A program made the position numbers and the translations under genes. A DNA stretch of 64,000 bases, taken from NCBI RefSeq assembly GCF_900103955.1, contig NZ_FNIL01000004.1:120000-183999 (forward strand), read 5' to 3'. The DNA is from Alkalicoccus daliensis (GTDB taxonomy: Bacteria; Bacillota; Bacilli; Bacillales; Salisediminibacteriaceae). The notes under the pieces are model-generated. The model was not told where the DNA came from. It worked only from the letters and a program-made list of their open reading frames with translations, and did no database searches. Positions 1-64,000 of the stretch are shown piece by piece (positions within the stretch are counted from its first letter, which is position 1; every line of letters begins with the position of its first letter).

Positions 1-20
1 TTTAAATATCGGCTAATAAA

Positions 21-56
21 AATTGCAGGTACACCTATAGAGGGATACCTGCAATT
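21..56 (-). terminator. Candidate terminator of the TRAP/PdxA2 operon
   Basis: An 11-bp perfect inverted repeat (arms 21-31 and 46-56, 14-nt loop) lies just beyond the stop of the last gene of the minus-strand operon. In the minus direction the stem is followed by a short T-rich stretch. The T tract is brief, so termination may be partial. Confidence 0.6.
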
Positions 57-79
57 ATCTATTGTATGATTTTTTATTT

Positions 80-1087
80 TCACGAAAGTACGGAAGGGGA
101 TAATTCTATTGCGTCCTTCAATGCTGCAATTAAGGAATCTTCACTTGCAATGTTTTTACCAGCAATGTCAAAAGCTGTCCCGTGGTCTACACTTGTTCTT
201 ATAATAGGAAGGCCGACCGTGATATTTACGCCTGCTTCAATCCCAAGAACTTTTATGGGTCCGTGGCCTTGGTCATGATATTGTGCTACTACAATATCAA
301 AATCTCCTCTTTTTGCCCTGAAAAATAATGTATCCGCAGGCAATGGGCCTGTGACATCAATTCCTTCTTCTTCGGCTTTTTTTACTGCCGGTATTATTTT
401 CTCCTCTTCTTCTCTGTTACCAAATAATCCGTTTTCCCCTGCATGAGGATTAATGCCACATACACCAATCCTTGGACTGGCATAGCCTGCTTTTTTTAGA
501 GTCTCATCTGCCAGTTTGATTACTGAATACTGTCTTTCTACGTCAATCTTATTAATTGCATCTATAAGCCCCATATGGGTAGTTACGTGAATAACTTTTA
601 ACCCTGGGGCAGATAACATCATGGCAAAGTTATCGGAGTTCGTCAGGTCTGCTAATATTTCAGTGTGCCCTGGATATAAGTGACCCGCTTTATGCAGAGC
701 TTCTTTATTCAAAGGAGCAGTGCAAATACTTTGGATACTTTTTTCATTTGCCAAAGAGATAGCTTTTTCTAAATATTGAAAGGCAGCTTCTCCTGCATCT
801 TTGGAAACTTCACCAAACGGCAGGTCAGCAGGTACATTTCTCATATCGATCACATCAATGGTACCGTAAGAAAACGCTCCTTTCTCTGGCATTTCAACTG
901 CATTTAATTCTTTCTCAGTGCCAGTTACTTTTAAAGCCTTCTTTAGTCTTTCTTTGTCTCCTACTACCAACGGTCTACATTCTTCATACAAATCTTTATG
1001 GTCAAGTGCTTTGACTATGATTTCAGGACCTATTCCTGCAGGATCTCCCATTGTTATAGCCACGATAGGTTTTTCAGTTCGTTTCAT
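80..1087 (-). CDS. pdxA2: PdxA2-type 4-phosphate acid dehydrogenase (decarboxylating)
   Basis: A 335-residue member of the PdxA family: metal- and NAD-dependent oxidation of a 4-phospho-3-hydroxy acid followed by decarboxylation. Visible motifs are GDPAGIGPE near residue 14, CTAPLNKEA near 122, GHTE near 140, NPHAGE near 215 and YHDQGHGP near 270; the three histidines are the expected divalent-metal ligands. Bacillaceae normally make pyridoxal phosphate through PdxS/PdxT, and this gene sits in one operon with a DUF1537 kinase. That pair is known from D-threonate and D-erythronate catabolism, where it yields dihydroxyacetone phosphate and CO2, so a catabolic role is far more likely than vitamin B6 synthesis. 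The start has the ribosome site GGAGGTAAG. It is last in the operon. The exact substrate is inferred. Confidence 0.88.
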   Translation of the reverse strand: MKRTEKPIVAITMGDPAGIGPEIIVKALDHKDLYEECRPLVVGDKERLKKALKVTGTEKELNAVEMPEKGAFSYGTIDVIDMRNVPADLPFGEVSKDAGEAAFQYLEKAISLANEKSIQSICTAPLNKEALHKAGHLYPGHTEILADLTNSDNFAMMLSAPGLKVIHVTTHMGLIDAINKIDVERQYSVIKLADETLKKAGYASPRIGVCGINPHAGENGLFGNREEEEKIIPAVKKAEEEGIDVTGPLPADTLFFRAKRGDFDIVVAQYHDQGHGPIKVLGIEAGVNITVGLPIIRTSVDHGTAFDIAGKNIASEDSLIAALKDAIELSPSVLS

Positions 1088-1147
1088 TATCTTACCTCCA
1101 ACAATCTATTTATCTCAGAAGATGATATTTAAAAATCCTGCCACCCA

Positions 1148-2449
1148 CTAGTCCATCATTAAATCTGGCAGGAATGTTACGATTTCCGGAAAAACAATGA
1201 TTAAAAGAATAGATAATAGGTAGACGCCTACAAAGATCAGAATATGCGGCAGCATCTTTAATACGTTCGTACCCGCAACTTTTGCTGCTAATAGGCTTGA
1301 TAGCCCATATGGTGGTGTAACCGTGCCTAATCTAATTGACATAACTGTTACAATACCCGCTACTACTGGATTGATTTCTAACCCTTGCATTACAGGGAGC
1401 AGTAGAGGCACAAAAATGAGCATTGCAGAGTTTGGCTCCATGAAGGTTCCCAATACAACGTAAAGCAAAACAAGCATTAATAAGAAAACGAAAGCACTTA
1501 CATTGTTAGTTAAAAGAAACTCAATCAGCGGATCCATTGTCTGATAATATGTGAGCACCCATGACAGCAGTGCTGCTGCAGCAATTAATATATAAATAGT
1601 CGCTGAATCCAATGTTGCTCTTTTCGTAACTTCAACATATTTCTTTACATTACGCTGCTTTTTAATAAAAAATGCTACGAACACAACATATACTACAGCA
1701 ATACTCGCTGCTTCTGTCGCTGTAAATACTCCACTCATGATACCAACTATAACTACGAGGAATAAGCTGATAGGAAAGATACTTTTCTTAAGAGCTGTTA
1801 ATTTTGATAATTTCTCATCGTTGCTTAACCCGATCATTTCATTATCAATAGGTCCCACATCATTCTTTGATGCGTAATAATAAGCATAGCCCATCTGCGT
1901 AAAACCAATTAATATTCCCGGAATAATTCCGGCCATAAATAATGCAGCTACAGATGTCTGAGCCAAAGCCCCGTATACGATCAATAAAATACTCGGTGGA
2001 ATAATTGAGCCGATTGTCGATGAAGCTGCCGTCACAGTTGCAGCAAATTCTCTGCTGTAGCCTGCTTTGATCATCGCCGGAATGAGTATCTTACCTAATG
2101 AAGCTACATCTGCCACTGAGGAGCCAGAAATAGCACCAAAAAAGATACTCGTAATAATATTCATATGAGCCAGGCTTCCCTTTGCTTTTCCAACCAATGC
2201 TTTCGATATATAAATCAGATCATCAGTTACTCCAGTTAAATTCATGAGTCCGCCTGCGAAAATAAAAAGAGGAATTGCTAACAACGTGAAGCTCGAAAGG
2301 GAAGCAATCATTACAGAACTCGCCTGTGTCAAACTTACCATCGGTTCGAATATCAGAGGAATTGACGAAGCAATAACAATACTGAATACTACTGGCACAC
2401 CCAGAAGCAAGCAGAAAAAGAAAATTGCTACAATAGAAAGTAAAATCAT
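1148..2449 (-). CDS. dctM: TRAP transporter large permease (DctM family)
   Basis: A 433-residue, very hydrophobic integral membrane protein with about twelve membrane segments, the usual size for the large TRAP subunit. The family signature region SGSSVADVASLG, followed by the TIGSIIPPS loop, lies around residues 105-155. It carries the ion-coupled translocation path for a small organic acid delivered by the periplasmic-type binding protein. Its ATG overlaps the TGA of the small permease gene by 4 nt, so the two are translationally coupled. The neighbouring kinase and dehydrogenases suggest a sugar acid as cargo; the sequence alone does not give the ligand. Confidence 0.95.
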   Translation of the reverse strand: MILLSIVAIFFFCLLLGVPVVFSIVIASSIPLIFEPMVSLTQASSVMIASLSSFTLLAIPLFIFAGGLMNLTGVTDDLIYISKALVGKAKGSLAHMNIITSIFFGAISGSSVADVASLGKILIPAMIKAGYSREFAATVTAASSTIGSIIPPSILLIVYGALAQTSVAALFMAGIIPGILIGFTQMGYAYYYASKNDVGPIDNEMIGLSNDEKLSKLTALKKSIFPISLFLVVIVGIMSGVFTATEAASIAVVYVVFVAFFIKKQRNVKKYVEVTKRATLDSATIYILIAAAALLSWVLTYYQTMDPLIEFLLTNNVSAFVFLLMLVLLYVVLGTFMEPNSAMLIFVPLLLPVMQGLEINPVVAGIVTVMSIRLGTVTPPYGLSSLLAAKVAGTNVLKMLPHILIFVGVYLLSILLIIVFPEIVTFLPDLMMD

Positions 2450-2955
2450 TCTTTATTCACCTCGTTAGGACCATCTCTCCAAATATCTTTGAAATTTAAT
2501 AAATGGAAGTAAAGCATGAATATAGAGCCTATAAGAAAAGCAGAATAATAGTAAGTTAAAGATGGTCGAAAAGGAAGAAAACTGATCGATACTAGTTCTG
2601 TTCTGTTTAACCCTGCATCAAATGCAGCGAGTCCAATGAAAAGCAGAATTATTACTCCCGCAAGAGTTAATATATATACAATAACTTCCTTTATTTTCGC
2701 GAGTCGTTTACTCAAATATTCAGTGAAAATATCAATTTCAAGGTGTTGTTTTTCTTTGATTGCAATAGCCGAACCCATAAATACCAGCCACATAATGCAA
2801 AACTTTCTTATTACTTCGATTTCTGGAATTGAATATGAAAAAACATAACGCGCTATAACTCCTGTAAAAAGAGCCAACGTAAGTGTAATCATTGTAATAA
2901 CATTGATTGACTCTGTAACATATTTAAGCGTTGCATTTATCTTCTTAAATATCAT
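2446..2955 (-). CDS. dctQ: TRAP transporter small permease (DctQ family)
   Basis: A 169-residue protein with four predicted membrane segments, typical of DctQ. The conserved pattern of a Trp-Leu-Val-Phe-Met-Gly segment followed by a charged 'KEKQHLEIDIF' stretch is seen around residues 55-75. It pairs with the DctM subunit whose start overlaps its stop. The ATG is preceded by GAAGGGATAAT. A 119-nt gap containing a strong hairpin separates it from the binding-protein gene upstream, so the permease may be made at a lower level than the binding protein. Confidence 0.93.
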   Translation of the reverse strand: MIFKKINATLKYVTESINVITMITLTLALFTGVIARYVFSYSIPEIEVIRKFCIMWLVFMGSAIAIKEKQHLEIDIFTEYLSKRLAKIKEVIVYILTLAGVIILLFIGLAAFDAGLNRTELVSISFLPFRPSLTYYYSAFLIGSIFMLYFHLLNFKDIWRDGPNEVNKE

Positions 2956-3030
2956 ATTATCCCTTCGTCCATTTAATTATTTGGTTCATTTGTCTTACTC
3001 GTCCATTCTACGTTTTCTTTATATAATTTG

Positions 3031-3064
3031 GGCTGTCTTTTCTTTTATAAAAGAAAAGACAGCC
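3031..3064 (-). promoter_or_regulatory. Intra-operon stem-loop behind the TRAP binding-protein gene
   Basis: A perfect 14-bp inverted repeat (3031-3044 and 3051-3064) with a 6-nt loop sits between dctP and dctQ. In the minus direction it is not followed by a T run, so it looks more like an mRNA-stabilising or partially attenuating hairpin than a full terminator. Such hairpins commonly raise binding-protein output over permease output. Confidence 0.65.
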
Positions 3065-3074
3065 TTCTTACGAA

Positions 3075-4166
3075 TTAGTTAAAAATCTCTTCCATTTCAT
3101 CCACTACACCGTGCTCTTCTGCAATTTCATGCATTTGCTCGCGGGAAATTTCAATGAATGCTTCTCTGTCTGGATTCGTAAATGTGATATCGAATTCTGT
3201 TTCTAAAGTTTCCATATCTTCTTCTGCCTGTTCAAATGCCATTTGGATATACTCCGGCTGGACAGTTTCTGAAGCTCTGGAAATCGCTTCTTTATGCTCT
3301 TCATCAAGCTCTTCAAATCTTTCTCCGTTCATTACGACAAAGCCAAGCGTCAGGTTATGCTGAGTACGTGCTACATAATCTGCTACTTCTCCGAAGCGCT
3401 GCTCAATCATGGCATCCAGGCTGTTTTGTGAACCGTCTACTACACCAGTTTGTATTGCTGTATATACTTCATTGAAATCTATTGTAGTAGGGTTCGCACC
3501 TAGACTTCTCCACCACTCCATCTCCGTCGCAGACCCCCCGCTTCTCATATCTTCTCCCTGAAGGTCTTCATGTGATTCAATCGGGAAGGTACTGATGATA
3601 TTTCTTTCCAGTCCACCTGCATACATTACGGTTTCAAGCCCTGGATTTTCTCTCAATAAATCTTCAAAATAAGAAAGGGAATCACCTTCGTTTACTACAG
3701 TTTCAAAATGTTCTTGATCCTCAAAAAGATAATTTGTTGCTAAAACATCAAATACAGGTTCATGCTCTGCAAACCATCCGGAGTCAGAGTAAATAATATC
3801 GATGTCCCCTGAAATAACTGACTGGTATAAACTTGATGCATCTCCCACTTGACCGCCGGTGTGCACCGTAACTTCAATCTCGCCGTTGCTCTCTTCGTTA
3901 ATTTCTTCCGCAAAGGCCGTTAACGCTTGAGCCAACAAGGCGTCCCCTGGGTTTATCGTTGCCGCTACCAAGGAAACTTCAGCATCTCCCGTTTCATTAT
4001 TACTTTCATTATTTGCTGCTTGATTGCCATTGTTATTCTGACCAGCGCTTGCTTCTTCGTCATTGTTGCCATCACCATTACACCCAACAAGCATAGCTCC
4101 TGCGCCTACTATAAATAATCCCTGAATAGATCGACCAGCAAAAGAATTCGTGAAATAATTTTTCAT
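3075..4166 (-). CDS. dctP: TRAP transporter substrate-binding lipoprotein (DctP family)
   Basis: A 363-residue extracytoplasmic solute receptor. It begins with a lipoprotein signal peptide (charged start, hydrophobic core, then AMLVGCNG with the lipid-accepting Cys near residue 29), followed by an Asn/Glu-rich linker typical of salt-adapted Gram-positive secreted proteins. The mature part shows DctP features, including a 'MRSGGSATEMEW' segment and the 'NEVYTAIQTGVVDGSQNS' stretch that lines the acid-binding cleft. An ATG 20 codons upstream is possible, but this start has an AGGAGG site seven bases away and gives a proper signal peptide. It is cotranscribed with dctQM. The ligand is probably a carboxylate; which one is unknown. 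Confidence 0.92.
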   Translation of the reverse strand: MKNYFTNSFAGRSIQGLFIVGAGAMLVGCNGDGNNDEEASAGQNNNGNQAANNESNNETGDAEVSLVAATINPGDALLAQALTAFAEEINEESNGEIEVTVHTGGQVGDASSLYQSVISGDIDIIYSDSGWFAEHEPVFDVLATNYLFEDQEHFETVVNEGDSLSYFEDLLRENPGLETVMYAGGLERNIISTFPIESHEDLQGEDMRSGGSATEMEWWRSLGANPTTIDFNEVYTAIQTGVVDGSQNSLDAMIEQRFGEVADYVARTQHNLTLGFVVMNGERFEELDEEHKEAISRASETVQPEYIQMAFEQAEEDMETLETEFDITFTNPDREAFIEISREQMHEIAEEHGVVDEMEEIFN

Positions 4167-4210
4167 AATAATTACCTCCTGATTTTTAAAAAAATTTTCT
4201 TTGGCACCTC

Positions 4211-5299
4211 TTACTTTTTGATCCACTCTTTAGATAGCTGAACATGTCGGATCCATTTTCTTAAATAGGTGAACGAAATGTGAAGCTCGTCATCTTTTTC
4301 AACAATGGAAGGATACGAAAACTCTGGTTCCTCAATATCTTCACTGAGATCTTCTTTACTGATCACTTTCTTTTTATAGCTCCATGTGATTCCCTCATCT
4401 TCTGAAAGCGCAAGCGTTAACGGAGATCTTACAACTCCCCATATTGAGGTAGCTTCTTTTTCATCGCCTGACTTCACAGTTTCCATATCGGCTTTATCAA
4501 ACCATGGAGGCCTGTTCTCTTTAGGGGGATTCTCCGCTGCATTAGTGTCATTAAAAATCAGCATCAGATTTCCATTCTCAAGCCGTAAAGATTGAATTGA
4601 TGCATTATTGTTTACTAACTCAGTCTTTACTGGAGCAGTCCACGTTTTGCCTTCGTCAGATGAGCTCGTTGTATAAACATAGTCTGCCTTACGACTTCTG
4701 AAAAAACCTACAAGTTTATCGGATGCTTTTACAATACTCATATGAACCAGCCCTTCACTTTCTGGCACTTCATATTCTTTCCAAGTTTCACCATGATCCT
4801 CTGATATTTTCACTACGCTATGGTCACTTCCTAAGAATCCTGACTTTGATTTTTTACTGTAATAAGCAGGCAATATGATTTTATCACCAATAAGCAAAGG
4901 AGGATTCCTTACAAAAGAGCCCGCTTCACCAAACAGAGTTTCTGCTTCACTCCATGACTCTCCCTCATCTTTTGATATTCTGCACTTAACGACAGCAGAA
5001 TCTTGATGAATAAGATTCTGGGCCGTATAGAGCATCCAAAGATCTCCATTTGTGTTTTTAAACAAAATAGGGTTCTGTTCGGATTTTTCAGGGTCACCTT
5101 TTAAGACTATCGGTTCATTCCATTCACTTTTTTGGTTTTCTAAACGGGAAACCAGAATTGAAATGTCCGGCTTTCCTTCCCTTGACCCTCCGAACCAGGC
5201 ACATAGAAGATCTCCATTGTCCAGCACCATTAAGTTTGAAGCGTGATTATGAGGAAAGGGGGATTTAATATCATTGACTCGATTGAAAGTGTTGTTCAT
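4211..5299 (-). CDS. Sialidase-fold (BNR repeat) protein, cytoplasmic
   Basis: A 362-residue protein of the six-bladed propeller sialidase/BNR family. Asp-box-like motifs (S-x-D-x-G-x-x-W) recur: SKDEGESWSE, SEDHGETWKE, SSDEGKTWTA and SEDEGITWSY. The N-terminal 'CAWFGGSREGKPD' segment matches the arginine-containing first blade. There is no signal peptide or membrane segment, so it should act inside the cell, which is unusual for a sialidase. I chose the ATG at 5299 because it has a clear AGGTGG site; an open frame reaches further upstream without one. It lies between an SDR gene and the TRAP binding protein. Its true substrate may be an imported glycoside or acyl sugar rather than sialic acid; 'sialidase' here names the fold. 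Confidence 0.8.
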   Translation of the reverse strand: MNNTFNRVNDIKSPFPHNHASNLMVLDNGDLLCAWFGGSREGKPDISILVSRLENQKSEWNEPIVLKGDPEKSEQNPILFKNTNGDLWMLYTAQNLIHQDSAVVKCRISKDEGESWSEAETLFGEAGSFVRNPPLLIGDKIILPAYYSKKSKSGFLGSDHSVVKISEDHGETWKEYEVPESEGLVHMSIVKASDKLVGFFRSRKADYVYTTSSSDEGKTWTAPVKTELVNNNASIQSLRLENGNLMLIFNDTNAAENPPKENRPPWFDKADMETVKSGDEKEATSIWGVVRSPLTLALSEDEGITWSYKKKVISKEDLSEDIEEPEFSYPSIVEKDDELHISFTYLRKWIRHVQLSKEWIKK

Positions 5300-5349
5300 T
5301 TTGTTAACCACCTCACTGATAATTAGATTTATTTTAGTCTTTCGATATA

Positions 5350-6108
5350 TCAATTCATAAAAGATCCTCCATTTATATTAATAGTTTCTCCTGTAACAAA
5401 ATCTGATAAAGAAGAAGCTAAATATAAAACTGAATCAGCTATATTCTGTGGTGTTCCTAACCTATTCAACGGAATCCCAGCTAAAGCTCTAGCTCTATAT
5501 TCTTCTGTCCATTGCTGTGTCATCTCTGTCTCTACCGGTCCTGGACAAACACCATTTACATAAATGTTATCTTGGGCAAATTCATTCGCTAAATGCATGG
5601 TCAGATAATTAATCGCTGCTTTTGATGCTCCATAAGCCGGCGAAGCATTTTGATGTGGAGTTTTAGAAGCTTTAGAACTCATATTAATAATTTTTCCTGA
5701 CTGAGCTTTTACCATATGAGGCAGCGCTGCCTGGCAAAAATATAAACTTGCATTTAAATTAATATCTATTACTTTTTTCCATTCAGCAATGGACATGTCT
5801 AACGTAGAACTACGCATGTTAATACCTGCATTATTTACTAAAATATCTATCTTCTGAAAAGTATCTAAGGTACACTGAATTACTTTTTTAGCTGTTTTTG
5901 GATCTGCTGCATCTCCAGTGACAATAAAACATTTACTGCCTGTTTCTTCTATTTCTTTTGCTACTTCATTTAAAGTATCGGCGTCTCTTCCATTAATAAT
6001 TACTGACGCTCCATGGTTAGCCAGAGTAACTGCTATTGCTCTTCCTATTCCTCTTGAAGCACCTGTTACAATTGCCGTTTTATTTTCCAGCAGTGGTTCT
6101 TTATTCAT
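5350..6108 (-). CDS. SDR-family NAD(P)-dependent dehydrogenase
   Basis: A classical short-chain dehydrogenase of about 252 residues. The Rossmann motif TGASRGIG is near residue 15, NNAG near residue 88, and the catalytic YxxxK appears as YGASK near residue 155, with an upstream Ser in the NMSSKASK stretch. The C-terminal 'INGGSF' ending is typical of 3-oxoacyl-reductase-like or sugar-acid SDRs. Start choice is uncertain: ATG at 6108, or an in-frame GTG at 6120; neither has a strong ribosome site. It is in the TRAP/DUF1537 operon and probably interconverts a hydroxyl and keto group on the imported acid or its cleavage product. Confidence 0.88.
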   Translation of the reverse strand: MNKEPLLENKTAIVTGASRGIGRAIAVTLANHGASVIINGRDADTLNEVAKEIEETGSKCFIVTGDAADPKTAKKVIQCTLDTFQKIDILVNNAGINMRSSTLDMSIAEWKKVIDINLNASLYFCQAALPHMVKAQSGKIINMSSKASKTPHQNASPAYGASKAAINYLTMHLANEFAQDNIYVNGVCPGPVETEMTQQWTEEYRARALAGIPLNRLGTPQNIADSVLYLASSLSDFVTGETININGGSFMN

Positions 6109-6152
6109 AATATTTTTCACCCAGCTTTCTTTAAGAGGGTACTAATACTACT

Positions 6153-7421
6153 TCAACCCGTTGCATATCTAAACCTGTTAAGCGCTTTCAACATTACGTC
6201 TTGCGAACCAAAGCTTCCCGCTTTTGTAATCACATGCATTTTTTTATAAGAATCTACTGAACAGATCGGTACTCCCGCTTCCAATTCGTCAAGAAGAATA
6301 AGTCTGCTAACTCCTAGCTTTTTCATTACCTGATATGCAGTTTCTCCACCAGTAAGAAACAAGCACTCCACTCCTAAGTTTTCTACTAGGTGTAATGCAT
6401 ATTCTCCCAAGATACGAGAAAATTCTAAGCTTGCTTCCTCTTTCGTTCTTCCGGTCATTTCGCAGAAAACTTCACTTTGCTTTATATCTGTGGAAGAATA
6501 CAATACTATGTCCTTTTCATTCTTAAATGCTTGGTTTGTAACAGCTATAATTCTATTTTTTTCATCTTCATCAAATTCTTTTGTAATACTAACCTCAATT
6601 GCTTCTACAGCCTCACTTTCCAGTAAATTATTAAGCTGCAATCTTCCATGCTTGCTCATACTTCCAATTACGAAGAGTTTGGGACCTTTACTTTCTATTT
6701 TCACTTCTTTTTTTTCTTCTTTTTTCAGACCAAATGTTTCCGGAATATAGTTAAGAAGTCCAGCTGACCCTGCACATATAATTTTATATGGCTGTATGTG
6801 AAGAAACTCAGCAATTTTCCTTAAATCCTCCTCATGCAGGCTGTCCACCGTTATATAGTGAATCCCTCTTCTTTTGAATTCTTTCAGCTTTTTTCCTAAT
6901 TTTTCTCTACCTGCGTTTATATCTTCTGAGAAAAGATGTGCCACTTCTTTTTCAGTCTGTTTTTCCACAATTGTTTTTATATCTGATTCCAGAATTGGAT
7001 TAGTAGGATCCGCTGCTACTTCTGACTGATGAAGAAGTGTTTTATTCAACATATGATAGCCATTTATAATTTGCCTCCCGTTCGCAGGGTGGCCTGGGAC
7101 TACAAATATAAAATCTGGTAAATAATAATCATATAAAGCGTTGATTTCTGCTCCTATATTGCCTCTCATAGTAGAATCGATTTTTTTATAAATAAAAGAC
7201 GAATTGTAGTCCCTTTTTAAGCTTCTGCAGAACGTGAGAACTCTTTCGTACGCCTTCTCAGGCGTTAGTTCCCGGGAGTCTGTGTTTACTACAATGGTAG
7301 AAATCTCATTATTGTCATTTTCCAGGTTCAGTACTACCGAAGGCTTCAAGTTATAATCAACCAACTGCACTCCGGTGTCGCATGCTCCAGTAAGATCGTC
7401 GGCTATGATAGTAAAGTTCAT
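6153..7421 (-). CDS. DUF1537 four-carbon acid-sugar kinase family protein
   Basis: A 422-residue two-domain kinase. The N-terminal substrate domain begins with IIADDLTGACDTGVQL; the C-terminal nucleotide-binding domain carries FLTGGETA near residue 350 and ITKAGSFGSQD near residue 395. Studied members (DtnK, OtnK, LtnK) phosphorylate the 4-hydroxyl of D-threonate, L-threonate or D-erythronate. With PdxA2 in the same operon, the simplest reading is acid to 4-phospho-acid to dihydroxyacetone phosphate plus CO2. The start has a GAGGT site. The extra lyase, Fe-ADH and sialidase-fold genes suggest that the four-carbon acid is made inside the cell from something larger, or that the kinase has another acid as substrate. 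Confidence 0.88.
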   Translation of the reverse strand: MNFTIIADDLTGACDTGVQLVDYNLKPSVVLNLENDNNEISTIVVNTDSRELTPEKAYERVLTFCRSLKRDYNSSFIYKKIDSTMRGNIGAEINALYDYYLPDFIFVVPGHPANGRQIINGYHMLNKTLLHQSEVAADPTNPILESDIKTIVEKQTEKEVAHLFSEDINAGREKLGKKLKEFKRRGIHYITVDSLHEEDLRKIAEFLHIQPYKIICAGSAGLLNYIPETFGLKKEEKKEVKIESKGPKLFVIGSMSKHGRLQLNNLLESEAVEAIEVSITKEFDEDEKNRIIAVTNQAFKNEKDIVLYSSTDIKQSEVFCEMTGRTKEEASLEFSRILGEYALHLVENLGVECLFLTGGETAYQVMKKLGVSRLILLDELEAGVPICSVDSYKKMHVITKAGSFGSQDVMLKALNRFRYATG

Positions 7422-7432
7422 GGGTTTCTACC

Positions 7433-8602
7433 TCAATCAAGTAATTTACGATATAAATTTTTAATATCATCGAGCGAAAGTGCCACTGGATTATTGTCTA
7501 AGAGTCTGGTGACTTTTGATGCTGAAACTGCAAGATCTTCAATATCATCTTCAGTAACTCCGTATTCACTCAAATCTTGCGGAATATTCAACAGTTTGAT
7601 CCACTCTTCAATCTGACGGATAACCTTAAAGGAAATTTCTTCAGCAGAATCTTTTTCTTCATATACTTTCATCGCCTGAGCTACAAGCTTCATGCGTTCA
7701 TCCGGAATAGAGCTTAAATTAAAAGACATAACATGGGGAAGAAGCATAGAATTCGCAACCCCATGAGGGATATTAAATTTTCCACCCAGTGGGTACGCTA
7801 AGGCATGAACTGCAGCGGTTCCAGCACTTGTTAAAGCCATGCCTCCATACATGGAACCCACAATCATTTTCTCACGTGCTTCCAGTGACTTTCCATTATC
7901 ATAGGCTTCAACAATACTGTCACTTATCAATCGGATTGACTCAAGAGCGAACATATCACTGAGTTTATTTGCTTTATTAGAAATAAATGATTCTATTGCG
8001 TGTGTATAAGCATCCATTCCAGTTGCCGCCGTAATTGGTTTAGGCAACCCAAGGGTCAACTGCGGATCTACTACCACAAGCTGCGGTAGCAGATGTCTGC
8101 TTACTAAGCCAACTTTCAGTTCTTGTTCTGGAATAGTGACAATTGCGTTAGGAGTAACTTCTGACCCTGTGCCTGCTGTCGTAGGAATTAAAGCAGTCGG
8201 AATCCCAGGCAGTTTAACTTCTGCAGTATCAAGCATTTCTTTTAAAGTTTCTTTATTGGTCTTCAGAACAGATAGAAGTTTTGCAGCATCCAGGACACTG
8301 CCTCCCCCCACCCCAATAATGTAATCAAACTTTTTTCCTTTTAGATCATCTGCAATTTCCTGAATACTTTCTATAGTTGGTTCCGGGAGGACATTTGCTA
8401 CAGTTTCCACTGAAGCATCAAGTTTCTCTAATTGCTTGTTTACGTTCTCTAGCAGTCCGATATCAATAAGACCATCCTGAGTAACTAGCAACACAGATTT
8501 TATAGAAGGATTGAAAACTGAGAGCTTATCCGATAAAGTTTCAACAGAATTTTTTCCGGATACGATGAGATCTGCCGTTTGAAATTGATAAATATCCAAC
8601 AT
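7433..8602 (-). CDS. Iron-containing alcohol dehydrogenase
   Basis: A 389-residue group III alcohol dehydrogenase. The NAD-binding GGGSVLDAAK motif is near residue 95, and the metal-binding part contains DAYTHAIESF near 195 and further histidines in the AVHALAYPLGG and IPHGVANS segments near 265-280. It would oxidise or reduce a small aldehyde or hydroxy acid. The track frame opens with a GTG four codons earlier, but the ATG at 8602 has an AGGTG site nine bases upstream, so I prefer it. It follows the lyase gene by about a dozen bases and probably handles the aldehyde released by that lyase. Confidence 0.88.
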   Translation of the reverse strand: MLDIYQFQTADLIVSGKNSVETLSDKLSVFNPSIKSVLLVTQDGLIDIGLLENVNKQLEKLDASVETVANVLPEPTIESIQEIADDLKGKKFDYIIGVGGGSVLDAAKLLSVLKTNKETLKEMLDTAEVKLPGIPTALIPTTAGTGSEVTPNAIVTIPEQELKVGLVSRHLLPQLVVVDPQLTLGLPKPITAATGMDAYTHAIESFISNKANKLSDMFALESIRLISDSIVEAYDNGKSLEAREKMIVGSMYGGMALTSAGTAAVHALAYPLGGKFNIPHGVANSMLLPHVMSFNLSSIPDERMKLVAQAMKVYEEKDSAEEISFKVIRQIEEWIKLLNIPQDLSEYGVTEDDIEDLAVSASKVTRLLDNNPVALSLDDIKNLYRKLLD

Positions 8603-8614
8603 ATGATTCAACAC

Positions 8615-9487
8615 CTATCTTTTAGATTTATTAACAATCTTCGTTAGTTCCTCTTCTAATTCACCACTTACTTCAAATACCGGAGAGCGGGGAGGACCAA
8701 CGGGTGTCCCTTTAATTTCCAGCATCTTTTTATAAACAGCTGGTACAGTCGCTTTTGTAGAAGCGTTGCGGATGCTTCTGAGCTGTTCCTGCGCTTTTTG
8801 AGCTTTCTCGAAGTTTCCTACTTTCCAGTGATCGTAAATTGAAAGTGCTATTTCAGGAAAGATATTTGCCGTTGCTGCAACCGCTCCGGAACCTCCCGCC
8901 ATTAAAGTCCAGTATATTAAGGAATCTGCTCCCGCCATAACCGAGAAATCATCGTCTGTTGCCTCAATATATTGAAGAATGTTGTCAAAGTTACCGCTGC
9001 TATCTTTAATACCTTGAATATTTGGAATTTTCGAAAGTTCCTTAACTGTCTTTGGCAGCAGTGAAACACCTGTCCGTGATGGCATGTTGTATAAAATTAT
9101 TGGAAGGCTGACAGCTTCTGCAATTTTTTCATAGTGCTTAATCAGCTCCTGCTGGGAGGGCGGATCGAAGTAAGGCGTAATTATAGACAAAACATCTGCT
9201 CCAACATCTTCCATCTTCTTTGAAAGTTCTATAACTTCTTTCGTACTGTTTCCCCCTGTCCCAACTGCAACAGGTACCCTTCCATTGACTTCATTTACTA
9301 CTACGGAGGCTACTTTTATCTTCTCCTCTGCACTTAAATTAAAAAATTCTCCATTTGTGCCAAGAGCGAATATTCCATGAACTCCCGCCTCTATTAATTC
9401 ATTTACAAGCTGGCGCGTTACTTCCTCATTTACTTCTTCTTCTTTAGTAAGTGGGGTTAACAACGCAGGTACTATTCCATTAAGCAA
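8615..9487 (-). CDS. Dihydrodipicolinate synthase/N-acetylneuraminate lyase family aldolase
   Basis: A class I TIM-barrel lyase of about 290 residues. Family landmarks are GTNGEF near residue 43, the catalytic tyrosine in LYNMPSRTG near 135 and the Schiff-base lysine in GIKDSSG near 160. Members condense or split pyruvate with an aldehyde (dihydrodipicolinate, sialic acid, 2-keto-3-deoxy acids). It is first in the catabolic operon, so a catabolic keto-acid aldolase is likelier than lysine synthesis. Start choice: an ATG at 9496 lies flush against the AAGGAG site with no spacing, whereas the TTG at 9487 is nine bases from it, so I prefer the TTG. Confidence 0.85.
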   Translation of the reverse strand: MLNGIVPALLTPLTKEEEVNEEVTRQLVNELIEAGVHGIFALGTNGEFFNLSAEEKIKVASVVVNEVNGRVPVAVGTGGNSTKEVIELSKKMEDVGADVLSIITPYFDPPSQQELIKHYEKIAEAVSLPIILYNMPSRTGVSLLPKTVKELSKIPNIQGIKDSSGNFDNILQYIEATDDDFSVMAGADSLIYWTLMAGGSGAVAATANIFPEIALSIYDHWKVGNFEKAQKAQEQLRSIRNASTKATVPAVYKKMLEIKGTPVGPPRSPVFEVSGELEEELTKIVNKSKR

Positions 9488-9501
9488 ATATCTCATCTCC
9501 T

Positions 9502-9515
9502 TTTAAGCGCTTACA
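9502..9515 (-). promoter_or_regulatory. cre-like operator upstream of the lyase operon
   Basis: The minus-strand 14-mer TGTAAGCGCTTAAA matches the CcpA catabolite-repression consensus (TGNAARCGNWWWCA) at all but one position. It sits between the predicted promoter and the first gene, where bound CcpA would block elongation. A LacI-family regulator other than CcpA would bind a similar site. Confidence 0.5.
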
Positions 9516-9552
9516 ATCTTGTCATTTATTTTTCTGTTAACTCTTAAGTTGA

Positions 9553-9581
9553 AGTATAAATATAATAGTTTGAATTTTCAA
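9553..9581 (-). promoter_or_regulatory. Sigma-A promoter of the TRAP/DUF1537 operon
   Basis: On the minus strand TTGAAA (-35) is followed after exactly 17 nt by TATACT (-10), about 70 bases before the first gene. No -24/-12 sigma-54 element is seen nearby. An imperfect palindrome (around 9566-9584, core TTGAATTTTCAA) overlaps the -35 box and could be the regulator's site. Confidence 0.6.
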
Positions 9582-9651
9582 CTATAATTTTAAAATAAAT
9601 TTATTATTAATTTTTATGTTTAATTTTTAAACAATTTTCAAAAAAAAATAT

Positions 9652-9682
9652 AGATATTTAACGTTTTCACGTTAAAACATCT
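9652..9682. promoter_or_regulatory. Palindrome behind the regulator gene
   Basis: TTTAACGT and ACGTTAAA form a perfect 8-bp inverted repeat around a 4-nt loop (9657-9676), extended by agat/atct after a mismatch. It lies just past the regulator's stop and about 70 bases upstream of the operon promoter. It may be an upstream activator site or a weak AU-rich terminator; the sequence does not decide. Confidence 0.4.
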
Positions 9683-9699
9683 ATAAATATTAACTATAT

Positions 9700-11490
9700 T
9701 TATTTTTGTTTTCCCATTTTTCTCCAAAGCGTCGACCTGGTAATTCCTAAACGCTTAGCTGTTTTTGATTGATTTCCATTTTCTTCCTTTAACACTTTTT
9801 GAATAATTTTATCTTCCAACTCTTCTAAGGTCTGCTTTGGCTCCAGATAAATATATTTATCCATATTGTCCTTGTTGCCGTTTTCATTTATTTCTTCTTT
9901 AGTAAACTCAAGGTAGGTTGACTGAGAATTCCTCACCAACTTTCTGATAGTGTTTCTTAACTCGGTGATATTCCCTTCCCAGGAACAATCTAATAAATTC
10001 TTTAATGAGTCAGGCTCTATTCCTACAACCTGCTTACCAAATTCTTCGTTAAATTTTAATATAAAAGTGTTTATAATTCCTTCTAAACTTTCTTCTCTGT
10101 GCCTTAATGGCGGAAAATAAATCGGATCTTCCGATAACAGCAATAGTAACTCTTTTTCCAACCTCCACTTATTTTCCTCCATGTCCTGCAAATCTCCAAT
10201 TAATGAAAATATCAGCTGTGCCTTTACCTCTTTTAAACTCTCAAGCAATTTATTCTGCTGAGCTTTAGAAGTTTGGTTGATCCCTCTTAAATGAATAACA
10301 GATTTTTTACTTTCTTTTTTTACTAATTCCAACAGTTTGTTGAATTTTTTAGTGTCCGCTTGTTCAATCTCTATTTCAATCACTCGACTCAGATCAAAAT
10401 TTTCTCTCTTACTGAATAAGTTTACAAACATTCTCTTTCCTGTTCCTTCTTCTCCTATGATCGTCACAGGCTTATTATCCTGCATTAACTTATGGGCAGT
10501 TATTTCAGCGTTGCGGTAAATATCTTCTGACATAATATATTGAGGAGTATTTTCCATTTCGGAATGAGAAAAGGTAAACGTGATTCCCGGCTCTTTTTTC
10601 CCTGTTACTTTTTTCAGCTGAATATAATGGAGCGTCTGCGCTTCAGGAGAATTAATGCGCCCACTTTGTACATTTATCACTTTCCCAAATTGATTTGTAG
10701 CCAGCTGAAAATGAATTAATTGGCTCGCTACCTGTTCTTCTATAATAGTTTTAAAGTAGGAATGTTCAGTGAATAAGGATTTTTTTTCTTTTAAAGAACT
10801 AAAATACATAAAGCGTGAAAACACAGAGTTATAGTACTTTATGCTTCCTGCTTCATCTACAAGACATATTCCATCTTCAATACGGTTAATTAAATTCTCA
10901 TAGATAGTAGCATTAGAACGGAACCGTTGAATTTCTGCATACATTCTCTCAGCATTTTCGAAAGCTTCTCTTACTGACTCCTCGCCTGAAGTAATCAGAA
11001 CGCCCTGCATACCGAATTCTCCAGCCAGCCTGACTGTCACAGCATCACCTACTATTATTTGTACGTTTTCCTGTTTTAATTTTAAAAGAGTGTCTTTAAC
11101 TTCTGACTCATCTTGAATTATCTTATAATCAATGTCTATGTTTATTACGTTAGATATTGACTCAAAACTGAAAATAATGTCTCTAAATCCTACCATTCCA
11201 ATTCTTGTATTATAACTTTTCAGCAGAGTGAGAATTCTTAAAATATCGTACCCAGATATTTTAATGCCGACCACAGGAATATCACTATGTGCCCGGATCA
11301 CTTTTGCAGTTCCTCCACGGCTTATAATAAAATCAAAACTTTCTCCTTGCTCCTCATAAAAATTAATAAGCTCTAATCCTTGATCTAAATCGGCTTCATG
11401 TATAATTAATTGAAACCCGTTCAACTTAGGCTGCATATTTCTGATTAATTCTGCCAGCCCTTTATAAGGAGCAATGACTAATACTTTCAC
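9700..11490 (-). CDS. PrpR_N-PAS-AAA-Fis regulator with degenerate AAA domain
   Basis: A regulator of 596 residues. Order: PrpR_N-type sensor (about 1-175, starting KVLVIAPYKGL), PAS (about 190-310), an AAA module related to sigma-54 activators (about 325-530), and a Fis-type helix-turn-helix at the C-terminus (NQSKTAKRLGITRSTLWRK). Walker A is intact (GEEGTGKR), and the FPPLRHREE stretch matches the family. The GAFTGA loop that contacts sigma-54 is missing, and the Walker B position reads SVIHLRGI without the acidic pair. It therefore probably controls sigma-A promoters, as TyrR-like proteins do. The GTG at 11490 is chosen for its AGGTGG site; the open frame extends upstream through an implausible hydrophobic stretch. 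It likely regulates the downstream operon in response to a sugar acid. Confidence 0.82.
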   Translation of the reverse strand: MKVLVIAPYKGLAELIRNMQPKLNGFQLIIHEADLDQGLELINFYEEQGESFDFIISRGGTAKVIRAHSDIPVVGIKISGYDILRILTLLKSYNTRIGMVGFRDIIFSFESISNVINIDIDYKIIQDESEVKDTLLKLKQENVQIIVGDAVTVRLAGEFGMQGVLITSGEESVREAFENAERMYAEIQRFRSNATIYENLINRIEDGICLVDEAGSIKYYNSVFSRFMYFSSLKEKKSLFTEHSYFKTIIEEQVASQLIHFQLATNQFGKVINVQSGRINSPEAQTLHYIQLKKVTGKKEPGITFTFSHSEMENTPQYIMSEDIYRNAEITAHKLMQDNKPVTIIGEEGTGKRMFVNLFSKRENFDLSRVIEIEIEQADTKKFNKLLELVKKESKKSVIHLRGINQTSKAQQNKLLESLKEVKAQLIFSLIGDLQDMEENKWRLEKELLLLLSEDPIYFPPLRHREESLEGIINTFILKFNEEFGKQVVGIEPDSLKNLLDCSWEGNITELRNTIRKLVRNSQSTYLEFTKEEINENGNKDNMDKYIYLEPKQTLEELEDKIIQKVLKEENGNQSKTAKRLGITRSTLWRKMGKQK

Positions 11491-11795
11491 AAAAATCACC
11501 ACCTGTATTATTATTATACACGTTTTATTTTTTAACAAAAAATTGTTCATTAATAAACTATTATAAAATTACCTACTCTATAAAATATACATTAAAAAAA
11601 AGATTCCCTTTTTAGATTATTAAGTTACTCCATTAAACTCCTCTAAAGAAATATCATATTTATTAAATTACGTATTTTGCTTTCAAGTCGGCTCAATCAG
11701 CTTAGGTTCAAAATAACTATTCAACACACTTTTAATAATTTTAGATCATACTTAGTCTAAGTAAGTAGTAATATAATAGTTTTTCTAAAATCGTT
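11491..11795. other. Intergenic region between regulator and AEC transporter
   Basis: About 305 bases, very AT-rich. A TATAAT at 11513-11518 (minus strand) could be the -10 box of the regulator. A small palindrome, ACTTAG-T-CTAAGT (11750-11762), lies shortly beyond the AEC stop and may be its terminator stem, though it is weak. I see no gene. Confidence 0.5.
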
Positions 11796-12719
11796 TCAAG
11801 CTAAAAAATTTGATAGATAAATAACAATAGTGACCGTTACTGCACTGATAATTGTGGAAAATAACACTATCTGTGCAGCAAGTTGAGGTTGATTATCGTA
11901 TTCTTCTGCAATGACCGCACTATTTACCGATGTTGGCATGGCAGAAGCGATAAACAAAACCTGGGCTATAGTTCCATTAATATCAAACAGAAAAATTATT
12001 CCTAGAGAAACTAAAGGACCAATTATTAATCTGATTATCAAACTCAGATATATAGAGGATAGCTGTTTCATAAATTTTAACTTTGCTACTTGAGCACCGA
12101 GTGTTAGTAGGGCAAGGGAGATCATCGCATCCCCTATGTAAGTAGAAGGAATTATTATTAATTCAGGAAGAGGTACCTTAAAGTAATTTAGAAGTACCCC
12201 TGCTAATAAAGCATATATTAAAGGCATTCTAAAATAATTAAGGACAGCTTGGGATTTACTGATTTTTATTGCTTGCAGAGAGAAAATTCCATAGGAAAAA
12301 ATAAATAAATTTTGTAAAGTCATTAGTACAACCTGCACAGACATAGCATATGGATCACCTTTAAATACAAGATCATTTACTGGAACTCCATAGTTTCCAG
12401 CGTTAAAAAACATAGCACTGTTAGAAAGTGTAGTTTTTTCATTTTTGCTTAAATTGATTGCCTTTGAGAGAAACAAGACCATAAAATGCAGAACAGCTAC
12501 AAGCAATACAAAAAATATAAAAACCTCAATAAATAAGCGTGCCGTGAAATCTGAATTATATAAAGTTATAAAAATAAAACCAGGTACGAAACAATAAATA
12601 TTTAATTTAGTTAACGTCTTTAAATCCATGTTATGTTTCTTTTGAAGAGCATATCCGATCGCAATCATTACGAAAACTGGTAAAACGATGTCTTTAAGAA
12701 TAATAAATAATTCTGTCAC
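11796..12719 (-). CDS. AEC (auxin efflux carrier) family transporter
   Basis: A 307-residue membrane protein with about ten membrane helices, the normal size for AEC permeases such as malonate or malate carriers. Family landmarks are the N-terminal 'LPVFVMIAIGYAL', an early 'NAGNYGVPVNDL' segment near residue 107 and the late 'ASAMPTSVNSAVIAEEY' segment near residue 260. It uses a GTG start behind AAAGGAGG. It lies on the same strand as, and upstream of, the regulator but 300 bases away, so it may be separately transcribed. Export or uptake of an organic acid linked to the neighbouring pathway is inferred from position. Confidence 0.88.
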   Translation of the reverse strand: MTELFIILKDIVLPVFVMIAIGYALQKKHNMDLKTLTKLNIYCFVPGFIFITLYNSDFTARLFIEVFIFFVLLVAVLHFMVLFLSKAINLSKNEKTTLSNSAMFFNAGNYGVPVNDLVFKGDPYAMSVQVVLMTLQNLFIFSYGIFSLQAIKISKSQAVLNYFRMPLIYALLAGVLLNYFKVPLPELIIIPSTYIGDAMISLALLTLGAQVAKLKFMKQLSSIYLSLIIRLIIGPLVSLGIIFLFDINGTIAQVLFIASAMPTSVNSAVIAEEYDNQPQLAAQIVLFSTIISAVTVTIVIYLSNFLA

Positions 12720-13276
12720 CCTTATCCTCCTTTAAATAGCACATATTGTTTTTCCAGGAGTTTTAATAATTCATTTTGTGCTTACTCTAATATAAGGCTT
12801 AACAAAAGTCTATTTTTAATTTTTCAATATTCCGTATAGTTTTTATAGATTCATTAAACAATGCGAAAGGTCCTCAAGCTGTATACATGTATCAGACTCA
12901 AGAAAATCTATTAGCGTCTTATCAAGATACAACTTTCGAAATTTCTATTTTCCTGTAAATTAAATACTATGTCTTTTTGAAGAAATTTACTAAACTTCCA
13001 CAGAGTTTAAAAAGGATAGGAGAAGCGAAATTATTCTTATACCCTATAAGAAATGTATAGTTACTATAAAGTTATTTTCTAACTTATAAAGTATAATATT
13101 TACTTAATTTAGTAAAAAATCTGTGTAAATGACTATCCATCAAAGTTATTAATTTACGTAATATCTAATAAATCATCATTAAAAATACTATTTTCTCGAT
13201 TGACTTAATTAGAACTTTATACTTAGTTCTTTTTGACTTATCATATAGTTATATTTAATTATATCAGGAGGAAAGT
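12720..13276. other. Divergent intergenic region, AEC transporter / chemoreceptor
   Basis: About 557 AT-rich bases with no convincing gene. It contains the palindrome ATACATGTAT (12883-12892), overlapping TGTATACA, which resembles GntR-family operator half sites, and the promoter of the chemoreceptor gene at its right end. A 17-codon frame starting at the ATG near 12861 has no ribosome site and is not called. Confidence 0.5.
13233..13261 (+). promoter_or_regulatory. Promoter of the soluble chemoreceptor
   Basis: TTGACT (13233-13238) and TAATTA (13256-13261) are separated by 17 nt, ending about 15 bases before the coding start. It fits sigma-A; the sigma-D motility consensus is not evident. 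The -10 match is only moderate. Confidence 0.45.
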
Positions 13277-14185
13277 ATGACAGTGACTGTACAGGAAATT
13301 CAAAATGATTTAATTGTAAGTACGATAGAACAAAATCTTGCGATTATTCGCTTTAACAGGAATCGTGAGGTGGATTATGTAAATGATATTTTTGCAGATG
13401 CGATGGGTTATAGAAAAGAAAAAATGATTGGAATGGACCATCAGACGTTTTGCTTTGAGGATTTCACTTCCAGCAGCAGTTATCATAAATTTTGGGAAAG
13501 TTTATTCGCAGGAAAACAATTTCAGGATAAAATTGAAAGAAGAAAAGCTGATGGAAAAAAGATAGAGCTTGAGGCCACCTATATGCCGATTTTTGATGAA
13601 AATCACAGGGAAGTGATTGGTGTAATGAAGATCGCTACAGATATTACTGTAAGACAGGATGCGGTTACAAACATGGCAGAAGAATTGAGAGAGCTGGCTG
13701 AGGACCTGAATCACCGTGCTGAAGAAGGAATTCAGCGCAGTCAAAACCTTTTGGAAAGTATTAATAAAATTGCGGAGGAATCCAGCGGAAACGCCGCAAT
13801 GTTAACTTCCTTAAACCAGCAGACGGATACTATCAGTGCAATTGTGAAAACAATTAGAGAGATTGCTGCCCAAACGAACCTACTTGCATTAAATGCTGCG
13901 ATTGAAGCAGCCCGTGCAGGAACACATGGCAGAGGGTTTGATGTAGTAGCGAAAGAGGTCAGAAAGTTATCGCAGCGTGTCGATAGCTCAATTGGAGAAA
14001 TTAAAGGCGGAATTGACGCAATTACAAAAGAGATTGAGAATATCTCAACCGGTATTACCTCTGTAAAAATAAGCGTAGCGGAAGGACAGGAAAAAATACT
14101 TAACACCGTTCATGACTTTCAGGAAATTACTTCTTCTTCTGATCAACTGAAAGACAAATCAAAAAAATTCCTGAAAATCATTTGA
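13277..14185 (+). CDS. Soluble PAS-domain methyl-accepting chemotaxis protein
   Basis: A 302-residue chemoreceptor without membrane segments. A PAS domain (about 15-125) carries the DHQTFCF pattern seen in a large group of soluble PAS receptors related to Aer, where ligand or cofactor sensing replaces periplasmic sensing. A short signalling hairpin follows (about 140-302) with the tip [20 protein letters not shown] near residue 193 that contacts CheA and CheW. The hairpin arms are short. Redox or energy taxis is the likely role. AGGAGG precedes the ATG. It is monocistronic and shares a terminator with the converging isocitrate dehydrogenase gene. Confidence 0.9.
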
Positions 14186-14209
14186 ATTTAAGATGCAAAT
14201 TTTCCTCAA

Positions 14210-14243
14210 AAGGAAGCTGCCTTCTCGGAAAGGCAGCTTCCTT
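14210..14243. terminator. Bidirectional terminator
   Basis: A perfect 14-bp inverted repeat (14210-14223 and 14230-14243, 6-nt loop) lies between two converging stops. It is flanked by a T-rich run on the plus-strand side (TTGTTTTATTTT) and by A-rich sequence on the other, so it can serve both genes. Confidence 0.85.
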
Positions 14244-14246
14244 GTT

Positions 14247-15701
14247 TTATTTTCTCGCTTCTGAATATCCTTTTTCGCCGTTGAAGCTGTAGAGGTTTTC
14301 CAGTTTAATCCAATCAATGTCTTCCTCGGTGATACGTTTCAGCAGCTTTGTAATCTGTTTGTTTGAAACCTTTCCGTTCTCTGCTGGCAGGAAACGGCAG
14401 CGCCAGTGGTCCGTAGTAAATATTTCTGTATATCCTTTTGGATACGCATTGGCACCCCGGTTGGTAATGACTGCAAGCTCAAAGTCTTCTCCTGCTGCTT
14501 TCTCCATTTTCTTCCCGAGTGCGTCTGTATCCAGTTCATTATTGAATACAAATACATCTACCCCGTCGAGTTCGCGCTTAATCGAAGTATCTGCTCTGTC
14601 ATAAGCAGCTACAGGAATGGTTTCTTGTTTTTCTTCTTTGTCCGCTGCTTTTTCATAATTCATTGGTGTCATCGTCTCCGGTTTCTGGCCGAGTCTTTCA
14701 ATAACAGCATCTGTAAATTCATCACTTCCTACAGCAGGTCCGCCCTTGGCGATATCTCCTGTATAAATGCCGTCTTCGAGCGTTTTAAACCAGGCGTTGT
14801 GAATTTTTGAGGCAGTTTCCGGCTGTCCGATATGGATAAGCATCTGAATCGCCCCGTGCAGCAGGCCTGACGGATTGGCAATTCCTTTTCCTGCAATGTC
14901 CGGCGCACTTCCGTGGATTGCTTCAAACATCGCCCCTTCATCGCCGATATTCGCAGAGCCGCCGAGTCCGACACTGCCGGAAATCTGTGATGCAATGTCT
15001 GAGGCAATATCGCCGTAAAGGTTCGGCATTACGATGACATCGAAAGTTTCCGGAGAATCTGCAATTCTGGCAAGACCAATATCCACGATCCAGTGATCTG
15101 TTTCCATTTCCGGATATTCCTCTGCCACTTCATTAAATACTTTATGGAACAGTCCATCCGAGAGCTTCATAATATTATCCTTAGTAATACAAGTTACTTT
15201 TTTACGTCCGTTCTTTTTTGCATATTCAAAAGCGTGGCGGACGATTCTTTCAGAACCCGGCCGGGTGATCAGCTTAAGGCTCTGTACTACTTCCGGTGTC
15301 TGCTGGTGCTCAATTCCGGTATATAAATCTTCTTCATTCTCGCGTACAACTACAAGATCCATGTCCGGATGATTTGTTTTTACGAACGGAGAATAGGAAA
15401 TTGTCGGGCGTATGTTTGCATACAGTCCAAGAGAGGTGCGGATCGTAACGTTTAAACTTTTATATCCTCCCCCCTGCGGTGTGGTAATCGGAGCTTTTAA
15501 AAACACTTTTGTACGAAGCAGTGATTCCCAGGCTTTGTCAGGAATACCTGTGGACCATCCTTCCAGGTAGGCGTCTTTTCCGATATCAATAAATTCAGGG
15601 TCGATCTGCGCATCTGCTTTGTCCATTATTTTTAGTACAGATTTCATAATTTCCGGTCCGATTCCGTCTCCGTAGGCTACAGTAATTGGTGTTTTGCTCA
15701 T
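14247..15701 (-). CDS. NADP-type isocitrate dehydrogenase, long (Thermus-like) form
   Basis: A 484-residue beta-decarboxylating dehydrogenase that converts isocitrate to 2-oxoglutarate. The catalytic core (about 1-335) has YGDGIGPEI near residue 9, the substrate loop SLNVTIRTSLGLYANIRP near 82-100, REN-EDLYTGIEH near 120 and the metal-binding NLYGDIASD near 228. A C-terminal domain of about 130 residues after a charged linker distinguishes it from the roughly 420-residue CitC enzyme of Bacillus and resembles the Thermus and Rickettsia form. AAGGAGGT precedes the ATG. It may replace or supplement the usual Icd; tartrate or isopropylmalate dehydrogenase activity is a less likely alternative given the extra domain. 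Confidence 0.85.
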   Translation of the reverse strand: MSKTPITVAYGDGIGPEIMKSVLKIMDKADAQIDPEFIDIGKDAYLEGWSTGIPDKAWESLLRTKVFLKAPITTPQGGGYKSLNVTIRTSLGLYANIRPTISYSPFVKTNHPDMDLVVVRENEEDLYTGIEHQQTPEVVQSLKLITRPGSERIVRHAFEYAKKNGRKKVTCITKDNIMKLSDGLFHKVFNEVAEEYPEMETDHWIVDIGLARIADSPETFDVIVMPNLYGDIASDIASQISGSVGLGGSANIGDEGAMFEAIHGSAPDIAGKGIANPSGLLHGAIQMLIHIGQPETASKIHNAWFKTLEDGIYTGDIAKGGPAVGSDEFTDAVIERLGQKPETMTPMNYEKAADKEEKQETIPVAAYDRADTSIKRELDGVDVFVFNNELDTDALGKKMEKAAGEDFELAVITNRGANAYPKGYTEIFTTDHWRCRFLPAENGKVSNKQITKLLKRITEEDIDWIKLENLYSFNGEKGYSEARK

Positions 15702-15844
15702 ACAACGACCTCCTTAAATTTTACATGCTCTATTTTCCGCATTCCCTCTGTATTTATTTACTAATCATTCCGCTTCATTATTCTTTTAAAAAATTACTAT
15801 TATTAAAAGCTGCCTTGAAAATAAAAGTTCCGCTAAAAAGAAGT

Positions 15845-15941
15845 AATACTGCTGCTTCACTTTCGGAGCGGCTTACTCAAGGGCTTGTTCTCGACTAATT
15901 TCTCTTACAGGGCACGTCTTCCATTGATCCACAGCAGTATT
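15845..15941. repeat. Dispersed intergenic repeat, copy 1
   Basis: A 97-base segment bounded by a perfect 10-bp inverted repeat (AATACTGCTG at 15845, CAGCAGTATT at 15932). Its left 60 bases match 46467-46524 at roughly four bases in five, including an identical stretch CGACTAATTTCTCTT. It is non-coding in both places, which suggests a mobile or structured repeat family. Confidence 0.6.
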
Positions 15942-16281
15942 AATTTTCATACTTCATGGGGCAAAAATTTTGCATGAGTGTCTCTGTTAATGTTCATTGA
16001 TGATAGGAGAAAACTTCACTGCAACTGACCTGCTGTGGAGGAGATCTCCGGATAGACTCACGTCCTGCGGGATCTTCCGACATCCTTCCACCGCAGGCGA
16101 TGTGTACTTTCACTGCCGGAAGCATTTACGCAGCCGACCAAATGCTCCCTTTTGAAAAAGGCGCCCGCCGTTTTTCGCTTCGCCTTACATTTGATGAACA
16201 GGAGGAATACAGCTTTTATAAATTACTCTTTCTTTATTTAAAAAATATAGAAGGCAATGCGTTCTATACGCCTGCGGAAAA

Positions 16282-16309
16282 AAGCGTGATGAATAGTTTC
16301 ACCACGCTT
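16282..16309 (-). terminator. Terminator of the class III aminotransferase gene
   Basis: AAGCGTG and CACGCTT (16282-16288, 16303-16309) pair with further inner base pairs, and in the minus direction the stem runs directly into six T residues. It lies about 30 bases past the stop. Confidence 0.8.
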
Positions 16310-16336
16310 CTTGTCACGCTATACAGTTGTTAAAAA

Positions 16337-17716
16337 TTATTTCATCACCCGCTGCAGCGCCTGTTCGTGTGCCCGCAGCGTGTTTTCAATATCTGCTTCA
16401 CTGTGGGCAGTAGACACAGAATAGCGGTTCAGCGGCTTCGAATAAATCCCTAAATCAAGCAGTTCATAATCAATCTTTTTCCTCAGTGCTGTGTTGGAAC
16501 AATTCATTTCCCGGAGATTGGTAATATTTTTATCTGTAATTACAATATTAAAGATGCTTCCTTCTCCCATTGCCTGCATGGGAACACCGTAGGAATAGTA
16601 CAGCTTTTCCAGTTCTTGCTTTAAATATGCTGTCTTCTGAAAAACCTGCATCATATTATCATGGGTTTCCAGCAGTTTAATTGTGGCAAGTCCCGCGGCT
16701 AGTGTAGTGGGATGGCCGTTATACGTGCCGCTGTGAAAGAAAGCCTCCCGCTTGTTTCCATTATCATCTCCTGCAGTAAGGATATCTTTACTGGCACCAG
16801 GAGAACAATGTTCCATAATCTCTCTTTTACCGCCAAGAGCGCCTACTGGGAACCCGCCGCCGAGTACTTTTCCCAATGTGGTCAGGTCCGGGGTTACTCC
16901 GTATATTTCCTGCGCCCCGCCCAGCGCCACCCGAAAGCCGGTTTTCACTTCATCAAATATCAATAAGATATCCAGTTCTTCAGTCAATCTCCTCAGCTTT
17001 TCCATAAACTGCTGCTCTGCCGGAATAAATCCGCCCTGGATCGGTTCCATAATAACTGCAGAGAGCTCCGCTGCGTGCTTACGGAGTATTTTTTCAGCTG
17101 CCGGATAGTTGTTAAACGGGAGAATGATCGTATTTTCCACGCAGTAATCGGAAACACCGGTGGATTCAGGTACGGTCAGCGGTTCTTCACTTTCCCCCGC
17201 CAATGCCTCTGCCGGATTGACACTCAGCAGCACCTGATCGTATCCTCCGTGGTAGTGCCCCTCAAATTTCGCAAGTTTCTTTTTTCCTGTATATGCTGCA
17301 GCCAAGCGGGTGGCAAGCATCGTTGCTTCCATTCCTGAGTTGCAGAAACGTACCTGCTCAATTCCCCGGTAAAGGGAAACGAGCTTTTTCGCCATGAGTG
17401 TCTCCAGCCTGTGCGGCGTCCCGAAGATAGTGGTGCCTTTTGAATACATCTGCTCTGTAACAGCCGCAAAGACTTCCGGATGTCCGTGCCCTGTCATCAG
17501 CGCACCATAACACATTAAGTAATCAATGTACTCATTACCGTCTGCATCATACAACCTGCTTCCATGCCCTTCCTCCATGACGATCGGATGCGGTGTGAAG
17601 TATTTAATATTCGCTGTTACACCTCCCGGAATTACCTTTGCTGCTTCCTGATGCAGTTCATATGAAGTTTTTAACTTTTCCGCCAAGGTCGGTTCCTGCG
17701 TTTTTGCCATTTTCAT
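16337..17716 (-). CDS. Class III aminotransferase, glutamate-1-semialdehyde aminomutase-like
   Basis: A 459-residue PLP enzyme of fold type I. The N-terminal half carries VIPGGVTANIKYF and 'YIDYLMCYGALMTGHGHPEV', the cofactor aspartate lies in IFDEVKTGFRVALGG near residue 250, and the Schiff-base lysine in TLGKVLGGGFPVGALGG near residue 282. These features match the HemL subgroup, but it is 25-30 residues longer than HemL and stands alone rather than with hem genes, so it more likely acts on an amino ketone or omega-amino acid than in heme synthesis. The ribosome site GGAGG lies 3 bases from the first ATG and 9 from an ATG two codons later (17710), which may be the true start. Confidence 0.82.
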   Translation of the reverse strand: MKMAKTQEPTLAEKLKTSYELHQEAAKVIPGGVTANIKYFTPHPIVMEEGHGSRLYDADGNEYIDYLMCYGALMTGHGHPEVFAAVTEQMYSKGTTIFGTPHRLETLMAKKLVSLYRGIEQVRFCNSGMEATMLATRLAAAYTGKKKLAKFEGHYHGGYDQVLLSVNPAEALAGESEEPLTVPESTGVSDYCVENTIILPFNNYPAAEKILRKHAAELSAVIMEPIQGGFIPAEQQFMEKLRRLTEELDILLIFDEVKTGFRVALGGAQEIYGVTPDLTTLGKVLGGGFPVGALGGKREIMEHCSPGASKDILTAGDDNGNKREAFFHSGTYNGHPTTLAAGLATIKLLETHDNMMQVFQKTAYLKQELEKLYYSYGVPMQAMGEGSIFNIVITDKNITNLREMNCSNTALRKKIDYELLDLGIYSKPLNRYSVSTAHSEADIENTLRAHEQALQRVMK

Positions 17717-17866
17717 TAGCCTCCGTTTTATAAATGGAATATAAATTTCATTCTACATTATTAAATGAAATATTTACACCATATTTTAAAAACAGGAGAG
17801 AATGAGGCAAACGTCACAGATATACATTTCAGAAAATGCAGTATCCGAATAATAGGCATAAAAAAA

Positions 17867-17890
17867 GAAACCTTTGATTGAAAAGGCTTC
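17867..17890 (-). terminator. Terminator of the small membrane-peptide gene
   Basis: GAAACCTTT (17867-17875) pairs with AAAAGGCTTC (17881-17890), and the minus strand continues into a run of seven T residues. It lies about 50 bases after the stop of the small gene. Confidence 0.75.
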
Positions 17891-17942
17891 TTCATAGTGA
17901 TGTATTTTTGGTTCAAGAAAGTTCAGTGTTCTCTGTTATTTT

Positions 17943-18059
17943 TTAATGCAGCGATGCAAAAGCTTTAACAAAAGCTATTCCCTGGAAAGCCAGAATACTG
18001 AGACTTGTAATTCCCATTGTTCCCATTAAAACATAGCGCACTACATGCATAGTGATCAT
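17943..18059 (-). CDS. Small single-span membrane peptide
   Basis: A 38-codon frame not long enough for ordinary gene calling. The peptide starts MITMHVVRYVLMG, has one hydrophobic helix (about residues 9-32) and ends KAFASLH. The ATG at 18059 has an AGGGAG site nine bases upstream; an in-frame ATG at 18068 is too close to that site. A predicted promoter (TTGCAA-16 nt-TATATT) and a good terminator bracket it, so it looks like a real transcription unit. I do not recognise the family. It could be a small membrane regulator or stress peptide; toxin activity cannot be judged from sequence. Confidence 0.6.
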   Translation of the reverse strand: MITMHVVRYVLMGTMGITSLSILAFQGIAFVKAFASLH

Positions 18060-18082
18060 TCTTTTCATCTCCCTTTTTTACT

Positions 18083-18110
18083 AATATACTCCTATTATTA
18101 GATTTTGCAA
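18083..18110 (-). promoter_or_regulatory. Promoter of the small membrane-peptide gene
   Basis: On the minus strand TTGCAA and TATATT are spaced by 16 nt, about 15 bases before the ribosome site. The -35 box overlaps one of two copies of GCAATCGAT (18107-18115 and 18136-18144), a likely regulator site. Confidence 0.5.
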
Positions 18111-18235
18111 TCGATAGGATTGTGTAAGATTCTGGGCAATCGATTACATTAAAGAAAAGTAGAATATTTATATAGAAGGAGAGAGTGTTAGCCTGCGTAA
18201 AAAAGAATGCTCAATGAACCGTCCGCTTTTCCTGC

Positions 18236-18436
18236 TCATTCTTCCTCCGGCCAGAAAAGTTCATCCAGGGATTTATCAAGCGCCCGGCAGATAGCAATGC
18301 AAAGATTAATTGTTGGATTATATTTTCCTACTTCAATCAGGCTGATTGTCTGTCTTGTTACCTGTACTTCATCAGCGAGCTTCTGCTGGGAAAGCTTTTT
18401 TTCCTGTCTCGCTGCTTTTACGCGATTAATCTTCAC
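18236..18436 (-). CDS. Small XRE-family transcriptional regulator
   Basis: A 66-residue DNA-binding protein made almost only of a Cro/CI-type helix-turn-helix: QQKLADEVQVTRQTISLIEVG with the recognition helix around residues 26-36, ending LDKSLDELFWPEEE. This ending is typical of the YozG-like small regulators that are paired with a membrane protein of unknown function. The GTG at 18436 is chosen because GGAGG lies six bases upstream; it overlaps the end of the upstream membrane-protein gene by 11 bases, so the two are coupled. It probably represses its own operon through the palindrome at 18983-19012. Confidence 0.85.
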   Translation of the reverse strand: MKINRVKAARQEKKLSQQKLADEVQVTRQTISLIEVGKYNPTINLCIAICRALDKSLDELFWPEEE

Positions 18437-18935
18437 TTTCACCCTCCAGCCGAAGTTTCTCCGCCTTTCGTTCCGCAAGCCAGGGGACAATACCGCTTAA
18501 CAAAGCCAAAGGAACCATATAAATAACTGCACTTACACCGAAAACAAGAAAGAAATAGTATATACTCTGGGCAGTCGTATCTGCATAATTCACTGCGCTG
18601 TTAATTCCGAACAATAAAGCCAGACCCAATCCAATAACTCCACCTATTACCATATTAAACGTAGAATATTTCATTTTGTGCCTTGCATTATATTCTTCTG
18701 CTTTGTCCACAAACAGCTGCAGCTTTTTATATCTGACGATACTGTATAAACTTAAAAGAAGCAGCAGGGAAATTTCCAGCACTGCAGAGGCTTCCCCCGG
18801 TCCGATGCCATAGCGGATATATTTGTATATTATCGACAAAGTAAGCACGGTATATACCAAATACATCATTTCTTTATACACTTTGTTCTCCAGCATTTCC
18901 AAGCGTTCGTCTTTCGAGCCTTTTCTGCCGAACAT
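18426..18935 (-). CDS. Four-helix membrane protein paired with the XRE regulator
   Basis: A 169-residue protein with a charged N-terminus (MFGRKGSKDERLEML) and four predicted membrane segments, two pairs around residues 24-60 and 90-150, ending in a charged tail. I do not recognise a named family with certainty; similar proteins are commonly found next to small YozG-type XRE regulators in Bacillota, often annotated only as DUF proteins. The ATG at 18935 has a GAGGTG site; the longer open frame upstream lacks one and would start inside the operator palindrome. Function unknown; a membrane-stress or peptide-response module is possible. Confidence 0.7.
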   Translation of the reverse strand: MFGRKGSKDERLEMLENKVYKEMMYLVYTVLTLSIIYKYIRYGIGPGEASAVLEISLLLLLSLYSIVRYKKLQLFVDKAEEYNARHKMKYSTFNMVIGGVIGLGLALLFGINSAVNYADTTAQSIYYFFLVFGVSAVIYMVPLALLSGIVPWLAERKAEKLRLEGESED

Positions 18936-18982
18936 ATAACTCACCTCTTCTTTTATTTGACTTAAGCTTAACGGAACTTTAA

Positions 18983-19012
18983 AACTTTTGCAATATATAT
19001 ATTGCAAAAGTT
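18983..19012. promoter_or_regulatory. 30-bp perfect palindrome upstream of the XRE operon
   Basis: The 30 bases are exactly self-complementary: arms start AACTTTTGCAA and meet in an alternating TA centre. It lies about 50 bases before the membrane-protein start and includes a possible -35 (TTGCAA) on the minus strand. Autoregulatory operator of the XRE protein is the simplest reading. Confidence 0.6.
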
Positions 19013-19030
19013 ATTTTCTCCACTAAAAAA

Positions 19031-19050
19031 CGCCTCTCAGTGGAGAGGCG
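19031..19050 (-). terminator. Terminator of the SpoIIAA-like gene
   Basis: CGCCTCTC (19031-19038) pairs with GAGAGGCG (19043-19050), 4-nt loop, followed in the minus direction by six T residues, seven bases past the stop. Confidence 0.85.
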
Positions 19051-19057
19051 CTGCTTC

Positions 19058-19420
19058 TTAGTCTGCTTTTCTCAGCCATACCCGTGCTTTTTCAAGATCT
19101 TCCGTACCAAAGGTGCGAAAGTTGGCTTTCGTAACTGCATCACTTGCTTTCACCGCTGCTGCAGCAATATGAGAGTCGGTAACTAACGCATATTTGTCGA
19201 CGTGCTTCATATTATCTTTCGCAAATGAAAAATATTCTTTCATGGAAGATACATCCACTTTCGGCATATTCACTGCGTACTCTAATATTTTAATAGAACC
19301 ATGCTGCTCAATCATCTGCTCTACTTCTCTTGTTGCTTCTTGACTCTCTTCCTCTGTCAGCTTTCCGTCCACTTCGTATTCAAGAATGTTTCCTTCACTT
19401 GCCGGCAGTTTTTTTAGCAT
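19058..19420 (-). CDS. SpoIIAA-like / STAS-fold protein
   Basis: A 120-residue cytoplasmic protein of the SpoIIAA-like (lipid-binding CRAL/TRIO-STAS-like) family. The pattern ILEYEVDGKLTEEE at residues 11-24 and the closing 'FRTFGTEDLEKARVWLRK' are typical: the N-terminal beta strand opens the fold and the last helix caps it. Biochemical role is not established for the family. The ATG at 19420 has GGAGGA eight bases upstream; the open frame extends 40 codons further without a ribosome site. It stands 123 bases behind uxaB and probably has its own promoter and terminator. Confidence 0.8.
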   Translation of the reverse strand: MLKKLPASEGNILEYEVDGKLTEEESQEATREVEQMIEQHGSIKILEYAVNMPKVDVSSMKEYFSFAKDNMKHVDKYALVTDSHIAAAAVKASDAVTKANFRTFGTEDLEKARVWLRKAD

Positions 19421-19543
19421 GTGACATTCCTCCTTACAGAAGGTTTTTCCCTTTCTATCAGCAGCAAAACGTGTGCGTCCGGAAATTTTTAATATTTCTA
19501 TTTTAAGCAGCCCGAAGCCATTGAATGCAGAATTTATCATTCC

Positions 19544-20953
19544 TTAAAACTTTGCTTTAGCCATTTTCTCAATAAGCTCCAGGTAGGAAGGCAGCAAATC
19601 TTTCAGTTCCTCCAGTTCTTCACCCCAGATTTCTTTGCTTAACAGCATTGCTGTTCTTTTATTTTTATCGTCTTCCTGCCATGCATCAGATAAGCGGCCA
19701 AGTACTTCTTTACTTTCAAAAAGCTTATATTCCATTCCTTTGTACTCTCCGAAAAACTCATCATTCTCCACCTTTACCGGCCTGTAGTAGCGCAGCACTG
19801 ACGCCATCGAGAAAGTGATTCGTTTCGGAGGCGTTCCATGGACTTCCAAATAGGATTTAACTACCGGGAGCAGCCGAACCCTGAATTTCGTGATGGAATA
19901 ACGGGCGATATCTGCTAATTGATGCGGATTAAAAGGATTTTGAAACCTATCCAGTACTTGGTCCCGGAAATCTGCCGTTTTCTTTTTATCCAGTGTCAGG
20001 ACTGAGCGTATTTCTTCCATTCCATTTTCCACAAACGTACCAAATAGCGGGTTCTTCATCACTTCCTGTACTGTTTTCAATCCATGAACGAGACCTGAGG
20101 CACACATCATCGTATGCGGCCCGTTCAGCAGCCTTACTTTCATTTCCCGGTAGGATTCTGTTTTATCCCAGGTGACGCTCAATCCTGCTTTCTGAAAAGG
20201 AAGCTTCTCCTTTACTTCTGCCGGACCGTCGATCACAAAGGAATAATACGGTTCTGTCACTACCAGCCAGTGATCCTTAAAATTTGTCTTTTCTTCTATT
20301 TTTGCTGCTTTCTCCTCTGAATACCCCGTTACGATCCGGTCTACCAGCGTATTGCAAAAATGAATATTTTCATTGATCCAGGCTGTAAATTCTTTCGGAA
20401 GTTCCCAGTCTGCCGCATGCTGCAAAATAATTCCCTTCAGCATTTCTCCGTTCTGTTCCACCAGCTCACACGGGAGAATGATCAGTCCGGGAGCCTCGGA
20501 CTTTCCTTTAACTGAAAATCGCCGGGAAAGAAACTCGGTCAGTTTCGCCGGGAAGGAAAGCGGGATATCATTTTCAGCCGGCGGCTCACATTCCTTGTAG
20601 ACGATCCCTGCTTCTGTAGTGTTTGATACGATACATTCCAGCTCATCTGATTCTGCCAGCTGCAGAATTTCCTGCCATTCGTTATAAGCGAAGGTGCGGG
20701 ATATAGTTGTAATTAACAGCTCCTGGTCTACCTTTTTCTGTTCGGAGAGCCCTCTTTCAGCTACATAAAACTGATAGTTCTGCTCCTGAAGAAAATCGGG
20801 GACACTCCCGTTTGGGGAGGGCTGATAAATGACAATGCTTCCTCCATATACTCCTGCACGCTTCATTTTTTCTATCTGCCAGTCAAAAAAGCCGCGCAGA
20901 AAATTCCCTTTGCCAAACTGAAGGATTTTTTCCGGTGTTTTATGGTTTTCCAT
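19544..20953 (-). CDS. uxaB: Tagaturonate reductase
   Basis: A 469-residue polyol-type long-chain dehydrogenase that reduces D-tagaturonate to D-altronate with NADH. The nucleotide-binding start 'ILQFGKGNFLRGF' is near residue 10, and the catalytic-site region 'KVRLLNGPHTMMCASGLVHG' near residue 265 matches mannitol/altronate dehydrogenases. It is third in uxaC-uxaA-uxaB, 14 bases behind uxaA. Length and context identify UxaB rather than fructuronate reductase UxuB. Together with UxaC and UxaA it converts galacturonate to KDG, which KdgK and KdgA elsewhere in the window consume. Confidence 0.93.
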   Translation of the reverse strand: MENHKTPEKILQFGKGNFLRGFFDWQIEKMKRAGVYGGSIVIYQPSPNGSVPDFLQEQNYQFYVAERGLSEQKKVDQELLITTISRTFAYNEWQEILQLAESDELECIVSNTTEAGIVYKECEPPAENDIPLSFPAKLTEFLSRRFSVKGKSEAPGLIILPCELVEQNGEMLKGIILQHAADWELPKEFTAWINENIHFCNTLVDRIVTGYSEEKAAKIEEKTNFKDHWLVVTEPYYSFVIDGPAEVKEKLPFQKAGLSVTWDKTESYREMKVRLLNGPHTMMCASGLVHGLKTVQEVMKNPLFGTFVENGMEEIRSVLTLDKKKTADFRDQVLDRFQNPFNPHQLADIARYSITKFRVRLLPVVKSYLEVHGTPPKRITFSMASVLRYYRPVKVENDEFFGEYKGMEYKLFESKEVLGRLSDAWQEDDKNKRTAMLLSKEIWGEELEELKDLLPSYLELIEKMAKAKF

Positions 20954-20967
20954 GCCTGCCCTCTTTT

Positions 20968-22470
20968 CTAGAGAATGACTCCATTTTTAAAAATGGAAAT
21001 TTCTCTGAAACCGTATTTTTCGTTATTTGCCTGTGTTCTGCCTGCTGCAAGATCAATGATGTAATTAAGCAGTTCATCTGCGCAGTCCGATAGTGCCTGC
21101 CCTTCTGTAATAGCTCCTGCATTAAAGTCGATCCATCTTTTCTTTTTTTCAGCCAGAGCGGAGTTCGTTGAAATTTTCACCGTAGGAACCGGACCTCCAA
21201 AAGGAGTACCTCTTCCTGTGGTAAATAACACAATATGCGCTCCGGCACAGGCGAGCGCAGTAACAGAAATTAAATCATTGCCCGGGCCTTCCAATAACGA
21301 CAATCCCGGTTTTTTCATCCGGTCTCCGTAGGCAAGCACATCCACTACAGGTGAAAATCCTCCCTTCTGTACATTACCGAGAGATTTCTCTTCCAGTGTG
21401 GTAATTCCTCCGGCTTTGTTTCCGGGAGAAGGATTTTCGTATACATTCTGCTCATGCTTTATAAAGTATTCTTTAAACCCATTTACCATGGAAACAATTT
21501 TTTCAAAAACTTCCCTGTTCTCTGCCCGTTCCATCAATAGATGCTCCGCCCCGAAAAGCTCCGGAGTTTCCGTCAGCACGGTCGATCCACCTGCTGCAAT
21601 TAATTTATCAGAGAACTTTCCGAGCAGCGGGTTGCCGGTAATGCCTGAGAACCCATCGGAGCCGCCGCATTTCAGGCCAACTCGCAGTTTTGACAGAGGC
21701 ACGCTTTCCCGCTCAAATGTTTCCACGTGACGGACGAGCTCTTCCATTTCCTCCAGGCCTGCTTCGATTTCATCATCGACCTGCTGCACTTCAATGAACT
21801 TCACCTGTTTTTCTCCAAAGTCGCCCAGCACTTCTTTAAACACTTCAATAAAGTTATTTTCACAGCCTAACCCGAGCACGAGAATTCCCGCGGCATTGGG
21901 GTGGTGAATAAGATCACTGAGAATTTTCTGCGTATTGTGAAGATCATCTCCGAGCTGGGAGCAGCCAAATAAATGCGGGAAGTGATAAATTCCATCCACT
22001 TTTTCACTCTGATACATATCATTTGCTTCTTTCGCAATGATTTCTGCAGTTTTGTTAATACAGCCGACCGTATTGATGATCCATATTTCATTTCGAATTC
22101 CTACGTCCCCGTTGCTGCGGACATAGCCTTCGAACGTCCGCTGGGTGGTTTCCTCCGGAGGTGGATGCTGTACTGGTTTATACTCGTAATCCATCGTCCC
22201 GGAAAGATTTGTGATTGTATTGTGCGTATGCACCCATTCTCCAGCTTTAATATCCTGTGTCGCTCGTCCAATGGGATATCCATACTTGATTACATTTTCT
22301 CCTTCCACAATCGGATAAAGTGCTGCCTTATGTCCCGGAGGCACCTCCTCCAGCATAGTTAATTCGTTATTTCCTTCTGTCCACTTCGAATTCACCGGCA
22401 GCTTTTGCAGGGCGACCACTACATTATCTTTCTCATTTATCTTCAGAAGGTGTTTCATATTGCTGCGCAT
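20968..22470 (-). CDS. uxaA: Altronate dehydratase
   Basis: About 500 residues; removes water from D-altronate to give 2-keto-3-deoxy-D-gluconate. An N-terminal SAF-type domain (about 1-95) precedes the main UxaA domain with 'GYVRSNGDVGIRNEIWIINTVGC' near 115 (only its first part quoted in family motifs), LGLGCENN near 203, GLKCGGSDGFSGITGNP near 275 and the 'TTGRGTPFGGPVPTVKISTN' region near 430. Two adjacent ATG codons overlap the uxaC stop; I chose the second because of spacing from the AGGTG site. Expression is likely coupled to uxaC. Confidence 0.93.
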   Translation of the reverse strand: MRSNMKHLLKINEKDNVVVALQKLPVNSKWTEGNNELTMLEEVPPGHKAALYPIVEGENVIKYGYPIGRATQDIKAGEWVHTHNTITNLSGTMDYEYKPVQHPPPEETTQRTFEGYVRSNGDVGIRNEIWIINTVGCINKTAEIIAKEANDMYQSEKVDGIYHFPHLFGCSQLGDDLHNTQKILSDLIHHPNAAGILVLGLGCENNFIEVFKEVLGDFGEKQVKFIEVQQVDDEIEAGLEEMEELVRHVETFERESVPLSKLRVGLKCGGSDGFSGITGNPLLGKFSDKLIAAGGSTVLTETPELFGAEHLLMERAENREVFEKIVSMVNGFKEYFIKHEQNVYENPSPGNKAGGITTLEEKSLGNVQKGGFSPVVDVLAYGDRMKKPGLSLLEGPGNDLISVTALACAGAHIVLFTTGRGTPFGGPVPTVKISTNSALAEKKKRWIDFNAGAITEGQALSDCADELLNYIIDLAAGRTQANNEKYGFREISIFKNGVIL

Positions 22471-23891
22471 CATACACCTGCTTTCTGTGTCAGCCCAAAA
22501 TATTTCTTCGCATTGTAATAGCAGATATCCTCCACCATTTTCCCGGCCAGCTCATAATCTTCCGGTATTTCACCGCATTCCATCCATTCCCCGAGCATAT
22601 TGCAGAGAATTCTCCGGAAATATTCATGCCTCGTATAAGACAAAAAACTCCGTGAATCCGTCAGCATCCCGACGAAGGTGCTGAGCAGTCCATGATTCGC
22701 TAAATCCCTTAGCTGCTTTAACATACCTGTCTTCTGGTCGTTAAACCACCAGCCGGAGCCGAGCTGCAGTTTTCCTTTCACTCCTTCCGCCTGAAAGTTG
22801 CCGATCGCTGTCGCAATTACTTCATTATGCACAGGATTTAAATTATAAATAATCGTTTTCGGAAGCACATCATGTTTATTTAATGCATTTAAAAATCCGT
22901 TCAATGCTTCTGCGATGGGTGCGTCATCCATCGAATCAAATCCAGTATCGGGCCCAAGCTGGGCGAATCCTTTTTCATTATTATTGCGCAGAGCACCGAG
23001 ATGAAGCTGCATCACCCAGCCGCGGCGGTGATATTCTTCTCCGAGAAACAATAAAAAATGTGTTCGGAATTTTTCCGTTTCCGCTGAGGAGAGCGTTTCT
23101 TTATTTCTTCTTTTGCTGAAAATTTCCGCTGCTTCTTCTTCCGATGCTTCTATAAAAGGCAGTGCCTGAATCCCGTGATCAGAGCTGGCACATCCTCTTT
23201 CCTGAAAGCGATCCATATGAAAGCGGATATTTTCTTTTAAATCTTTATAGGAACGAATTTCTCCGCCCTCTGAAGCAGAAAGCCGGTCAATATAGTCATT
23301 AAAACCAACCAGCTGAATTTCAATCGCTTTGTCCGGACGGAACGTCGGCAGCACCCGGGTCTCCAGTGATGTATTTTCAGCAATCTCCTCATGATATTGA
23401 AGAGTATCCAGCGGGTCATCCGTAGTGCAGACTACTTCTACTCTGGACTTTTTTAAAATGTCCTGTGTCGTCAATGCTTCTTCCTGCAGCTGCCTGTTCG
23501 TCTCTTTCCAAATCTCTTCAGCTGTACTTCGATGCAGCAGCTGATCAACATTAAAATACCTCGTTAGTTCCAGATGAGTCCAGTGGTATAAGGGATTTCC
23601 CAGCGTGTGCGGAACGCTTTCTGCCCACACCCTGAACTTTTCATGATCATTTTCCTTTCCGGTGATTTTCTCTTCAGGAAATCCCAGCGCCCGCATTGCC
23701 CTCCATTTATAGTGGTCTCCGTGCAGCCAAATTTCAGCAATATTACTGAATCTGTGATTTTCACTGATTTCTTTCGGACTTAAATGGCAGTGGAAATCAA
23801 TAATGGGCATATCTTTCGCATACTCGTGATAGAGCTTCTTTCCCTGTTCATTCTGGAGCATAAAATCATCATGGATAAATGGTTTTTTCAT
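22470..23891 (-). CDS. uxaC: Uronate (glucuronate/galacturonate) isomerase
   Basis: A 473-residue amidohydrolase-superfamily isomerase converting D-galacturonate to D-tagaturonate or D-glucuronate to D-fructuronate. It has the metal-binding IIDFHCHLSPKEI near residue 30, 'WLHGDHYKWRAMR' near 55 and 'KLQLGSGWWFNDQ' near 380, all hallmarks of UxaC. A clear GGAGG site precedes the ATG. It is the first gene of the uxaCAB operon. A short open frame with its own ribosome site lies in the leader. Confidence 0.95.
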   Translation of the reverse strand: MKKPFIHDDFMLQNEQGKKLYHEYAKDMPIIDFHCHLSPKEISENHRFSNIAEIWLHGDHYKWRAMRALGFPEEKITGKENDHEKFRVWAESVPHTLGNPLYHWTHLELTRYFNVDQLLHRSTAEEIWKETNRQLQEEALTTQDILKKSRVEVVCTTDDPLDTLQYHEEIAENTSLETRVLPTFRPDKAIEIQLVGFNDYIDRLSASEGGEIRSYKDLKENIRFHMDRFQERGCASSDHGIQALPFIEASEEEAAEIFSKRRNKETLSSAETEKFRTHFLLFLGEEYHRRGWVMQLHLGALRNNNEKGFAQLGPDTGFDSMDDAPIAEALNGFLNALNKHDVLPKTIIYNLNPVHNEVIATAIGNFQAEGVKGKLQLGSGWWFNDQKTGMLKQLRDLANHGLLSTFVGMLTDSRSFLSYTRHEYFRRILCNMLGEWMECGEIPEDYELAGKMVEDICYYNAKKYFGLTQKAGV

Positions 23892-23929
23892 TGGTTTCCT
23901 CCTTGAATTTTTTCAAACAGACGGCCTGC

Positions 23930-23986
23930 TTAAAACAACCTTTCATTTAATTCGAATAGACAGAAGTTAAAGATGATGAATTCCAT
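23930..23986 (-). CDS. Possible leader peptide upstream of uxaC
   Basis: An 18-codon frame (MEFIIFNFCLF...) behind a good ribosome site, TAGGAGAG, nine bases from its ATG, ending 38 bases before uxaC. It is rich in Phe, Ile and Leu. It could be a translated leader that affects uxaC, or chance. No attenuator hairpin is evident. Confidence 0.35.
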   Translation of the reverse strand: MEFIIFNFCLFELNERLF

Positions 23987-24330
23987 AGAAAATCACTCTC
24001 CTATAGAACTGGCCAGCCCATAAAGTAACAATTCATCTGCAGCGGAGAAAATAAATCCCCTCACATTATTTTTGTTTCAAATAAAATAATCTTCATATTA
24101 TTTTTGAAATAATTATTATATATCTACTTTAAAACTTATCACACTATAAAATGATAATTAAACAACTTTATTGTTATTTAATAAAAAAATAGCTGTTTAA
24201 TTGTTTATTGTAAGAAAATTTGTTGTTTTTTGATATTTATTTAACTTTTGTTTACTACAAACGCTTACATTTTCCATCTACAATAAGAATGTAAGCACTT
24301 ACAAAAATTTTTGAAGGGGGAACTTACTTT
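23987..24330. other. Divergent control region, uxaCAB / ABC importer
   Basis: About 344 AT-rich bases between divergent operons. It holds TGTAAGCGTTTGTA (minus strand, 24256-24269), which resembles a cre site with two mismatches, and the palindrome TGTAAGCACTTACA (24290-24303) in front of the binding-protein gene. A possible -10 TACAAT at 24279-24284 lies just before that palindrome. No gene is seen. Confidence 0.55.
24290..24303. promoter_or_regulatory. LacI-type operator, copy 1
   Basis: TGTAAGCACTTACA is a near-perfect palindrome that resembles LacI-family and CcpA sites, with CA in place of the central CG. The same 14-mer plus the following bases recurs at 27772 before the YesL-type gene. 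Its place, just before the ribosome site, suits repression. Confidence 0.6.
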
Positions 24331-25722
24331 ATGAAACGTTACAAATTTAAAGGCTTGTTTATTTCATCCTCTCTTGCCGTGGCACTATTAGCTGGTTGTG
24401 GAGGAGGAGACAATGACGATACAAATGCAAACGCAGATACAGGCAATAACGCAGATAATAATGCCGGCGCAGAAAATACTGGAAATAATGATGCCGGTGA
24501 AGAAAATGAAGCAGAAGCCTCTGACAGTGATGCTGAAACTACCATCCGCGTAGCTTGGTGGGGTGGTCAGGAACGACATGACATGACGATCGAAGCAATT
24601 GAACTGTTTGAAGAAGAGCATCCTGACATCAGCGTAGAACCTGAATACACAAGCTGGGACGGCTACTGGGAGCGATTAAGCACACAGGCAGCAGGCAGCA
24701 ACCTTCCGGATGTTATTAATATGGATAACTCCCGCCTGATGGAATATAACAGCCGCGATTTAATTGTGGATCTGCAGCCTATGATAGACGAAGGCCTTAT
24801 TAATATGGACGACGTTGAAGATGTTTACCAGGAAATTAACGTAGATGAAGATGGAAAAGTAATGGCAATTTCACTTGGTGCAAATGCTCTGGGAATTATT
24901 GAAAACGAAGATCTTCTCGAAGAACATGGCATCGAACTGGAGCCGGGCTATACTTATGAAGAAATGATGGATGCCATGCATCAGATTCAAGATGCGACGG
25001 ATGAAGAATTCTTCGGCTTTGATTTTGCGAATGCAGAATTTGAAATGTTTTTCGTTTATGCAAGACAGCACGGCCAGTCTGTATTTAATGAAGCAGGCGA
25101 TGGACTTGGGTACGAAGATGAAGTTCTTGTAGACTTTTTCGACATGGTCCAGTCAATGGTCAATGAAGATATTGCCGCCTCCCACGATATTATGATGGAT
25201 TATATTGATGGTGGAGATTCTATGCTTGGAGAAGGCTCTGCAGCTCTGGGTATGGCAGCCAGTAACCAGATTATCGGCGCACAGCAGACTACTGATATGC
25301 AGCTCGGCCTGAACGTTATGCCTTCTGTAGATGGCGGACAGGACGGCAACTGGATTCGTCCAAGTATGTCCTTCTCTATCTCCGAAAATTCTGAAGAGCA
25401 GGAAGCTGCAGCTACATTTATTGATTTCTTCACTAATAACCTGGAAGCTAACGAAATTCTTCAGGCAGACCGCGGCGTACCTGTATCTTCCACAGTCCGT
25501 GAGCATCTGGCAGATCAGGTAGACGGAGCAATTGCGGAAACATTTGAATATCTTGAGCTCGTCGAAAACTACACAAGTCCTGCTGATCCGCTTTCTCCTC
25601 CTGGTGAAGCAGAAGTTCGAGGTTCCTTCCAGCGTGTCGTAGAAGCTTTGAAATATGACCAGGTGACACCGGAAGAAGCAGCAGAGCAGTTCAGGCAGGA
25701 ATCTGAATCTATGCTCCAATAA
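24331..25722 (+). CDS. Carbohydrate ABC transporter substrate-binding lipoprotein
   Basis: A 463-residue family-1 solute-binding protein. The signal peptide ends in a lipobox (LLAGCGGG, Cys at 23), followed by about 45 residues rich in Asp, Asn, Glu and Ala, an acidic linker typical of salt-adapted bacteria. The mature domain starts TTIRVAWWGGQERHD and continues with the usual NLPDVINMD region near 127. Context with two permeases, YesLMN-like genes and GH105 points to a rhamnogalacturonan-derived oligosaccharide, as for B. subtilis YesO. Ligand identity is inferred from neighbours. Confidence 0.92.
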   Translation: MKRYKFKGLFISSSLAVALLAGCGGGDNDDTNANADTGNNADNNAGAENTGNNDAGEENEAEASDSDAETTIRVAWWGGQERHDMTIEAIELFEEEHPDISVEPEYTSWDGYWERLSTQAAGSNLPDVINMDNSRLMEYNSRDLIVDLQPMIDEGLINMDDVEDVYQEINVDEDGKVMAISLGANALGIIENEDLLEEHGIELEPGYTYEEMMDAMHQIQDATDEEFFGFDFANAEFEMFFVYARQHGQSVFNEAGDGLGYEDEVLVDFFDMVQSMVNEDIAASHDIMMDYIDGGDSMLGEGSAALGMAASNQIIGAQQTTDMQLGLNVMPSVDGGQDGNWIRPSMSFSISENSEEQEAAATFIDFFTNNLEANEILQADRGVPVSSTVREHLADQVDGAIAETFEYLELVENYTSPADPLSPPGEAEVRGSFQRVVEALKYDQVTPEEAAEQFRQESESMLQ

Positions 25723-25737
25723 ATACTGAATCAGCTT

Positions 25738-25763
25738 AACAGGCCATTGAGAAATGGCCTGTT
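25738..25763 (+). promoter_or_regulatory. Intra-operon stem-loop behind the ABC binding-protein gene
   Basis: An 11-bp perfect inverted repeat (25738-25748, 25753-25763) with a 4-nt loop lies between the binding-protein stop and the first permease. It has only a weak T run. It parallels the hairpin behind dctP and probably keeps binding-protein mRNA above permease mRNA. Confidence 0.6.
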
Positions 25764-25785
25764 ATTCCCTAGGAGGAATTTTACG

Positions 25786-26754
25786 ATGGCAAAATCACAT
25801 GAAGAAACGGCAGATCCAAGCATTTATGTTCCTTCCCAGGATGAAGACATGTTAAAAAAACAAAAGAAGAAAGAATGGAAGGAAACGCTCGTAGGTTATG
25901 CCATTATCTCCCCATGGCTCCTTGGATTCTTTCTTTTAATCTTAGGTCCGATTCTGGCCTCGCTGTACTTGTCTTTTACCGATTACGACCTGCTGTCTAC
26001 TCCCAACTGGGTGGGATTTGATAACTACATTAATATACTTACCAGCGATCCTAGATTTGTGCAGTCTTTAACTGTCACACTTATATTTGTATTTATTTCT
26101 ACCCCGCTTAAGCTGATCTTTGCTCTTGGACTGGCAATGCTGTTTAACACTGGAAGAAAAGCTACCGGCTTTTTCACAACGATTTACTACATCCCTTCTA
26201 TTATTGGAGGAAGTGTAGCGATCGCGGTAGTCTGGCGTCAGCTGTTCGGACGAAACGGCGCGATTAATGATATCTTGAACTCCCTTGGCCTGTCCGGTTT
26301 AAACTGGATCGGAAATCCTGATACTGCTTTATCCGTGCTGATTATTTTAATTGTTTGGCAGTTCGGTTCTCCGATGATTATTTTCCTGGCAGGATTAAGG
26401 CAAATTCCTGGAGAGTTATATGAAGCAGCCAGTGTAGATGGTGCCAATAAGGTACAGACTTTCATTAAAATTACGCTGCCAATGCTTACTCCGGTTATTT
26501 TCTTTAACTTAATTATGCAAACAATCGGTGGATTCATGATATTCACCCAGGCCTACTTAATTACCCAGGGTGGCCCAATGGATTCAACGTTATTTTATGC
26601 GCTTTATTTATATGAAATGGCCTTCGAATATTTACGAATGGGTTATGCCTCTGCGCTTGCCTGGATATTGCTGGTGATTATTGCGCTTATTACAATAATC
26701 ATCTTTAAAACCTCCAGCAAGTGGGTTTTCTACGAATCAGAAGGGGGGCGTTAA
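25786..26754 (+). CDS. Carbohydrate ABC transporter permease 1
   Basis: A 322-residue MalF/LplB-type permease with six membrane segments after a hydrophilic N-terminal tail of about 35 residues. The EAA loop that contacts the ATPase reads YEAASVDGANKVQTFIKITLP near residue 210. The ATG at 25786 follows GGAGGAATTTTACG; an in-frame upstream frame passes through the hairpin and lacks a ribosome site. It pairs with the next permease, three bases downstream. No ATPase gene is nearby, so a shared MsmX-type ATPase is expected. Confidence 0.93.
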   Translation: MAKSHEETADPSIYVPSQDEDMLKKQKKKEWKETLVGYAIISPWLLGFFLLILGPILASLYLSFTDYDLLSTPNWVGFDNYINILTSDPRFVQSLTVTLIFVFISTPLKLIFALGLAMLFNTGRKATGFFTTIYYIPSIIGGSVAIAVVWRQLFGRNGAINDILNSLGLSGLNWIGNPDTALSVLIILIVWQFGSPMIIFLAGLRQIPGELYEAASVDGANKVQTFIKITLPMLTPVIFFNLIMQTIGGFMIFTQAYLITQGGPMDSTLFYALYLYEMAFEYLRMGYASALAWILLVIIALITIIIFKTSSKWVFYESEGGR

Positions 26755-26757
26755 CAG

Positions 26758-27603
26758 ATGAAAAAACAAAACAGCAAGATATCTGATGTTATCTATTATA
26801 CGTTCGTCGCAGCCTTTGGATTTGTGATGATCTATCCAATTCTGTGGATGATCATGAGTTCTTTAAAACCTGAAGTGGAGATCTTTGGAAACGCAGCCTC
26901 TCTGGTTCCCGGCGAATTCCGCTGGGATAACTTTTCCAGAGGCTGGGAAGGATTCGGCGGTATAGGATTTGATGTCTACTTCCGGAACTCTATTATTGTA
27001 ACCACGCTGGTAGTACTTGGTACAGTAGCATCCGCTAGTATCGTAGCTTACGGATTTGCGAGGATTAACTTCAAGTTCAAAGCATTACTTTTCGGCTGCT
27101 TAATGGCGACGGTCATGCTGCCTGTGCAGATCACTTTGATTCCACAGTACATCCTTTTTCATAACTTTGGCTGGGTGAATACATTTTATCCGCTCATCGT
27201 TCCTGCGTTTCTGGGCGGGCAGCCATTCTTTATCTTTCTGCTGATTCAATTTATCCGTGGAATTCCGCGGGAGCTGGATGAAGCTGCAACAATCGACGGC
27301 TGTAATAAGTTCGGAATTTTTTACAAAATAATTCTTCCGCTCCTGAAGCCGGCGCTCGTTACAGTAGTTATTTTCTCTTTCATGTGGACATGGGATGATT
27401 TCCTCGCTCCATTAATCTACTTGAATAATGCTGGCCTTCATACAGTTACATTAGGCTTGAGAAACTTTATGGATGCAGATGCCGGAACGAACTGGGGGGC
27501 TTTACTGGCAATGTCCTCCCTCTCACTGCTCCCGCAGTTTATCCTGTTTGCATTTTTCCAGAAATACCTGGTGGAAGGTATTGCTACTACCGGAATTAAA
27601 TAA
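26758..27603 (+). CDS. Carbohydrate ABC transporter permease 2
   Basis: A 281-residue MalG/LplC-type permease with six membrane segments. The N-terminal 'VMIYPILWMIMSSLKPEVEIF' stretch and the EAA loop DEAATIDGCNKFGIFYKIIL near residue 175 are diagnostic. It ends with the 'KYLVEGIATTGIK' tail common to this group. It starts three bases after permease 1 and is followed by a strong terminator, closing the importer operon. Confidence 0.93.
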   Translation: MKKQNSKISDVIYYTFVAAFGFVMIYPILWMIMSSLKPEVEIFGNAASLVPGEFRWDNFSRGWEGFGGIGFDVYFRNSIIVTTLVVLGTVASASIVAYGFARINFKFKALLFGCLMATVMLPVQITLIPQYILFHNFGWVNTFYPLIVPAFLGGQPFFIFLLIQFIRGIPRELDEAATIDGCNKFGIFYKIILPLLKPALVTVVIFSFMWTWDDFLAPLIYLNNAGLHTVTLGLRNFMDADAGTNWGALLAMSSLSLLPQFILFAFFQKYLVEGIATTGIK

Positions 27604-27623
27604 GTTTATATCTTCGGTGATCG

Positions 27624-27657
27624 AAGACCCGTTTTTAAAAATATTAAAACGGGTCTT
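27624..27657 (+). terminator. Terminator of the ABC importer operon
   Basis: AAGACCCGTTTT and AAAACGGGTCTT form a 12-bp perfect stem (27624-27635, 27646-27657) with a 10-nt loop, about 20 bases after the permease stop. Confidence 0.75.
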
Positions 27658-27771
27658 TGCCCTATCTCCCTTCCTTTTTATGCTTCTGGGCACAATGGTA
27701 ATTTGTTGTTTTCCAATGAGTATTTAACATTTTTCTTATGTAAATCAACGGTAAATAACGATAAAATAATA

Positions 27772-27785
27772 TGTAAGCACTTACA
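27772..27785. promoter_or_regulatory. LacI-type operator, copy 2
   Basis: The same TGTAAGCACTTACA as at 24290, again followed by an A-rich run, TTTTTGA and a GGGaG ribosome site. The two leaders are nearly identical over about 30 bases, which implies one shared regulator for the importer and the yesLMN unit. Confidence 0.6.
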
Positions 27786-27809
27786 AAATTTTTGACGGGA
27801 GTTTTCCTT

Positions 27810-28460
27810 ATGCGTAAATTTTCCACCGGCTTTTATGAGTTTTTTGAAAAGTTGATGAACCTGGCAATCTGGAACACTATCTGGGTTTTATTTACTGTTC
27901 TCGGTCTTGGTATTTTCGGCTGGGCTCCTGCTACTGCAGCTTTGTTTGCTGTATTGCGAAAAGAAAAAATGGAGGCTGCGGATTTCCCCAAGCTGAAAAC
28001 CTTTTTCTCTATTTATAAAAGCGAATTCGTACGTGCAAATATTGTAGGATTCTTTATCCTGTTCGGCGGGCTTTCTCTTATGTTCAGTTTCTATACCCTT
28101 CTTGCAGCTGACTTGTGGATCCGTATTTCCGGCGGAGCTTTTCTATTCATTATTTTTGTATTATACCTAATCGTTGCTATGTATATTTTTCCGGTTCTCA
28201 CTCATTATAAAACATCTTTAAAAGAACACATCCGGTATTCCCTGATGATCGGGCTTGCCTATCTCCCCCATTCGTTTTTAATTGGCATCACTTTAATCAT
28301 GATCGGCTACCTTTATCAGGCATTTCCAGGGATTATTTTATTTTACTTCATGAGCTTCCCTGCTTCTGTAGTGTTAATTATCACTTTGAAAGTGTTTGAA
28401 ACCATTGAAGAGAAAAACAAAGATTCCCTTACTATAAGTGAGGCTGCCCCTTCTTACTAA
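27810..28460 (+). CDS. yesL: YesL-type DUF624 membrane protein
   Basis: A 216-residue protein with five or so membrane helices. The DUF624 landmarks are the N-terminal 'FEKLMNLAIWNTIWVLF' and the 'GWAPATAALFAVLRK' turn near residue 40. Members are nearly always beside YesMN two-component systems and carbohydrate ABC importers, where they probably assist signalling or transport; the molecular role is unproven. The ATG at 27810 follows GGGAG; the frame's earlier ATG lies inside the operator. Confidence 0.85.
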   Translation: MRKFSTGFYEFFEKLMNLAIWNTIWVLFTVLGLGIFGWAPATAALFAVLRKEKMEAADFPKLKTFFSIYKSEFVRANIVGFFILFGGLSLMFSFYTLLAADLWIRISGGAFLFIIFVLYLIVAMYIFPVLTHYKTSLKEHIRYSLMIGLAYLPHSFLIGITLIMIGYLYQAFPGIILFYFMSFPASVVLIITLKVFETIEEKNKDSLTISEAAPSY

Positions 28461-28548
28461 TAAATATGCACCGTATTTACAGTTTCTTTGTTAATATGAA
28501 GAAAGCTGCATAATGTTATTGCTATGCTGGAAGAGATGGGGGTTCCAC

Positions 28549-30288
28549 ATGAATATGTTTAAAAAATACCATATAAACAGCGTGTTTTTCAGCAGTTTCT
28601 TTCTTTTTATTGTATTAATATTAATAGCTATTATTCTTCTGAGCTACAGATTTTCTACAAATGAACTGGTCAATACCACTACAGAATATCAAAAGCAGAA
28701 CTTATATCAGCTGAGTGAGGAGCTTGGAGACAATCTGCAGAGCTTCGAGGAATATTCTGTGATTCTTTCCCGCCAGCAGCTGTTCCGGGATGTCATCAGC
28801 GGGAGACAGACAAGTGCTGCAAATATGAGACAGACTTCCAGTCTTACCAACGATTTTTCCAACATTATTTACAGTATACCTGCGCTTCACTCCGTAGAAA
28901 TTTATATGAATTCTCCTCCGGTGGATAATATTCAATATCCGGTCAGGTACTTTCCTTTAGAAGACGTTTATGATTCTTCCTGGTATTCCCAGCTGGAAAA
29001 TATCGCCTATTCCTGGCTCGGAAACAGAGATGTTGAAACAATGGCCGGTGAACATTCTGTCATCAGTCTCGGCAGGAAAATAAATTCTTCCAACGGACGG
29101 CTGCAGTCGATTGTTATCGTTAACCTGGATCCAATTACTGCTGAAAGCTGGCTGCGCAACTTCAGTGACGATTCTCATCTTATTATGCTGGACGAGAACG
29201 GGGCAATTGTTGCTTCTACTGGCAATAATGAAATTGGAGATGAAAGCTTTGAGGAATTAATCGAGTTTTCCGATTCTCAGAATAGTTTTCAATATCCGCT
29301 GCAGGATGATACCTCCATGGAAGACAGCCTTGTAGTAACTACGGCCATTCCGCAGACGAACTGGACAATCATGGAAATTACTCCATATAGAGATATTCTT
29401 GCGGGAAGCAGACAGGTTGCTACCCTTTTGGCGCTTCTCGGGATATTTGGGACGTTAATCGTGCTAATCGGCACCATGTTTTTAACAAAAAAGTTTACAG
29501 AACCCATCCATGAACTTACAAGAGTAATGAAATCCTATCAGTTGAACAAAGCTTCCATTGAATTACCGAAGGGATATAACAATGAATTCGGAGAATTATT
29601 TACGGGCTTTGAAGAGTTAACGAACAGAGTGGAAGAACTGTATGCCTCCCTGGGCGTTCAGTACCAAAGGCAGCGGGAAACGGAACTTAAAGCACTGCAG
29701 GCAAACATAAATCCTCACTTTTTGTATAACACGCTTGATCAGATGAACTGGACGGCAATTGAGAGCGGAAACATTGAGATCAGCCGGATGATCGAACTGC
29801 TGGGCAAAATGCTCCGGATCGGTTTATCAAAAGGAGAAAGCGTGCTGACGTTGGAAGATGAGTTAAAGTACTTAGAATACTATTTAAGGCTGCAGCAGAT
29901 ACAAATGGAGAACAGACTCACTTTCCATATTGACCTCCCTGCAGGCCTGCAGTATTATTACGTACCCAAATTAACGTTTCAGCCATTCGTTGAAAATTCT
30001 ATTATTCATGGTTTCCGGGAAAGCCGCAGTGGAAACATTCATATAAATGTGGGTGAGCAGGGGGATCAATTGTGCATCAGTATTGCTGATGACGGCATGG
30101 GATTCGCCTCTGAAAACCAATTGAAGCATAAAGATGACCTGGGCGGCTACGGTATTAAAAATGTCAAAGAACGACTGCATGTCTATTTTGGAGATGAAGC
30201 ATTTATCCATATTAAAAGCAGTCCGGATGGTACAGAAGTGCAGATTCTCATTCCCAAAGTAAATGATAAAGATCTTCTTACAGCATGA
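28549..30288 (+). CDS. yesM: YesM-type sensor histidine kinase
   Basis: A 579-residue membrane kinase. TM1 lies near residues 12-35, an extracellular Cache-like sensor follows to about 288, then TM2 (289-312), HAMP (about 313-365), a His_kinase domain with the phospho-acceptor in NINPHFLYNTLDQMNW near residue 390, and a HATPase domain with FVENSIIHGF (N box) and ADDGMGF (G1 box). It senses an extracellular carbohydrate or the loaded binding protein and phosphorylates the YesN-like regulator downstream. The ATG at 28549 has a GGGGG site six bases upstream. The regulator's open frame overlaps its end, but the regulator's true start is 53 bases on. Confidence 0.93.
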   Translation: MNMFKKYHINSVFFSSFFLFIVLILIAIILLSYRFSTNELVNTTTEYQKQNLYQLSEELGDNLQSFEEYSVILSRQQLFRDVISGRQTSAANMRQTSSLTNDFSNIIYSIPALHSVEIYMNSPPVDNIQYPVRYFPLEDVYDSSWYSQLENIAYSWLGNRDVETMAGEHSVISLGRKINSSNGRLQSIVIVNLDPITAESWLRNFSDDSHLIMLDENGAIVASTGNNEIGDESFEELIEFSDSQNSFQYPLQDDTSMEDSLVVTTAIPQTNWTIMEITPYRDILAGSRQVATLLALLGIFGTLIVLIGTMFLTKKFTEPIHELTRVMKSYQLNKASIELPKGYNNEFGELFTGFEELTNRVEELYASLGVQYQRQRETELKALQANINPHFLYNTLDQMNWTAIESGNIEISRMIELLGKMLRIGLSKGESVLTLEDELKYLEYYLRLQQIQMENRLTFHIDLPAGLQYYYVPKLTFQPFVENSIIHGFRESRSGNIHINVGEQGDQLCISIADDGMGFASENQLKHKDDLGGYGIKNVKERLHVYFGDEAFIHIKSSPDGTEVQILIPKVNDKDLLTA

Positions 30289-30340
30289 TATTATACTTAA
30301 ACTTTTTTACGTGCAATTACTCTTTCCTAGGAGGATTATT

Positions 30341-32014
30341 ATGTGGAAAGTAGTCATAATAGACGATGATGATAAAGTACTGCGGGGCATGAAAAAGATA
30401 ATTCCGTGGAAGCAGCTCTCCTGCGAATGGGCAGGCGAAGCCAGAAATGGACAGGAAGGCCTGGAACTGATTAAACAGGTGAAGCCCGATTTAATTATTA
30501 CTGATATTTATATGCCTGTGATGAATGGTCTGGAAATGATAGAAAATTTAAGGCAGGAAGATATTCACAGCAGAGTTATTATCCTGAGCGGCTACAATGA
30601 TTTCGAATATGCGAGAAGAGCGATGAAACTGAACATTGATGACTATTTGTCAAAACCCTCTTCCCCTGACACAATCAACGAGGTATTGGAAGAAAGTATA
30701 GCAAAGCTTGAAAAAGAAGTAAGTGAACGCATCGAAGTTTTTGATCTCCGGGAAAAAGTAAAGATGTATGAACCTTTAGTGGAAAAAGAGTGGATAAAAT
30801 CTATTGTTACAGGCACGAACACCCATGCTGCAAGTCTGCCTCCTGCCGCCAACAGAATAACAGAAAAGTGGGACCAGCAGCACCATGTTGTCATCACGTT
30901 AACTTACGATCATTCTCTGGAAGAATCTTCTTTTTTTCGTTCGGATTGGTATTTGTTCCGCTTTTCTGCGGAGAATGTGATTAAGGACTCTGTTCTGCCT
31001 TATTTTGAAGACATGCATTATATTGAGCTGCACAGTCATCAGACAGCCCTTTGCATTCACTTCTATCCTGGCTCACATCAAAACTACGAACAGGAACTAG
31101 CTGAATTGCAGCAAACGTTAGTCAAGAACTTCGAGACCTACTTTGGGATACATGCAGTGACCAGCGCAGGAAAAATAAAATCAGACTGGAGAGAGATGTC
31201 TGCCTCCATGAAAGAAGCTTTTGCAGAGATCTCCACCGGCAGCCTGCTTCATCCGGTAAATAAAACAGCCCCTGAGCAAAATCCCGAAATCGCGCTGGTG
31301 GAGGAAAGTCAGCGCGATCTATGGTCTAATTCCATGGAAGCGAAGCAGAAAATGTCGGAAGCAATCAGATATGCAGACATTAAGAACGCAGAAGCTGTGA
31401 TCGACAGCATTTATGAACAGCATAAAGAGACTCCTTTTGATCCACGGGAGAATCTGCGGCTTGGGATTGAAGTCTGGACCATAATCACCTACTCTTTATA
31501 TGATATCGGCATCAAAATTGATGAAATGTTCTCCGAAAAGTTCGATTTTCACCGGGAGCTGGCAAAGGCCGGCAATTGGATGGAATTCCGTTCCTATCTG
31601 CATAGAGTTGTTCATCACATCTGCGAGAATCAGCAGTGGGATGAAAATTTAAAACATCGGCAGCTTGTCGAGCAGATGCTTGCTTATATCCAGAAAAATA
31701 TCAGCGAAAACATTACTCTGCAGGATATTGCAGATGAACTTTTGATTTCCCGCAACTACCTGGGCCAGATTTTCAAAAAGATCGTAGGGGAGTCTTTCAA
31801 GAATTATCTCACGCGTGTAAGAATGGAAAAAGCGAAAAAGATGATTCAGGAAGGCAGCTACCTGATATATGAAATTTCTGAACAGGTAGGTTTTACGAAT
31901 CCAGCTTATTTCACTTCCACCTTTAAAAAGTATACGGGCTATACCCCAACAGAGCTGATTAACCGCAGAACGGCAGCTGACCCTGCAAAGGAAAAAAGCC
32001 GGCAGGGTGAATAG
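30341..32014 (+). CDS. yesN: YesN-type AraC-family response regulator
   Basis: A 557-residue regulator: receiver domain (1-120) with the phosphorylatable Asp in LIITDIYMP near residue 55, a long middle region (about 130-440) without a catalytic motif, and two AraC-type helix-turn-helix units at 446-545 (ITLQDIADELLISRNYLGQI; ISEQVGFTNPAYFTSTFKK). It follows the YesM kinase and should activate the importer and the pectin-degradation operon in response to extracellular oligogalacturonide or rhamnogalacturonide. GGAGGATTATT precedes the ATG. Confidence 0.93.
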   Translation: MWKVVIIDDDDKVLRGMKKIIPWKQLSCEWAGEARNGQEGLELIKQVKPDLIITDIYMPVMNGLEMIENLRQEDIHSRVIILSGYNDFEYARRAMKLNIDDYLSKPSSPDTINEVLEESIAKLEKEVSERIEVFDLREKVKMYEPLVEKEWIKSIVTGTNTHAASLPPAANRITEKWDQQHHVVITLTYDHSLEESSFFRSDWYLFRFSAENVIKDSVLPYFEDMHYIELHSHQTALCIHFYPGSHQNYEQELAELQQTLVKNFETYFGIHAVTSAGKIKSDWREMSASMKEAFAEISTGSLLHPVNKTAPEQNPEIALVEESQRDLWSNSMEAKQKMSEAIRYADIKNAEAVIDSIYEQHKETPFDPRENLRLGIEVWTIITYSLYDIGIKIDEMFSEKFDFHRELAKAGNWMEFRSYLHRVVHHICENQQWDENLKHRQLVEQMLAYIQKNISENITLQDIADELLISRNYLGQIFKKIVGESFKNYLTRVRMEKAKKMIQEGSYLIYEISEQVGFTNPAYFTSTFKKYTGYTPTELINRRTAADPAKEKSRQGE

Positions 32015-32050
32015 TTATTTTTTTGTTTTCACCTATTTATGAAGAACCTA

Positions 32051-32089
32051 AAAAAATCGCCTCTCCCAAAAGGAAGAAGGCGATTTTTT
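32051..32089. terminator. Bidirectional terminator between yesN and kduD
   Basis: AAAAAATCGCCT and AGGCGATTTTTT (32051-32062, 32078-32089) form a 12-bp stem with A and T runs at its base, so it can end both converging operons. Confidence 0.85.
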
Positions 32090-32097
32090 CTGTGGTA

Positions 32098-32853
32098 TCA
32101 GGAGCTCATCCAGCCGCCGTCTACACATAGTACGTGCCCATTTACATAGTTTGAGCTCTCTGAAGCAAGGAATACTACCGGACCTTTCAGATCTTCCGGC
32201 TTGCCCCAGATTTTTTTAGGGATTCTGGAAGTGATATAGTCATTTCTATCTTTATCTTCACGGATCGCAGCTGTGTTGTCAGTAGCGAAATATCCTGGCG
32301 CTATCGCATTAACATTTACCCCGCGGCTTCCCCATTCATTTGCAAAGGATTTTGTCAGGCCGGCTACCGCATGCTTGGTGGCAGAGTAGGCAGGCACCTT
32401 TAATCCGCCCTGAAACGAGAGCATGGAAGCTATGTTAATAATTCTGCCCGAGCCGTTTTCCAGCATATGCTTTCCAAAATCCCGGGTTAATTTAAAGACG
32501 GAATTCATATTTACATCCACTACATCGTGCCAGTCACTGTCGCTGAAATTTTCCGCCTGCTCCCGTCTGATAATACCGGCGTTATTTACGAGAATATCTA
32601 CTTTTCCCGTTTTACTGATGGCTTCCTGTACGACATCCGCCAGCTTATCCTGCTGCGCTAAGTCAGCATTTATCTCAAAAAATTTCCTGCCAAGCTTTTC
32701 TACCGCCGCTTTCGTTTCCGCTTGATCTGAATAACCGATACCGATAATGTCGGCTCCGGCTTCCGCGAGACCCAGCGCCATTCCTTGTCCTAACCCGCGT
32801 GTCGCTCCTGTTACTACTGCCGTTTTTCCTTCCAACGCAAATAGTGAATTCAA
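32098..32853 (-). CDS. kduD: 2-dehydro-3-deoxy-D-gluconate 5-dehydrogenase
   Basis: A 251-residue SDR that reduces 2,5-diketo-3-deoxygluconate (from KduI) to KDG. TGATRGLGQGM (residue 15), NNAGIIRREQAENFSD (88), YSATKHAVAGL (153) and the closing CVDGGWMSS are typical of KduD. The start codon is TTG at 32853, with GGAGTG six bases upstream; no suitable ATG exists. It is the last gene of the minus-strand operon that begins with kdgA. Confidence 0.92.
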   Translation of the reverse strand: MNSLFALEGKTAVVTGATRGLGQGMALGLAEAGADIIGIGYSDQAETKAAVEKLGRKFFEINADLAQQDKLADVVQEAISKTGKVDILVNNAGIIRREQAENFSDSDWHDVVDVNMNSVFKLTRDFGKHMLENGSGRIINIASMLSFQGGLKVPAYSATKHAVAGLTKSFANEWGSRGVNVNAIAPGYFATDNTAAIREDKDRNDYITSRIPKKIWGKPEDLKGPVVFLASESSNYVNGHVLCVDGGWMSS

Positions 32854-32937
32854 TCAAATCACTCCTGTTTGTTTATTTATGTTTGTATTTTTCCTGAAAC
32901 AAAAATCGGATAGAAATGTTCCCTGTGGCCATATTTT

Positions 32938-33963
32938 TTAAATATTCCTCTGCTTTAATAAAGAGGCAAGGAATACGAGTGCGAGCCCCTGGCCCCAGCC
33001 CTGCACTCTTTTCGCTGGTACATGTTCATAGCCCTCTTTATTATTCATTACTGCCGTACCGGCCGAAACGTTCATGACAGAGCCGTCCTCTTTAATATTA
33101 CGTAAAATCCCGTCTATCGACTTTTGAATATATTTGTTATACAGCTTTCCTCTGACGAGCAGGGAAGCAGCAATTCCGCAGGAACCCGATAACTCATCAT
33201 ACGTAGCGGGATCTGTCACTACTGTAGACCAGAGTCCGGAGTCCTTCTGCAGGCGGACCAATGCACTCTGCTGATCCCGGAGTGAACCGTCAATAATCAT
33301 ATATGATGGATGCTGCACTTCCACGAGTTCAAGCGCTCTTGCCATCGTAATCGCCGCCCAGCTGTTGCCTCTGGCCCAGAAGATGCTGGACATATTGTTG
33401 CCCGCGATATTATCCCAGCCATGGTAGTACAGATCGGTATCGTCATCCTGCAAAAACTTTTCATGGCCGTGGTACTGTTTTAATCCGAATTCGAAGAAAT
33501 CCTCTCTGTCGAGCAGCTTGCCGATCCGTAACAGGAAGTAGCCTGCCATAAACATCGTATCGACCCAGGCCTGCTCCGGAAATGTATACTTATCACCGTT
33601 TACTGTATGCTGCAGCACATCATCATCAAATTTTTCCGCATCATTTATTAAATATTCCGCCATTTCTGTAGCGATTTCCAAGTATTTTTCTTCGCCTGTA
33701 TAATCATAGAGGGAAAGTAAAATATGGCCAATGGACGAAGCGTTCACTGTAAGCGGCGGCAGTCCATCTTCCAGCTCTTCATCAATCCAGGCTTTCAGAC
33801 GGTCCATATATTCACTTTTTCCCGTGGCATCATATGCTTCCGTAATACCGTAAAAAGCTACGCCGCCCGGCCAGTCCCAGGGAAAGTCCATGTTAAATGT
33901 TCTTTCTACCACGTTATCTATTACTTCTTTAATCTGCTGTTCATCAAATTCCAGCTTTGCCAT
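32938..33963 (-). CDS. GH105 unsaturated rhamnogalacturonyl/galacturonyl hydrolase
   Basis: A 341-residue cytoplasmic (alpha/alpha)6-barrel enzyme, no signal peptide. It resembles B. subtilis YteR/YesR: early WDWPGG, the catalytic Asp in QAWVDTMFMAGYF near residue 130, and the conserved WARGNSWAAI near 205. It hydrates the double bond of unsaturated uronyl-rhamnose disaccharides produced by lyases, releasing rhamnose and 5-keto-4-deoxyuronate; the latter enters KduI and KduD. The location between kduD and the GH42 gene supports this. The family also contains enzymes for other unsaturated uronides (GH88-like), so the aglycone is inferred. Confidence 0.9.
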   Translation of the reverse strand: MAKLEFDEQQIKEVIDNVVERTFNMDFPWDWPGGVAFYGITEAYDATGKSEYMDRLKAWIDEELEDGLPPLTVNASSIGHILLSLYDYTGEEKYLEIATEMAEYLINDAEKFDDDVLQHTVNGDKYTFPEQAWVDTMFMAGYFLLRIGKLLDREDFFEFGLKQYHGHEKFLQDDDTDLYYHGWDNIAGNNMSSIFWARGNSWAAITMARALELVEVQHPSYMIIDGSLRDQQSALVRLQKDSGLWSTVVTDPATYDELSGSCGIAASLLVRGKLYNKYIQKSIDGILRNIKEDGSVMNVSAGTAVMNNKEGYEHVPAKRVQGWGQGLALVFLASLLKQRNI

Positions 33964-33996
33964 ACCTAATCATCCTTTCAAGACACTTATTTATTT

Positions 33997-36012
33997 TCAT
34001 TTGGAGTAAGACAATATTAATACTTCTTTTGCAGGGAGCGCTTCTTTTCCAGAAATATTTTGTTTTGAAAGCATATTGTAGTAAGTAGTTCCCTCGGCGA
34101 GTTTCACATTCACCTCATACTCATTGTGATTAATCACAAATAAGTACTTTTCCTCTTCGCCTTCCCGTTCAGATACCTCTACACCGTCTTCTACTTTGAG
34201 CGCAGGAATAACATGATTCTCTTCAGAGATTTCTTTAATAAATTCCTTCAGGAATCTTTCCTCCGGAGCGGTCCCGATATAGTAGGCAGTGCCTTTGCCG
34301 AATCTGTTTTTGGTAACTGCAGGAATACCAGCAAGCCAGCCTGTTTCATAGGCTGCCACAGTTTCCGCCCCTTCCGGATAAATTACATCTGCCCAGATAC
34401 TGCTGGAAAACTGCCTGCCTTTTTTCACAAATGTTAACCTGCCTTCCTCGCTCTGCGGAACAAATTCGTCAATATAAATACCTGACAGTTTACGCAGCGG
34501 ACCTGGATATCCACCCAGATGAATATGCTCATGTTTATCAGCAATCCCGCTGAAAAAGCTGAACAGTATCGTACCGCCTTCTGCTGTATAATTTTCCAGC
34601 TTTTCCGCCTCTGCCGAAGTTAAAGCATATAGCATTGGAGCCACTACGAAAGAGTATTCACTTAAGTCTGCGGCAGGATGAACAATATCCACCGCAATAT
34701 TTAAATCGAAGAATGGCTTGTAGTATGCTTCCAGCGTTTCCATATAGCTGAGTCCATTGTGAGGCTTTCCTTCGAGTTCTACTGCCCACCAGTTTTCCCA
34801 GTCCATGAGAATTGCTGCTTTCGCTTTTACTCTGGCATCCCGCACACTGTCCAGAAGCTTTAATTCATTGCCGAGTTTGGCAGTCTCCTGAAAAGTTCTG
34901 CTTTTTTCATTATCAGAATGAGGAATCATAGCACCGTGAAACTTTTCTGCGCCTGCTCTTCCCTGTCTCCACTGGAAAAACATGACGCCGTCCGCTCCTC
35001 TTGCCACACCGCCGTAGCTCCACAGCCGCATCGTGCCCGGCGGCTTCGTAAGATTAATATCTCTCCAGTTCACGTGGCTTGTCACCTGCTCCATAATCAG
35101 AAATGGCTGTCCCTGTCTGAGACTTCTCATTAAATCATGGTGAAAAGCATGGCGGTAAGGAATCCCTTCTCTTGGATCCGGATACGAGTCCCACGTGACT
35201 ACGTCCAGCTCTTTTGCCCACTGAAAATAGTCAAGTGGCTTAAATTGATACATAAAATTCGTGAACACCGGCACTTCCGGCGTAATATCACGGAGAATAT
35301 TTTTTTCGATTAGATATAAATCGAAAATCTGGTCATTCATAAATCGCTTATAATCAAGCTTCTGTCCCGGGTTGTAAAAGGTTGCCTGATTCACAGGAAA
35401 ATCTATTTCCGCCCAGTCATTGTAGCGCTGGCTCCAGAAGTTCGTCCCCCATGATTTATTTAAAGCTTCGATTGTTTTATACTTTTCCTGCAGCCAGTGA
35501 TGAAAAGCTTCCAATGAATAGGAACTGTAGCATTCCGACAGATGGCATCCATATTCATTGTTAATGTGCCACATTTTCAGGGCTGGATGCTCTTTATATC
35601 TTTCGGCAAGCGCCTTTACTATTTTCTTGATTCCTTTTCTATAAGAGGGGCTGCTTGGAGAATAGTGCTGTCTGGAGCCAAAGGAATAAGGAATACCCTT
35701 TTCATCCACCGCAGGAATATCATCATATTTTTTTGTCATCCATGCCGGGGGAGATGCAGTGGCAGTAGCCAGACACACGCCGACGCCATGCTCGTGCAGT
35801 ATGTCCAATATCTTATCCAGCCATTCAAACTGAAATACATCTTCCTCCACCTCAAGTACAGCCCAGCTGAAAATTGCTACAGAAACAAGGTTTACTCCTG
35901 CTTTCTGCATTAATTCTGCATCGCGGTACCAGGTTTCTTCTTCCCACTGTTCGGGGTTATAATCTCCGCCGTAGGCAATGTACGGCAGCACATCTTTTAT
36001 TGGTTTAGGCAT
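33997..36012 (-). CDS. GH42 beta-galactosidase
   Basis: A 671-residue cytoplasmic GH42 enzyme. The TIM barrel starts YIAYGGDYNPEQW; the acid/base Glu is in WHINNEYGCHLSECYS near residue 147 and the nucleophile Glu in FLIMEQVTSHVNW near residue 310. Trimerisation and C-terminal beta domains follow. It removes beta-galactosyl units from imported galactan or rhamnogalacturonan side-chain oligosaccharides (compare YesZ and GanA). The ATG at 36012 is preferred; the longer frame starts with a GTG lacking a ribosome site, although the site at 36012 is itself only moderate (AGAAAGTG). It is fifth in the kdgA-to-kduD operon. Confidence 0.93.
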   Translation of the reverse strand: MPKPIKDVLPYIAYGGDYNPEQWEEETWYRDAELMQKAGVNLVSVAIFSWAVLEVEEDVFQFEWLDKILDILHEHGVGVCLATATASPPAWMTKKYDDIPAVDEKGIPYSFGSRQHYSPSSPSYRKGIKKIVKALAERYKEHPALKMWHINNEYGCHLSECYSSYSLEAFHHWLQEKYKTIEALNKSWGTNFWSQRYNDWAEIDFPVNQATFYNPGQKLDYKRFMNDQIFDLYLIEKNILRDITPEVPVFTNFMYQFKPLDYFQWAKELDVVTWDSYPDPREGIPYRHAFHHDLMRSLRQGQPFLIMEQVTSHVNWRDINLTKPPGTMRLWSYGGVARGADGVMFFQWRQGRAGAEKFHGAMIPHSDNEKSRTFQETAKLGNELKLLDSVRDARVKAKAAILMDWENWWAVELEGKPHNGLSYMETLEAYYKPFFDLNIAVDIVHPAADLSEYSFVVAPMLYALTSAEAEKLENYTAEGGTILFSFFSGIADKHEHIHLGGYPGPLRKLSGIYIDEFVPQSEEGRLTFVKKGRQFSSSIWADVIYPEGAETVAAYETGWLAGIPAVTKNRFGKGTAYYIGTAPEERFLKEFIKEISEENHVIPALKVEDGVEVSEREGEEEKYLFVINHNEYEVNVKLAEGTTYYNMLSKQNISGKEALPAKEVLILSYSK

Positions 36013-36080
36013 TTGAAAACACACTTTCTGTAATTTAGTAGTTGTATCCACTTAGGAAAGGTGCGCCTGCAAAATATAAG

Positions 36081-37394
36081 TTACGAATTTGTCAGGCTTT
36101 TGTTATGAAGCAGCTCCGCTACGTGAATCGGCTGGCCCTGTTTCACAGACCTCCATACTGCTTCTCCCGTGGCAATTGACCAGGCCCCGGCTTCAGCTCC
36201 GGCAAGAATCGGATAACCCCTTTTTCTTTTTCCGGCAAGAAAAAGGTCTTCCTGAATCAAAGGATCGCCTCCGCCGTGTCCGCCTTCTGTCTGTACCACA
36301 TGAATCACTTCCTTGCTTCCGAACAACGGGAAATAGTCGATGGTCTGCTCAGGCACTGGAAAAGGAACCCTGCTCGGCTCGTGATATTCGGTTGTTTCGA
36401 TCCTGCCTTTGGTACCGTTGATGGCAAGCCTGTAGCCCTCATACGGAAGAGAAAAATTAATGGAATAATTCAGCAGTGCTCCCTTATCATATTTGACCGT
36501 GGCTGCATACGTATCCTCAATCGATATTTCTTCATCAAAAATGCACTGATCTGTACGGTAATTTGTATAATCCTCCGCCGCACCTTCAAAGGAGTTTTTC
36601 TGGAGGTGATCATCGACAGCCGCTGCGCTCCCGTCGGAACGGTTAAACCAGCGCATAAAATAATCGCATTCCAGCTGTTCTTCGCAGGTAAGACAGTTTC
36701 TGCCGTTTCTTTTACTCGGGTTATGCTCACTTTCGGGACCGTAGTAGTTCAAAGCGCCGAAAGCAAATACTTGTTCCGGAAGCTGATCCGTCCACCAGTT
36801 GATTAAATCAAAATGGTGTGTTGATTTATGGATGGAGAGACCGCCGGAAAATTCCCGCATTCTGTTCCATCGTTTAAAGTAACTTGCTCCATGATACGTA
36901 TCGATATACCAGTTCAAATCAATAGAGGTAATTCTTCCGATTTTATTATCGAGAATAAGTTCCTTTATTTTCCGGTGAAACGCGTTATAGCGATAGTTGA
37001 AAGCTACTGTTACTTTTCCGGTACTGTTCTTTTCTGCTTCAAGAATTTTTGCTGCATCCGCCGCAGTAGTCACCATCGGCTTTTCTGAAATGACATTTAA
37101 ATTGTGTTCCAGACTTTTAAGAATGTAATAAATATGCGTATCATCTCTGCCGGCAACAATGATCGTATCTGCTTCTGTTTCCTCGATCATCTGCTCAAAC
37201 TCGGTCTCACTATATTCCGGCACGTCATGCAGCTGGCTGTAACGTTCTTTGCAGATAGTGGTTCTTTTCCTGTCATGGTCTAGCAGAGCGACGATCTTAT
37301 TTTCCGTATAATATTTGTCTACGCAGGGTTCAATAAACATTCCCATTGCACGATTACTTACTCCACATACGGCAATCCTGTTCACTTTCTTCAA
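36081..37394 (-). CDS. Gfo/Idh/MocA family oxidoreductase
   Basis: A 437-residue NAD(P)-dependent sugar oxidoreductase, longer than the usual 330-390. The nucleotide-binding start is RIAVCGVSNRAMGMF; the catalytic Lys is in ISEKPMVTT near residue 100, and GGLSIHKSTHHFDLINWW near residue 187 carries the catalytic His. An insertion with the cysteines CLTCEEQLEC near residue 235 may bind metal. The start is TTG at 37394 behind GGAGAGG. It lies between GH42 and a sugar isomerase/epimerase gene. The substrate is unknown; it may modify an unusual uronate or a substituted rhamnogalacturonan unit. Confidence 0.85.
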   Translation of the reverse strand: MKKVNRIAVCGVSNRAMGMFIEPCVDKYYTENKIVALLDHDRKRTTICKERYSQLHDVPEYSETEFEQMIEETEADTIIVAGRDDTHIYYILKSLEHNLNVISEKPMVTTAADAAKILEAEKNSTGKVTVAFNYRYNAFHRKIKELILDNKIGRITSIDLNWYIDTYHGASYFKRWNRMREFSGGLSIHKSTHHFDLINWWTDQLPEQVFAFGALNYYGPESEHNPSKRNGRNCLTCEEQLECDYFMRWFNRSDGSAAAVDDHLQKNSFEGAAEDYTNYRTDQCIFDEEISIEDTYAATVKYDKGALLNYSINFSLPYEGYRLAINGTKGRIETTEYHEPSRVPFPVPEQTIDYFPLFGSKEVIHVVQTEGGHGGGDPLIQEDLFLAGKRKRGYPILAGAEAGAWSIATGEAVWRSVKQGQPIHVAELLHNKSLTNS

Positions 37395-37478
37395 CTTGTA
37401 CCTCTCCTTATTGGAGCATTATTTAGTTATCTATCTGTTTTCAGGCGCTGGCTGCTGTTTCCTCTGCATAAAAACCTG

Positions 37479-38294
37479 TTACTTCAGAAAAGATTCTACG
37501 TACCTTTTGGAATCGAGCATTTCCTCCGGCTTGCATTCCTCCAGAATAATTGGCACCTGCGGCTTCTGCGCCTGCAGCAGCTCCATATATCTTTCATAAT
37601 TCATGGTGCCCTGCCCTGCCGGCAGCACTTCCAGTTCTCCTTTATCGTTCATCCGGCGGTCTTTTGCATGGGCTGCAATCACTCTGTCACCAAGCAGTTC
37701 AAATGCTTCTTCCATGACTTCTTCCTGCCGGCTGAAATTTTCTGCAGTCATGAGATTCCCTGGATCAATGACGACGCCAATATTGGAAGACGGCACTTCA
37801 TCTATCAGATCTTTTAGTTTTCTTGCAGTATCGACCATATGTCCGCCCGCTGCTTCCAGTGCGAAAAATACGCCCCACTTTTCCGCCTCCGCTGTGATTT
37901 CTTTTACAGACTGCACGAGCGTGTTCCAGTCTTCTTTGGTAACTTCTCCTTCCGGCGGCCCAGTTTCTGTCGCTACCATCGGCGCGCCGAGAAACTTTGC
38001 ATAGCGGATGCATTCCTTATATCGCTGCAGGGTGAGCTCCCTTTCTTTTTCATCTCTCTGATATAAATGAAGATAGGAGGCAAGCACAGAGATTTTCACA
38101 TCGTGCTTCGCCAGCTCTTCTTTAATATCATCTGCCAGTCCCGGACTCAGCAGCCCCGGCTTGGAGAAATCATAGTTATCAAAAGCTTTCCACATCGCAA
38201 GCTGAATATGCTTAAATCCTTTTTCCCCGAGACGGGATGCCAGCGACTGATAAGACTGCTGTCCGAACAGGTGCGCTAATAATCCTACAGACAT
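37479..38294 (-). CDS. Sugar phosphate isomerase/epimerase family protein
   Basis: A 271-residue xylose-isomerase-like TIM barrel (IolE/IolI/tagatose-epimerase type). Metal-ligand regions are visible: ATETGPPEG near residue 108, ALEAAGGHMVD near 146, VIDPGNLM near 178, AAHAKDRR near 208 and ILEECKP near 248. It would isomerise or epimerise a keto-sugar or uronate. AGGGTGA precedes the ATG. The gene is next to the Gfo/Idh oxidoreductase, a pairing often seen where an unusual sugar is oxidised and then epimerised. Exact substrate unknown. Confidence 0.85.
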   Translation of the reverse strand: MSVGLLAHLFGQQSYQSLASRLGEKGFKHIQLAMWKAFDNYDFSKPGLLSPGLADDIKEELAKHDVKISVLASYLHLYQRDEKERELTLQRYKECIRYAKFLGAPMVATETGPPEGEVTKEDWNTLVQSVKEITAEAEKWGVFFALEAAGGHMVDTARKLKDLIDEVPSSNIGVVIDPGNLMTAENFSRQEEVMEEAFELLGDRVIAAHAKDRRMNDKGELEVLPAGQGTMNYERYMELLQAQKPQVPIILEECKPEEMLDSKRYVESFLK

Positions 38295-38312
38295 ATAATC
38301 ACCCTTTCATTA

Positions 38313-39311
38313 TTATCTAGTGATGTGCTGACTTTCTCCTGAAAAGCTTTCCAGCTCCGCAAGTGTAGGTGAACCTTCCCAGTCTCCTTTAAACTGTGTC
38401 GCGAGTGCTCCCATAACGACAGCTCTTCTCATCGCTTTAGGCACTGATTTTTCTAAAGAAGAGAGCTGAAATGGTTGTTCTTCCTCCAGCAGTACAGATA
38501 AAATCCCAGCTGCGAAAGCGTCTCCCGCTCCTACGGTGTCTACTACATATTTGACAGGAAAACCTGCTTCTTCACGCGTGTTCTCGCCGTATTTTACGCT
38601 TGCTCCGTCTTCTCCTCTTTTCATGACAACAATGGAAGGACCCATGTCCTGAAATTCTTTTGCGTAGTCGCTCCAGGAATTTTTTTCTCCTAGAAGAAAC
38701 GCCGCTTCCTCTTCTCCCGGCAGGAACAAGTCACATAAAGGAATAAGCGACAAAATTACCTCCCGTGCTTCTTCCTCTTCCCAGAGTTTTCTGCGGATAT
38801 TTGGATCGAGGGATACGGTCAAGCCTTGTTCCTTTGCCTGCTTCATCGCCTGCTTCACCATCTCTGCCGTTGATTCCCCGAGCGCCGGTGTAATGCCGGT
38901 GACATGGAGATGCCGGGCTCCGTCAAACCATTCATTCCGGATATGCTCCGGAGACAGCCTGCTCGCCGCAGAACCTCTGCGATAGTAATAAACATTCGGA
39001 TCCCCGTATCCTTTCGATTCCTTGAAAAACACTGCCGTTGGAGCTGCCTCGTCCCGGATTACCTGCGAAACGTCTACTCCTTCTCCCATCAGCCGTGTCA
39101 TAATCAAATCGCCGAACGGATCGGTTCCAAGAGCACTGATCCACCTTACTTTTTTCCCGAGCCGGCTCAGCGCAAAAGCGAGATTCGATTCTGCTCCGCC
39201 GATCGAACTGGTAAACTGCGGTGCGTACGGAATGGTTCCTTCCGGAGAAGGCTGAAACAAAACCATGCTTTCTCCGATTGTTACTACATCTGCTTTCTGC
39301 GGTCTGCTCAT
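38313..39311 (-). CDS. kdgK: 2-keto-3-deoxygluconate kinase
   Basis: A 332-residue PfkB-family kinase. The N-terminal signature GGAESNLAFALSRLG is near residue 38, and the C-terminal catalytic DTVGAGDAFAAG near residue 257 carries the base aspartate. Context next to kdgA identifies it as the KDG kinase that makes 2-keto-3-deoxy-6-phosphogluconate. AAGGGGATG precedes the ATG, and the kdgA stop lies five bases upstream of its start, so the two are coupled. Confidence 0.92.
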   Translation of the reverse strand: MSRPQKADVVTIGESMVLFQPSPEGTIPYAPQFTSSIGGAESNLAFALSRLGKKVRWISALGTDPFGDLIMTRLMGEGVDVSQVIRDEAAPTAVFFKESKGYGDPNVYYYRRGSAASRLSPEHIRNEWFDGARHLHVTGITPALGESTAEMVKQAMKQAKEQGLTVSLDPNIRRKLWEEEEAREVILSLIPLCDLFLPGEEEAAFLLGEKNSWSDYAKEFQDMGPSIVVMKRGEDGASVKYGENTREEAGFPVKYVVDTVGAGDAFAAGILSVLLEEEQPFQLSSLEKSVPKAMRRAVVMGALATQFKGDWEGSPTLAELESFSGESQHITR

Positions 39312-39315
39312 TTTT

Positions 39316-39945
39316 TCATCCCCTTGCTATCGCTGTATATTTTTCGGCAAGCTGAGTAATCTGAGAAAAATTGTTTTCTTTTACGAGCTGATTGTTTACC
39401 AGGTTGCTTCCCAGTCCTGCTGCAGTCAGCCCCTGATCAAATAGAGGCTTCAGGTTCTGCTCTGTAATGCCGCCTGTTCCCATTAAAGGAATATGGGCAA
39501 GCGGTCCGCGGATGTTTTTAATATAATCGTCTCCCATTGCTCCTGCCGGGAATACTTTTACTGCGGAAGCTCCCGCTTGATAAGCAGTGACAATTTCTGT
39601 CGGAGTAAGCGCACCCGGCCAGACTTCCACGTTTTTAGAGAGACCGTACTCAATTACCTGAAGGTCAGTATGCGGAGAAACAAGATATGCTGCACCAGCG
39701 GCGACAGCATCTTCTGCCATCTGCAGATTCATTACTGTACCTGCCCCAACCTTCACATCTTCTCCAAATGAATTATTCAAGTCTTCAATCAGCTGCAGTG
39801 CGTTCTCTGAATCAAGCGTTACTTCCAGAAAAGTAATGCCTCCCTCCTTTAATGCCTCTGCTGTTGCTTTCCCTGCGGAGTAAGGTACTTTTCTCATGAT
39901 GGCTACCAGTTTATCTTCCTTGAGTTTTTCCAGTAAGCTTTGCAT
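39316..39945 (-). CDS. kdgA: KDPG aldolase
   Basis: A 209-residue class I aldolase that splits 2-keto-3-deoxy-6-phosphogluconate to pyruvate and glyceraldehyde 3-phosphate. The Schiff-base Lys lies in ASAVKVFPAG near residue 132, with LVAIMRK near 13 and VGAGTVMN near 65. The catalytic Glu segment reads LEVTLDS instead of the common IEITFR, a change seen in KdgA-type members. It is the first gene of a seven-gene minus-strand operon. An inverted repeat in the promoter region (39974-39992) may be the operator. Confidence 0.93.
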   Translation of the reverse strand: MQSLLEKLKEDKLVAIMRKVPYSAGKATAEALKEGGITFLEVTLDSENALQLIEDLNNSFGEDVKVGAGTVMNLQMAEDAVAAGAAYLVSPHTDLQVIEYGLSKNVEVWPGALTPTEIVTAYQAGASAVKVFPAGAMGDDYIKNIRGPLAHIPLMGTGGITEQNLKPLFDQGLTAAGLGSNLVNNQLVKENNFSQITQLAEKYTAIARG

Positions 39946-39973
39946 ATTTACTACTTCCTTTACAGTTAGTTAT

Positions 39974-39992
39974 ACGCTTTCAATTTCAGCGT
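39974..39992. promoter_or_regulatory. Inverted repeat upstream of kdgA
   Basis: ACGCT and AGCGT flank a 9-nt centre, embedded in the LacI-like context TTGAAAGCGT on the minus strand. It lies about 30 bases before the kdgA start and could be a KdgR or CcpA site. The match is weak. Confidence 0.35.
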
Positions 39993-40070
39993 TTTATTTA
40001 TAAGAGTGTATAAAATTCATTAGTATATGTAAGCCTGGGTGGTTTTTCTGCGGAAATTTCAGCTAGCACA

Positions 40071-40105
40071 AATCGCACCTGGAATATGATTGGCCAGGTG
40101 CGATT
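40071..40105 (-). terminator. Terminator of kduI
   Basis: AATCGCACCTGG and CCAGGTGCGATT form a 12-bp perfect stem (40071-40082, 40094-40105) about 13 bases after the kduI stop; the T run beyond it is short. Confidence 0.7.
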
Positions 40106-40117
40106 CAGCTGAGAAAA

Positions 40118-40948
40118 TTATTTTAAATCCTCCATTGGTACAAAATCCATGTCTTTAAAAGTATAATTTTCACCGGCCATTGCCCAGATGAAAGTATAAT
40201 TGTTTGTTCCTACTCCTGAATGGATCGACCACGGCGGAGATAAAATCGCCTGCTCATTTTTCACGAGCATGTGGCGGGTTTCGTCCGGACGTCCCATAAA
40301 GTGGAATACGCGGGATTCTTCCTCCATATCAAAATACAGATAAACTTCCGCTCTTCTGTCATGCACATGTGCAGGCATCGTGTTCCACATATTGTTCGGC
40401 TCAAGCAGCGTCATTCCCATCATCAGCTGGCTGCTCTGCAGGCCGTCCGCGTGGATATATTTATAGATCGTACGGTTATTGGATTCTGCATCCGATCCAA
40501 GCCTCGTCGGCTCCGCATCTTTAATCGGCAGAACCTTCGTCGGGTATTCTTTGTGAGCGTTTGCAGAAACAAAGTAAAGCTTTGCAGGGTTGGAAGGATC
40601 TTCACTGTGAAAAGTTACATTTTCTTTGCCGAGGCCAATGTACAGGCAGTCTCTTTTATTTAAAGTAAATTCTTCTCCGTCCACGACTACTTTTCCTGCA
40701 GGTCCGATGTTTACGATTCCAATTTCTCTTCGTTCCAAAAAGTACTCTGTTCTTAAAGCATCTCCTGCATCAAGCTTTATTTCCTGCTGTGTCGGAATTA
40801 CTCCGCCGACTACAACGCGGTCATAATGGGAGTAAACCATTTTTAGTTCCCCTTCTACAAACAGGGATTCAATTAAAAATTCATCCCTCAGCTTATCAGT
40901 TGTATACTGTTTCATATCCTCCGGGTTTGTCGCGTATCTGAATTCCAT
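40118..40948 (-). CDS. kduI: 5-keto-4-deoxyuronate isomerase
   Basis: A 276-residue cupin isomerase that turns 5-keto-4-deoxyuronate (4-deoxy-L-threo-5-hexosulose uronate) into 2,5-diketo-3-deoxygluconate. The zinc-binding cluster MPAHVHDRRAEVYLYF near residue 193 and the later SPPWSIHSGVG near 240 provide the expected His and Glu ligands. Length equals that of the B. subtilis and E. coli enzymes. GGGAGATTATAAAC precedes the ATG. It is transcribed alone, divergently from a DeoR regulator, and feeds KduD. Confidence 0.95.
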   Translation of the reverse strand: MEFRYATNPEDMKQYTTDKLRDEFLIESLFVEGELKMVYSHYDRVVVGGVIPTQQEIKLDAGDALRTEYFLERREIGIVNIGPAGKVVVDGEEFTLNKRDCLYIGLGKENVTFHSEDPSNPAKLYFVSANAHKEYPTKVLPIKDAEPTRLGSDAESNNRTIYKYIHADGLQSSQLMMGMTLLEPNNMWNTMPAHVHDRRAEVYLYFDMEEESRVFHFMGRPDETRHMLVKNEQAILSPPWSIHSGVGTNNYTFIWAMAGENYTFKDMDFVPMEDLK

Positions 40949-41088
40949 GTTTATAATCTCCCTTCATTTTTTCATCTTCAGCTGGTCCTGCATATAATGC
41001 AGAAGTGAAGATAAATTAAGTTCGTTATTGTTCATTACGGTTTGATTATAACAATAATTTTTGGAAATCACAAATAAAAATCTACTTT

Positions 41089-41100
41089 TTGTTCGAAAAT
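41089..41100. promoter_or_regulatory. Candidate DeoR operator, copy 1
   Basis: TTGTTCGAAAAT lies between the divergent kduI and DeoR genes. The identical 12-mer occurs at 43308-43319 before the SDR gene. Both copies sit in T-rich runs typical of DeoR-family sites. Confidence 0.45.
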
Positions 41101-41124
41101 ATGTTGTTTTTTCGTTTCTTCATG

Positions 41125-41154
41125 TTTACAAATAAATTCTCTTGTTCCTATAAT
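41125..41154 (+). promoter_or_regulatory. Promoter of the DeoR regulator gene
   Basis: TTTACA (41125-41130) and TATAAT (41149-41154) with an 18-nt spacer, about 20 bases before the ribosome site GGAGG. Confidence 0.6.
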
Positions 41155-41186
41155 AGAATTTATATTACTCACCAGTGGAGGTCCTT

Positions 41187-41966
41187 ATGCTATCAATCGA
41201 ACGGCACGAAAAAATATTGAACGAATTAGATAAAAGGTCTACCGTAAAAGTCACTTATTTAAGCGAGATGCTGCAGGTGACTGAAAAAACCATCCGTATT
41301 GATCTGGAAACTTTAGAAAATCAAGGCCACCTGAAACGTATTCACGGCGGCGCCACCCTTCCGAAAGAAGGAGAACAGCTGCTTCCGATTAAAAAACGGC
41401 AGATGGAACATGGAGATGTAAAACATGCGATCGCTGTAGAAGCACTTCAGCATATACAGAAAAACGATACTATTTTAATTGATGGGGGAAGCACCACCGA
41501 AGCTTTCGCAGAACTGTTGGGAGAGGTCCCGGTAACCGTTATTACGAATGACATTAAGGTAGCGTATAAGCTGCTGCCGAAGGAAAAGGTCCACTTAATG
41601 ATGGCCGGCGGTACAAGAATTGGCACTTCCGGAGCTTTATTCGGCGCAGAGTCTTCTAAAATGCTGAAAACGATCCGGGTAAATAAAATATTTTTCGGCA
41701 CCACCGGCATTTCGATCGAAAACGGCCTTACGGTTTTTAATGGCATACATGCAGACTGGAAAAAAGAAGCCATGCAGTGCTCTAATGAAATTTTCCTGCT
41801 CGCAGACTCCAGCAAGTTTCAGAAAGATGCTTTGATTCAGTTTGCAGTCCTGGAGGATATTAATACGATTATTACCGACAGTGCTCTGAGCGAACAGCTG
41901 GCCGAAGGAATTACCCGCCGCGGGGTGCAGGTAATTAAAAGCAGTGCAGAAACGACAAGCAGTTAA
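41187..41966 (+). CDS. DeoR/GlpR-family repressor of the kduI region
   Basis: A 259-residue regulator. The N-terminal winged helix (about 5-55) contains VTYLSEMLQVTEKTIRIDLE and KRIHGGATLP; the C-terminal sugar-phosphate-sensing domain carries ILIDGGSTTEAFAE near residue 95 and 'FFGTTGISIENGLTV' near 170. It should bind a phosphorylated intermediate such as KDPG. The frame opens with a GTG four codons earlier, but the ATG at 41187 has GGAGG five bases upstream. Its stop shares TTAA with the converging sensory-rhodopsin-transducer-like gene. Likely targets: kduI and the SDR at 42428, which share a motif. Confidence 0.88.
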   Translation: MLSIERHEKILNELDKRSTVKVTYLSEMLQVTEKTIRIDLETLENQGHLKRIHGGATLPKEGEQLLPIKKRQMEHGDVKHAIAVEALQHIQKNDTILIDGGSTTEAFAELLGEVPVTVITNDIKVAYKLLPKEKVHLMMAGGTRIGTSGALFGAESSKMLKTIRVNKIFFGTTGISIENGLTVFNGIHADWKKEAMQCSNEIFLLADSSKFQKDALIQFAVLEDINTIITDSALSEQLAEGITRRGVQVIKSSAETTSS

Positions 41967-42340
41967 CTGCCGGCGGAATATCCCAGCGTTGTCATCAGCG
42001 CCAGCTCTTTCTGGGTGGAGTCAAGACGGCTGTACTGAATGATAACCGGAACATCCGAAATTACTTCCAGCGCGTACGGGACTCCTTTTGGAATTGTTTC
42101 TTCCTGCTCATTTTTCAGCCATGTTGTTCTGATATGCTTCGTTCTTTTTGCATCGACTTTATACGTAAACTGCTCTATCGGCTCTCTGTCTTCAAAGTAA
42201 GCATTAATTGTCAGCCTGCTCGCAGTTTCCCCGCAGTTCAGCACACAGATGGATTCGTGGCTTTCCATTTCACCGCTGCTGTCCGGTGGAATGAATCCAT
42301 CCGGGATGAACCAATGTGTTTTTCCATGAGAAGTTGTCAT
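41963..42340 (-). CDS. Anabaena sensory rhodopsin transducer (ASRT)-like protein
   Basis: A 125-residue beta-sandwich protein that matches the ASRT family along its length: HWFIPDGFIPP near residue 11, SHESICVLNCGET near 28, ISAYF-DREP-type strand near 45, 'VDAKRTKHIRT' near 62 and 'VPVIIQYSRLDS' near 95. The namesake transduces signals from a rhodopsin, but the family is widespread in bacteria without rhodopsins and has been proposed to bind small molecules, sugars in particular. No rhodopsin gene is present here, and the neighbours are uronate genes. GGAGG precedes the ATG. A carbohydrate-sensing or uronate-linked role is inferred. Confidence 0.85.
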   Translation of the reverse strand: MTTSHGKTHWFIPDGFIPPDSSGEMESHESICVLNCGETASRLTINAYFEDREPIEQFTYKVDAKRTKHIRTTWLKNEQEETIPKGVPYALEVISDVPVIIQYSRLDSTQKELALMTTLGYSAGS

Positions 42341-42427
42341 AACAGCCTCCTAAATTTAATGAAATATTGTGATAATTATAAACTTTTTATTTTTGTTTTA
42401 CAATTTTAATTTTTAATAAACCTAAAA

Positions 42428-43225
42428 TTATCCCTGTAGTAAAGATTCCCCTCCGTCAATATACAGTTCTGTTCCTGTGATATGCGCCGCTTTTTCAGAA
42501 AACAGGAACGCTACCGCATCTGCAATCTGCTCCGGCTTTGCATTTCCAGCCATAAGCGGCTGGTGTCCTCTTGGAAACTGCACCTGCATACTAATTTTTT
42601 TCACATCTGGGTCTGAAGTAATTGATTCACTCATTGTTGTTTCCACTCCGCCCGGACAAACCGCGTTTACCCGTATGCCGAACTGGCCAAGCTCCAGCGC
42701 AGCCATTTTCATAAAAGCTGCCTGGCCGGCTTTTGCCGTGCTGTAGCAGCCAAAGCCCGGCTGGGAAAAAACACGGTTCCCGCTGACAGAACTTGTGATT
42801 ACGATACTTCCTCCTTTTTTCTTCAAGTAAGGTATCGCCTGTTTCACAGTTAAAAAGCACCCCGTAAGATCGACATTCATTGTATTCTGCCAATCCTCCA
42901 GCTTCATCTTTTCAATCGGTGCCATCGTGCCGCCAATGCCTGCGTTCGCAAATACCGCGTCCAGCGCTCCCCACTGCTCATAAATCTTTTGAAAGCAGCC
43001 TCGTACATCTTCTTCTTGGGAAACATCTCCTGTTACCGCCAACAGGTTTTCTGCCAGGTTTCTGCTGCGCAGTTCTCCCACGCTTTTCTCCACTTTTTCC
43101 TCATCTATATCAAATAAGCAGACCCTGGCCCCCTGCTCCATAAACCTCTGCACAGATGCATAGCCTATTCCTGCTGATCCTCCGGTAACAAGAATGACTT
43201 TTCCAGAAAATTCTGTACCGCTCAA
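42428..43225 (-). CDS. SDR-family dehydrogenase
   Basis: A 265-residue classical SDR: TGGSAGIGYAS near residue 14, FANAGIGG near 93, catalytic Ser in ITSSVSG near 143 and YSTAKAGQAAF near 158, ending 'YIDGGESLLQG'. It starts with TTG at 43225 behind GGAGG with an eight-base spacing. It shares a putative operator with kduI. The substrate may be an uronate or deoxyketo-sugar, or an alcohol; the sequence does not tell. A second SDR (KduD) is already present for the main pathway. Confidence 0.87.
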   Translation of the reverse strand: MSGTEFSGKVILVTGGSAGIGYASVQRFMEQGARVCLFDIDEEKVEKSVGELRSRNLAENLLAVTGDVSQEEDVRGCFQKIYEQWGALDAVFANAGIGGTMAPIEKMKLEDWQNTMNVDLTGCFLTVKQAIPYLKKKGGSIVITSSVSGNRVFSQPGFGCYSTAKAGQAAFMKMAALELGQFGIRVNAVCPGGVETTMSESITSDPDVKKISMQVQFPRGHQPLMAGNAKPEQIADAVAFLFSEKAAHITGTELYIDGGESLLQG

Positions 43226-43307
43226 TTTAATAACCTCCTTTTTTCATGATCTTACCGCAAAACAAATTATAATAATTTTGTTTGTTTAAGATTAATTATA
43301 ACCGAAA

Positions 43308-43319
43308 TTGTTCGAAAAT
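43308..43319. promoter_or_regulatory. Candidate DeoR operator, copy 2
   Basis: TTGTTCGAAAAT, identical to the copy at 41089, about 80 bases upstream of the SDR start, in a promoter region rich in T and A tracts. Confidence 0.45.
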
Positions 43320-43401
43320 CCTTGTATTATTATTTAAAACAAAATATTTTTTTGTTAAATAAAGATAATTAAAATAATTTTGTGAATCTCAAGCAGTAAA
43401 A

Positions 43402-43437
43402 AAGCGGCGTTCCGAAGATAACTTCGGAACGCCGCTT
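43402..43437 (-). terminator. Terminator of the lutABC operon
   Basis: A 16-bp perfect stem (43402-43417, 43422-43437, 4-nt loop), GC-rich, followed in the minus direction by six T residues, just past the lutC stop. Confidence 0.92.
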
Positions 43438-43446
43438 CTTTAATTA

Positions 43447-44160
43447 TTACGCATCTTCAACAACGATATAAATTACCTTCACAGGACCGTGCACCCCGAC
43501 AACGAGGCGCAGCTCGATATCCGCAGAGTTACTTGGCCCGGAAATAAAATTAATACAGGAAGGCATCTGTCCATTCTTCTGGTTATCCCTGATAATTTTT
43601 GCGGCCTGCGTCATCCGCGGCACGAGCGTGCTTTTCGGAATAATCGCGATATAGTTTTCCGGCAGCAGGCTGACCGAACGCCCAATGCCCTCCTGCCGGA
43701 ATAAAACGACCGTGCCGGATTCCGCCAGCGTAACGTCTGAGAAGGTGATGCCGATGTTTGCTTTTTCAGCAATTTTAAAATTATCCTCCCGGCTTCCTTC
43801 CTCCCAGATGTGCAGAGAACCGTTCTTTTCTTCCTGCTTCAGATAGTTCCCGAGACCAAAGGAAGAAAAACGCTCATCCCTGGTACATACAATCGGCCCG
43901 CCACCGAGTTCGCTGACCGCTTCCTGCAGAAACTTTTCAAGGTCCTGGCTTGTGCTAGTGACGACATCTGTATGAATTGCTCTGCTGTGTGCGATTAACA
44001 CATCAACCAGTTCGTCCTGCGAAGCACCCTCCAGCACTTTATCCTGTGGACGCTTTGACCAGGCAGGTAGAGTGACAGAAGCAGGCGCTTCTTCTCTGCC
44101 CATCCTGTTGGAGAGCCGCTTTAAAAATTTATCTTTCCCGCTGATCGTCCCTGTTTCCAT
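43447..44160 (-). CDS. lutC: L-lactate utilisation protein LutC
   Basis: A 237-residue DUF162/LUD-domain protein, third component of the L-lactate oxidising complex. Family features include '[20 protein letters not shown]' near residue 158 and '[19 protein letters not shown]' near 212. GGGGGGAG precedes the ATG, which lies inside the lutB coding end (32-nt overlap), so the two are coupled. It acts with LutA and LutB to oxidise L-lactate to pyruvate. Confidence 0.94.
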
Positions 44161-45583
44161 CGCGCGCTCCCCCCTTTCTTTTCTTAAACCATTTCCGGAA
44201 GGTGTCTCCTTTGGAATTCGGCAGGTTACGTATTTCTGTCCAGAGCTTAATCGGCCCCGGACCGATTCCTCCGCCGTCTTTTCCTTCCGCTACAATATTC
44301 ATCAGAAAAGGCACCTGTTTCCCGCCCATTTTAAAGAAGCTGGGATGACTTGTGCCGTAGCCGAATCCTTGCATCATCACTTTTTCCGTAAACGTTCCGA
44401 GCTTTTCTTTTTCCACGATATCTTTTCGGTGTTCGATTAACAGCTCGTGCAGTGGAATTTTCACCGGACAGGCATCTGTACATGCTGCACAGAGCGAGGA
44501 AGCATACGGCAGCTCCTTATGGTCGTCATAGCCTTCCAGCAGCGGCGTAAGGACAGCACCGATCGGTCCTGGATAAATAGAGCCGTAGGAGTGACCGCCG
44601 ACATGCCGGTACACTGGACACACATTAATACAGGCGGCACAGCGGATGCACTGTAAAGCTGACTGGTACTTGGTTCCTAATATTTTGGAGCGTCCATTAT
44701 CGATAATTACAACGTGAAAATCCTCCGGACCGTCCCCTTCTCCTCCGGGGCTCGGTGTAAGCCCGGTAATATAACTCGTCAGCTTCTGGCCCACCGCACT
44801 CCGGCAGAGCATCGTTACAAGTACATCGAGTTCTTCCCAGGTAGGGACGATCCGCTCCATTCCCATCACGGCGATGGTTGTTTTCGGGATAGTCGTTGCC
44901 AGCCTGGCATTCCCCTCGTTCGTTACGAGAGAGATAGCGCCTGATTCGGCGACAGCAAAGTTACATCCGGTAATTCCGATATCTGCCTGCATAAACTCCG
45001 TTCGCAGCTGTTCACGGGCAAATTTCGCCAGTCTTTCCGGCTCCGCGGTATCTTCATAGCCCCGTTTCACGTGAAACGTTTCACGGATCTGCTCTTTATT
45101 TTTGTGAAGTGCCGGCACCACGATGTGCGAAGGTGGATCATGGTCATCCAGCTGCAGAATCCACTCTCCCAAATCAGACTCAATAACTTCGCACCCTGCT
45201 TTTTCAAGTGCTTCATTCATGCCGATTTCTTCGGACACCATTGATTTTGCTTTGAGAATCTTTTTCGCGTTCTTTTGCTTTGCTACGTTCGTAATGTATT
45301 CGTTTGCTTCTTCCGGCGTTTCAGCAAAGTGGACGTGTCCCCCCTGCTTTGCCACGTTTTCTGCAAACTGATTCAAGTAATAGTCGAGATTTTCCAGAGT
45401 GTGCTGCCGAATCTCTTCTGACAGCTCTCTCCAGTCTTCCCAGTCACCCATTTCTTCTGTGATCGCAGACTTTCTTCCTTCCAGGCGATCCTGTGCGGAA
45501 GATACAGCCTGCCGCATAAAATCATTTTTAATTCCTTTGTCCACCCGCTCGAAAAAAGAGTCATTGCTTATTTTAATTCCCAA
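44129..45583 (-). CDS. lutB: L-lactate utilisation iron-sulfur protein LutB
   Basis: A 484-residue protein: LUD domain in the first 300 residues and a ferredoxin-like domain with two cysteine clusters, [14 protein letters not shown] near 308 and [11 protein letters not shown] near 358, for [4Fe-4S] centres. It transfers electrons during L-lactate oxidation. Its start overlaps the lutA end by 11 bases. All expected cluster cysteines are present. Confidence 0.95.
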
Positions 45584-46319
45584 CGCTCTCCCCCGTTTCC
45601 TGACGCTGATTTAGTACTTCTGCGATATGCATCACTTCCACGTCGATACCGAGCCGTTCCAGCCTGCCGCCGATATTCATGAGGCACCCGAGATCGGATC
45701 CGACGAGTACTTCCGCTTTTGTATCAACAATGTGCTTTACTTTGTCGTCCACCATCTGCTCAGAAATCGCGAGCATTTTTACGCTGAATGTACCACCGAA
45801 TCCGCAGCACTGCTCTTTATAGGGAAGTGTATCAAAGGTGATTCCCTCCACATTTTCCAGCAGCTTCACCGGCGGCTCAGTCACTTTCATAATCCGCGTC
45901 ATATGGCAGGAAGTATGATACGTTACTCTTTTCGGAAAATAAGCGCCGATATCAGTGATGTTCAGTACGTCGACGAGAAACTGTGTGAATTCATATGTTT
46001 TATCTGCCAGCTTTCGCGCCCGGTCGTGCCATGAAGGTTCATCCACCAGTAAGTGGGGATATTCTTTCACCATGCCGGCACAGGAACCTGATGGTGCGAC
46101 TACTGCTTCTGCATGTTCAAAGGTACGGATAAAGTGCTTGGCCGCTTTTTTTGCTTCTTTATGATAGCCGCTGTTAAAAGCCGGCTGGCCGCAGCAGGTC
46201 TGTTTTTCCGGGAAAACTACTTCACATCCTGCGCGTTCCAGTACTTCGACCACGCTTCTGCCTACGCGTGATGAGTATACGACATCACCGATACAGGTGA
46301 TAAATAGGGAAACTTTCAT
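45573..46319 (-). CDS. lutA: L-lactate utilisation iron-sulfur protein LutA
   Basis: A 248-residue protein with two CCG (cysteine-rich) domains: '[15 protein letters not shown]' near residue 40 and '[14 protein letters not shown]' near residue 168, similar to GlpC and heterodisulfide reductase. First gene of lutABC, with AGGAGGAATACTTAA before the ATG. No LutR-type GntR regulator gene lies beside it. L-lactate made from rhamnose by the RhaEW product nearby would be a substrate. Confidence 0.95.
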
Positions 46320-46466
46320 TTAAGTATTCCTCCTGTCTTTTGTGCAAAGACTTTATAAAAATTATCGTACAGTGATTGGCGTTTATAGTTTGTCGTTCTG
46401 CTTTCGCCAGGTATTTTAAGAAACTACCATAAAAACATATCTTTTTTAATATAGGAGAGTTCATAT

Positions 46467-46610
46467 TGCTGTTCCACTTTCGGCGAAGGCTTGCTCGAGG
46501 GCTTGTCTTCGACTAATTTCTCTTGCGCTGCGCTTCTTCGAAATGGATTCTCAGACTGCGCTCATCCTCTGAGCGTCCTCGCCTTCATTTCACAGTAGAG
46601 ACTATTTTTA
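46467..46610. repeat. Dispersed intergenic repeat, copy 2
   Basis: The first 58 bases align with 15851-15908 (CTTTCGG, AGGGCTTGT and CGACTAATTTCTCTT in common). The right half (GCGCTGCGCTTCTTCG onwards) is not shared, and the copy at 15845 has a different right end. The base composition is richer in GC than the flanks. Confidence 0.55.
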
Positions 46611-46844
46611 TTGTATGTGGTGCAGATATTTATTCTGCAAAAGTGACCATCATGAAAAACAAACGTATATTAAATTATGTGTGGTGAAATTTATATACTA
46701 TGAGTAATTACTAGGGAAAATAAATTTTTAAAGAAAAGCAGAAAAATTTTTCGCTTTGAAAGCTGCAAGATTTTGGTGCAATTTTTCGAAAATTTAACGA
46801 ACATCACTTTAGAAATCATTCTAAATATACGTAAAATAAAAGCA

Positions 46845-46975
46845 GGATCGGAATGAAAGTCGTTGACTCCTGCGGGATCAGCGCAGCCTGAGCATCCATT
46901 CTGACATTGTTTCGCAATGGAAGAATTAGTTGCAGGCAAGCCCTGCGGAAAGCATCCGAATGTAATGGAGTTCAT
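46845..46975. repeat. GC-rich element with CTCCTGCGGGATC core
   Basis: A segment with GACTCCTGCGGGATCAGCG on its left and CCCTGCGGAAAGCATCCGAA on its right. The core TCCTGCGGGATC recurs at 16063-16074, where it pairs with CCGCAGG in a hairpin. Elements of this kind (CTCCTGCGGGA ... GCGGAAAGC) are, to my knowledge, common between genes of alkaliphilic Bacillaceae. Confidence 0.5.
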
Positions 46976-47151
46976 TCACATCGTTCATAAATAAACGCTT
47001 TGATAAGAAGAATAAAAATCACTTTTTTAAATATAAATCCTCCATATTTTATAACCTCTGCTTCCAGGAAGGTCCTGTAGGAACTGACTAACAGAATTTT
47101 TTATAAACGGATTCCTCTAAACCCAAAACGTGTGCTGTAAATACAGCATAA

Positions 47152-47203
47152 GCCTCCATCGCAGGAGGGGAAAGCTTTCCCGAAATTCCCGGATAATGGA
47201 GGC
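47152..47203 (-). terminator. Large hairpin beyond rhaA, possible terminator
   Basis: GCCTCCAT (47152-47159) pairs with ATGGAGGC (47196-47203), enclosing an inner palindrome GGGAAAGCTTTCCC. It lies 15 bases past the rhaA stop but has no T run, so it may protect the mRNA end rather than terminate. Confidence 0.45.
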
Positions 47204-47218
47204 CTCTGCTGCAGCTGT

Positions 47219-48472
47219 CTATCTTTTCGAAAGTACGTCTTCTTCATATTGTTTTACATCTTCCAGCCATTTTTCTGCGACTGGCACTTCCATCTTTTCG
47301 CAGTAATAATCCCACACTGCTCCGAATGGATATGTTTTGAATTCTTCTAAAAGCGCAAGTCTTTCTGTGTAATTCCCGTCTTCCTGCAACTGCTTTAAAT
47401 GCTCATGCGGCAGAAGGTGCGCGTAAAGAAGCGCCTTGATCATATTGCGTGTACCGATCGTCCAGGCTGCTATTCTGTTAATGCTTGCATCAAAGAAATC
47501 CAGTCCGATGCTTACTTTATCCAGTGCATCGTTGCGGACAATTTCCAATGCAATTTCCTTCAGTTCATCATCCAGTGTCACTACATGGTCGCTGTCCCAG
47601 CGTACGGGACGGGACACATGCAGCGCGAGTCGTTCATTGAAAGGAAGCATTGCGGAAATTTTATTGGACACCATTTCTGTTGGATGATAGTGCCCGGTAT
47701 CCAGTAAACAAAGTTTATCATTTTTCAGCGCATAGCTTAAGTAAAACTCATGTGACCCTACAACAAATGCTTCTGATCCAATACCGAAAAGCTTGCTTTC
47801 TACCGCATCCAGATTGTGTGCAGTATCGATTTCCTCGGAGAAAATTTTATCCAGAGAATCCTTCAGCCGCAGCCGCGGCGTCAGCCGGTCACTTGGCGTA
47901 TCCTTAAAACCGTCCGGAATCCAGATATTTGTGAGTGCCGGAGTCCCTAATTCTTTTCCAAAGTACGCTGCCACCCGGCGGGAAGCTTTGCAGTGTTCAA
48001 TCCAGAAATTACGGATGTTTTCATCTGCGTGTGCAAGCGTCAGGCCGTCAGCTGCTTTATCGTGGGAAAAAAGCGTTGGATTGAAATCAAGTCCAAGCTC
48101 ATTTTCTTTTGCCCACTTCACCCATTTTTCGAAATGCTTCGGTTCAATTTGATCACGGTCTATTTCTTCCCCGTCTGTTTCTGCATAAATTGCATGCAGA
48201 TTAATCCGGTGCTTCCCTGGAATCAGCGAAAGTGCTTTGTCCAGATCTTTACGAAGCTCTTCCCCATTCGTTGCTTTCCCGGGATAGTCTCCTGTAACTT
48301 CAATGCCGCCGGAGAGATCGTGCTGTGCTGCTTCAAAGCCTGTCACGTCATCTCCCTGCCAGCAGTGGATCGAAATCGGCACCTCCTGCAGCTTAGAGAA
48401 AACATCTTCCAAATTTATATTCCATGCTTCATATTGTTCCTTTGCGAGCTCGAATCTTTTTTCTACGGACAT
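47219..48472 (-). CDS. rhaA: L-rhamnose isomerase
   Basis: A 417-residue metal-dependent TIM-barrel isomerase converting L-rhamnose to L-rhamnulose. Visible marks are the substrate region [14 protein letters not shown] near residue 31, the metal-ligand segments '[11 protein letters not shown]' and [16 protein letters not shown] near 265, and [13 protein letters not shown] near 327. The open frame begins 64 codons earlier inside rhaB, which is not plausible; the ATG at 48472 has AGAGGAAGG upstream and lies five bases past the rhaB stop. The order is rhaEW, rhaB, rhaA, all on the minus strand. Confidence 0.94.
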
Positions 48473-48477
48473 ATTCT

Positions 48478-49884
48478 TCATCCTTCCTCTGGTAAGTACG
48501 TGACCAAGGAAAAAGAGTTGGCTGTTACTTCCCGGCCCTTTTCCAAGGAGCTTATCTGTTTCTGTGCAATGAACTGCACGAGTAGATTTCCAATTGCAGT
48601 TGCTTCGACAGGACCTGAAATTACCTGCTTTCCGGTAAAGTCTGCCGTCAGCTGGTTCAGCCACTGGTTCTGGCTGCCTCCGCCGATTACATGAATGCGT
48701 TCGTACTGCTCTCCGGTCAGCGCTTCAATTTCGTTTACCGTAGATGCATAGGAAGCTGCCAGACTCCGGAAAATACAGCGTGCAAAATCTCCCGGCTCTT
48801 CAGGAACTTCTTCCCCTTGTTCACTGCAGCTTTCCTTTATTGCTTCCTTCATGCTTTCCGGACGAAGAAACCGCTCTTCGTTGACGTTTACGATCGTATC
48901 AAGCGCGGATTCCTTTGCCAGCTCCACAAATTCAGCGAAGGAGTACTTATCATTATACTCCCGCTTTACTTCCTGAATCATCCAGAGTCCCATAATATTT
49001 TTTAAAAAGCGGAAACGGTTTTCCACGCCGCCTTCGTTCGTAAAGTTTTTTTCGCGCGTTTCCTTTGAGATGACCGGTTCTTTTTCTTCCACTCCCATTA
49101 AAGACCATGTGCCTGAGCTGATATAAACTGCTTTGTCTTTGATCGGCGCTGCTGCTACGGCAGAAGCTGTATCATGAGTTCCGGGAAAAACGACATTCAT
49201 CTCAACGCCGAATTCCTCCTGAAGCTCCTCTTTTACAGGACCGAGAGTTTCGCCAGGCTTTCTCAGCTCTGGAAAAAGTGTATGGGGGATGCCGAGCGTA
49301 TCGAGCGTTCCCTTATCCCATTCTCCGGTTTCTGCGGAAATAAGCTGAGTCGTCGTAGCATTCGTGTATTCCGCGGCCTGCCTGCCGGTAAGCAGAAAGT
49401 GCAGGTAATCAGGAATTAACAGCAGTTTTTCTGCTTTTTCCCACAGTTCCGGCTCCTGTTTTTTATGGGCTGCGAGCTGATAAATGGTATTGAAAGGCTG
49501 ATACTGGATGCCTGTCCGCCGGTATAGTTCTTCCTGCGGCAGGAGTGCGTGCACTTCCTCGATCACTGCTTTTGTTCTTTGGTCTCGGTAAGCGATCGGC
49601 TTCATCAGCGGCTGATTTTCTTTATCCAGCAGGACGTAATCCACTGCCCACGTATCGATTCCGATGCTTGCAGGGCGCTCCCCCATCGCAAAGGCCTTAC
49701 GGATGCCTGTTAAAATTTCCTGGTGCAAATGTTCAATGTCCCAGCATTCATAGCCGTTTTCTTGTATCATTTTATTCTCAAAACGATGTATTTCTTTCGT
49801 ATTTAACGTGTTGTTTTCAAGAGATCCAAGAATCAACCGTCCACTGGAAGCTCCAATGTCCACTGCCAAACTGGATGAACTCAT
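48478..49884 (-). CDS. rhaB: Rhamnulokinase
   Basis: A 468-residue FGGY-family kinase that phosphorylates L-rhamnulose at C1. The N-terminal phosphate loop is [14 protein letters not shown] (residue 7), [14 protein letters not shown] is near residue 73, [12 protein letters not shown] near 237 and [17 protein letters not shown] near 400. GGAGGAATAAC precedes the ATG. A gap of about 150 bases separates it from rhaEW upstream; I see no clear terminator there, so one transcript is likely. Confidence 0.94.
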
Positions 49885-50032
49885 GTTATTCCTCCTACAA
49901 AGATCCCGCAGAGATGCTGCTGATCTTTCAGTTATCTCGTCTGTCCTGCGATAACGTTTTCAAAAAACGCTCCCGTCTGGTAAAAAGCATGCAGTCATTC
50001 AGGTTGGTTCCCCGGAATGACTTTGCAGGCTG

Positions 50033-52102
50033 TTATCTTGTGAAAGCAGCCGGCACGCCGCCATCTACAGTGATCATGCATCCTGTTGTTTTTTCAGATT
50101 TGCTTGAAGCAAGGAAAGCGATCGATTCTGCAATATCACGCGGCAGAATGTGCACCCGGAGGATCGTTCTCTTGCGGTAGTGCTCCTCCAGTTCATCCGG
50201 ATGAATTCCGTAAGCTGCGGCTCTTTCTTCTTTCCAGGCAGAGCTCCAGATTGCGGACCCCTGCAGTACTGCATCCGGAAGCACGGAATTTACGCGGATT
50301 CCGTGCTCTCCGCCTTCAGCAGCGAAACATCTTGCCAAATGTGTTTCCATAGCTTTCACCGAGCTGTAAGCCGCGGCGTTCTTACCGGCATAGATGGAGT
50401 TCTTGGAGCCGATGAAAATCATGGAACCGCCGGTGTTCTGCTTTTTCATTTGAATAAGCGCTTCTTTCGCCACCAGGAAGTACCCTGTACCAAGTACATC
50501 CATATTCAGCTGCCACTCTTTTAAGGAAGTTTCTTCAATCGGATTGGAAGTCGCAAGTCCGGCGTTGTTAACGATAGTATCCACTCCGCCGTAAGCTAAT
50601 GCAGCTTTTTTATATGCCTCCTGAATCTGTCCTTCGCTCGTTACGTCCATTTGAATAGCAGTAGCTCTTCCCGGGCCGAACGTTTCATTAATTTCTGCAG
50701 CGACTTTTTCCGCTCCTTCAAGGTTCAGGTCCGTTACGAGTACGTGTGCGCCTTCCTCTACAAACTTCTTGCACGTTTCACTGCCTATTCCACCCGCGCC
50801 GCCTGTCACAAGCGCGACCTTTCGGGAGAATTCCGCTTCTGCCGGTGCAAGAGAAAGCTTATACAGCTCCAGCGGCCAGTATTCAATCTCATAAGACTCA
50901 TTTTCATTCAGGGAAACAAATTCTCCTAGATACGTAGCACCTTTCATTACCTGTACCGCACGGTTATAAAGTGCACCGCTCACGTTTGCCATCTTCAGGT
51001 CTTTACCGGTATTCACCATGCCGAGTCCCGGGATTAAAATAACGCGCGGAGATGGTTCAAACATAACGTCTCCTTCATTCTTGTTGCGTTCGAAATATTC
51101 CTGGTATTCTTTTTTATAAGCAGCAATGCTGCTCTTTAATTTTTCTTTTAAATCTTCTGCAGATTCACTCTGTGGATTCCAGTCTACAAATAAAGGAACA
51201 CGCTTTGTGTGCACGAGATGATCCGGGCAGGCTGCCCCTACCTGGGAAAGCTTTTCAGCATTATTGCTGTTTACAAACGTAAGTACTTCTTCATTATCAT
51301 CGTAAGTAAGTATCATCGCTTTTTCTTCAAAAACCTGTCCTCGGATAAATGGCATTACGTCAGACAGTACTTCACGTCTTTCCGACTCCTCCAGGGATTG
51401 GTATTTCTCCCCGCCGAACGCTTCTTTGCTTTCTCCTGCTTTATTGATGTATGCTTCCGCTTCATTAATAACGTCGATAGTTTTATCATAGCTTTCTTTG
51501 GCAGTTTCTCCCCAGACGACAAGGCCGTGCTTCTCCATCAGCACGAGGTCTGCTTTTGGATTTGCTGCCACACCGTCAGCAATCATTTTCGACAGCTTAA
51601 AGCCGGGACGGATATAAGGAACCCATACGAAGCGGTCACCGAAAATTTCTTTTGCAATTTCTTTCCCGTTATCCGCACAGGCGATACTGATAATCGCATC
51701 CGGGTGCGTGTGATCTACGTGCTTATAAGGAAGGAACGCGTGAAGCAGCGTTTCAATAGAAGAACGCGGGTGGCTGCTGTTGATCATGCAGTGCGACAGG
51801 TATGCAACCATATCCTCATCGCTCATATCTTCTCTTTCTTTTAAAGGAGCAATATCATCGAGCTTCAGGCCGGTAAAGTTATGGCTTCCCATTGTAGCCA
51901 GGTCCGAGCCGCTTCCTTTTACCCACATTACCTCTACATCTCTGCCGCGGAAATCTTTTTCTGTTGTCTTAATAGAAGTATTTCCGCCGCCAAAGTTACA
52001 GACTGCTCTGTCGGAACCGATCAAGTTGGAGCGGTAAACAAGCTCATCTAATTTTGTGTTTAACTTGCTGCTTTCTTCTGCATTCCATAAATTTTTAACC
52101 AT
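50033..52102 (-). CDS. rhaEW: Bifunctional rhamnulose-1-phosphate aldolase / L-lactaldehyde dehydrogenase
   Basis: A 689-residue fusion. Residues 1-420 are a class II (zinc) aldolase: 'VDHTHPDAIISIACADNG' near 130 and 'EKHGLVVWGET' near 190 supply the histidines. Residues 428-689 are an SDR: ALVTGGAGGIGSET, NNAGLATSNP and YSSVKAMETH. The first part splits L-rhamnulose 1-phosphate to dihydroxyacetone phosphate and L-lactaldehyde; the second oxidises the lactaldehyde to L-lactate. GGAGGTTCAT precedes the ATG. The link to LutABC, which can then oxidise L-lactate, is functional inference. Confidence 0.93.
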   Translation of the reverse strand: MVKNLWNAEESSKLNTKLDELVYRSNLIGSDRAVCNFGGGNTSIKTTEKDFRGRDVEVMWVKGSGSDLATMGSHNFTGLKLDDIAPLKEREDMSDEDMVAYLSHCMINSSHPRSSIETLLHAFLPYKHVDHTHPDAIISIACADNGKEIAKEIFGDRFVWVPYIRPGFKLSKMIADGVAANPKADLVLMEKHGLVVWGETAKESYDKTIDVINEAEAYINKAGESKEAFGGEKYQSLEESERREVLSDVMPFIRGQVFEEKAMILTYDDNEEVLTFVNSNNAEKLSQVGAACPDHLVHTKRVPLFVDWNPQSESAEDLKEKLKSSIAAYKKEYQEYFERNKNEGDVMFEPSPRVILIPGLGMVNTGKDLKMANVSGALYNRAVQVMKGATYLGEFVSLNENESYEIEYWPLELYKLSLAPAEAEFSRKVALVTGGAGGIGSETCKKFVEEGAHVLVTDLNLEGAEKVAAEINETFGPGRATAIQMDVTSEGQIQEAYKKAALAYGGVDTIVNNAGLATSNPIEETSLKEWQLNMDVLGTGYFLVAKEALIQMKKQNTGGSMIFIGSKNSIYAGKNAAAYSSVKAMETHLARCFAAEGGEHGIRVNSVLPDAVLQGSAIWSSAWKEERAAAYGIHPDELEEHYRKRTILRVHILPRDIAESIAFLASSKSEKTTGCMITVDGGVPAAFTR

Positions 52103-52137
52103 ATGAACCTCCAGCGAATTATTTTTGATATATCCAC

Positions 52138-52166
52138 ATTATAATCTTTTAAATTTTTGTTTTCAA
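52138..52166 (-). promoter_or_regulatory. Sigma-A promoter of rhaEW
   Basis: On the minus strand TTGAAA and TATAAT are exactly 17 nt apart, with a start site about 30 bases before the coding start. It is one of the best promoter matches in the window. Confidence 0.7.
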
Positions 52167-52213
52167 CATTTTTATTTGTTTACAAAATAAATGCCGCAGG
52201 ATATGATAAATGT

Positions 52214-52230
52214 ATAAAAACGTTTACAAT
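52214..52230 (-). promoter_or_regulatory. cre-like site upstream of rhaEW
   Basis: The minus-strand sequence TTGTAAACGTTTTTAT matches the CcpA consensus except at one of the outer bases. It lies about 50 bases upstream of the -35 box, so its effect is uncertain. Confidence 0.4.
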
Positions 52231-52648
52231 ACTGGTAAGTTTGAATGTGTGTGGGAATTTTATCAGTGATTACAATCAGGAAATCAAAAATTACTGTGAC
52301 AGGTCCTTTATACAGCTGTGTTTTCACCAGAAGCTTTCACTCGGCTGGTTGTTCCTATTCGATCATCTTCCCTTTGACTATGCTGGATCAGCCCAGGCTA
52401 AAATGAAAACCACTACAGCTTACAGACATAACGCTTTTATACCGATTAGTAATATAATTGTATTTCCTCTCAGTCATTTAAGAAGACGTATTTAAAAGTA
52501 TATTTTCCGTTCTAAAGAAACACTCCTCTTTCCAAAAAAATAAATAAACACCAGCTGAAATGTGTTTTCTTACGGGAGTTTTTGTATAATTAATAAATAG
52601 ATATAAAGAATTTATTCGTGTTTACCAAATATAAAAGGAGATGCAGCG

Positions 52649-53428
52649 ATGCTGAATGTAGAATCGAAAGTAGATCGACGGCATAAAAACATTATTAAAG
52701 AATTGAAGAAACATGGAAAAGTAAAGGTCGGGGAGCTCAGTAAGTCCTTATCGGTAACAGACGAAACGATCCGCCGCGACCTGGAGTTTTTGGAAAATCA
52801 AAAAGTGTTAATTCGAACGCGCGGCGGAGCAGTGCAGTCTGCTTCTGAGGGGTTTGAAGTGCCCTCCATGGAACGGGAACAGAAGCACCTGGAAGAAAAA
52901 GAAGCAATTGCAAGGCAGGCACTGGAGCTTGTAGAAGAAGGGGAAATTATTGCCATTGATGCCAGCACCACTTCTCTGCAGCTGGCAAAACTGCTTCCAA
53001 ATATGTCTTTGACAGTCATCACAAATTCCATCCATGTCTCTATTGAGCTAGCCAAAAAAGAGCAGATCACTGTAATTTTAACCGGAGGGTATCTTCGCAA
53101 AGAATCGATGTCGCTCGTGGGCATCACCTCCGATAAAATTATCAATGACTACCATGTGAACACGTTCTTTATGTCCTGTACTGCGATCGATGCATCATGG
53201 GGAGTAAGCGACAGCCACGAAATGCAGGCAAGAACGAAGCAGCGTATTGCGGAGCTTGCCGATAAGATTGTGGTGCTGGCAGATCATACAAAATTTGAAC
53301 AGCGATCGCTGGTAAAATGGATCAACCTGGACGAAGTGGATACAATTATCTCCACTAATGATCTGGAAGATTCTCTTGCAGAAAAATATGAACAGAAAGT
53401 AAAACATTTTTTGAGAGTAGCCCTTTGA
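52649..53428 (+). CDS. DeoR-family regulator of rhamnose genes
   Basis: A 259-residue regulator. The winged helix reads KVGELSKSLSVTDETIRRDLE near residue 26 and RTRGGAVQS near 57; the effector domain has IIAIDASTTSLQLA near 100 and a 'DKIVVLADHTKFE' segment near 210. Divergent from rhaEW, as in B. subtilis, where the DeoR protein YulB (RhaR) responds to L-rhamnulose 1-phosphate. GGAGATGCAGCG precedes the ATG; no symbol is given because orthology was not checked. Confidence 0.88.
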   Translation: MLNVESKVDRRHKNIIKELKKHGKVKVGELSKSLSVTDETIRRDLEFLENQKVLIRTRGGAVQSASEGFEVPSMEREQKHLEEKEAIARQALELVEEGEIIAIDASTTSLQLAKLLPNMSLTVITNSIHVSIELAKKEQITVILTGGYLRKESMSLVGITSDKIINDYHVNTFFMSCTAIDASWGVSDSHEMQARTKQRIAELADKIVVLADHTKFEQRSLVKWINLDEVDTIISTNDLEDSLAEKYEQKVKHFLRVAL

Positions 53429-53570
53429 AATTTTCAAGTTAAATGAGACACGGAGATAACTTCTGCAGATAAATTAATTCCGATGTTCTTGATAAGTGCA
53501 GCTCCTTTTCCTGTTTAGACTGCTTTTGTATAACATCGGGCTTCCCGATACATGTAAGAGCGAGAATCAT

Positions 53571-53609
53571 AAAAAGCACCCCGAAAGCTGAGCTCCCGGG
53601 GTGCTTTTT
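53571..53609. terminator. Bidirectional terminator between the DeoR gene and adhE
   Basis: AAAAAGCACCCCG and CGGGGTGCTTTTT (53571-53583, 53597-53609) form a 13-bp stem. The T run serves the plus strand and the A run the minus strand, so it ends both converging genes. Confidence 0.9.
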
Positions 53610-53612
53610 TTC

Positions 53613-56216
53613 TTATACGCCTTTGTAGGCTGCGCGGTAAATATCTGCAAGTTCTGTAATTAAAGGAAGCCTTGGATTGGCGGGAGTGCACTGATCTTCG
53701 AATGCACGGTCCGCCATCATATCCACTTTTGCTTCAAATTCTTTTTTATCAACGCCGCATGCTGCAAAGCTCATTGGAATGTTCAGCTCTTTCGCAAGCT
53801 TGGTGACAGCGTTGGCAAGACTTTCCACGCCTTCCGCCGGAGTTGCTGCCGGCAGGCCGAGCAGCTTCGCGAGCTCTGCATAGCGCTTGTCTGCAATAAA
53901 GTGGCTGTACTTAGGAAACGCAGTGAACTTCGTTGGCTTGGAGCCGTTGTAGCGGATTACGTGCGGCAGCAGGATTGCGTTTGTGCGGCCATGTGCAATA
54001 TGGAACTCTGCCCCCATTTTGTGCGCCAGGCTGTGATTGATTCCAAGGAACGCATTTGCAAAAGCCATGCCCGCCATCGTAGAAGCATTGTGCATTTTTT
54101 CTCTTGCAAGTTCGTTGTTTTCATCCCGGTAGGACTGCGGCAGATATTCAAATACAAGCTGGACTGCTTTCATTGCCAGTCCATCTGTATAATCATTTGC
54201 CATAATGGAAACATATGCTTCGATCGCATGTGTGAGTACGTCCATTCCGGTATCCGCTGTGACAGTCGGCGGTACGGATTTTACGTAGACCGGGTCAATA
54301 ATTGCCACGTCCGGTGTGAGTTCATAGTCAGCAATTGGATACTTCACATTGTTTTCTTTATCCGTGATTACTGCAAAAGAAGTCACCTCAGAGCCAGTAC
54401 CGGAAGTCGTCGGAATCGCTACAAACTGCGCTTTATTTCCAAGCTTCGGATGCTTGAAAACTCTCTTTCTGATATCCAGGAACTTCTGTTTTAAGTCATG
54501 GAACTCCAGGTCCGGATGCTCATAGAATGCCCACATTCCTTTGGCTGCATCCATCGCAGAACCGCCGCCGAGAGTGATAATGACATCCGGCTCAAAATCA
54601 GTCATCGCTTTTGCACCGGTCATCACTGTTTCTACAGATGGATCCGGCTCCACATCCGCAAAGATCTGGTAACTTACTTTTTCCTTACGCTTGTTCAGAT
54701 AATGCACCACGCGGTCCACGTATCCCATCTTCACCATCATCTGGTCCGTTACAATCATTGCCCGGGAAATATTCGGCATTTTCTCGAGATATTTTGTAGA
54801 GTTTTTCTCGAAATATACTTTCCCGGGAACCTTGAACCACTGCATATTGTTTCTTCTCTTGCCGATTTTTTTAATATTCAGCAGATTGACCGTTCCTACG
54901 TTCTGGGAAACAAAGTTCCTTCCGTAGGAGCCGCAGCCGAGTGTGAGAGACGGCAGGTACCCGTTGTAAATGTCTCCGATTGCTCCCTGGGAAGATGGGC
55001 AGTTGTTGATTACCCGGCCTGCTTTTAAACGTAAGCCGAACCCTTCGACGATATCCATGTTATTGGAATGAATAACCGCAGAGTGCCCTAGTCCGCCAAA
55101 GGCAAGCATTTCCTCCGAGCGCTGGAAGCCTTCTTCAAAATTCTTTACTTTATAGCATGCGAGCACCGGGCTGAGCTTTTCGCGGGACAACGGAGATTCC
55201 GGTCCAACTGTCTTCAGTTCTGCAATGAGAATTTTTGTTTCGGGATGTACTTCCACTCCGGCAAGCTTTGCAATTTCAAAAGCAGGCTTTCCAACAATCT
55301 GCGCGTTGACGGCGCAGCTTTCTTCATTAATGACAAGCTTTTCTACCTTCTGCCTTTCCGCATCTGTGAGGAAGTAACAGTTGTTTGCAATCAGTTCCAG
55401 CTTTGTTGCTTCGTAAATTTCTTCGTCGATAATGACAGCCTGTTCAGAAGCACAGATCATGCCGTTATCAAATGTTTTTGAGAGAATCAGGTCATTCACT
55501 GCCTGCTCGATGTCTGCACTCCGCTCAATGTAGCACGGTACATTTCCCGGACCGACACCGAGTGCCGGCTTTCCAGTAGAATACGCTGCTTTCACCATGC
55601 CCGCGCCGCCTGTAGCGAGTACGAGCGCCACGCCTGGGTGATTCATCAGCTGCTGGGTCGCTTCAACAGATGGCTTTTCAATCCACTGAATACAGTCCTT
55701 TGGTGCCCCTGCCCTTACGGCAGCCTTATACATAATTTCTGCAGCTTTCGCAGAACATTTCTGCGCAGATGGATGGAACGCAAAGATAATTGGGTTACGC
55801 GTTTTAATAGATATGAGCGCCTTAAACATAGTAGTAGAAGTTGGGTTCGTTACCGGTGTTACTCCGGCAACAACACCTACCGGCTCTGCAATTTCAATCG
55901 TTTCTTCATACTCATTTTCGTAAAGAATTCCGACTGTTTTATCATGCTTGATCGTATTATGCACGTATTCTGTGGCAAACATATTTTTAATAATCTTATC
56001 TTCATAGACACCGCGCTTTGTTTCTTCCACTGCCATTTTTGCGAGCGGCATATGCTGATCCACGCCTGCCATCGCCATTTCTTTGACTACCTTGTCTACC
56101 TGGGCCTGGTCAAACTCACGGAATGCCTCTGCTGCTATGTTCGCTCTTTCCACCAGCTGCTGCACTTCACTTACTGATTCTTTTGCTTTTTTAAGCTTTT
56201 TCTCTTCTACTGCCAT
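53613..56216 (-). CDS. adhE: Bifunctional acetaldehyde-CoA / alcohol dehydrogenase
   Basis: An 867-residue AdhE. The N-terminal half is an acetylating aldehyde dehydrogenase (catalytic Cys in DNGMICASEQ near residue 252). The C-terminal half (from about 455) is an iron alcohol dehydrogenase with GGGSAMDAAK near 555, 'DVLTHAIEAYVS' near 665 and 'SLAHKMGAEFHIAHGRTN' near 735, which supply the metal ligands. It reduces acetyl-CoA to ethanol with two NADH, forming spirosomes in characterised relatives. The ATG at 56216 has GGAGTG upstream; the frame opens seven codons earlier. Two Rex boxes precede the gene. Confidence 0.95.
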   Translation of the reverse strand: MAVEEKKLKKAKESVSEVQQLVERANIAAEAFREFDQAQVDKVVKEMAMAGVDQHMPLAKMAVEETKRGVYEDKIIKNMFATEYVHNTIKHDKTVGILYENEYEETIEIAEPVGVVAGVTPVTNPTSTTMFKALISIKTRNPIIFAFHPSAQKCSAKAAEIMYKAAVRAGAPKDCIQWIEKPSVEATQQLMNHPGVALVLATGGAGMVKAAYSTGKPALGVGPGNVPCYIERSADIEQAVNDLILSKTFDNGMICASEQAVIIDEEIYEATKLELIANNCYFLTDAERQKVEKLVINEESCAVNAQIVGKPAFEIAKLAGVEVHPETKILIAELKTVGPESPLSREKLSPVLACYKVKNFEEGFQRSEEMLAFGGLGHSAVIHSNNMDIVEGFGLRLKAGRVINNCPSSQGAIGDIYNGYLPSLTLGCGSYGRNFVSQNVGTVNLLNIKKIGKRRNNMQWFKVPGKVYFEKNSTKYLEKMPNISRAMIVTDQMMVKMGYVDRVVHYLNKRKEKVSYQIFADVEPDPSVETVMTGAKAMTDFEPDVIITLGGGSAMDAAKGMWAFYEHPDLEFHDLKQKFLDIRKRVFKHPKLGNKAQFVAIPTTSGTGSEVTSFAVITDKENNVKYPIADYELTPDVAIIDPVYVKSVPPTVTADTGMDVLTHAIEAYVSIMANDYTDGLAMKAVQLVFEYLPQSYRDENNELAREKMHNASTMAGMAFANAFLGINHSLAHKMGAEFHIAHGRTNAILLPHVIRYNGSKPTKFTAFPKYSHFIADKRYAELAKLLGLPAATPAEGVESLANAVTKLAKELNIPMSFAACGVDKKEFEAKVDMMADRAFEDQCTPANPRLPLITELADIYRAAYKGV

Positions 56217-56238
56217 GTTAATCACTCCTTCATTCATA

Positions 56239-56255
56239 TTGTGAAATATTTCACA
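56239..56255. promoter_or_regulatory. Rex box 1
   Basis: TTGTGAAATATTTCACA matches the Rex consensus TTGTGAANNNNTTCACAA except for the last base. It lies 23 bases upstream of the adhE start. Rex leaves DNA at high NADH, so adhE would be induced when respiration is limited. Confidence 0.88.
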
Positions 56256-56339
56256 TGATAAGTTAAAAAAATAAGAGCGGCAATCAACTTGTTTACACCT
56301 TTATTGTAGACGGACTTTACCTAAAAGAAAAGCATTAAT

Positions 56340-56357
56340 TTGTGAAATATTTCACAA
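56340..56357. promoter_or_regulatory. Rex box 2
   Basis: TTGTGAAATATTTCACAA, an exact 18-bp Rex palindrome, about 100 bases upstream of box 1. The two boxes bracket the likely promoter, a layout that allows looping or double blocking. Confidence 0.9.
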
Positions 56358-56571
56358 TATTGCAGGTAACGCTTTCATTATGGCGGAATTATGAATAAAA
56401 ACTGATTATTCTGATTTTAATAACGGGAAGTTACTATCCGCAGGCTTGCTGTACCGAACTTTATGTTTGGATCTTTTCGATTTGTCTTCAACAAGTCCAA
56501 GCAGTCTTATCATAGAAAGTACAGCAATTTTATTTGTGCCAGGTGGAAATAAAATTGTTCCCAAATAAAAA

Positions 56572-56593
56572 AAGAGGCCTGTGACAGCCTCTT
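56572..56593 (-). terminator. Terminator of the FMN-reductase/monooxygenase operon
   Basis: AAGAGGC and GCCTCTT (56572-56578, 56587-56593) form a short stem with an 8-nt loop, followed in the minus direction by a run of seven T residues, 15 bases past the stop. Confidence 0.75.
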
Positions 56594-56607
56594 CCACGGT
56601 ATCTCTA

Positions 56608-57174
56608 TTAAAAATCATACTGTGCTTCTTTTTCTTCCCGGATCTTCGTAAAAGTTTCCGTGAGCACTACCGTGTCTTCCGCCAGACGGTCAATCCGGTC
56701 GAGAATATCATTGTTCTTTATTTCCTTGCGGTAGAAATCTTCTTCTTCAATAAAGACGTACGTCTGTACCAGCTGTGCCTTCATATAGGCAAGGATAGGT
56801 TTCAGCTGTAAATCTGCGATCAGATAATGCTTCGGTGATCCCGCCGTAACGATCATGCTGACAACTTTATCACGGAACGCATTGACCGGCAGCAGATCAA
56901 AAATATTTTTTAACGTTGCCGGGATGGAAGCCTGAAAAATAGGTGTGCCGATCACGATAGCATCTGCTTCCATTAGCTCTTTTGTAACGTAGCCGGTGTC
57001 TCCTTCATACTCCAGATAATTGCGCCCGTCACTGAACTGCATCTCGTATTCCGCTAAATCAATTAAGTTAGTTTCTACGTCCGGATACTTGTCCTTTAAA
57101 GATTTCATCGCCGCATCCACTGCGGTTCTCGTCTTTGAACCGACCTGAGAGCCGGATAGTCCAATAATCTTCAT
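56608..57174 (-). CDS. NADPH-dependent FMN reductase family flavoprotein
   Basis: A 188-residue flavodoxin-like reductase. The FMN phosphate loop is LSGSQVGSKTRTAVDAA (residues 5-21), and IGTPIFQASIPATLKNIFDLL near residue 75 forms the isoalloxazine contact. It supplies reduced flavin or reduces quinones or azo compounds. GGAGGCGCGCAC precedes the ATG; it starts 11 bases after the luciferase-like monooxygenase gene, its probable flavin-consuming partner. It is controlled, by inference, by the divergent HxlR regulator. Confidence 0.88.
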   Translation of the reverse strand: MKIIGLSGSQVGSKTRTAVDAAMKSLKDKYPDVETNLIDLAEYEMQFSDGRNYLEYEGDTGYVTKELMEADAIVIGTPIFQASIPATLKNIFDLLPVNAFRDKVVSMIVTAGSPKHYLIADLQLKPILAYMKAQLVQTYVFIEEEDFYRKEIKNNDILDRIDRLAEDTVVLTETFTKIREEKEAQYDF

Positions 57175-57185
57175 GTGCGCGCCTC

Positions 57186-58244
57186 CTATTTCTTTTTCGT
57201 ATATTTTTTCACTGCCGGCAGTATTTCAGAGCCGATCAGATCCAGGTTTTTCTTAATATTATCCATCGGCATGCCGCCGAAATCAATCTGGGCAATATAG
57301 CGCTGATGCCCGAATACTTCGTGCTGATGCAATATTTTTTCAATGATCTGCTTCGGGCTGCCGATGTTCATAATATTATGCGGATCAACGCCCTGTGCGA
57401 AGTGCTGCTTCGGAAAGCCTGCACCGTTTGTGCGTTTCATTCCTTCATTAATGTGAGGATACAGTTCTTTCAAGGCCTGCTGGGAGTTTTCCGCAGCATA
57501 GAAAAAACCTGCAGTCGCCACCGGAAGCTCGTCCGGGTTATGCCCGCCTTCTCTGGCTGCCTCCCGGTATGCATCAATGGTACGTTTAAATACTGCGGAT
57601 GCTCCGCCTAAGTGGGCCATAAACATTGGCACCCCTGCATATCCTGCTTTCATTGCACTCGCCGGTGTCCCGCCGACCGCACGCCAGATCGGCAGAGATC
57701 CTTCCATCGGGCGCGGCAGTACTTTCGCATTTCTTAACGGCGCTCTGAATTCCCCGCTCCAGTTGACTACTTCTTCTTCATTGATCTGACGGAGCAGATC
57801 GAATTTTTCCTCAAATAATGCTTCGTAGTCGCGCACGTTATAACCTAGCAGTTCAAACAATCCTATCCGCGAAGCTCGTCCGGCTACAATTTCCGCACGC
57901 CCCTTCGAGATGAGATCGATCGTTGCAAAGTTTTCATAGACTCTAACCGGATCAGAGGTACTGATAATTGTGGAAGAGCTCGCAATTTTAATTTTTTCCG
58001 TTGCCTGGGCAATCGCAGCAAGTACCACTGCATGCGCCTGCGTGGCAAAGAATTCCTGGTGGCTTTCTCCCACGCTGAAGAAATCAAGCCCCGCCTGCTC
58101 TGCAAGCGTTGCATATTCGACCAGGTCATGAATTCGTTCCTGTGCGGAGATTCTTTCGCCGGTTGCCGGATCAGGAAGGTGATCTCCGAGTGTATAAATT
58201 CCAAATTCCAATCCGTCATCCGGATTGATTCTATATTTCTGCAT
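57186..58244 (-). CDS. LLM-class flavin-dependent monooxygenase
   Basis: A 352-residue luciferase-like TIM-barrel oxidoreductase. Typical segments are GIYTLGDH near residue 14, 'QAGLDFFSVGESHQEFF' near 45, 'SSSTIISTSDPVRVYENFATIDLIS' around 85-110 and 'IWRAVGGTPASAMKAGYAGVPMF' near 190. It should use FMNH2 and O2 on an aldehyde, sulfonate or similar small molecule. The ATG at 58244 has AAAGGTGG upstream; the longer frame continues through the promoter. Its substrate is unknown. Confidence 0.88.
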   Translation of the reverse strand: MQKYRINPDDGLEFGIYTLGDHLPDPATGERISAQERIHDLVEYATLAEQAGLDFFSVGESHQEFFATQAHAVVLAAIAQATEKIKIASSSTIISTSDPVRVYENFATIDLISKGRAEIVAGRASRIGLFELLGYNVRDYEALFEEKFDLLRQINEEEVVNWSGEFRAPLRNAKVLPRPMEGSLPIWRAVGGTPASAMKAGYAGVPMFMAHLGGASAVFKRTIDAYREAAREGGHNPDELPVATAGFFYAAENSQQALKELYPHINEGMKRTNGAGFPKQHFAQGVDPHNIMNIGSPKQIIEKILHQHEVFGHQRYIAQIDFGGMPMDNIKKNLDLIGSEILPAVKKYTKKK

Positions 58245-58314
58245 GTAAAATTCCACCTTTCTATTTGTTGTTCCTGATGCTATTATAATTAGTATCTCAC
58301 AAATTGATAAGTAC

Positions 58315-58328
58315 GCACTTTTAAGTGC
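58315..58328. promoter_or_regulatory. Candidate HxlR operator
   Basis: GCACTT and AAGTGC flank two bases, between divergent promoters (minus strand TTATCA-17-TATAAT; plus strand TTGATA and TATAGT with a long 19-nt spacer). The site lies in the spacer of the plus-strand promoter, a good position for repression. Confidence 0.45.
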
Positions 58329-58364
58329 TATAGTATACAAAAAGATACTAAAGGAGGAAACAGC

Positions 58365-58718
58365 ATGGAAAAGAAACCGGAAAACTGCCGGGTTGAAAAT
58401 GCGCTCGGCATTCTTGTCGGAAAATGGAAGCCGATTATACTCCTATACCTGCTGCAGGAAGGAACGAAACGCTTCAGTGAATTGAAGCGCAGCATGCCGG
58501 GCATCACGCAGAAAATGCTCACGAAGCAGCTTCGTGAACTGGAGGAGGAAGATATCATCGAGCGGGTCGTGTATCCGCAGGTGCCGCCGAAAGTAGAGTA
58601 TTCGATTACTGAATATGGCCGCAGTCTCGAGCCGATTTTAGAAGCAATGCACGAATGGGGCACGAACCACGCCCTCCATAAAGTGACGAAGGAAAAAGAC
58701 CAGCAGAAAAGTTCATAG
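58365..58718 (+). CDS. HxlR-family regulator with N-terminal cysteine
   Basis: A 117-residue winged-helix regulator. The HxlR signature is [19 protein letters not shown] near residue 13, then [20 protein letters not shown] near 37 and VEYSITEYG near 75. Cys8 ([11 protein letters not shown]) matches the position of the redox-active Cys of YodB, CatR and HypR, which sense quinones, diamide or hypochlorite. It is divergent from the monooxygenase/FMN-reductase pair and probably represses it. AGGAGGAAACAGC precedes the ATG. Confidence 0.9.
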
Positions 58719-58756
58719 AAAAAAGGAGTGCCTGTGAGCTGCAGCACTCCTTTTTT
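58719..58756 (+). terminator. Terminator of the HxlR gene
   Basis: AAAAAAGGAGTGC and GCACTCCTTTTTT (58719-58731, 58744-58756) form a 13-bp stem directly after the stop. Confidence 0.88.
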
Positions 58757-58778
58757 GTGGTCTGGGGCGGGGTCATGA

Positions 58779-59040
58779 GGCGATTCATTTTTAAGACACC
58801 CGAATTCATCGGCAGTTAATCCCAGTCGCAGGATTTATTACTGCGGATGTTGATTTACTCTTATTTAAAAAGATTTACTGCTCGCCAACTCAGATTTACT
58901 CATGTTGCCTAAGCATTCACTCTCAAGTAAGACCTTTACTCTCACGCTGGACCATTTTACTCATTTTTAAAACAGCAAAAAGCATTAATTCACCTTTCAA
59001 ACACTCGAATTCATTTTTAACAAGCGAATTATATTCGCAA
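58779..59040. repeat. Degenerate array of 20-24 nt repeats
   Basis: About a dozen imperfect units in tandem share the cores TTTACTC or ATTCA(T/C): GATTTACTC at about 58849 and 58890, CTTTACTCTC near 58931, TTTTACTCATTTTTAA near 58956, and GAATTCATTTTTAA near 59010 echoing GATTCATTTTTAA near 58783. Unit lengths vary and there are no conserved spacers, so this is not CRISPR. The 361-base intergenic region 58719-59080 holds only this array and two terminators. Confidence 0.55.
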
Positions 59041-59047
59041 ACGGAAA

Positions 59048-59073
59048 AGGACTGACAGCATGCCGTCAGTCCT
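59048..59073 (-). terminator. Terminator of the membrane chemoreceptor gene
   Basis: AGGACTGAC and GTCAGTCCT (59048-59056, 59065-59073) form a 9-bp stem with an 8-nt loop; the minus strand continues TTTTCC. It lies 8 bases past the stop. Confidence 0.8.
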
Positions 59074-59080
59074 CTCCACC

Positions 59081-60763
59081 TTATACTTTAAATTTAAGCA
59101 CGAGTTCATTCAGTTCTTCTGCCATCTTCGCCAATTCTTCAGAGCTCGCCGTAACTTCCTGCATGGAGCTGCTCGCCTGCTGTGCGGAGGCGGACGTCTG
59201 CTCGACGCCTGCCGCGGATTCTTCAGAAACGGCTGCAATTTCTTCCACCGTTGCATTCATTTCCTGGCTGTTGGAAGCCATGGTCGCCAGGCTGCTCGTA
59301 ATCCCCTGGATACCGCTGCTCATTTCCTTGACCGCCTGGTTGATGCTGTGGAACGTGGCGCCCGTTGTTTCCGCCTGCTTCGTTCCTTTTTCTACTTCCT
59401 GATAGCCGCCTTCGAGCGACTGGACCACTCCTGCAGATTCCTCCTGCATGTCACCGACGATTCCTGTAATATCGACGACAGAAGTGCTTACCTGCTCTGC
59501 CAGTTTTCGCACTTCGTCCGCAACCACCGCAAAGCCTTTTCCGTGCTCGCCTGCTCTTGCTGCTTCAATAGCAGCATTCAGCGCCAATAGATTTGTCTGC
59601 TCGGCAATTTCATTAATCACCCCGACCAGCTTGGAAATTTTCTGCGACTGTTTATCGAGGCCGCTTACTTTCTGCACTGCATCTTTTACAATGCCGTCAA
59701 TATTTTTCATTTGAGCCACCGTCTGTTCCATCAAGGCAGTTCCTTCTTCCGTCAGTGAAACTACTTTCTCTGAAGATCGGTGGATTTCTTCCCCTTTAGT
59801 GTTCGCTCCCTGCATTTCCACCGCGAATGTTTCCATGCCGGAAGCGAGATCGCCCGCGTTATTTGCCTGCGTTTCTGAACCAGAAGCAACCTCCTGCATT
59901 GCGACTGCGATCTGCTCAGACCCTGCTTTCACTTCTCCCGCCGACTGGGTAAGTTCTTCACTCTGGCTGGATAAATTTCCGGAAGCAGTGGATACATTCT
60001 GAATAAGGCCTTTTAAATTATCCTGCATTTTATTCATGCTCTGCACAAGATCTCCAATTTCATCTTTTCGCTTCACCCGCATGGGAGCCACAGTTAAGTC
60101 CCCCTGCGCAATTGTACGAAGCTGACTGGATACTTTCCCGAGCGGCTTTCCGAGCGAGCGGCCCATCAGCAGTGCAATCCCCACAGCCGAAGCAATTGCT
60201 ACTAAACTAAGGACGATAATGATCAGCCGGGTCCATTCATAGCTGCTCGTATTTTCATTGTTTAATCTTTCTGCAATCGTCTGGTTAATCTCTCGGAGTT
60301 CTCCCAGCGCTTCCGAAGATGCCTGAAAAGGTCCTCCCCCCTGCAGGAGGCCCATCTGTGCTCCTTCAAAATTTTCAAGCTCAATTAATATAATGTTATT
60401 GCGAACGATCGCTGTAAAAGCCTCCCACTCCGTCTGAAATGTTTCGAAAATTTCCTGTTCCTCTGCATTATTTATGTGTGCTTCATACGCAGTAATATAT
60501 GTATTAATTTCTTCCAGATTGCTTTCAGCAGCTTCTGTAAAAGCTGGATTTTCATTCAGTACAGAAGTTACCATCTGCACCCGTGTATTTTCTGCAAGCT
60601 GCACGATGGACGCTAACTCATTCAGCGGAGTGACACGGTTCTCGTACATTCTGCTGCTATTGTCATTCATTGCCTGCAGACTATACACCGAGTAAGCCCC
60701 CAGCCCCAGCAGTATTGCAACAATTACCAAATACGATACTAGCAGTTTCCTTTGTACATTCAT
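59081..60763 (-). CDS. Transmembrane methyl-accepting chemotaxis protein
   Basis: A 560-residue chemoreceptor. TM1 at about 9-30, a four-helix-bundle ligand domain (about 31-185, 4HB_MCP type), TM2 at about 187-208, HAMP (about 209-262), and the cytoplasmic signalling hairpin with the tip '[20 protein letters not shown]' around residue 385. Methylation-site-like Glu and Gln pairs flank the tip. The C-terminus ends ELVLKFKV without a CheR-tether. AGAGG lies ten bases before the ATG. Ligand unknown. It is monocistronic with its own terminator. Confidence 0.93.
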
Positions 60764-60991
60764 TCACAAACAACCTCTCAAGAATATTTGATATATGAAA
60801 AAGCCGTCCTAATCAACCAGTGTCGCGTCTATACAAGAGCCGGAAATATATTCCGCCCAGTTATATTGAAGTTATTTTTATAGGAACAGCGAATTACGTA
60901 GTTCTATTAGTATAGTAATTTATATTCATATACAAAGCAATAGAAAATTATAAAAATTTTACATATTGGAGGAATGTACAACCACTTTTAA

Positions 60992-61028
60992 AAACCCGTG
61001 CAGCAAAACTTTCTTCCCGCACGGGTTT
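60992..61028 (-). terminator. Terminator of tyrS
   Basis: AAACCCGTGC and GCACGGGTTT (60992-61001, 61019-61028) form a 10-bp stem; the minus strand continues with TAAAAG. It lies 12 bases past the tyrS stop. Confidence 0.75.
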
Positions 61029-61040
61029 CAATGCTTTCAT

Positions 61041-62291
61041 TTAATGTTTAAGTGCCACCCGTACAAACTTACGCTTCCCTACCTGCACCACCATACCGTC
61101 TTTTATTTCCACTGTCAGCTGAGGGTCGGTAACTCTTTTACCGTCCATCTTCACCCCGTTATTCTGTATCATTTTCCTTGCTTCACTTTTCGAGGGAAGC
61201 AGATCCAGCGCGGTCAGCAGATCGAGGATTCCCGTCTGCTGCTCCCCTTCCCACTGCTGTTCGGGAATTTCTTCCGGCGCGGCACCTTCCCGGAAGACAG
61301 TGACGAAATGCTGTTCCGCTTTTTCTCCTGCTTCTTCGCTGTGGTACATGCGGACGATTGTTTTCCCAAGAAGCATTTTCGCATCGCGCGGATGCATCTT
61401 TCCGGACTCCAGTTCTGTTTTCACTTTTTCCACTGCTTCCGGAGAAAGATCCGTTACAAGCTCAAAGTATTTTATCATTAATTCATCCGGTATCGACATC
61501 GCTTTTCCAAACATTTCATTCGGGCTTTCATCAATGCCGATGTAGTTGTTTTTGGACTTGGACATTTTTTCCACGCCATCCAGCCCTTCAATCAGCGGCA
61601 TGAGAATCGCCACCTGCTTTTCTTTTTCAAAACGCTCCTGGAAGTGACGCCCCATTAAGATATTAAAGTGCTGATCCGTTCCGCCGAGTTCAATATCACT
61701 TTCCAGCACCACGGAATCGTAGCCCTGCATCAGCGGGTAGAAAAATTCGTGCAGGGAAATCGGCTTGCTCATCGCAATTCTTTCATCAAAATCATCCCGC
61801 TCCAGAAGCCTCGCGACAGTAATCTGTCCTGCCAGATGAATCACTTCTTCAAAATTCAGTTTGCTTAGCCACTTCGAGTTGTAGTGCAGCTCCACTTTTT
61901 CCATATCAAGCACTTTGCCGAACTGTTCGAAGTAGGTCTGCGCATTGGTTTTTACTTCCTCATCGGTAAGCTGCTTCCGTGCGACTGATTTTCCTGTCGG
62001 ATCCCCGATTTTCCCGGTAAAATCCCCGATAAGCAGCTGAATGACATGCCCATTATCCTGGAACTGGCGCATTTTGTTCAGCACTACCGTGTGGCCCAGG
62101 TGCACGTCCGGTGCAGAAGGATCCAGGCCTAGCTTGATTTTCAGCGGACGCTCTTCGATCAGTGATTTTGCAATTTTCTCCTCCAGGTCTTCCGGCGGAA
62201 TAATATCCTGCACTCCCTGCCTGTATATATCCATCTGCCTTTTTACTTCTATACGCTGCGCTGCTGATAATTTTTGTTTGAAACTTGTCAT
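61041..62291 (-). CDS. tyrS: Tyrosyl-tRNA synthetase
   Basis: A 416-residue class I synthetase. The HIGH motif appears as [13 protein letters not shown] near residue 63, tyrosine-binding '[16 protein letters not shown]' near 87, and the KMSKS loop as [12 protein letters not shown] near 240. An S4 RNA-binding domain occupies the last 65 residues. Length and the HLGH variant suit the TyrZ type more than the main B. subtilis TyrS. GGAGGAAAAGAAA precedes the ATG, and a Tyr T-box lies immediately upstream. Confidence 0.95.
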
Positions 62292-62321
62292 TTTCTTTTC
62301 CTCCTTAAAATTAAATACAAA

Positions 62322-62565
62322 AAAACACGCCCCCCAAAAAAGGGACGTGGTTATAACGCGGTACCACCCTTATTGAAGAAGCATGCGCTTCCTCCACTCA
62401 TGATCTAACGGGATCCGGACCGTTTTCTGCTACTGCTGTTCGCAGAAAAAGCTCGAGGAGGTAATTCACATGCATCTTTGTGTCGATTCACACCGGCCAC
62501 CGACTCTCTGAAACAGGGAGATGCACTGCTACTGGGTTCCTGTCATTGCTGTTCTGATATGAAAT
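62322..62565 (-). promoter_or_regulatory. Tyr T-box leader of tyrS
   Basis: The T-box sequence AAGGGTGGTACCGCG is at 62357-62371 on the minus strand, followed by the terminator stem (about 62326-62349) and a T run. The upstream Stem I has an AGAGAGTCGGTGGCCGG distal motif, and the specifier codon in GTGAATTACC reads UAC (62461-62463), a tyrosine codon. Uncharged tRNA-Tyr would pair with the specifier and the T-box bulge to prevent termination. Length, about 245 bases, is normal. Confidence 0.93.
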
Positions 62566-62570
62566 TTCCG

Positions 62571-63083
62571 CTAAAATTGATTGTCCCGGATCACTCTTCG
62601 GAGCAGTGCGGACATCTGCTTCTGCTCTTCCGGGTCGAGGCTGCGGACAATTTCCGCCTCCCCCTGATGAAACTTCGGATACAGCTCTTCCATCACTTTT
62701 CGTCCGTTCTCTGTAATCGAAACGTAGGAAATCCGCTTATCCTCCGTGTCTCTCTCCCGCGAGCAGAACTCTTTTCGCTCGAGGGTATTGGTAATGTTGC
62801 TGACCGTTGCTTTACTTACCGCAGTGAGCTTCGCCAGTTCTCTTGTTTCCAGCGGCCCGGAGACCCAGAGATCATACAATATCGAAAAGGATGTCCAGGA
62901 AAGCCGGTACCCGGAAAGCACTTCCTGCTCCATTTTATTCCGGAGACCCTGTGCTGCCCGGTAAAGATTCGTTACGACAGAAATCGCCTCTGTCTGCAGC
63001 TCCTCCTCGGAAACCTTCGTTAGCTGCTTCAGGGCTTCCCGCTCCTCCGGAAGCAGTTCGCCGTCTTTATTAAAAGAGTGAAT
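62571..63083 (-). CDS. MarR-family transcriptional regulator with non-canonical start
   Basis: A winged-helix regulator. The conserved core reads LWVSGPLETRELAKLTAVSK, then ATVSNITNTLERKEFCSRERD, the wing, and the C-terminal dimerisation helix. The first ATG in frame (62933) would cut away the N-terminal dimer helices that every MarR protein has (leaving 120 residues), and it has no ribosome site. The frame stays open upstream to a TGA near 63090. With an ATT start at 63083, nine bases from the site AAAGGGTGG, it is 170 residues; a CTG at 63032 behind GGAGGAG would give 153. Autoregulation through the inverted repeat upstream is likely. The start is uncertain. Confidence 0.75.
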   Translation of the reverse strand: MHSFNKDGELLPEEREALKQLTKVSEEELQTEAISVVTNLYRAAQGLRNKMEQEVLSGYRLSWTSFSILYDLWVSGPLETRELAKLTAVSKATVSNITNTLERKEFCSRERDTEDKRISYVSITENGRKVMEELYPKFHQGEAEIVRSLDPEEQKQMSALLRRVIRDNQF

Positions 63084-63111
63084 AGCTTTTCACCACCCTT
63101 TAGAAAATTTA

Positions 63112-63131
63112 ATCGTTAGCTATGAAACGAT
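63112..63131. promoter_or_regulatory. Candidate MarR operator
   Basis: ATCGTT and AACGAT (63112-63117, 63126-63131) are perfect arms around 8 bases, just upstream of the MarR ribosome site, in the size and spacing range of MarR-family sites. Confidence 0.5.
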
Positions 63132-63331
63132 ATTAACAGGAGTGTGAGGAAAAGGCAAGTATTTTCGGTGAGTGGAAATACTGCTTTATTCTCTCATTAG
63201 CAGTGGTTATCTGATCATCATCGGTGATTATTTGATTTTATAGCGCAGCTTTCTGATTTTATTGGGGTTAGACTAATAAGTGGACACGACTGATCGGTTT
63301 TCGACATACTGAACCTACTGAAGGAAAGGGC

Positions 63332-63643
63332 GTGTCCCATCACATGCGTAAGCATAAACCGCACGAATATAAGGAATATATTGCCAAGCTTTATATCGAA
63401 GAAGGACGGAAAGCCACCGATCTCGCGTATGAAATTGGGGTTAGTCCTACTTCGATCCGACAGTGGGCAAAGCTGTACCGGGAAAAGCAGGACCGTCTGG
63501 TCCATCCCAACGAAGAACAACGGATGACATTCACGGAAATAGAGAATAAATTACGGGTGGCAGAACAAGAGCTTAGGGAACGAGAAGAGGAATTGGAAAT
63601 CCTAAAAAAGGCCATGCATGTCTTTATCAAAGACCGCACGTAA
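63332..63643 (+). CDS. IS3-family transposase OrfA
   Basis: A 103-residue OrfA: helix-turn-helix (ATDLAYEIGVSPTSIRQWAKLYR, residues 28-50) and a leucine-zipper-like coiled coil (IENKLRVAEQELREREEELEILKKA, 68-92) for dimerisation. A GTG at 63332 with AAGGA upstream is preferred over the ATG at 63344. At its end the A6G run (63604-63610) is the classic -1 slippery site that fuses OrfA to OrfB. Confidence 0.88.
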   Translation: MSHHMRKHKPHEYKEYIAKLYIEEGRKATDLAYEIGVSPTSIRQWAKLYREKQDRLVHPNEEQRMTFTEIENKLRVAEQELREREEELEILKKAMHVFIKDRT

Positions 63644-63654
63644 TCTATTCGTTC

Positions 63655-64000
63655 ATGCAGGATCATGTGAACCAATACAGCGTAGTGAAGATGTGCAGTG
63701 TACTCCATGTATCCAAAAGCGGCTTTTACAAATGGCGAAAGTTACAGGAGAGGGAAGAACAAACAGCACGTCAGATCTATCAGGAAGCACTGAAGCAAAA
63801 AATTTTTCAGTCATTTCACGAGAGTCACGGGACGTATGGTAGTCCCCGTATCGTAAAAGACCTGGAGGATTGGGGCTATATCGTCGGCGAACGGACCGTC
63901 GGTCGTCTCATGCACGAGATGGGACTGCGCGCCGTGTCAGCCAAGAAAATCATGCGGACCACCGATTCGAACCATGACCAGTTTATCTATCCCAATCTCC
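63655..64000 (+). CDS. IS3-family transposase OrfB (partial)
   Basis: In the -1 frame after the A6G slippery site the coding sequence continues without stop to the window edge. From 63655 it reads MQDHVNQYSVVKMCSVLHVSKSGFYKW, then 'FHESHGTYGSPRIVKDLE' and 'TVGRLMHEMGLRA', the HTH_21 region that precedes the integrase (rve) catalytic core. The DDE residues lie beyond the window. Frame 63610 onward is continuous, so OrfA-OrfB fusion by frameshifting is expected; the ATG at 63655 is a possible separate start. Confidence 0.85.
   Translation, partial: MQDHVNQYSVVKMCSVLHVSKSGFYKWRKLQEREEQTARQIYQEALKQKIFQSFHESHGTYGSPRIVKDLEDWGYIVGERTVGRLMHEMGLRAVSAKKIMRTTDSNHDQFIYPNL

What the first reader, a model, noticed from the sequence alone, without database searches (positions are those of the whole stretch)
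80..9496. Unusual TRAP/DUF1537/PdxA2 operon with a cytoplasmic sialidase-fold protein and a pyruvate lyase
The DUF1537 kinase plus PdxA2 is the known route for four-carbon sugar acids. Here it is joined in one operon to a DHDPS/NAL-type lyase, an Fe-ADH, an SDR and a BNR-propeller protein without signal peptide, all behind a TRAP importer. I know no described pathway with this set. A plausible model is import of a larger acid or glycoside, cleavage to a keto-acid and an aldehyde, oxidation to a four-carbon acid, phosphorylation and decarboxylation to dihydroxyacetone phosphate. It is the best candidate here for an undescribed system.
Basis: partly seen in the sequence, partly recalled or inferred. 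Interest (0 to 1): 0.72.

Follow-up and report, generated by a model that had tools for sequence, protein, structure and literature searches.

The report
Predicted operon for eating Dha sugar
A bacterial gene cluster, shared with distant relatives, that probably takes up a rare seven-carbon sugar acid of plant and algal walls (Dha) and cuts it into two common metabolites; no pathway for this sugar turned up in the searches made here, and the prediction can be tested directly.

The parts
80..1087 (-). PdxA2-type oxidative decarboxylase (predicted D-threonate 4-phosphate dehydrogenase)
   Evidence: Pfam PdxA 366 bits; NCBIfam D-threonate 4-phosphate dehydrogenase 353.6 bits, below that model's cut-off 583; two general pdxA models score higher (388.2 and 372.0); E. 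coli cassette relative passes the D-threonate model with 681.9
1148..2449 (-). TRAP large permease DctM
   Evidence: 76-83% identical in the four other TRAP-type cassettes L020, L021, L066, L067
2446..2955 (-). TRAP small permease DctQ
3075..4226 (-). TRAP solute-binding lipoprotein DctP (likely start ATG near 4166, inferred from the signal sequence)
   Evidence: best solved relatives are two unspecified DctP proteins (E 4e-31 and 5e-31), then sialic-acid-binding proteins at E 4e-30 to 6e-30
4211..5353 (-). cytoplasmic sialidase-fold (BNR_2) protein; likely start ATG near 5299 (inferred)
5350..6120 (-). SDR oxidoreductase, accessory
   Evidence: an SDR hit in 13 of 16 order loci (12 at 55% identity or more, own included; L060 at 34%) and in 7 of 15 proteobacterial loci at 26-32%
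6153..7421 (-). DUF1537 four-carbon sugar-acid kinase (predicted D-threonate kinase)
   Evidence: PF07005/PF17042; best NCBIfam D-threonate kinase 265.5 bits against 196.3 for 3-oxo-tetronate kinase, cut-off 450 not reached
7433..8614 (-). Fe-dependent alcohol dehydrogenase, predicted D-threuronate reductase
   Evidence: best NCBIfam lactaldehyde reductase 297.3 bits (cut-off 523), ErcA 293.7; D201, H205, H270, H284 invariant in 16 of 16 aligned (their metal role recalled)
8615..9496 (-). DHDPS/NAL-superfamily pyruvate lyase, predicted Dha aldolase; start may be TTG at 9487 (inferred)
   Evidence: of 15 aligned (14 cassette loci and L002) K164 and Y136 in 15, Asn48 (GTNG) in 11, R/K141 in 12; the genome's three other DHDPS-family genes read GTTGE twice and GSTGE once
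9700..11550 (-). PrpR_N-type regulator without the GAFTGA motif
   Evidence: homologue in 15 of 16 order loci; no GAFTGA in it or in 14 further full-length homologues
11796..12719 (-). permease, labelled AEC from recall, beside the cassette also in two relatives
   Evidence: frame (not scanned with Pfam); homologue in L020 (45%) and L059 (29%)
19544..23891 (-). context: galacturonate genes (Mannitol_dh-type reductase, altronate-type dehydratase, UxaC)
32098..40948 (-). context: SDR, GH88/105, GH42, GFO/IDH, PfkB kinase, KDPG-type aldolase, KduI
47219..52102 (-). context: rhamnose genes (RhaA, FGGY kinase, class II aldolase-SDR fusion)

Best explanation
[quoted passage not shown] Steps: (1) TRAP imports Dha or a small Dha glycoside (inferred). 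(2) The cytoplasmic sialidase-fold enzyme prepares it: removes an aglycone, opens a lactone or converts the ring form (reaction not known). (3) The DHDPS-type lyase splits the C3-C4 bond to pyruvate and D-threuronate (inferred). (4) Fe-ADH reduces the aldehyde to D-threonate (inferred). (5) DUF1537 kinase makes D-threonate 4-phosphate, and (6) PdxA2 oxidises and decarboxylates it to DHAP and CO2 (families known to do this; established knowledge, recalled). The NADH made in step 6 would balance the reductant used in step 4. Shown here: the genes, their conservation as a set, the interchangeable transporter, D-threonate identity of kinase and PdxA in one E. coli copy by curated models, the predicted fold of the sialidase-like protein, the carbon and stereochemical bookkeeping. 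Not shown: the substrate and any activity.
For: Five-gene core in 16 of 16 order loci with the BNR gene, 0 of 15 control DUF1537 loci of the same order, which look like plain threonate operons (DUF1537 + PdxA in 15, PrpR in 14, TRAP in 5). Same core in alpha-, beta- and gammaproteobacteria with SSS, SLC13-type, two kinds of ABC or tricarboxylate-type transporters. E. coli copy: kinase 533.8 bits (cut-off 450) for D-threonate kinase, PdxA 681.9 (cut-off 583) for D-threonate 4-phosphate dehydrogenase. Dha gives pyruvate + D-threuronate, and reduction gives exactly D-threonate; the ribo and arabino isomers would give L-erythronate, KDO gives arabinose. Lyase keeps the Schiff-base Lys and the Tyr but reads GTNG in place of GTTG in 11 of 15 aligned (residue roles recalled); its second-best NCBIfam model is a C7-diacid aldolase (200.5 bits, below the cut-off 396.7). 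Own genome has PdxS and two DHDPS genes that score higher on Pfam, so PdxA and this DHDPS are free for catabolism. A YhcH/NanQ-family protein sits in the E. coli and Pantoea copies (E. coli one above the family cut-off, below the anomerase cut-off). The rest of the window is largely a galacturonate/rhamnose/GH88-105/GH42 island. Plasmid records with a BNR relative are mostly of plant-associated genera. Dha occurs in RG-II as the D-lyxo form (PMC12168206, passage) and at 17% of intracellular and cell-wall polysaccharide sugars of Tetraselmis suecica (PMC7693365, passage).
Against: No activity or growth data. The window's own kinase and PdxA are below the D-threonate cut-offs, and two general pdxA models outscore the D-threonate one for the window PdxA; over 20 cassette kinases, D-threonate and 3-oxo-tetronate models both match all 20, so that call does not separate them. 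Three of the 14 cassette lyases aligned (L023, L028, L031) lack the Asn and the Arg/Lys and look like another subfamily. 3-deoxy-D-xylo-2-heptulosarate would give D-threonate as well. The neighbouring island fits pectin and rhamnogalacturonan-I as well as RG-II; no RG-II-specific enzyme was identified. A glycosidase in the cytosol fits badly with SLC13-type importers of small acids. The SDR has no assigned step. L031 lacks kinase and PdxA nearby; L025 lacks a detectable kinase. The known Dha hydrolase is described as five-fold propeller, GH143 (PMC6811678, passage), while this model is GH33-like.
Confidence: 0.52

Rival explanations
1. Same enzymatic logic, other substrate: the lyase cuts another 2-keto-3-deoxy acid (for example the D-xylo heptulosarate, or a methylated or lactonised relative) to pyruvate and a C4 aldehyde acid that is reduced to threonate.
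For: The D-xylo isomer gives the same D-threonate; different lyase subfamilies serve the same cassette.
Against: Dha is the only naturally abundant compound of this type that I know (recalled); I made no search for the D-xylo form.
Confidence: 0.16
2. Different chemistry: Fe-ADH acts as a dehydrogenase on an alcohol or on a ring-opened sugar acid, and the DHDPS-family protein is a dehydratase or retro-aldolase on a C5-C6 acid; the tetronate comes from another branch.
For: DHDPS-superfamily members include dehydratases (NCBIfam hit to 5-dehydro-4-deoxyglucarate dehydratase at 142.7 bits, below the 278 cut-off); an SDR is often present.
Against: No sugar-acid dehydratase family is among the ten proteins scanned, and D-threonate identity in the E. 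coli copy asks for a source of C4.
Confidence: 0.15
3. A KDO, sialic-acid or other long ulosonate pathway: NAL-like lyase after a sialidase-like enzyme, with DUF1537/PdxA handling part of the remaining sugar.
For: Sialidase fold, SiaP-like binding protein, YhcH/NanQ-family protein in some copies.
Against: KDO would release a C5 aldose and Neu5Ac a ManNAc (recalled); no pentose or amino-sugar gene is among the operon's proteins; lyase scores far below the NanA cut-offs (144.4 against 382, 170.5 against 281).
Confidence: 0.08
4. A plain D-threonate (or tetronate) operon; lyase, Fe-ADH, sialidase-fold and SDR genes are passengers.
For: Kinase, PdxA and PrpR-type regulator without the others are the commoner arrangement among the DUF1537 loci I looked at in this order.
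Against: Lyase, Fe-ADH and BNR come and go together: all three in 16 of 16 loci, together in 0 of 15 controls (one control has an Fe-ADH); order and transporter are reshuffled while the set stays.
Confidence: 0.05
5. Vitamin B6 (PLP) salvage through 4-hydroxythreonine, as the authors of PMC12928451 relate the E. coli pair to PLP synthesis.
For: They connect the DUF1537/PdxA2 pair with PLP synthesis, citing work that is not held (passage).
Against: Own genome has PdxS; importer, lyase, Fe-ADH and sialidase-fold protein have no evident role there.
Confidence: 0.03

Closest known systems
D-threonate catabolic pathway (DUF1537 kinase DtnK + PdxA2)
   Same: Lower half: kinase and PdxA2; the E. coli cassette copy passes both curated models; PrpR-type regulator shared with plain operons of the order.
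   Different: Adds a pyruvate lyase, an Fe-ADH and a sialidase-fold protein upstream; D-threonate would be an intermediate, not the imported substrate.
E. coli BEN2908 genomic region 6 and the Sinorhizobium cluster mentioned beside it (PMC12928451, passages)
   Same: Same kind of set: CitT-type permease, EbgC/NanQ-like, COG4692, DapA, Fe-ADH, OtnK-type, PdxA, GlpR.
   Different: There uncharacterised and discussed as PLP-related; the passages give no pathway or substrate. TRAP and SDR are not in the listed set.
Sialic acid catabolism (SiaPQM, sialidase, NanA, NanM/NanQ)
   Same: Architecture: TRAP or SSS importer, sialidase fold, pyruvate lyase, YhcH/NanQ-family protein in some copies.
   Different: No amino-sugar steps; lyase far below NanA cut-offs; sialidase-fold protein is cytoplasmic.
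GH143 Dha hydrolase of Bacteroides RG-II degradation (PMC6811678, passage)
   Same: A sialidase-like enzyme on Dha, which is called a seven-carbon sialic acid analogue there.
   Different: Described as a five-fold propeller in a two-site enzyme; this one is a single GH33-like domain in the cytosol.

Membership tests
D-threonate pathway (DtnK/PdxA2) | DUF1537 kinase and PdxA2-type dehydrogenase encoded together | tested here: met
   both in 16 of 16 order loci
D-threonate pathway (DtnK/PdxA2) | kinase and PdxA above the curated NCBIfam D-threonate cut-offs | tested here: inconclusive
   window 265.5 against 450 and 353.6 against 583, so below; E. coli cassette copy 533.8 and 681.9, so above. 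D-threonate kinase is the best model for the window kinase, but a general pdxA model is best for the window PdxA
D-threonate pathway (DtnK/PdxA2) | phosphorylation of D-threonate | not testable with these tools
   needs enzyme assay
OtnK/OtnI/OtnC route for L-threonate or D-erythronate | class II aldolase-like decarboxylase OtnC and isomerase OtnI in the operon | tested here: not met
   none of the ten proteins scanned hits those Pfam families (family names recalled)
DapA (lysine biosynthesis) | above the dapA cut-off | tested here: met
   248.3 against 206.15
DapA (lysine biosynthesis) | GTTGE active-site motif, as in the genome's two higher-scoring DHDPS genes | tested here: not met
   GTNGEF
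N-acetylneuraminate lyase | above the nanA cut-off | tested here: not met
   144.4 against 382 and 170.5 against 281
GH33 sialidase | sialidase beta-propeller (six-fold in GH33, per PMC6811678 passage) | tested here: met
GH33 sialidase | Tyr nucleophile with Glu partner, Arg triad, Asp acid | tested here: inconclusive
   Y347, R219, R309, R365, D63 and E59 in 15 of 15; His at 204 (14 of 15) and at 37 (14 of 14 with a residue there) where Glu and the first Arg are expected; the match to sialidase positions is by profile alignment and numbering offset, not by inspected coordinates
GH143 Dha hydrolase | five-fold propeller with Tyr-Glu pair | tested here: inconclusive
   model looks GH33-like; GH143 was not among the 50 rows shown, which excludes nothing
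PdxA of B6 biosynthesis | PdxA is the genome's only visible PLP route | tested here: not met
   PdxS family found once in the genome, 345.9 bits

The most novel reading that the evidence does not exclude
An undescribed bacterial pathway for Dha, spread over at least two phyla and matched in part in about a fifth of complete E. coli genomes, in which a cytoplasmic sialidase-fold enzyme with a Tyr/His active site carries out a reaction not known for that fold, followed by a Dha aldolase and a D-threuronate reductase, both new activities, feeding the D-threonate route.
Probability: 0.4. Interest if true: 0.78.

Novelty: new variant of a known kind. Interest (0 to 1): 0.62.

Why it matters
Rhamnogalacturonan-II is common in the human diet and present in vascular plant walls (abstract starts in the listing); an enzyme that releases Dha is known (PMC6811678, passage), but I found no account of how cells use Dha once inside. 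The cassette gives concrete enzyme assignments, explains a cluster annotated piecemeal as sialidase, DHDPS and PdxA in rhizobia, Pantoea and E. coli, and would correct those names. It also offers a cytoplasmic sialidase-fold family whose reaction is open.

Tried and rejected
Sigma-54 promoter: the -24/-12 pattern gave 27 matches in the window against 31.7 expected, none between the regulator and the lyase gene; the regulator and 14 full-length homologues lack GAFTGA (motif recalled), so a sigma-54 circuit was dropped.

pRL90085 (a legume-rhizosphere-specific transporter, PMC3333776) was followed because of its plasmid; the paper calls it CUT2-family, unlike the dipeptide-type ABC beside this cassette (passages), so it was dropped. 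SMb20144, called an organic acid/alcohol ABC transporter in PMC2848018 (passage), may be the cassette's importer on pSymB, but the record has no annotation and the source paper is not held; not used.

Remote BNR_2 homologues (the 13 loci, plus Haladaptatus L034) do not share the cassette: 0 of 14 have all five genes; only L002 has a DHDPS beside it; two of the 14 (L013, L014) gave no BNR hit in that script.

GH143 was not among the 50 fold rows, which excludes nothing. The phylum sample found no further BNR copy at E 1e-30: 1 of 398, the window's own genome. A second, weaker BNR match in G467 (L053) was not examined. Only 15 of the 315 plasmid records and 1 of the 1044 E. coli genomes with a match were opened.

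Literature: no described Dha or threuronate catabolism in the listings of searches (open-licence PMC only; several lists capped, e.g. 25 of 6,083 and 40 of 70). Two DUF1537 papers looked up by PubMed id (27294475, cited in PMC12928451; 27402745, recalled) are not held, so earlier mention there cannot be excluded.


Full report
What is there. A PrpR_N-type regulator precedes them (9700-11550). In transcription order: regulator, DHDPS-type lyase, Fe-ADH, DUF1537 kinase, SDR, BNR_2 sialidase-fold protein, DctP, DctQ, DctM, PdxA. The genome has PdxS and three other DHDPS-family genes; two of them score higher on Pfam than this one and read GTTGE, the third reads GSTGE. So neither PdxA nor this DHDPS is likely to be needed for biosynthesis.

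Is the set real? With the BNR protein as query, 4 of 60 genomes matched at E 1e-20, the window's own included (own, G016, G025, G053); the seven other genomes of the genus did not. A sample of 398 genomes of the phylum gave only the own genome at E 1e-30. With a profile, 15 of 397 genomes of the order matched, own included; I fetched the 12 that were new. In all 16 loci (own, L020-L022, L059-L070) the lyase, Fe-ADH, kinase, PdxA and BNR genes lie within the fetched 20 kb, though gene order, strand and transporter change. As a control I took 15 of the 26 fetched DUF1537 loci that come from genomes of the same order without a BNR match: 0 of 15 have all five; all have kinase + PdxA, 14 the regulator, 5 a TRAP, 1 an Fe-ADH, 1 an SDR, none the lyase. 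In the short flanks of all 30 fetched DUF1537 loci, only four show Fe-ADH and DHDPS, and these four come from BNR genomes. DUF1537 itself is in 164 of 397 genomes, including all 15 BNR genomes (hypergeometric p about 1e-6 without regard to kinship). The cassette is thus a plain threonate-type operon plus an upstream module.

Outside the order, 315 plasmid records hold a BNR relative. I opened 15 plasmid loci and one E. coli locus. One plasmid locus (Haladaptatus, L034) is a remote homologue without the cassette. Of the other 15 (two of them Sinorhizobium meliloti, so not independent), 12 have all five genes by tblastn; L035 makes 13 with a closer kinase query; L025 lacks a detectable kinase within the stretch (which begins at the record's start) and L031 lacks kinase and PdxA; lyase, Fe-ADH and BNR are in 15 of 15. 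L027 has kinase and PdxA fused in one 768-residue frame. In E. coli, 1044 of 5426 genomes match part of the Klebsiella cluster; no match covers 80% of the query, and the five rows shown cover 33% at 74% identity. The one I opened lies between glnS and nagE and reads GlpR, PdxA2, DtnK, then divergently Fe-ADH, lyase, TerC, sialidase-like, NanQ-like, SLC13 permease.

What it probably does. The E. coli kinase and PdxA pass the curated D-threonate models, and D-threonate kinase is the best model for the window kinase, below its cut-off; for the window PdxA two general pdxA models score higher than the D-threonate one. Over 20 cassette kinases both the D-threonate and the 3-oxo-tetronate model match all 20, which does not separate them. 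I take D-threonate as the likely C4 intermediate. What gives D-threonate through a pyruvate lyase and an aldehyde reductase? The lyase must release pyruvate and a C4 aldehyde that already has a carboxylate, since no aldehyde dehydrogenase is among the operon's proteins. The parent is a 3-deoxy-2-heptulosarate. Fischer bookkeeping shows that the D-lyxo form (Dha) and the D-xylo form give D-threuronate and then D-threonate, while D-ribo and D-arabino forms give L-erythronate; formulae balance. Dha is a known sugar of RG-II (PMC12168206, passage) and of Tetraselmis and prasinophyte coverings (PMC7693365, passage; PMC10762512, passage). D-threuronate is the dihydroxy analogue of aspartate semialdehyde (my inference), which fits a DapA-like lyase with Arg/Lys at 141 in 12 of 15 aligned and an altered GTNG motif in 11 of 15 (14 of the 31 cassette loci and L002 were aligned).

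Context. Much of the rest of the window is a pectin and rhamnogalacturonan island: UxaC, altronate-type dehydratase, a Mannitol_dh-type reductase, a binding protein and permease of an ABC system beside a sensor kinase and AraC-type response regulator, GH88/105, GH42, KDPG-type aldolase, PfkB kinase, KduI, rhamnose isomerase and an FGGY kinase.

Earlier knowledge. PMC12928451 (passages read) lists the E. coli copy as uncharacterised, relates the kinase/PdxA pair to PLP synthesis, and notes a Sinorhizobium cluster. No paper in my search listings gives a pathway. The lower half is known; the upstream module, its substrate and its logic appear new, hence 'new variant of a known kind'.

Confidence. 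That the five genes form one pathway: high. That D-threonate is an intermediate: about 0.75. That Fe-ADH reduces the lyase's C4 product: about 0.65. That the natural substrate is Dha: about 0.5.

Noticed in passing
window 9700-11550 and 14 homologues in L020-L022, L059, L061-L070: PrpR_N-type regulators with AAA and Fis-type parts but no GAFTGA motif, so probably not sigma-54 activators.
   Followed up: partly
window 9502-9515, minus strand: TGTAAGCGCTTAAA just upstream of the lyase start resembles a CcpA cre box (consensus recalled); carbon catabolite control is possible.
   Followed up: no
window 1-14000: G+C 0.32-0.39 against 0.40-0.50 in the rest of the window, and none of seven genus-mates has the BNR gene at E 1e-20: the cassette may have been acquired beside a resident pectin island.
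   Followed up: partly
L071 13576-14334 and L060 10535-11905: TerC-family and Nramp-family membrane proteins inside the cassette; perhaps metal supply for the Fe-ADH.
   Followed up: no
L027 6004-8310: DUF1537 kinase and PdxA fused in one 768-residue frame in Caballeronia.
   Followed up: yes
L031: Roseomonas variant with lyase, Fe-ADH, BNR, SDR and tricarboxylate-type binding proteins but no kinase or PdxA within the fetched stretch.
   Followed up: no
window 24331-32014: ABC importer genes beside a sensor kinase and AraC-type response regulator, perhaps for rhamnogalacturonan oligosaccharides.
   Followed up: no
window 9640-9700, minus strand: Inverted repeat followed by a T run after the regulator gene (read by eye), looking like a terminator; the lyase gene may then have its own promoter.
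   Followed up: no
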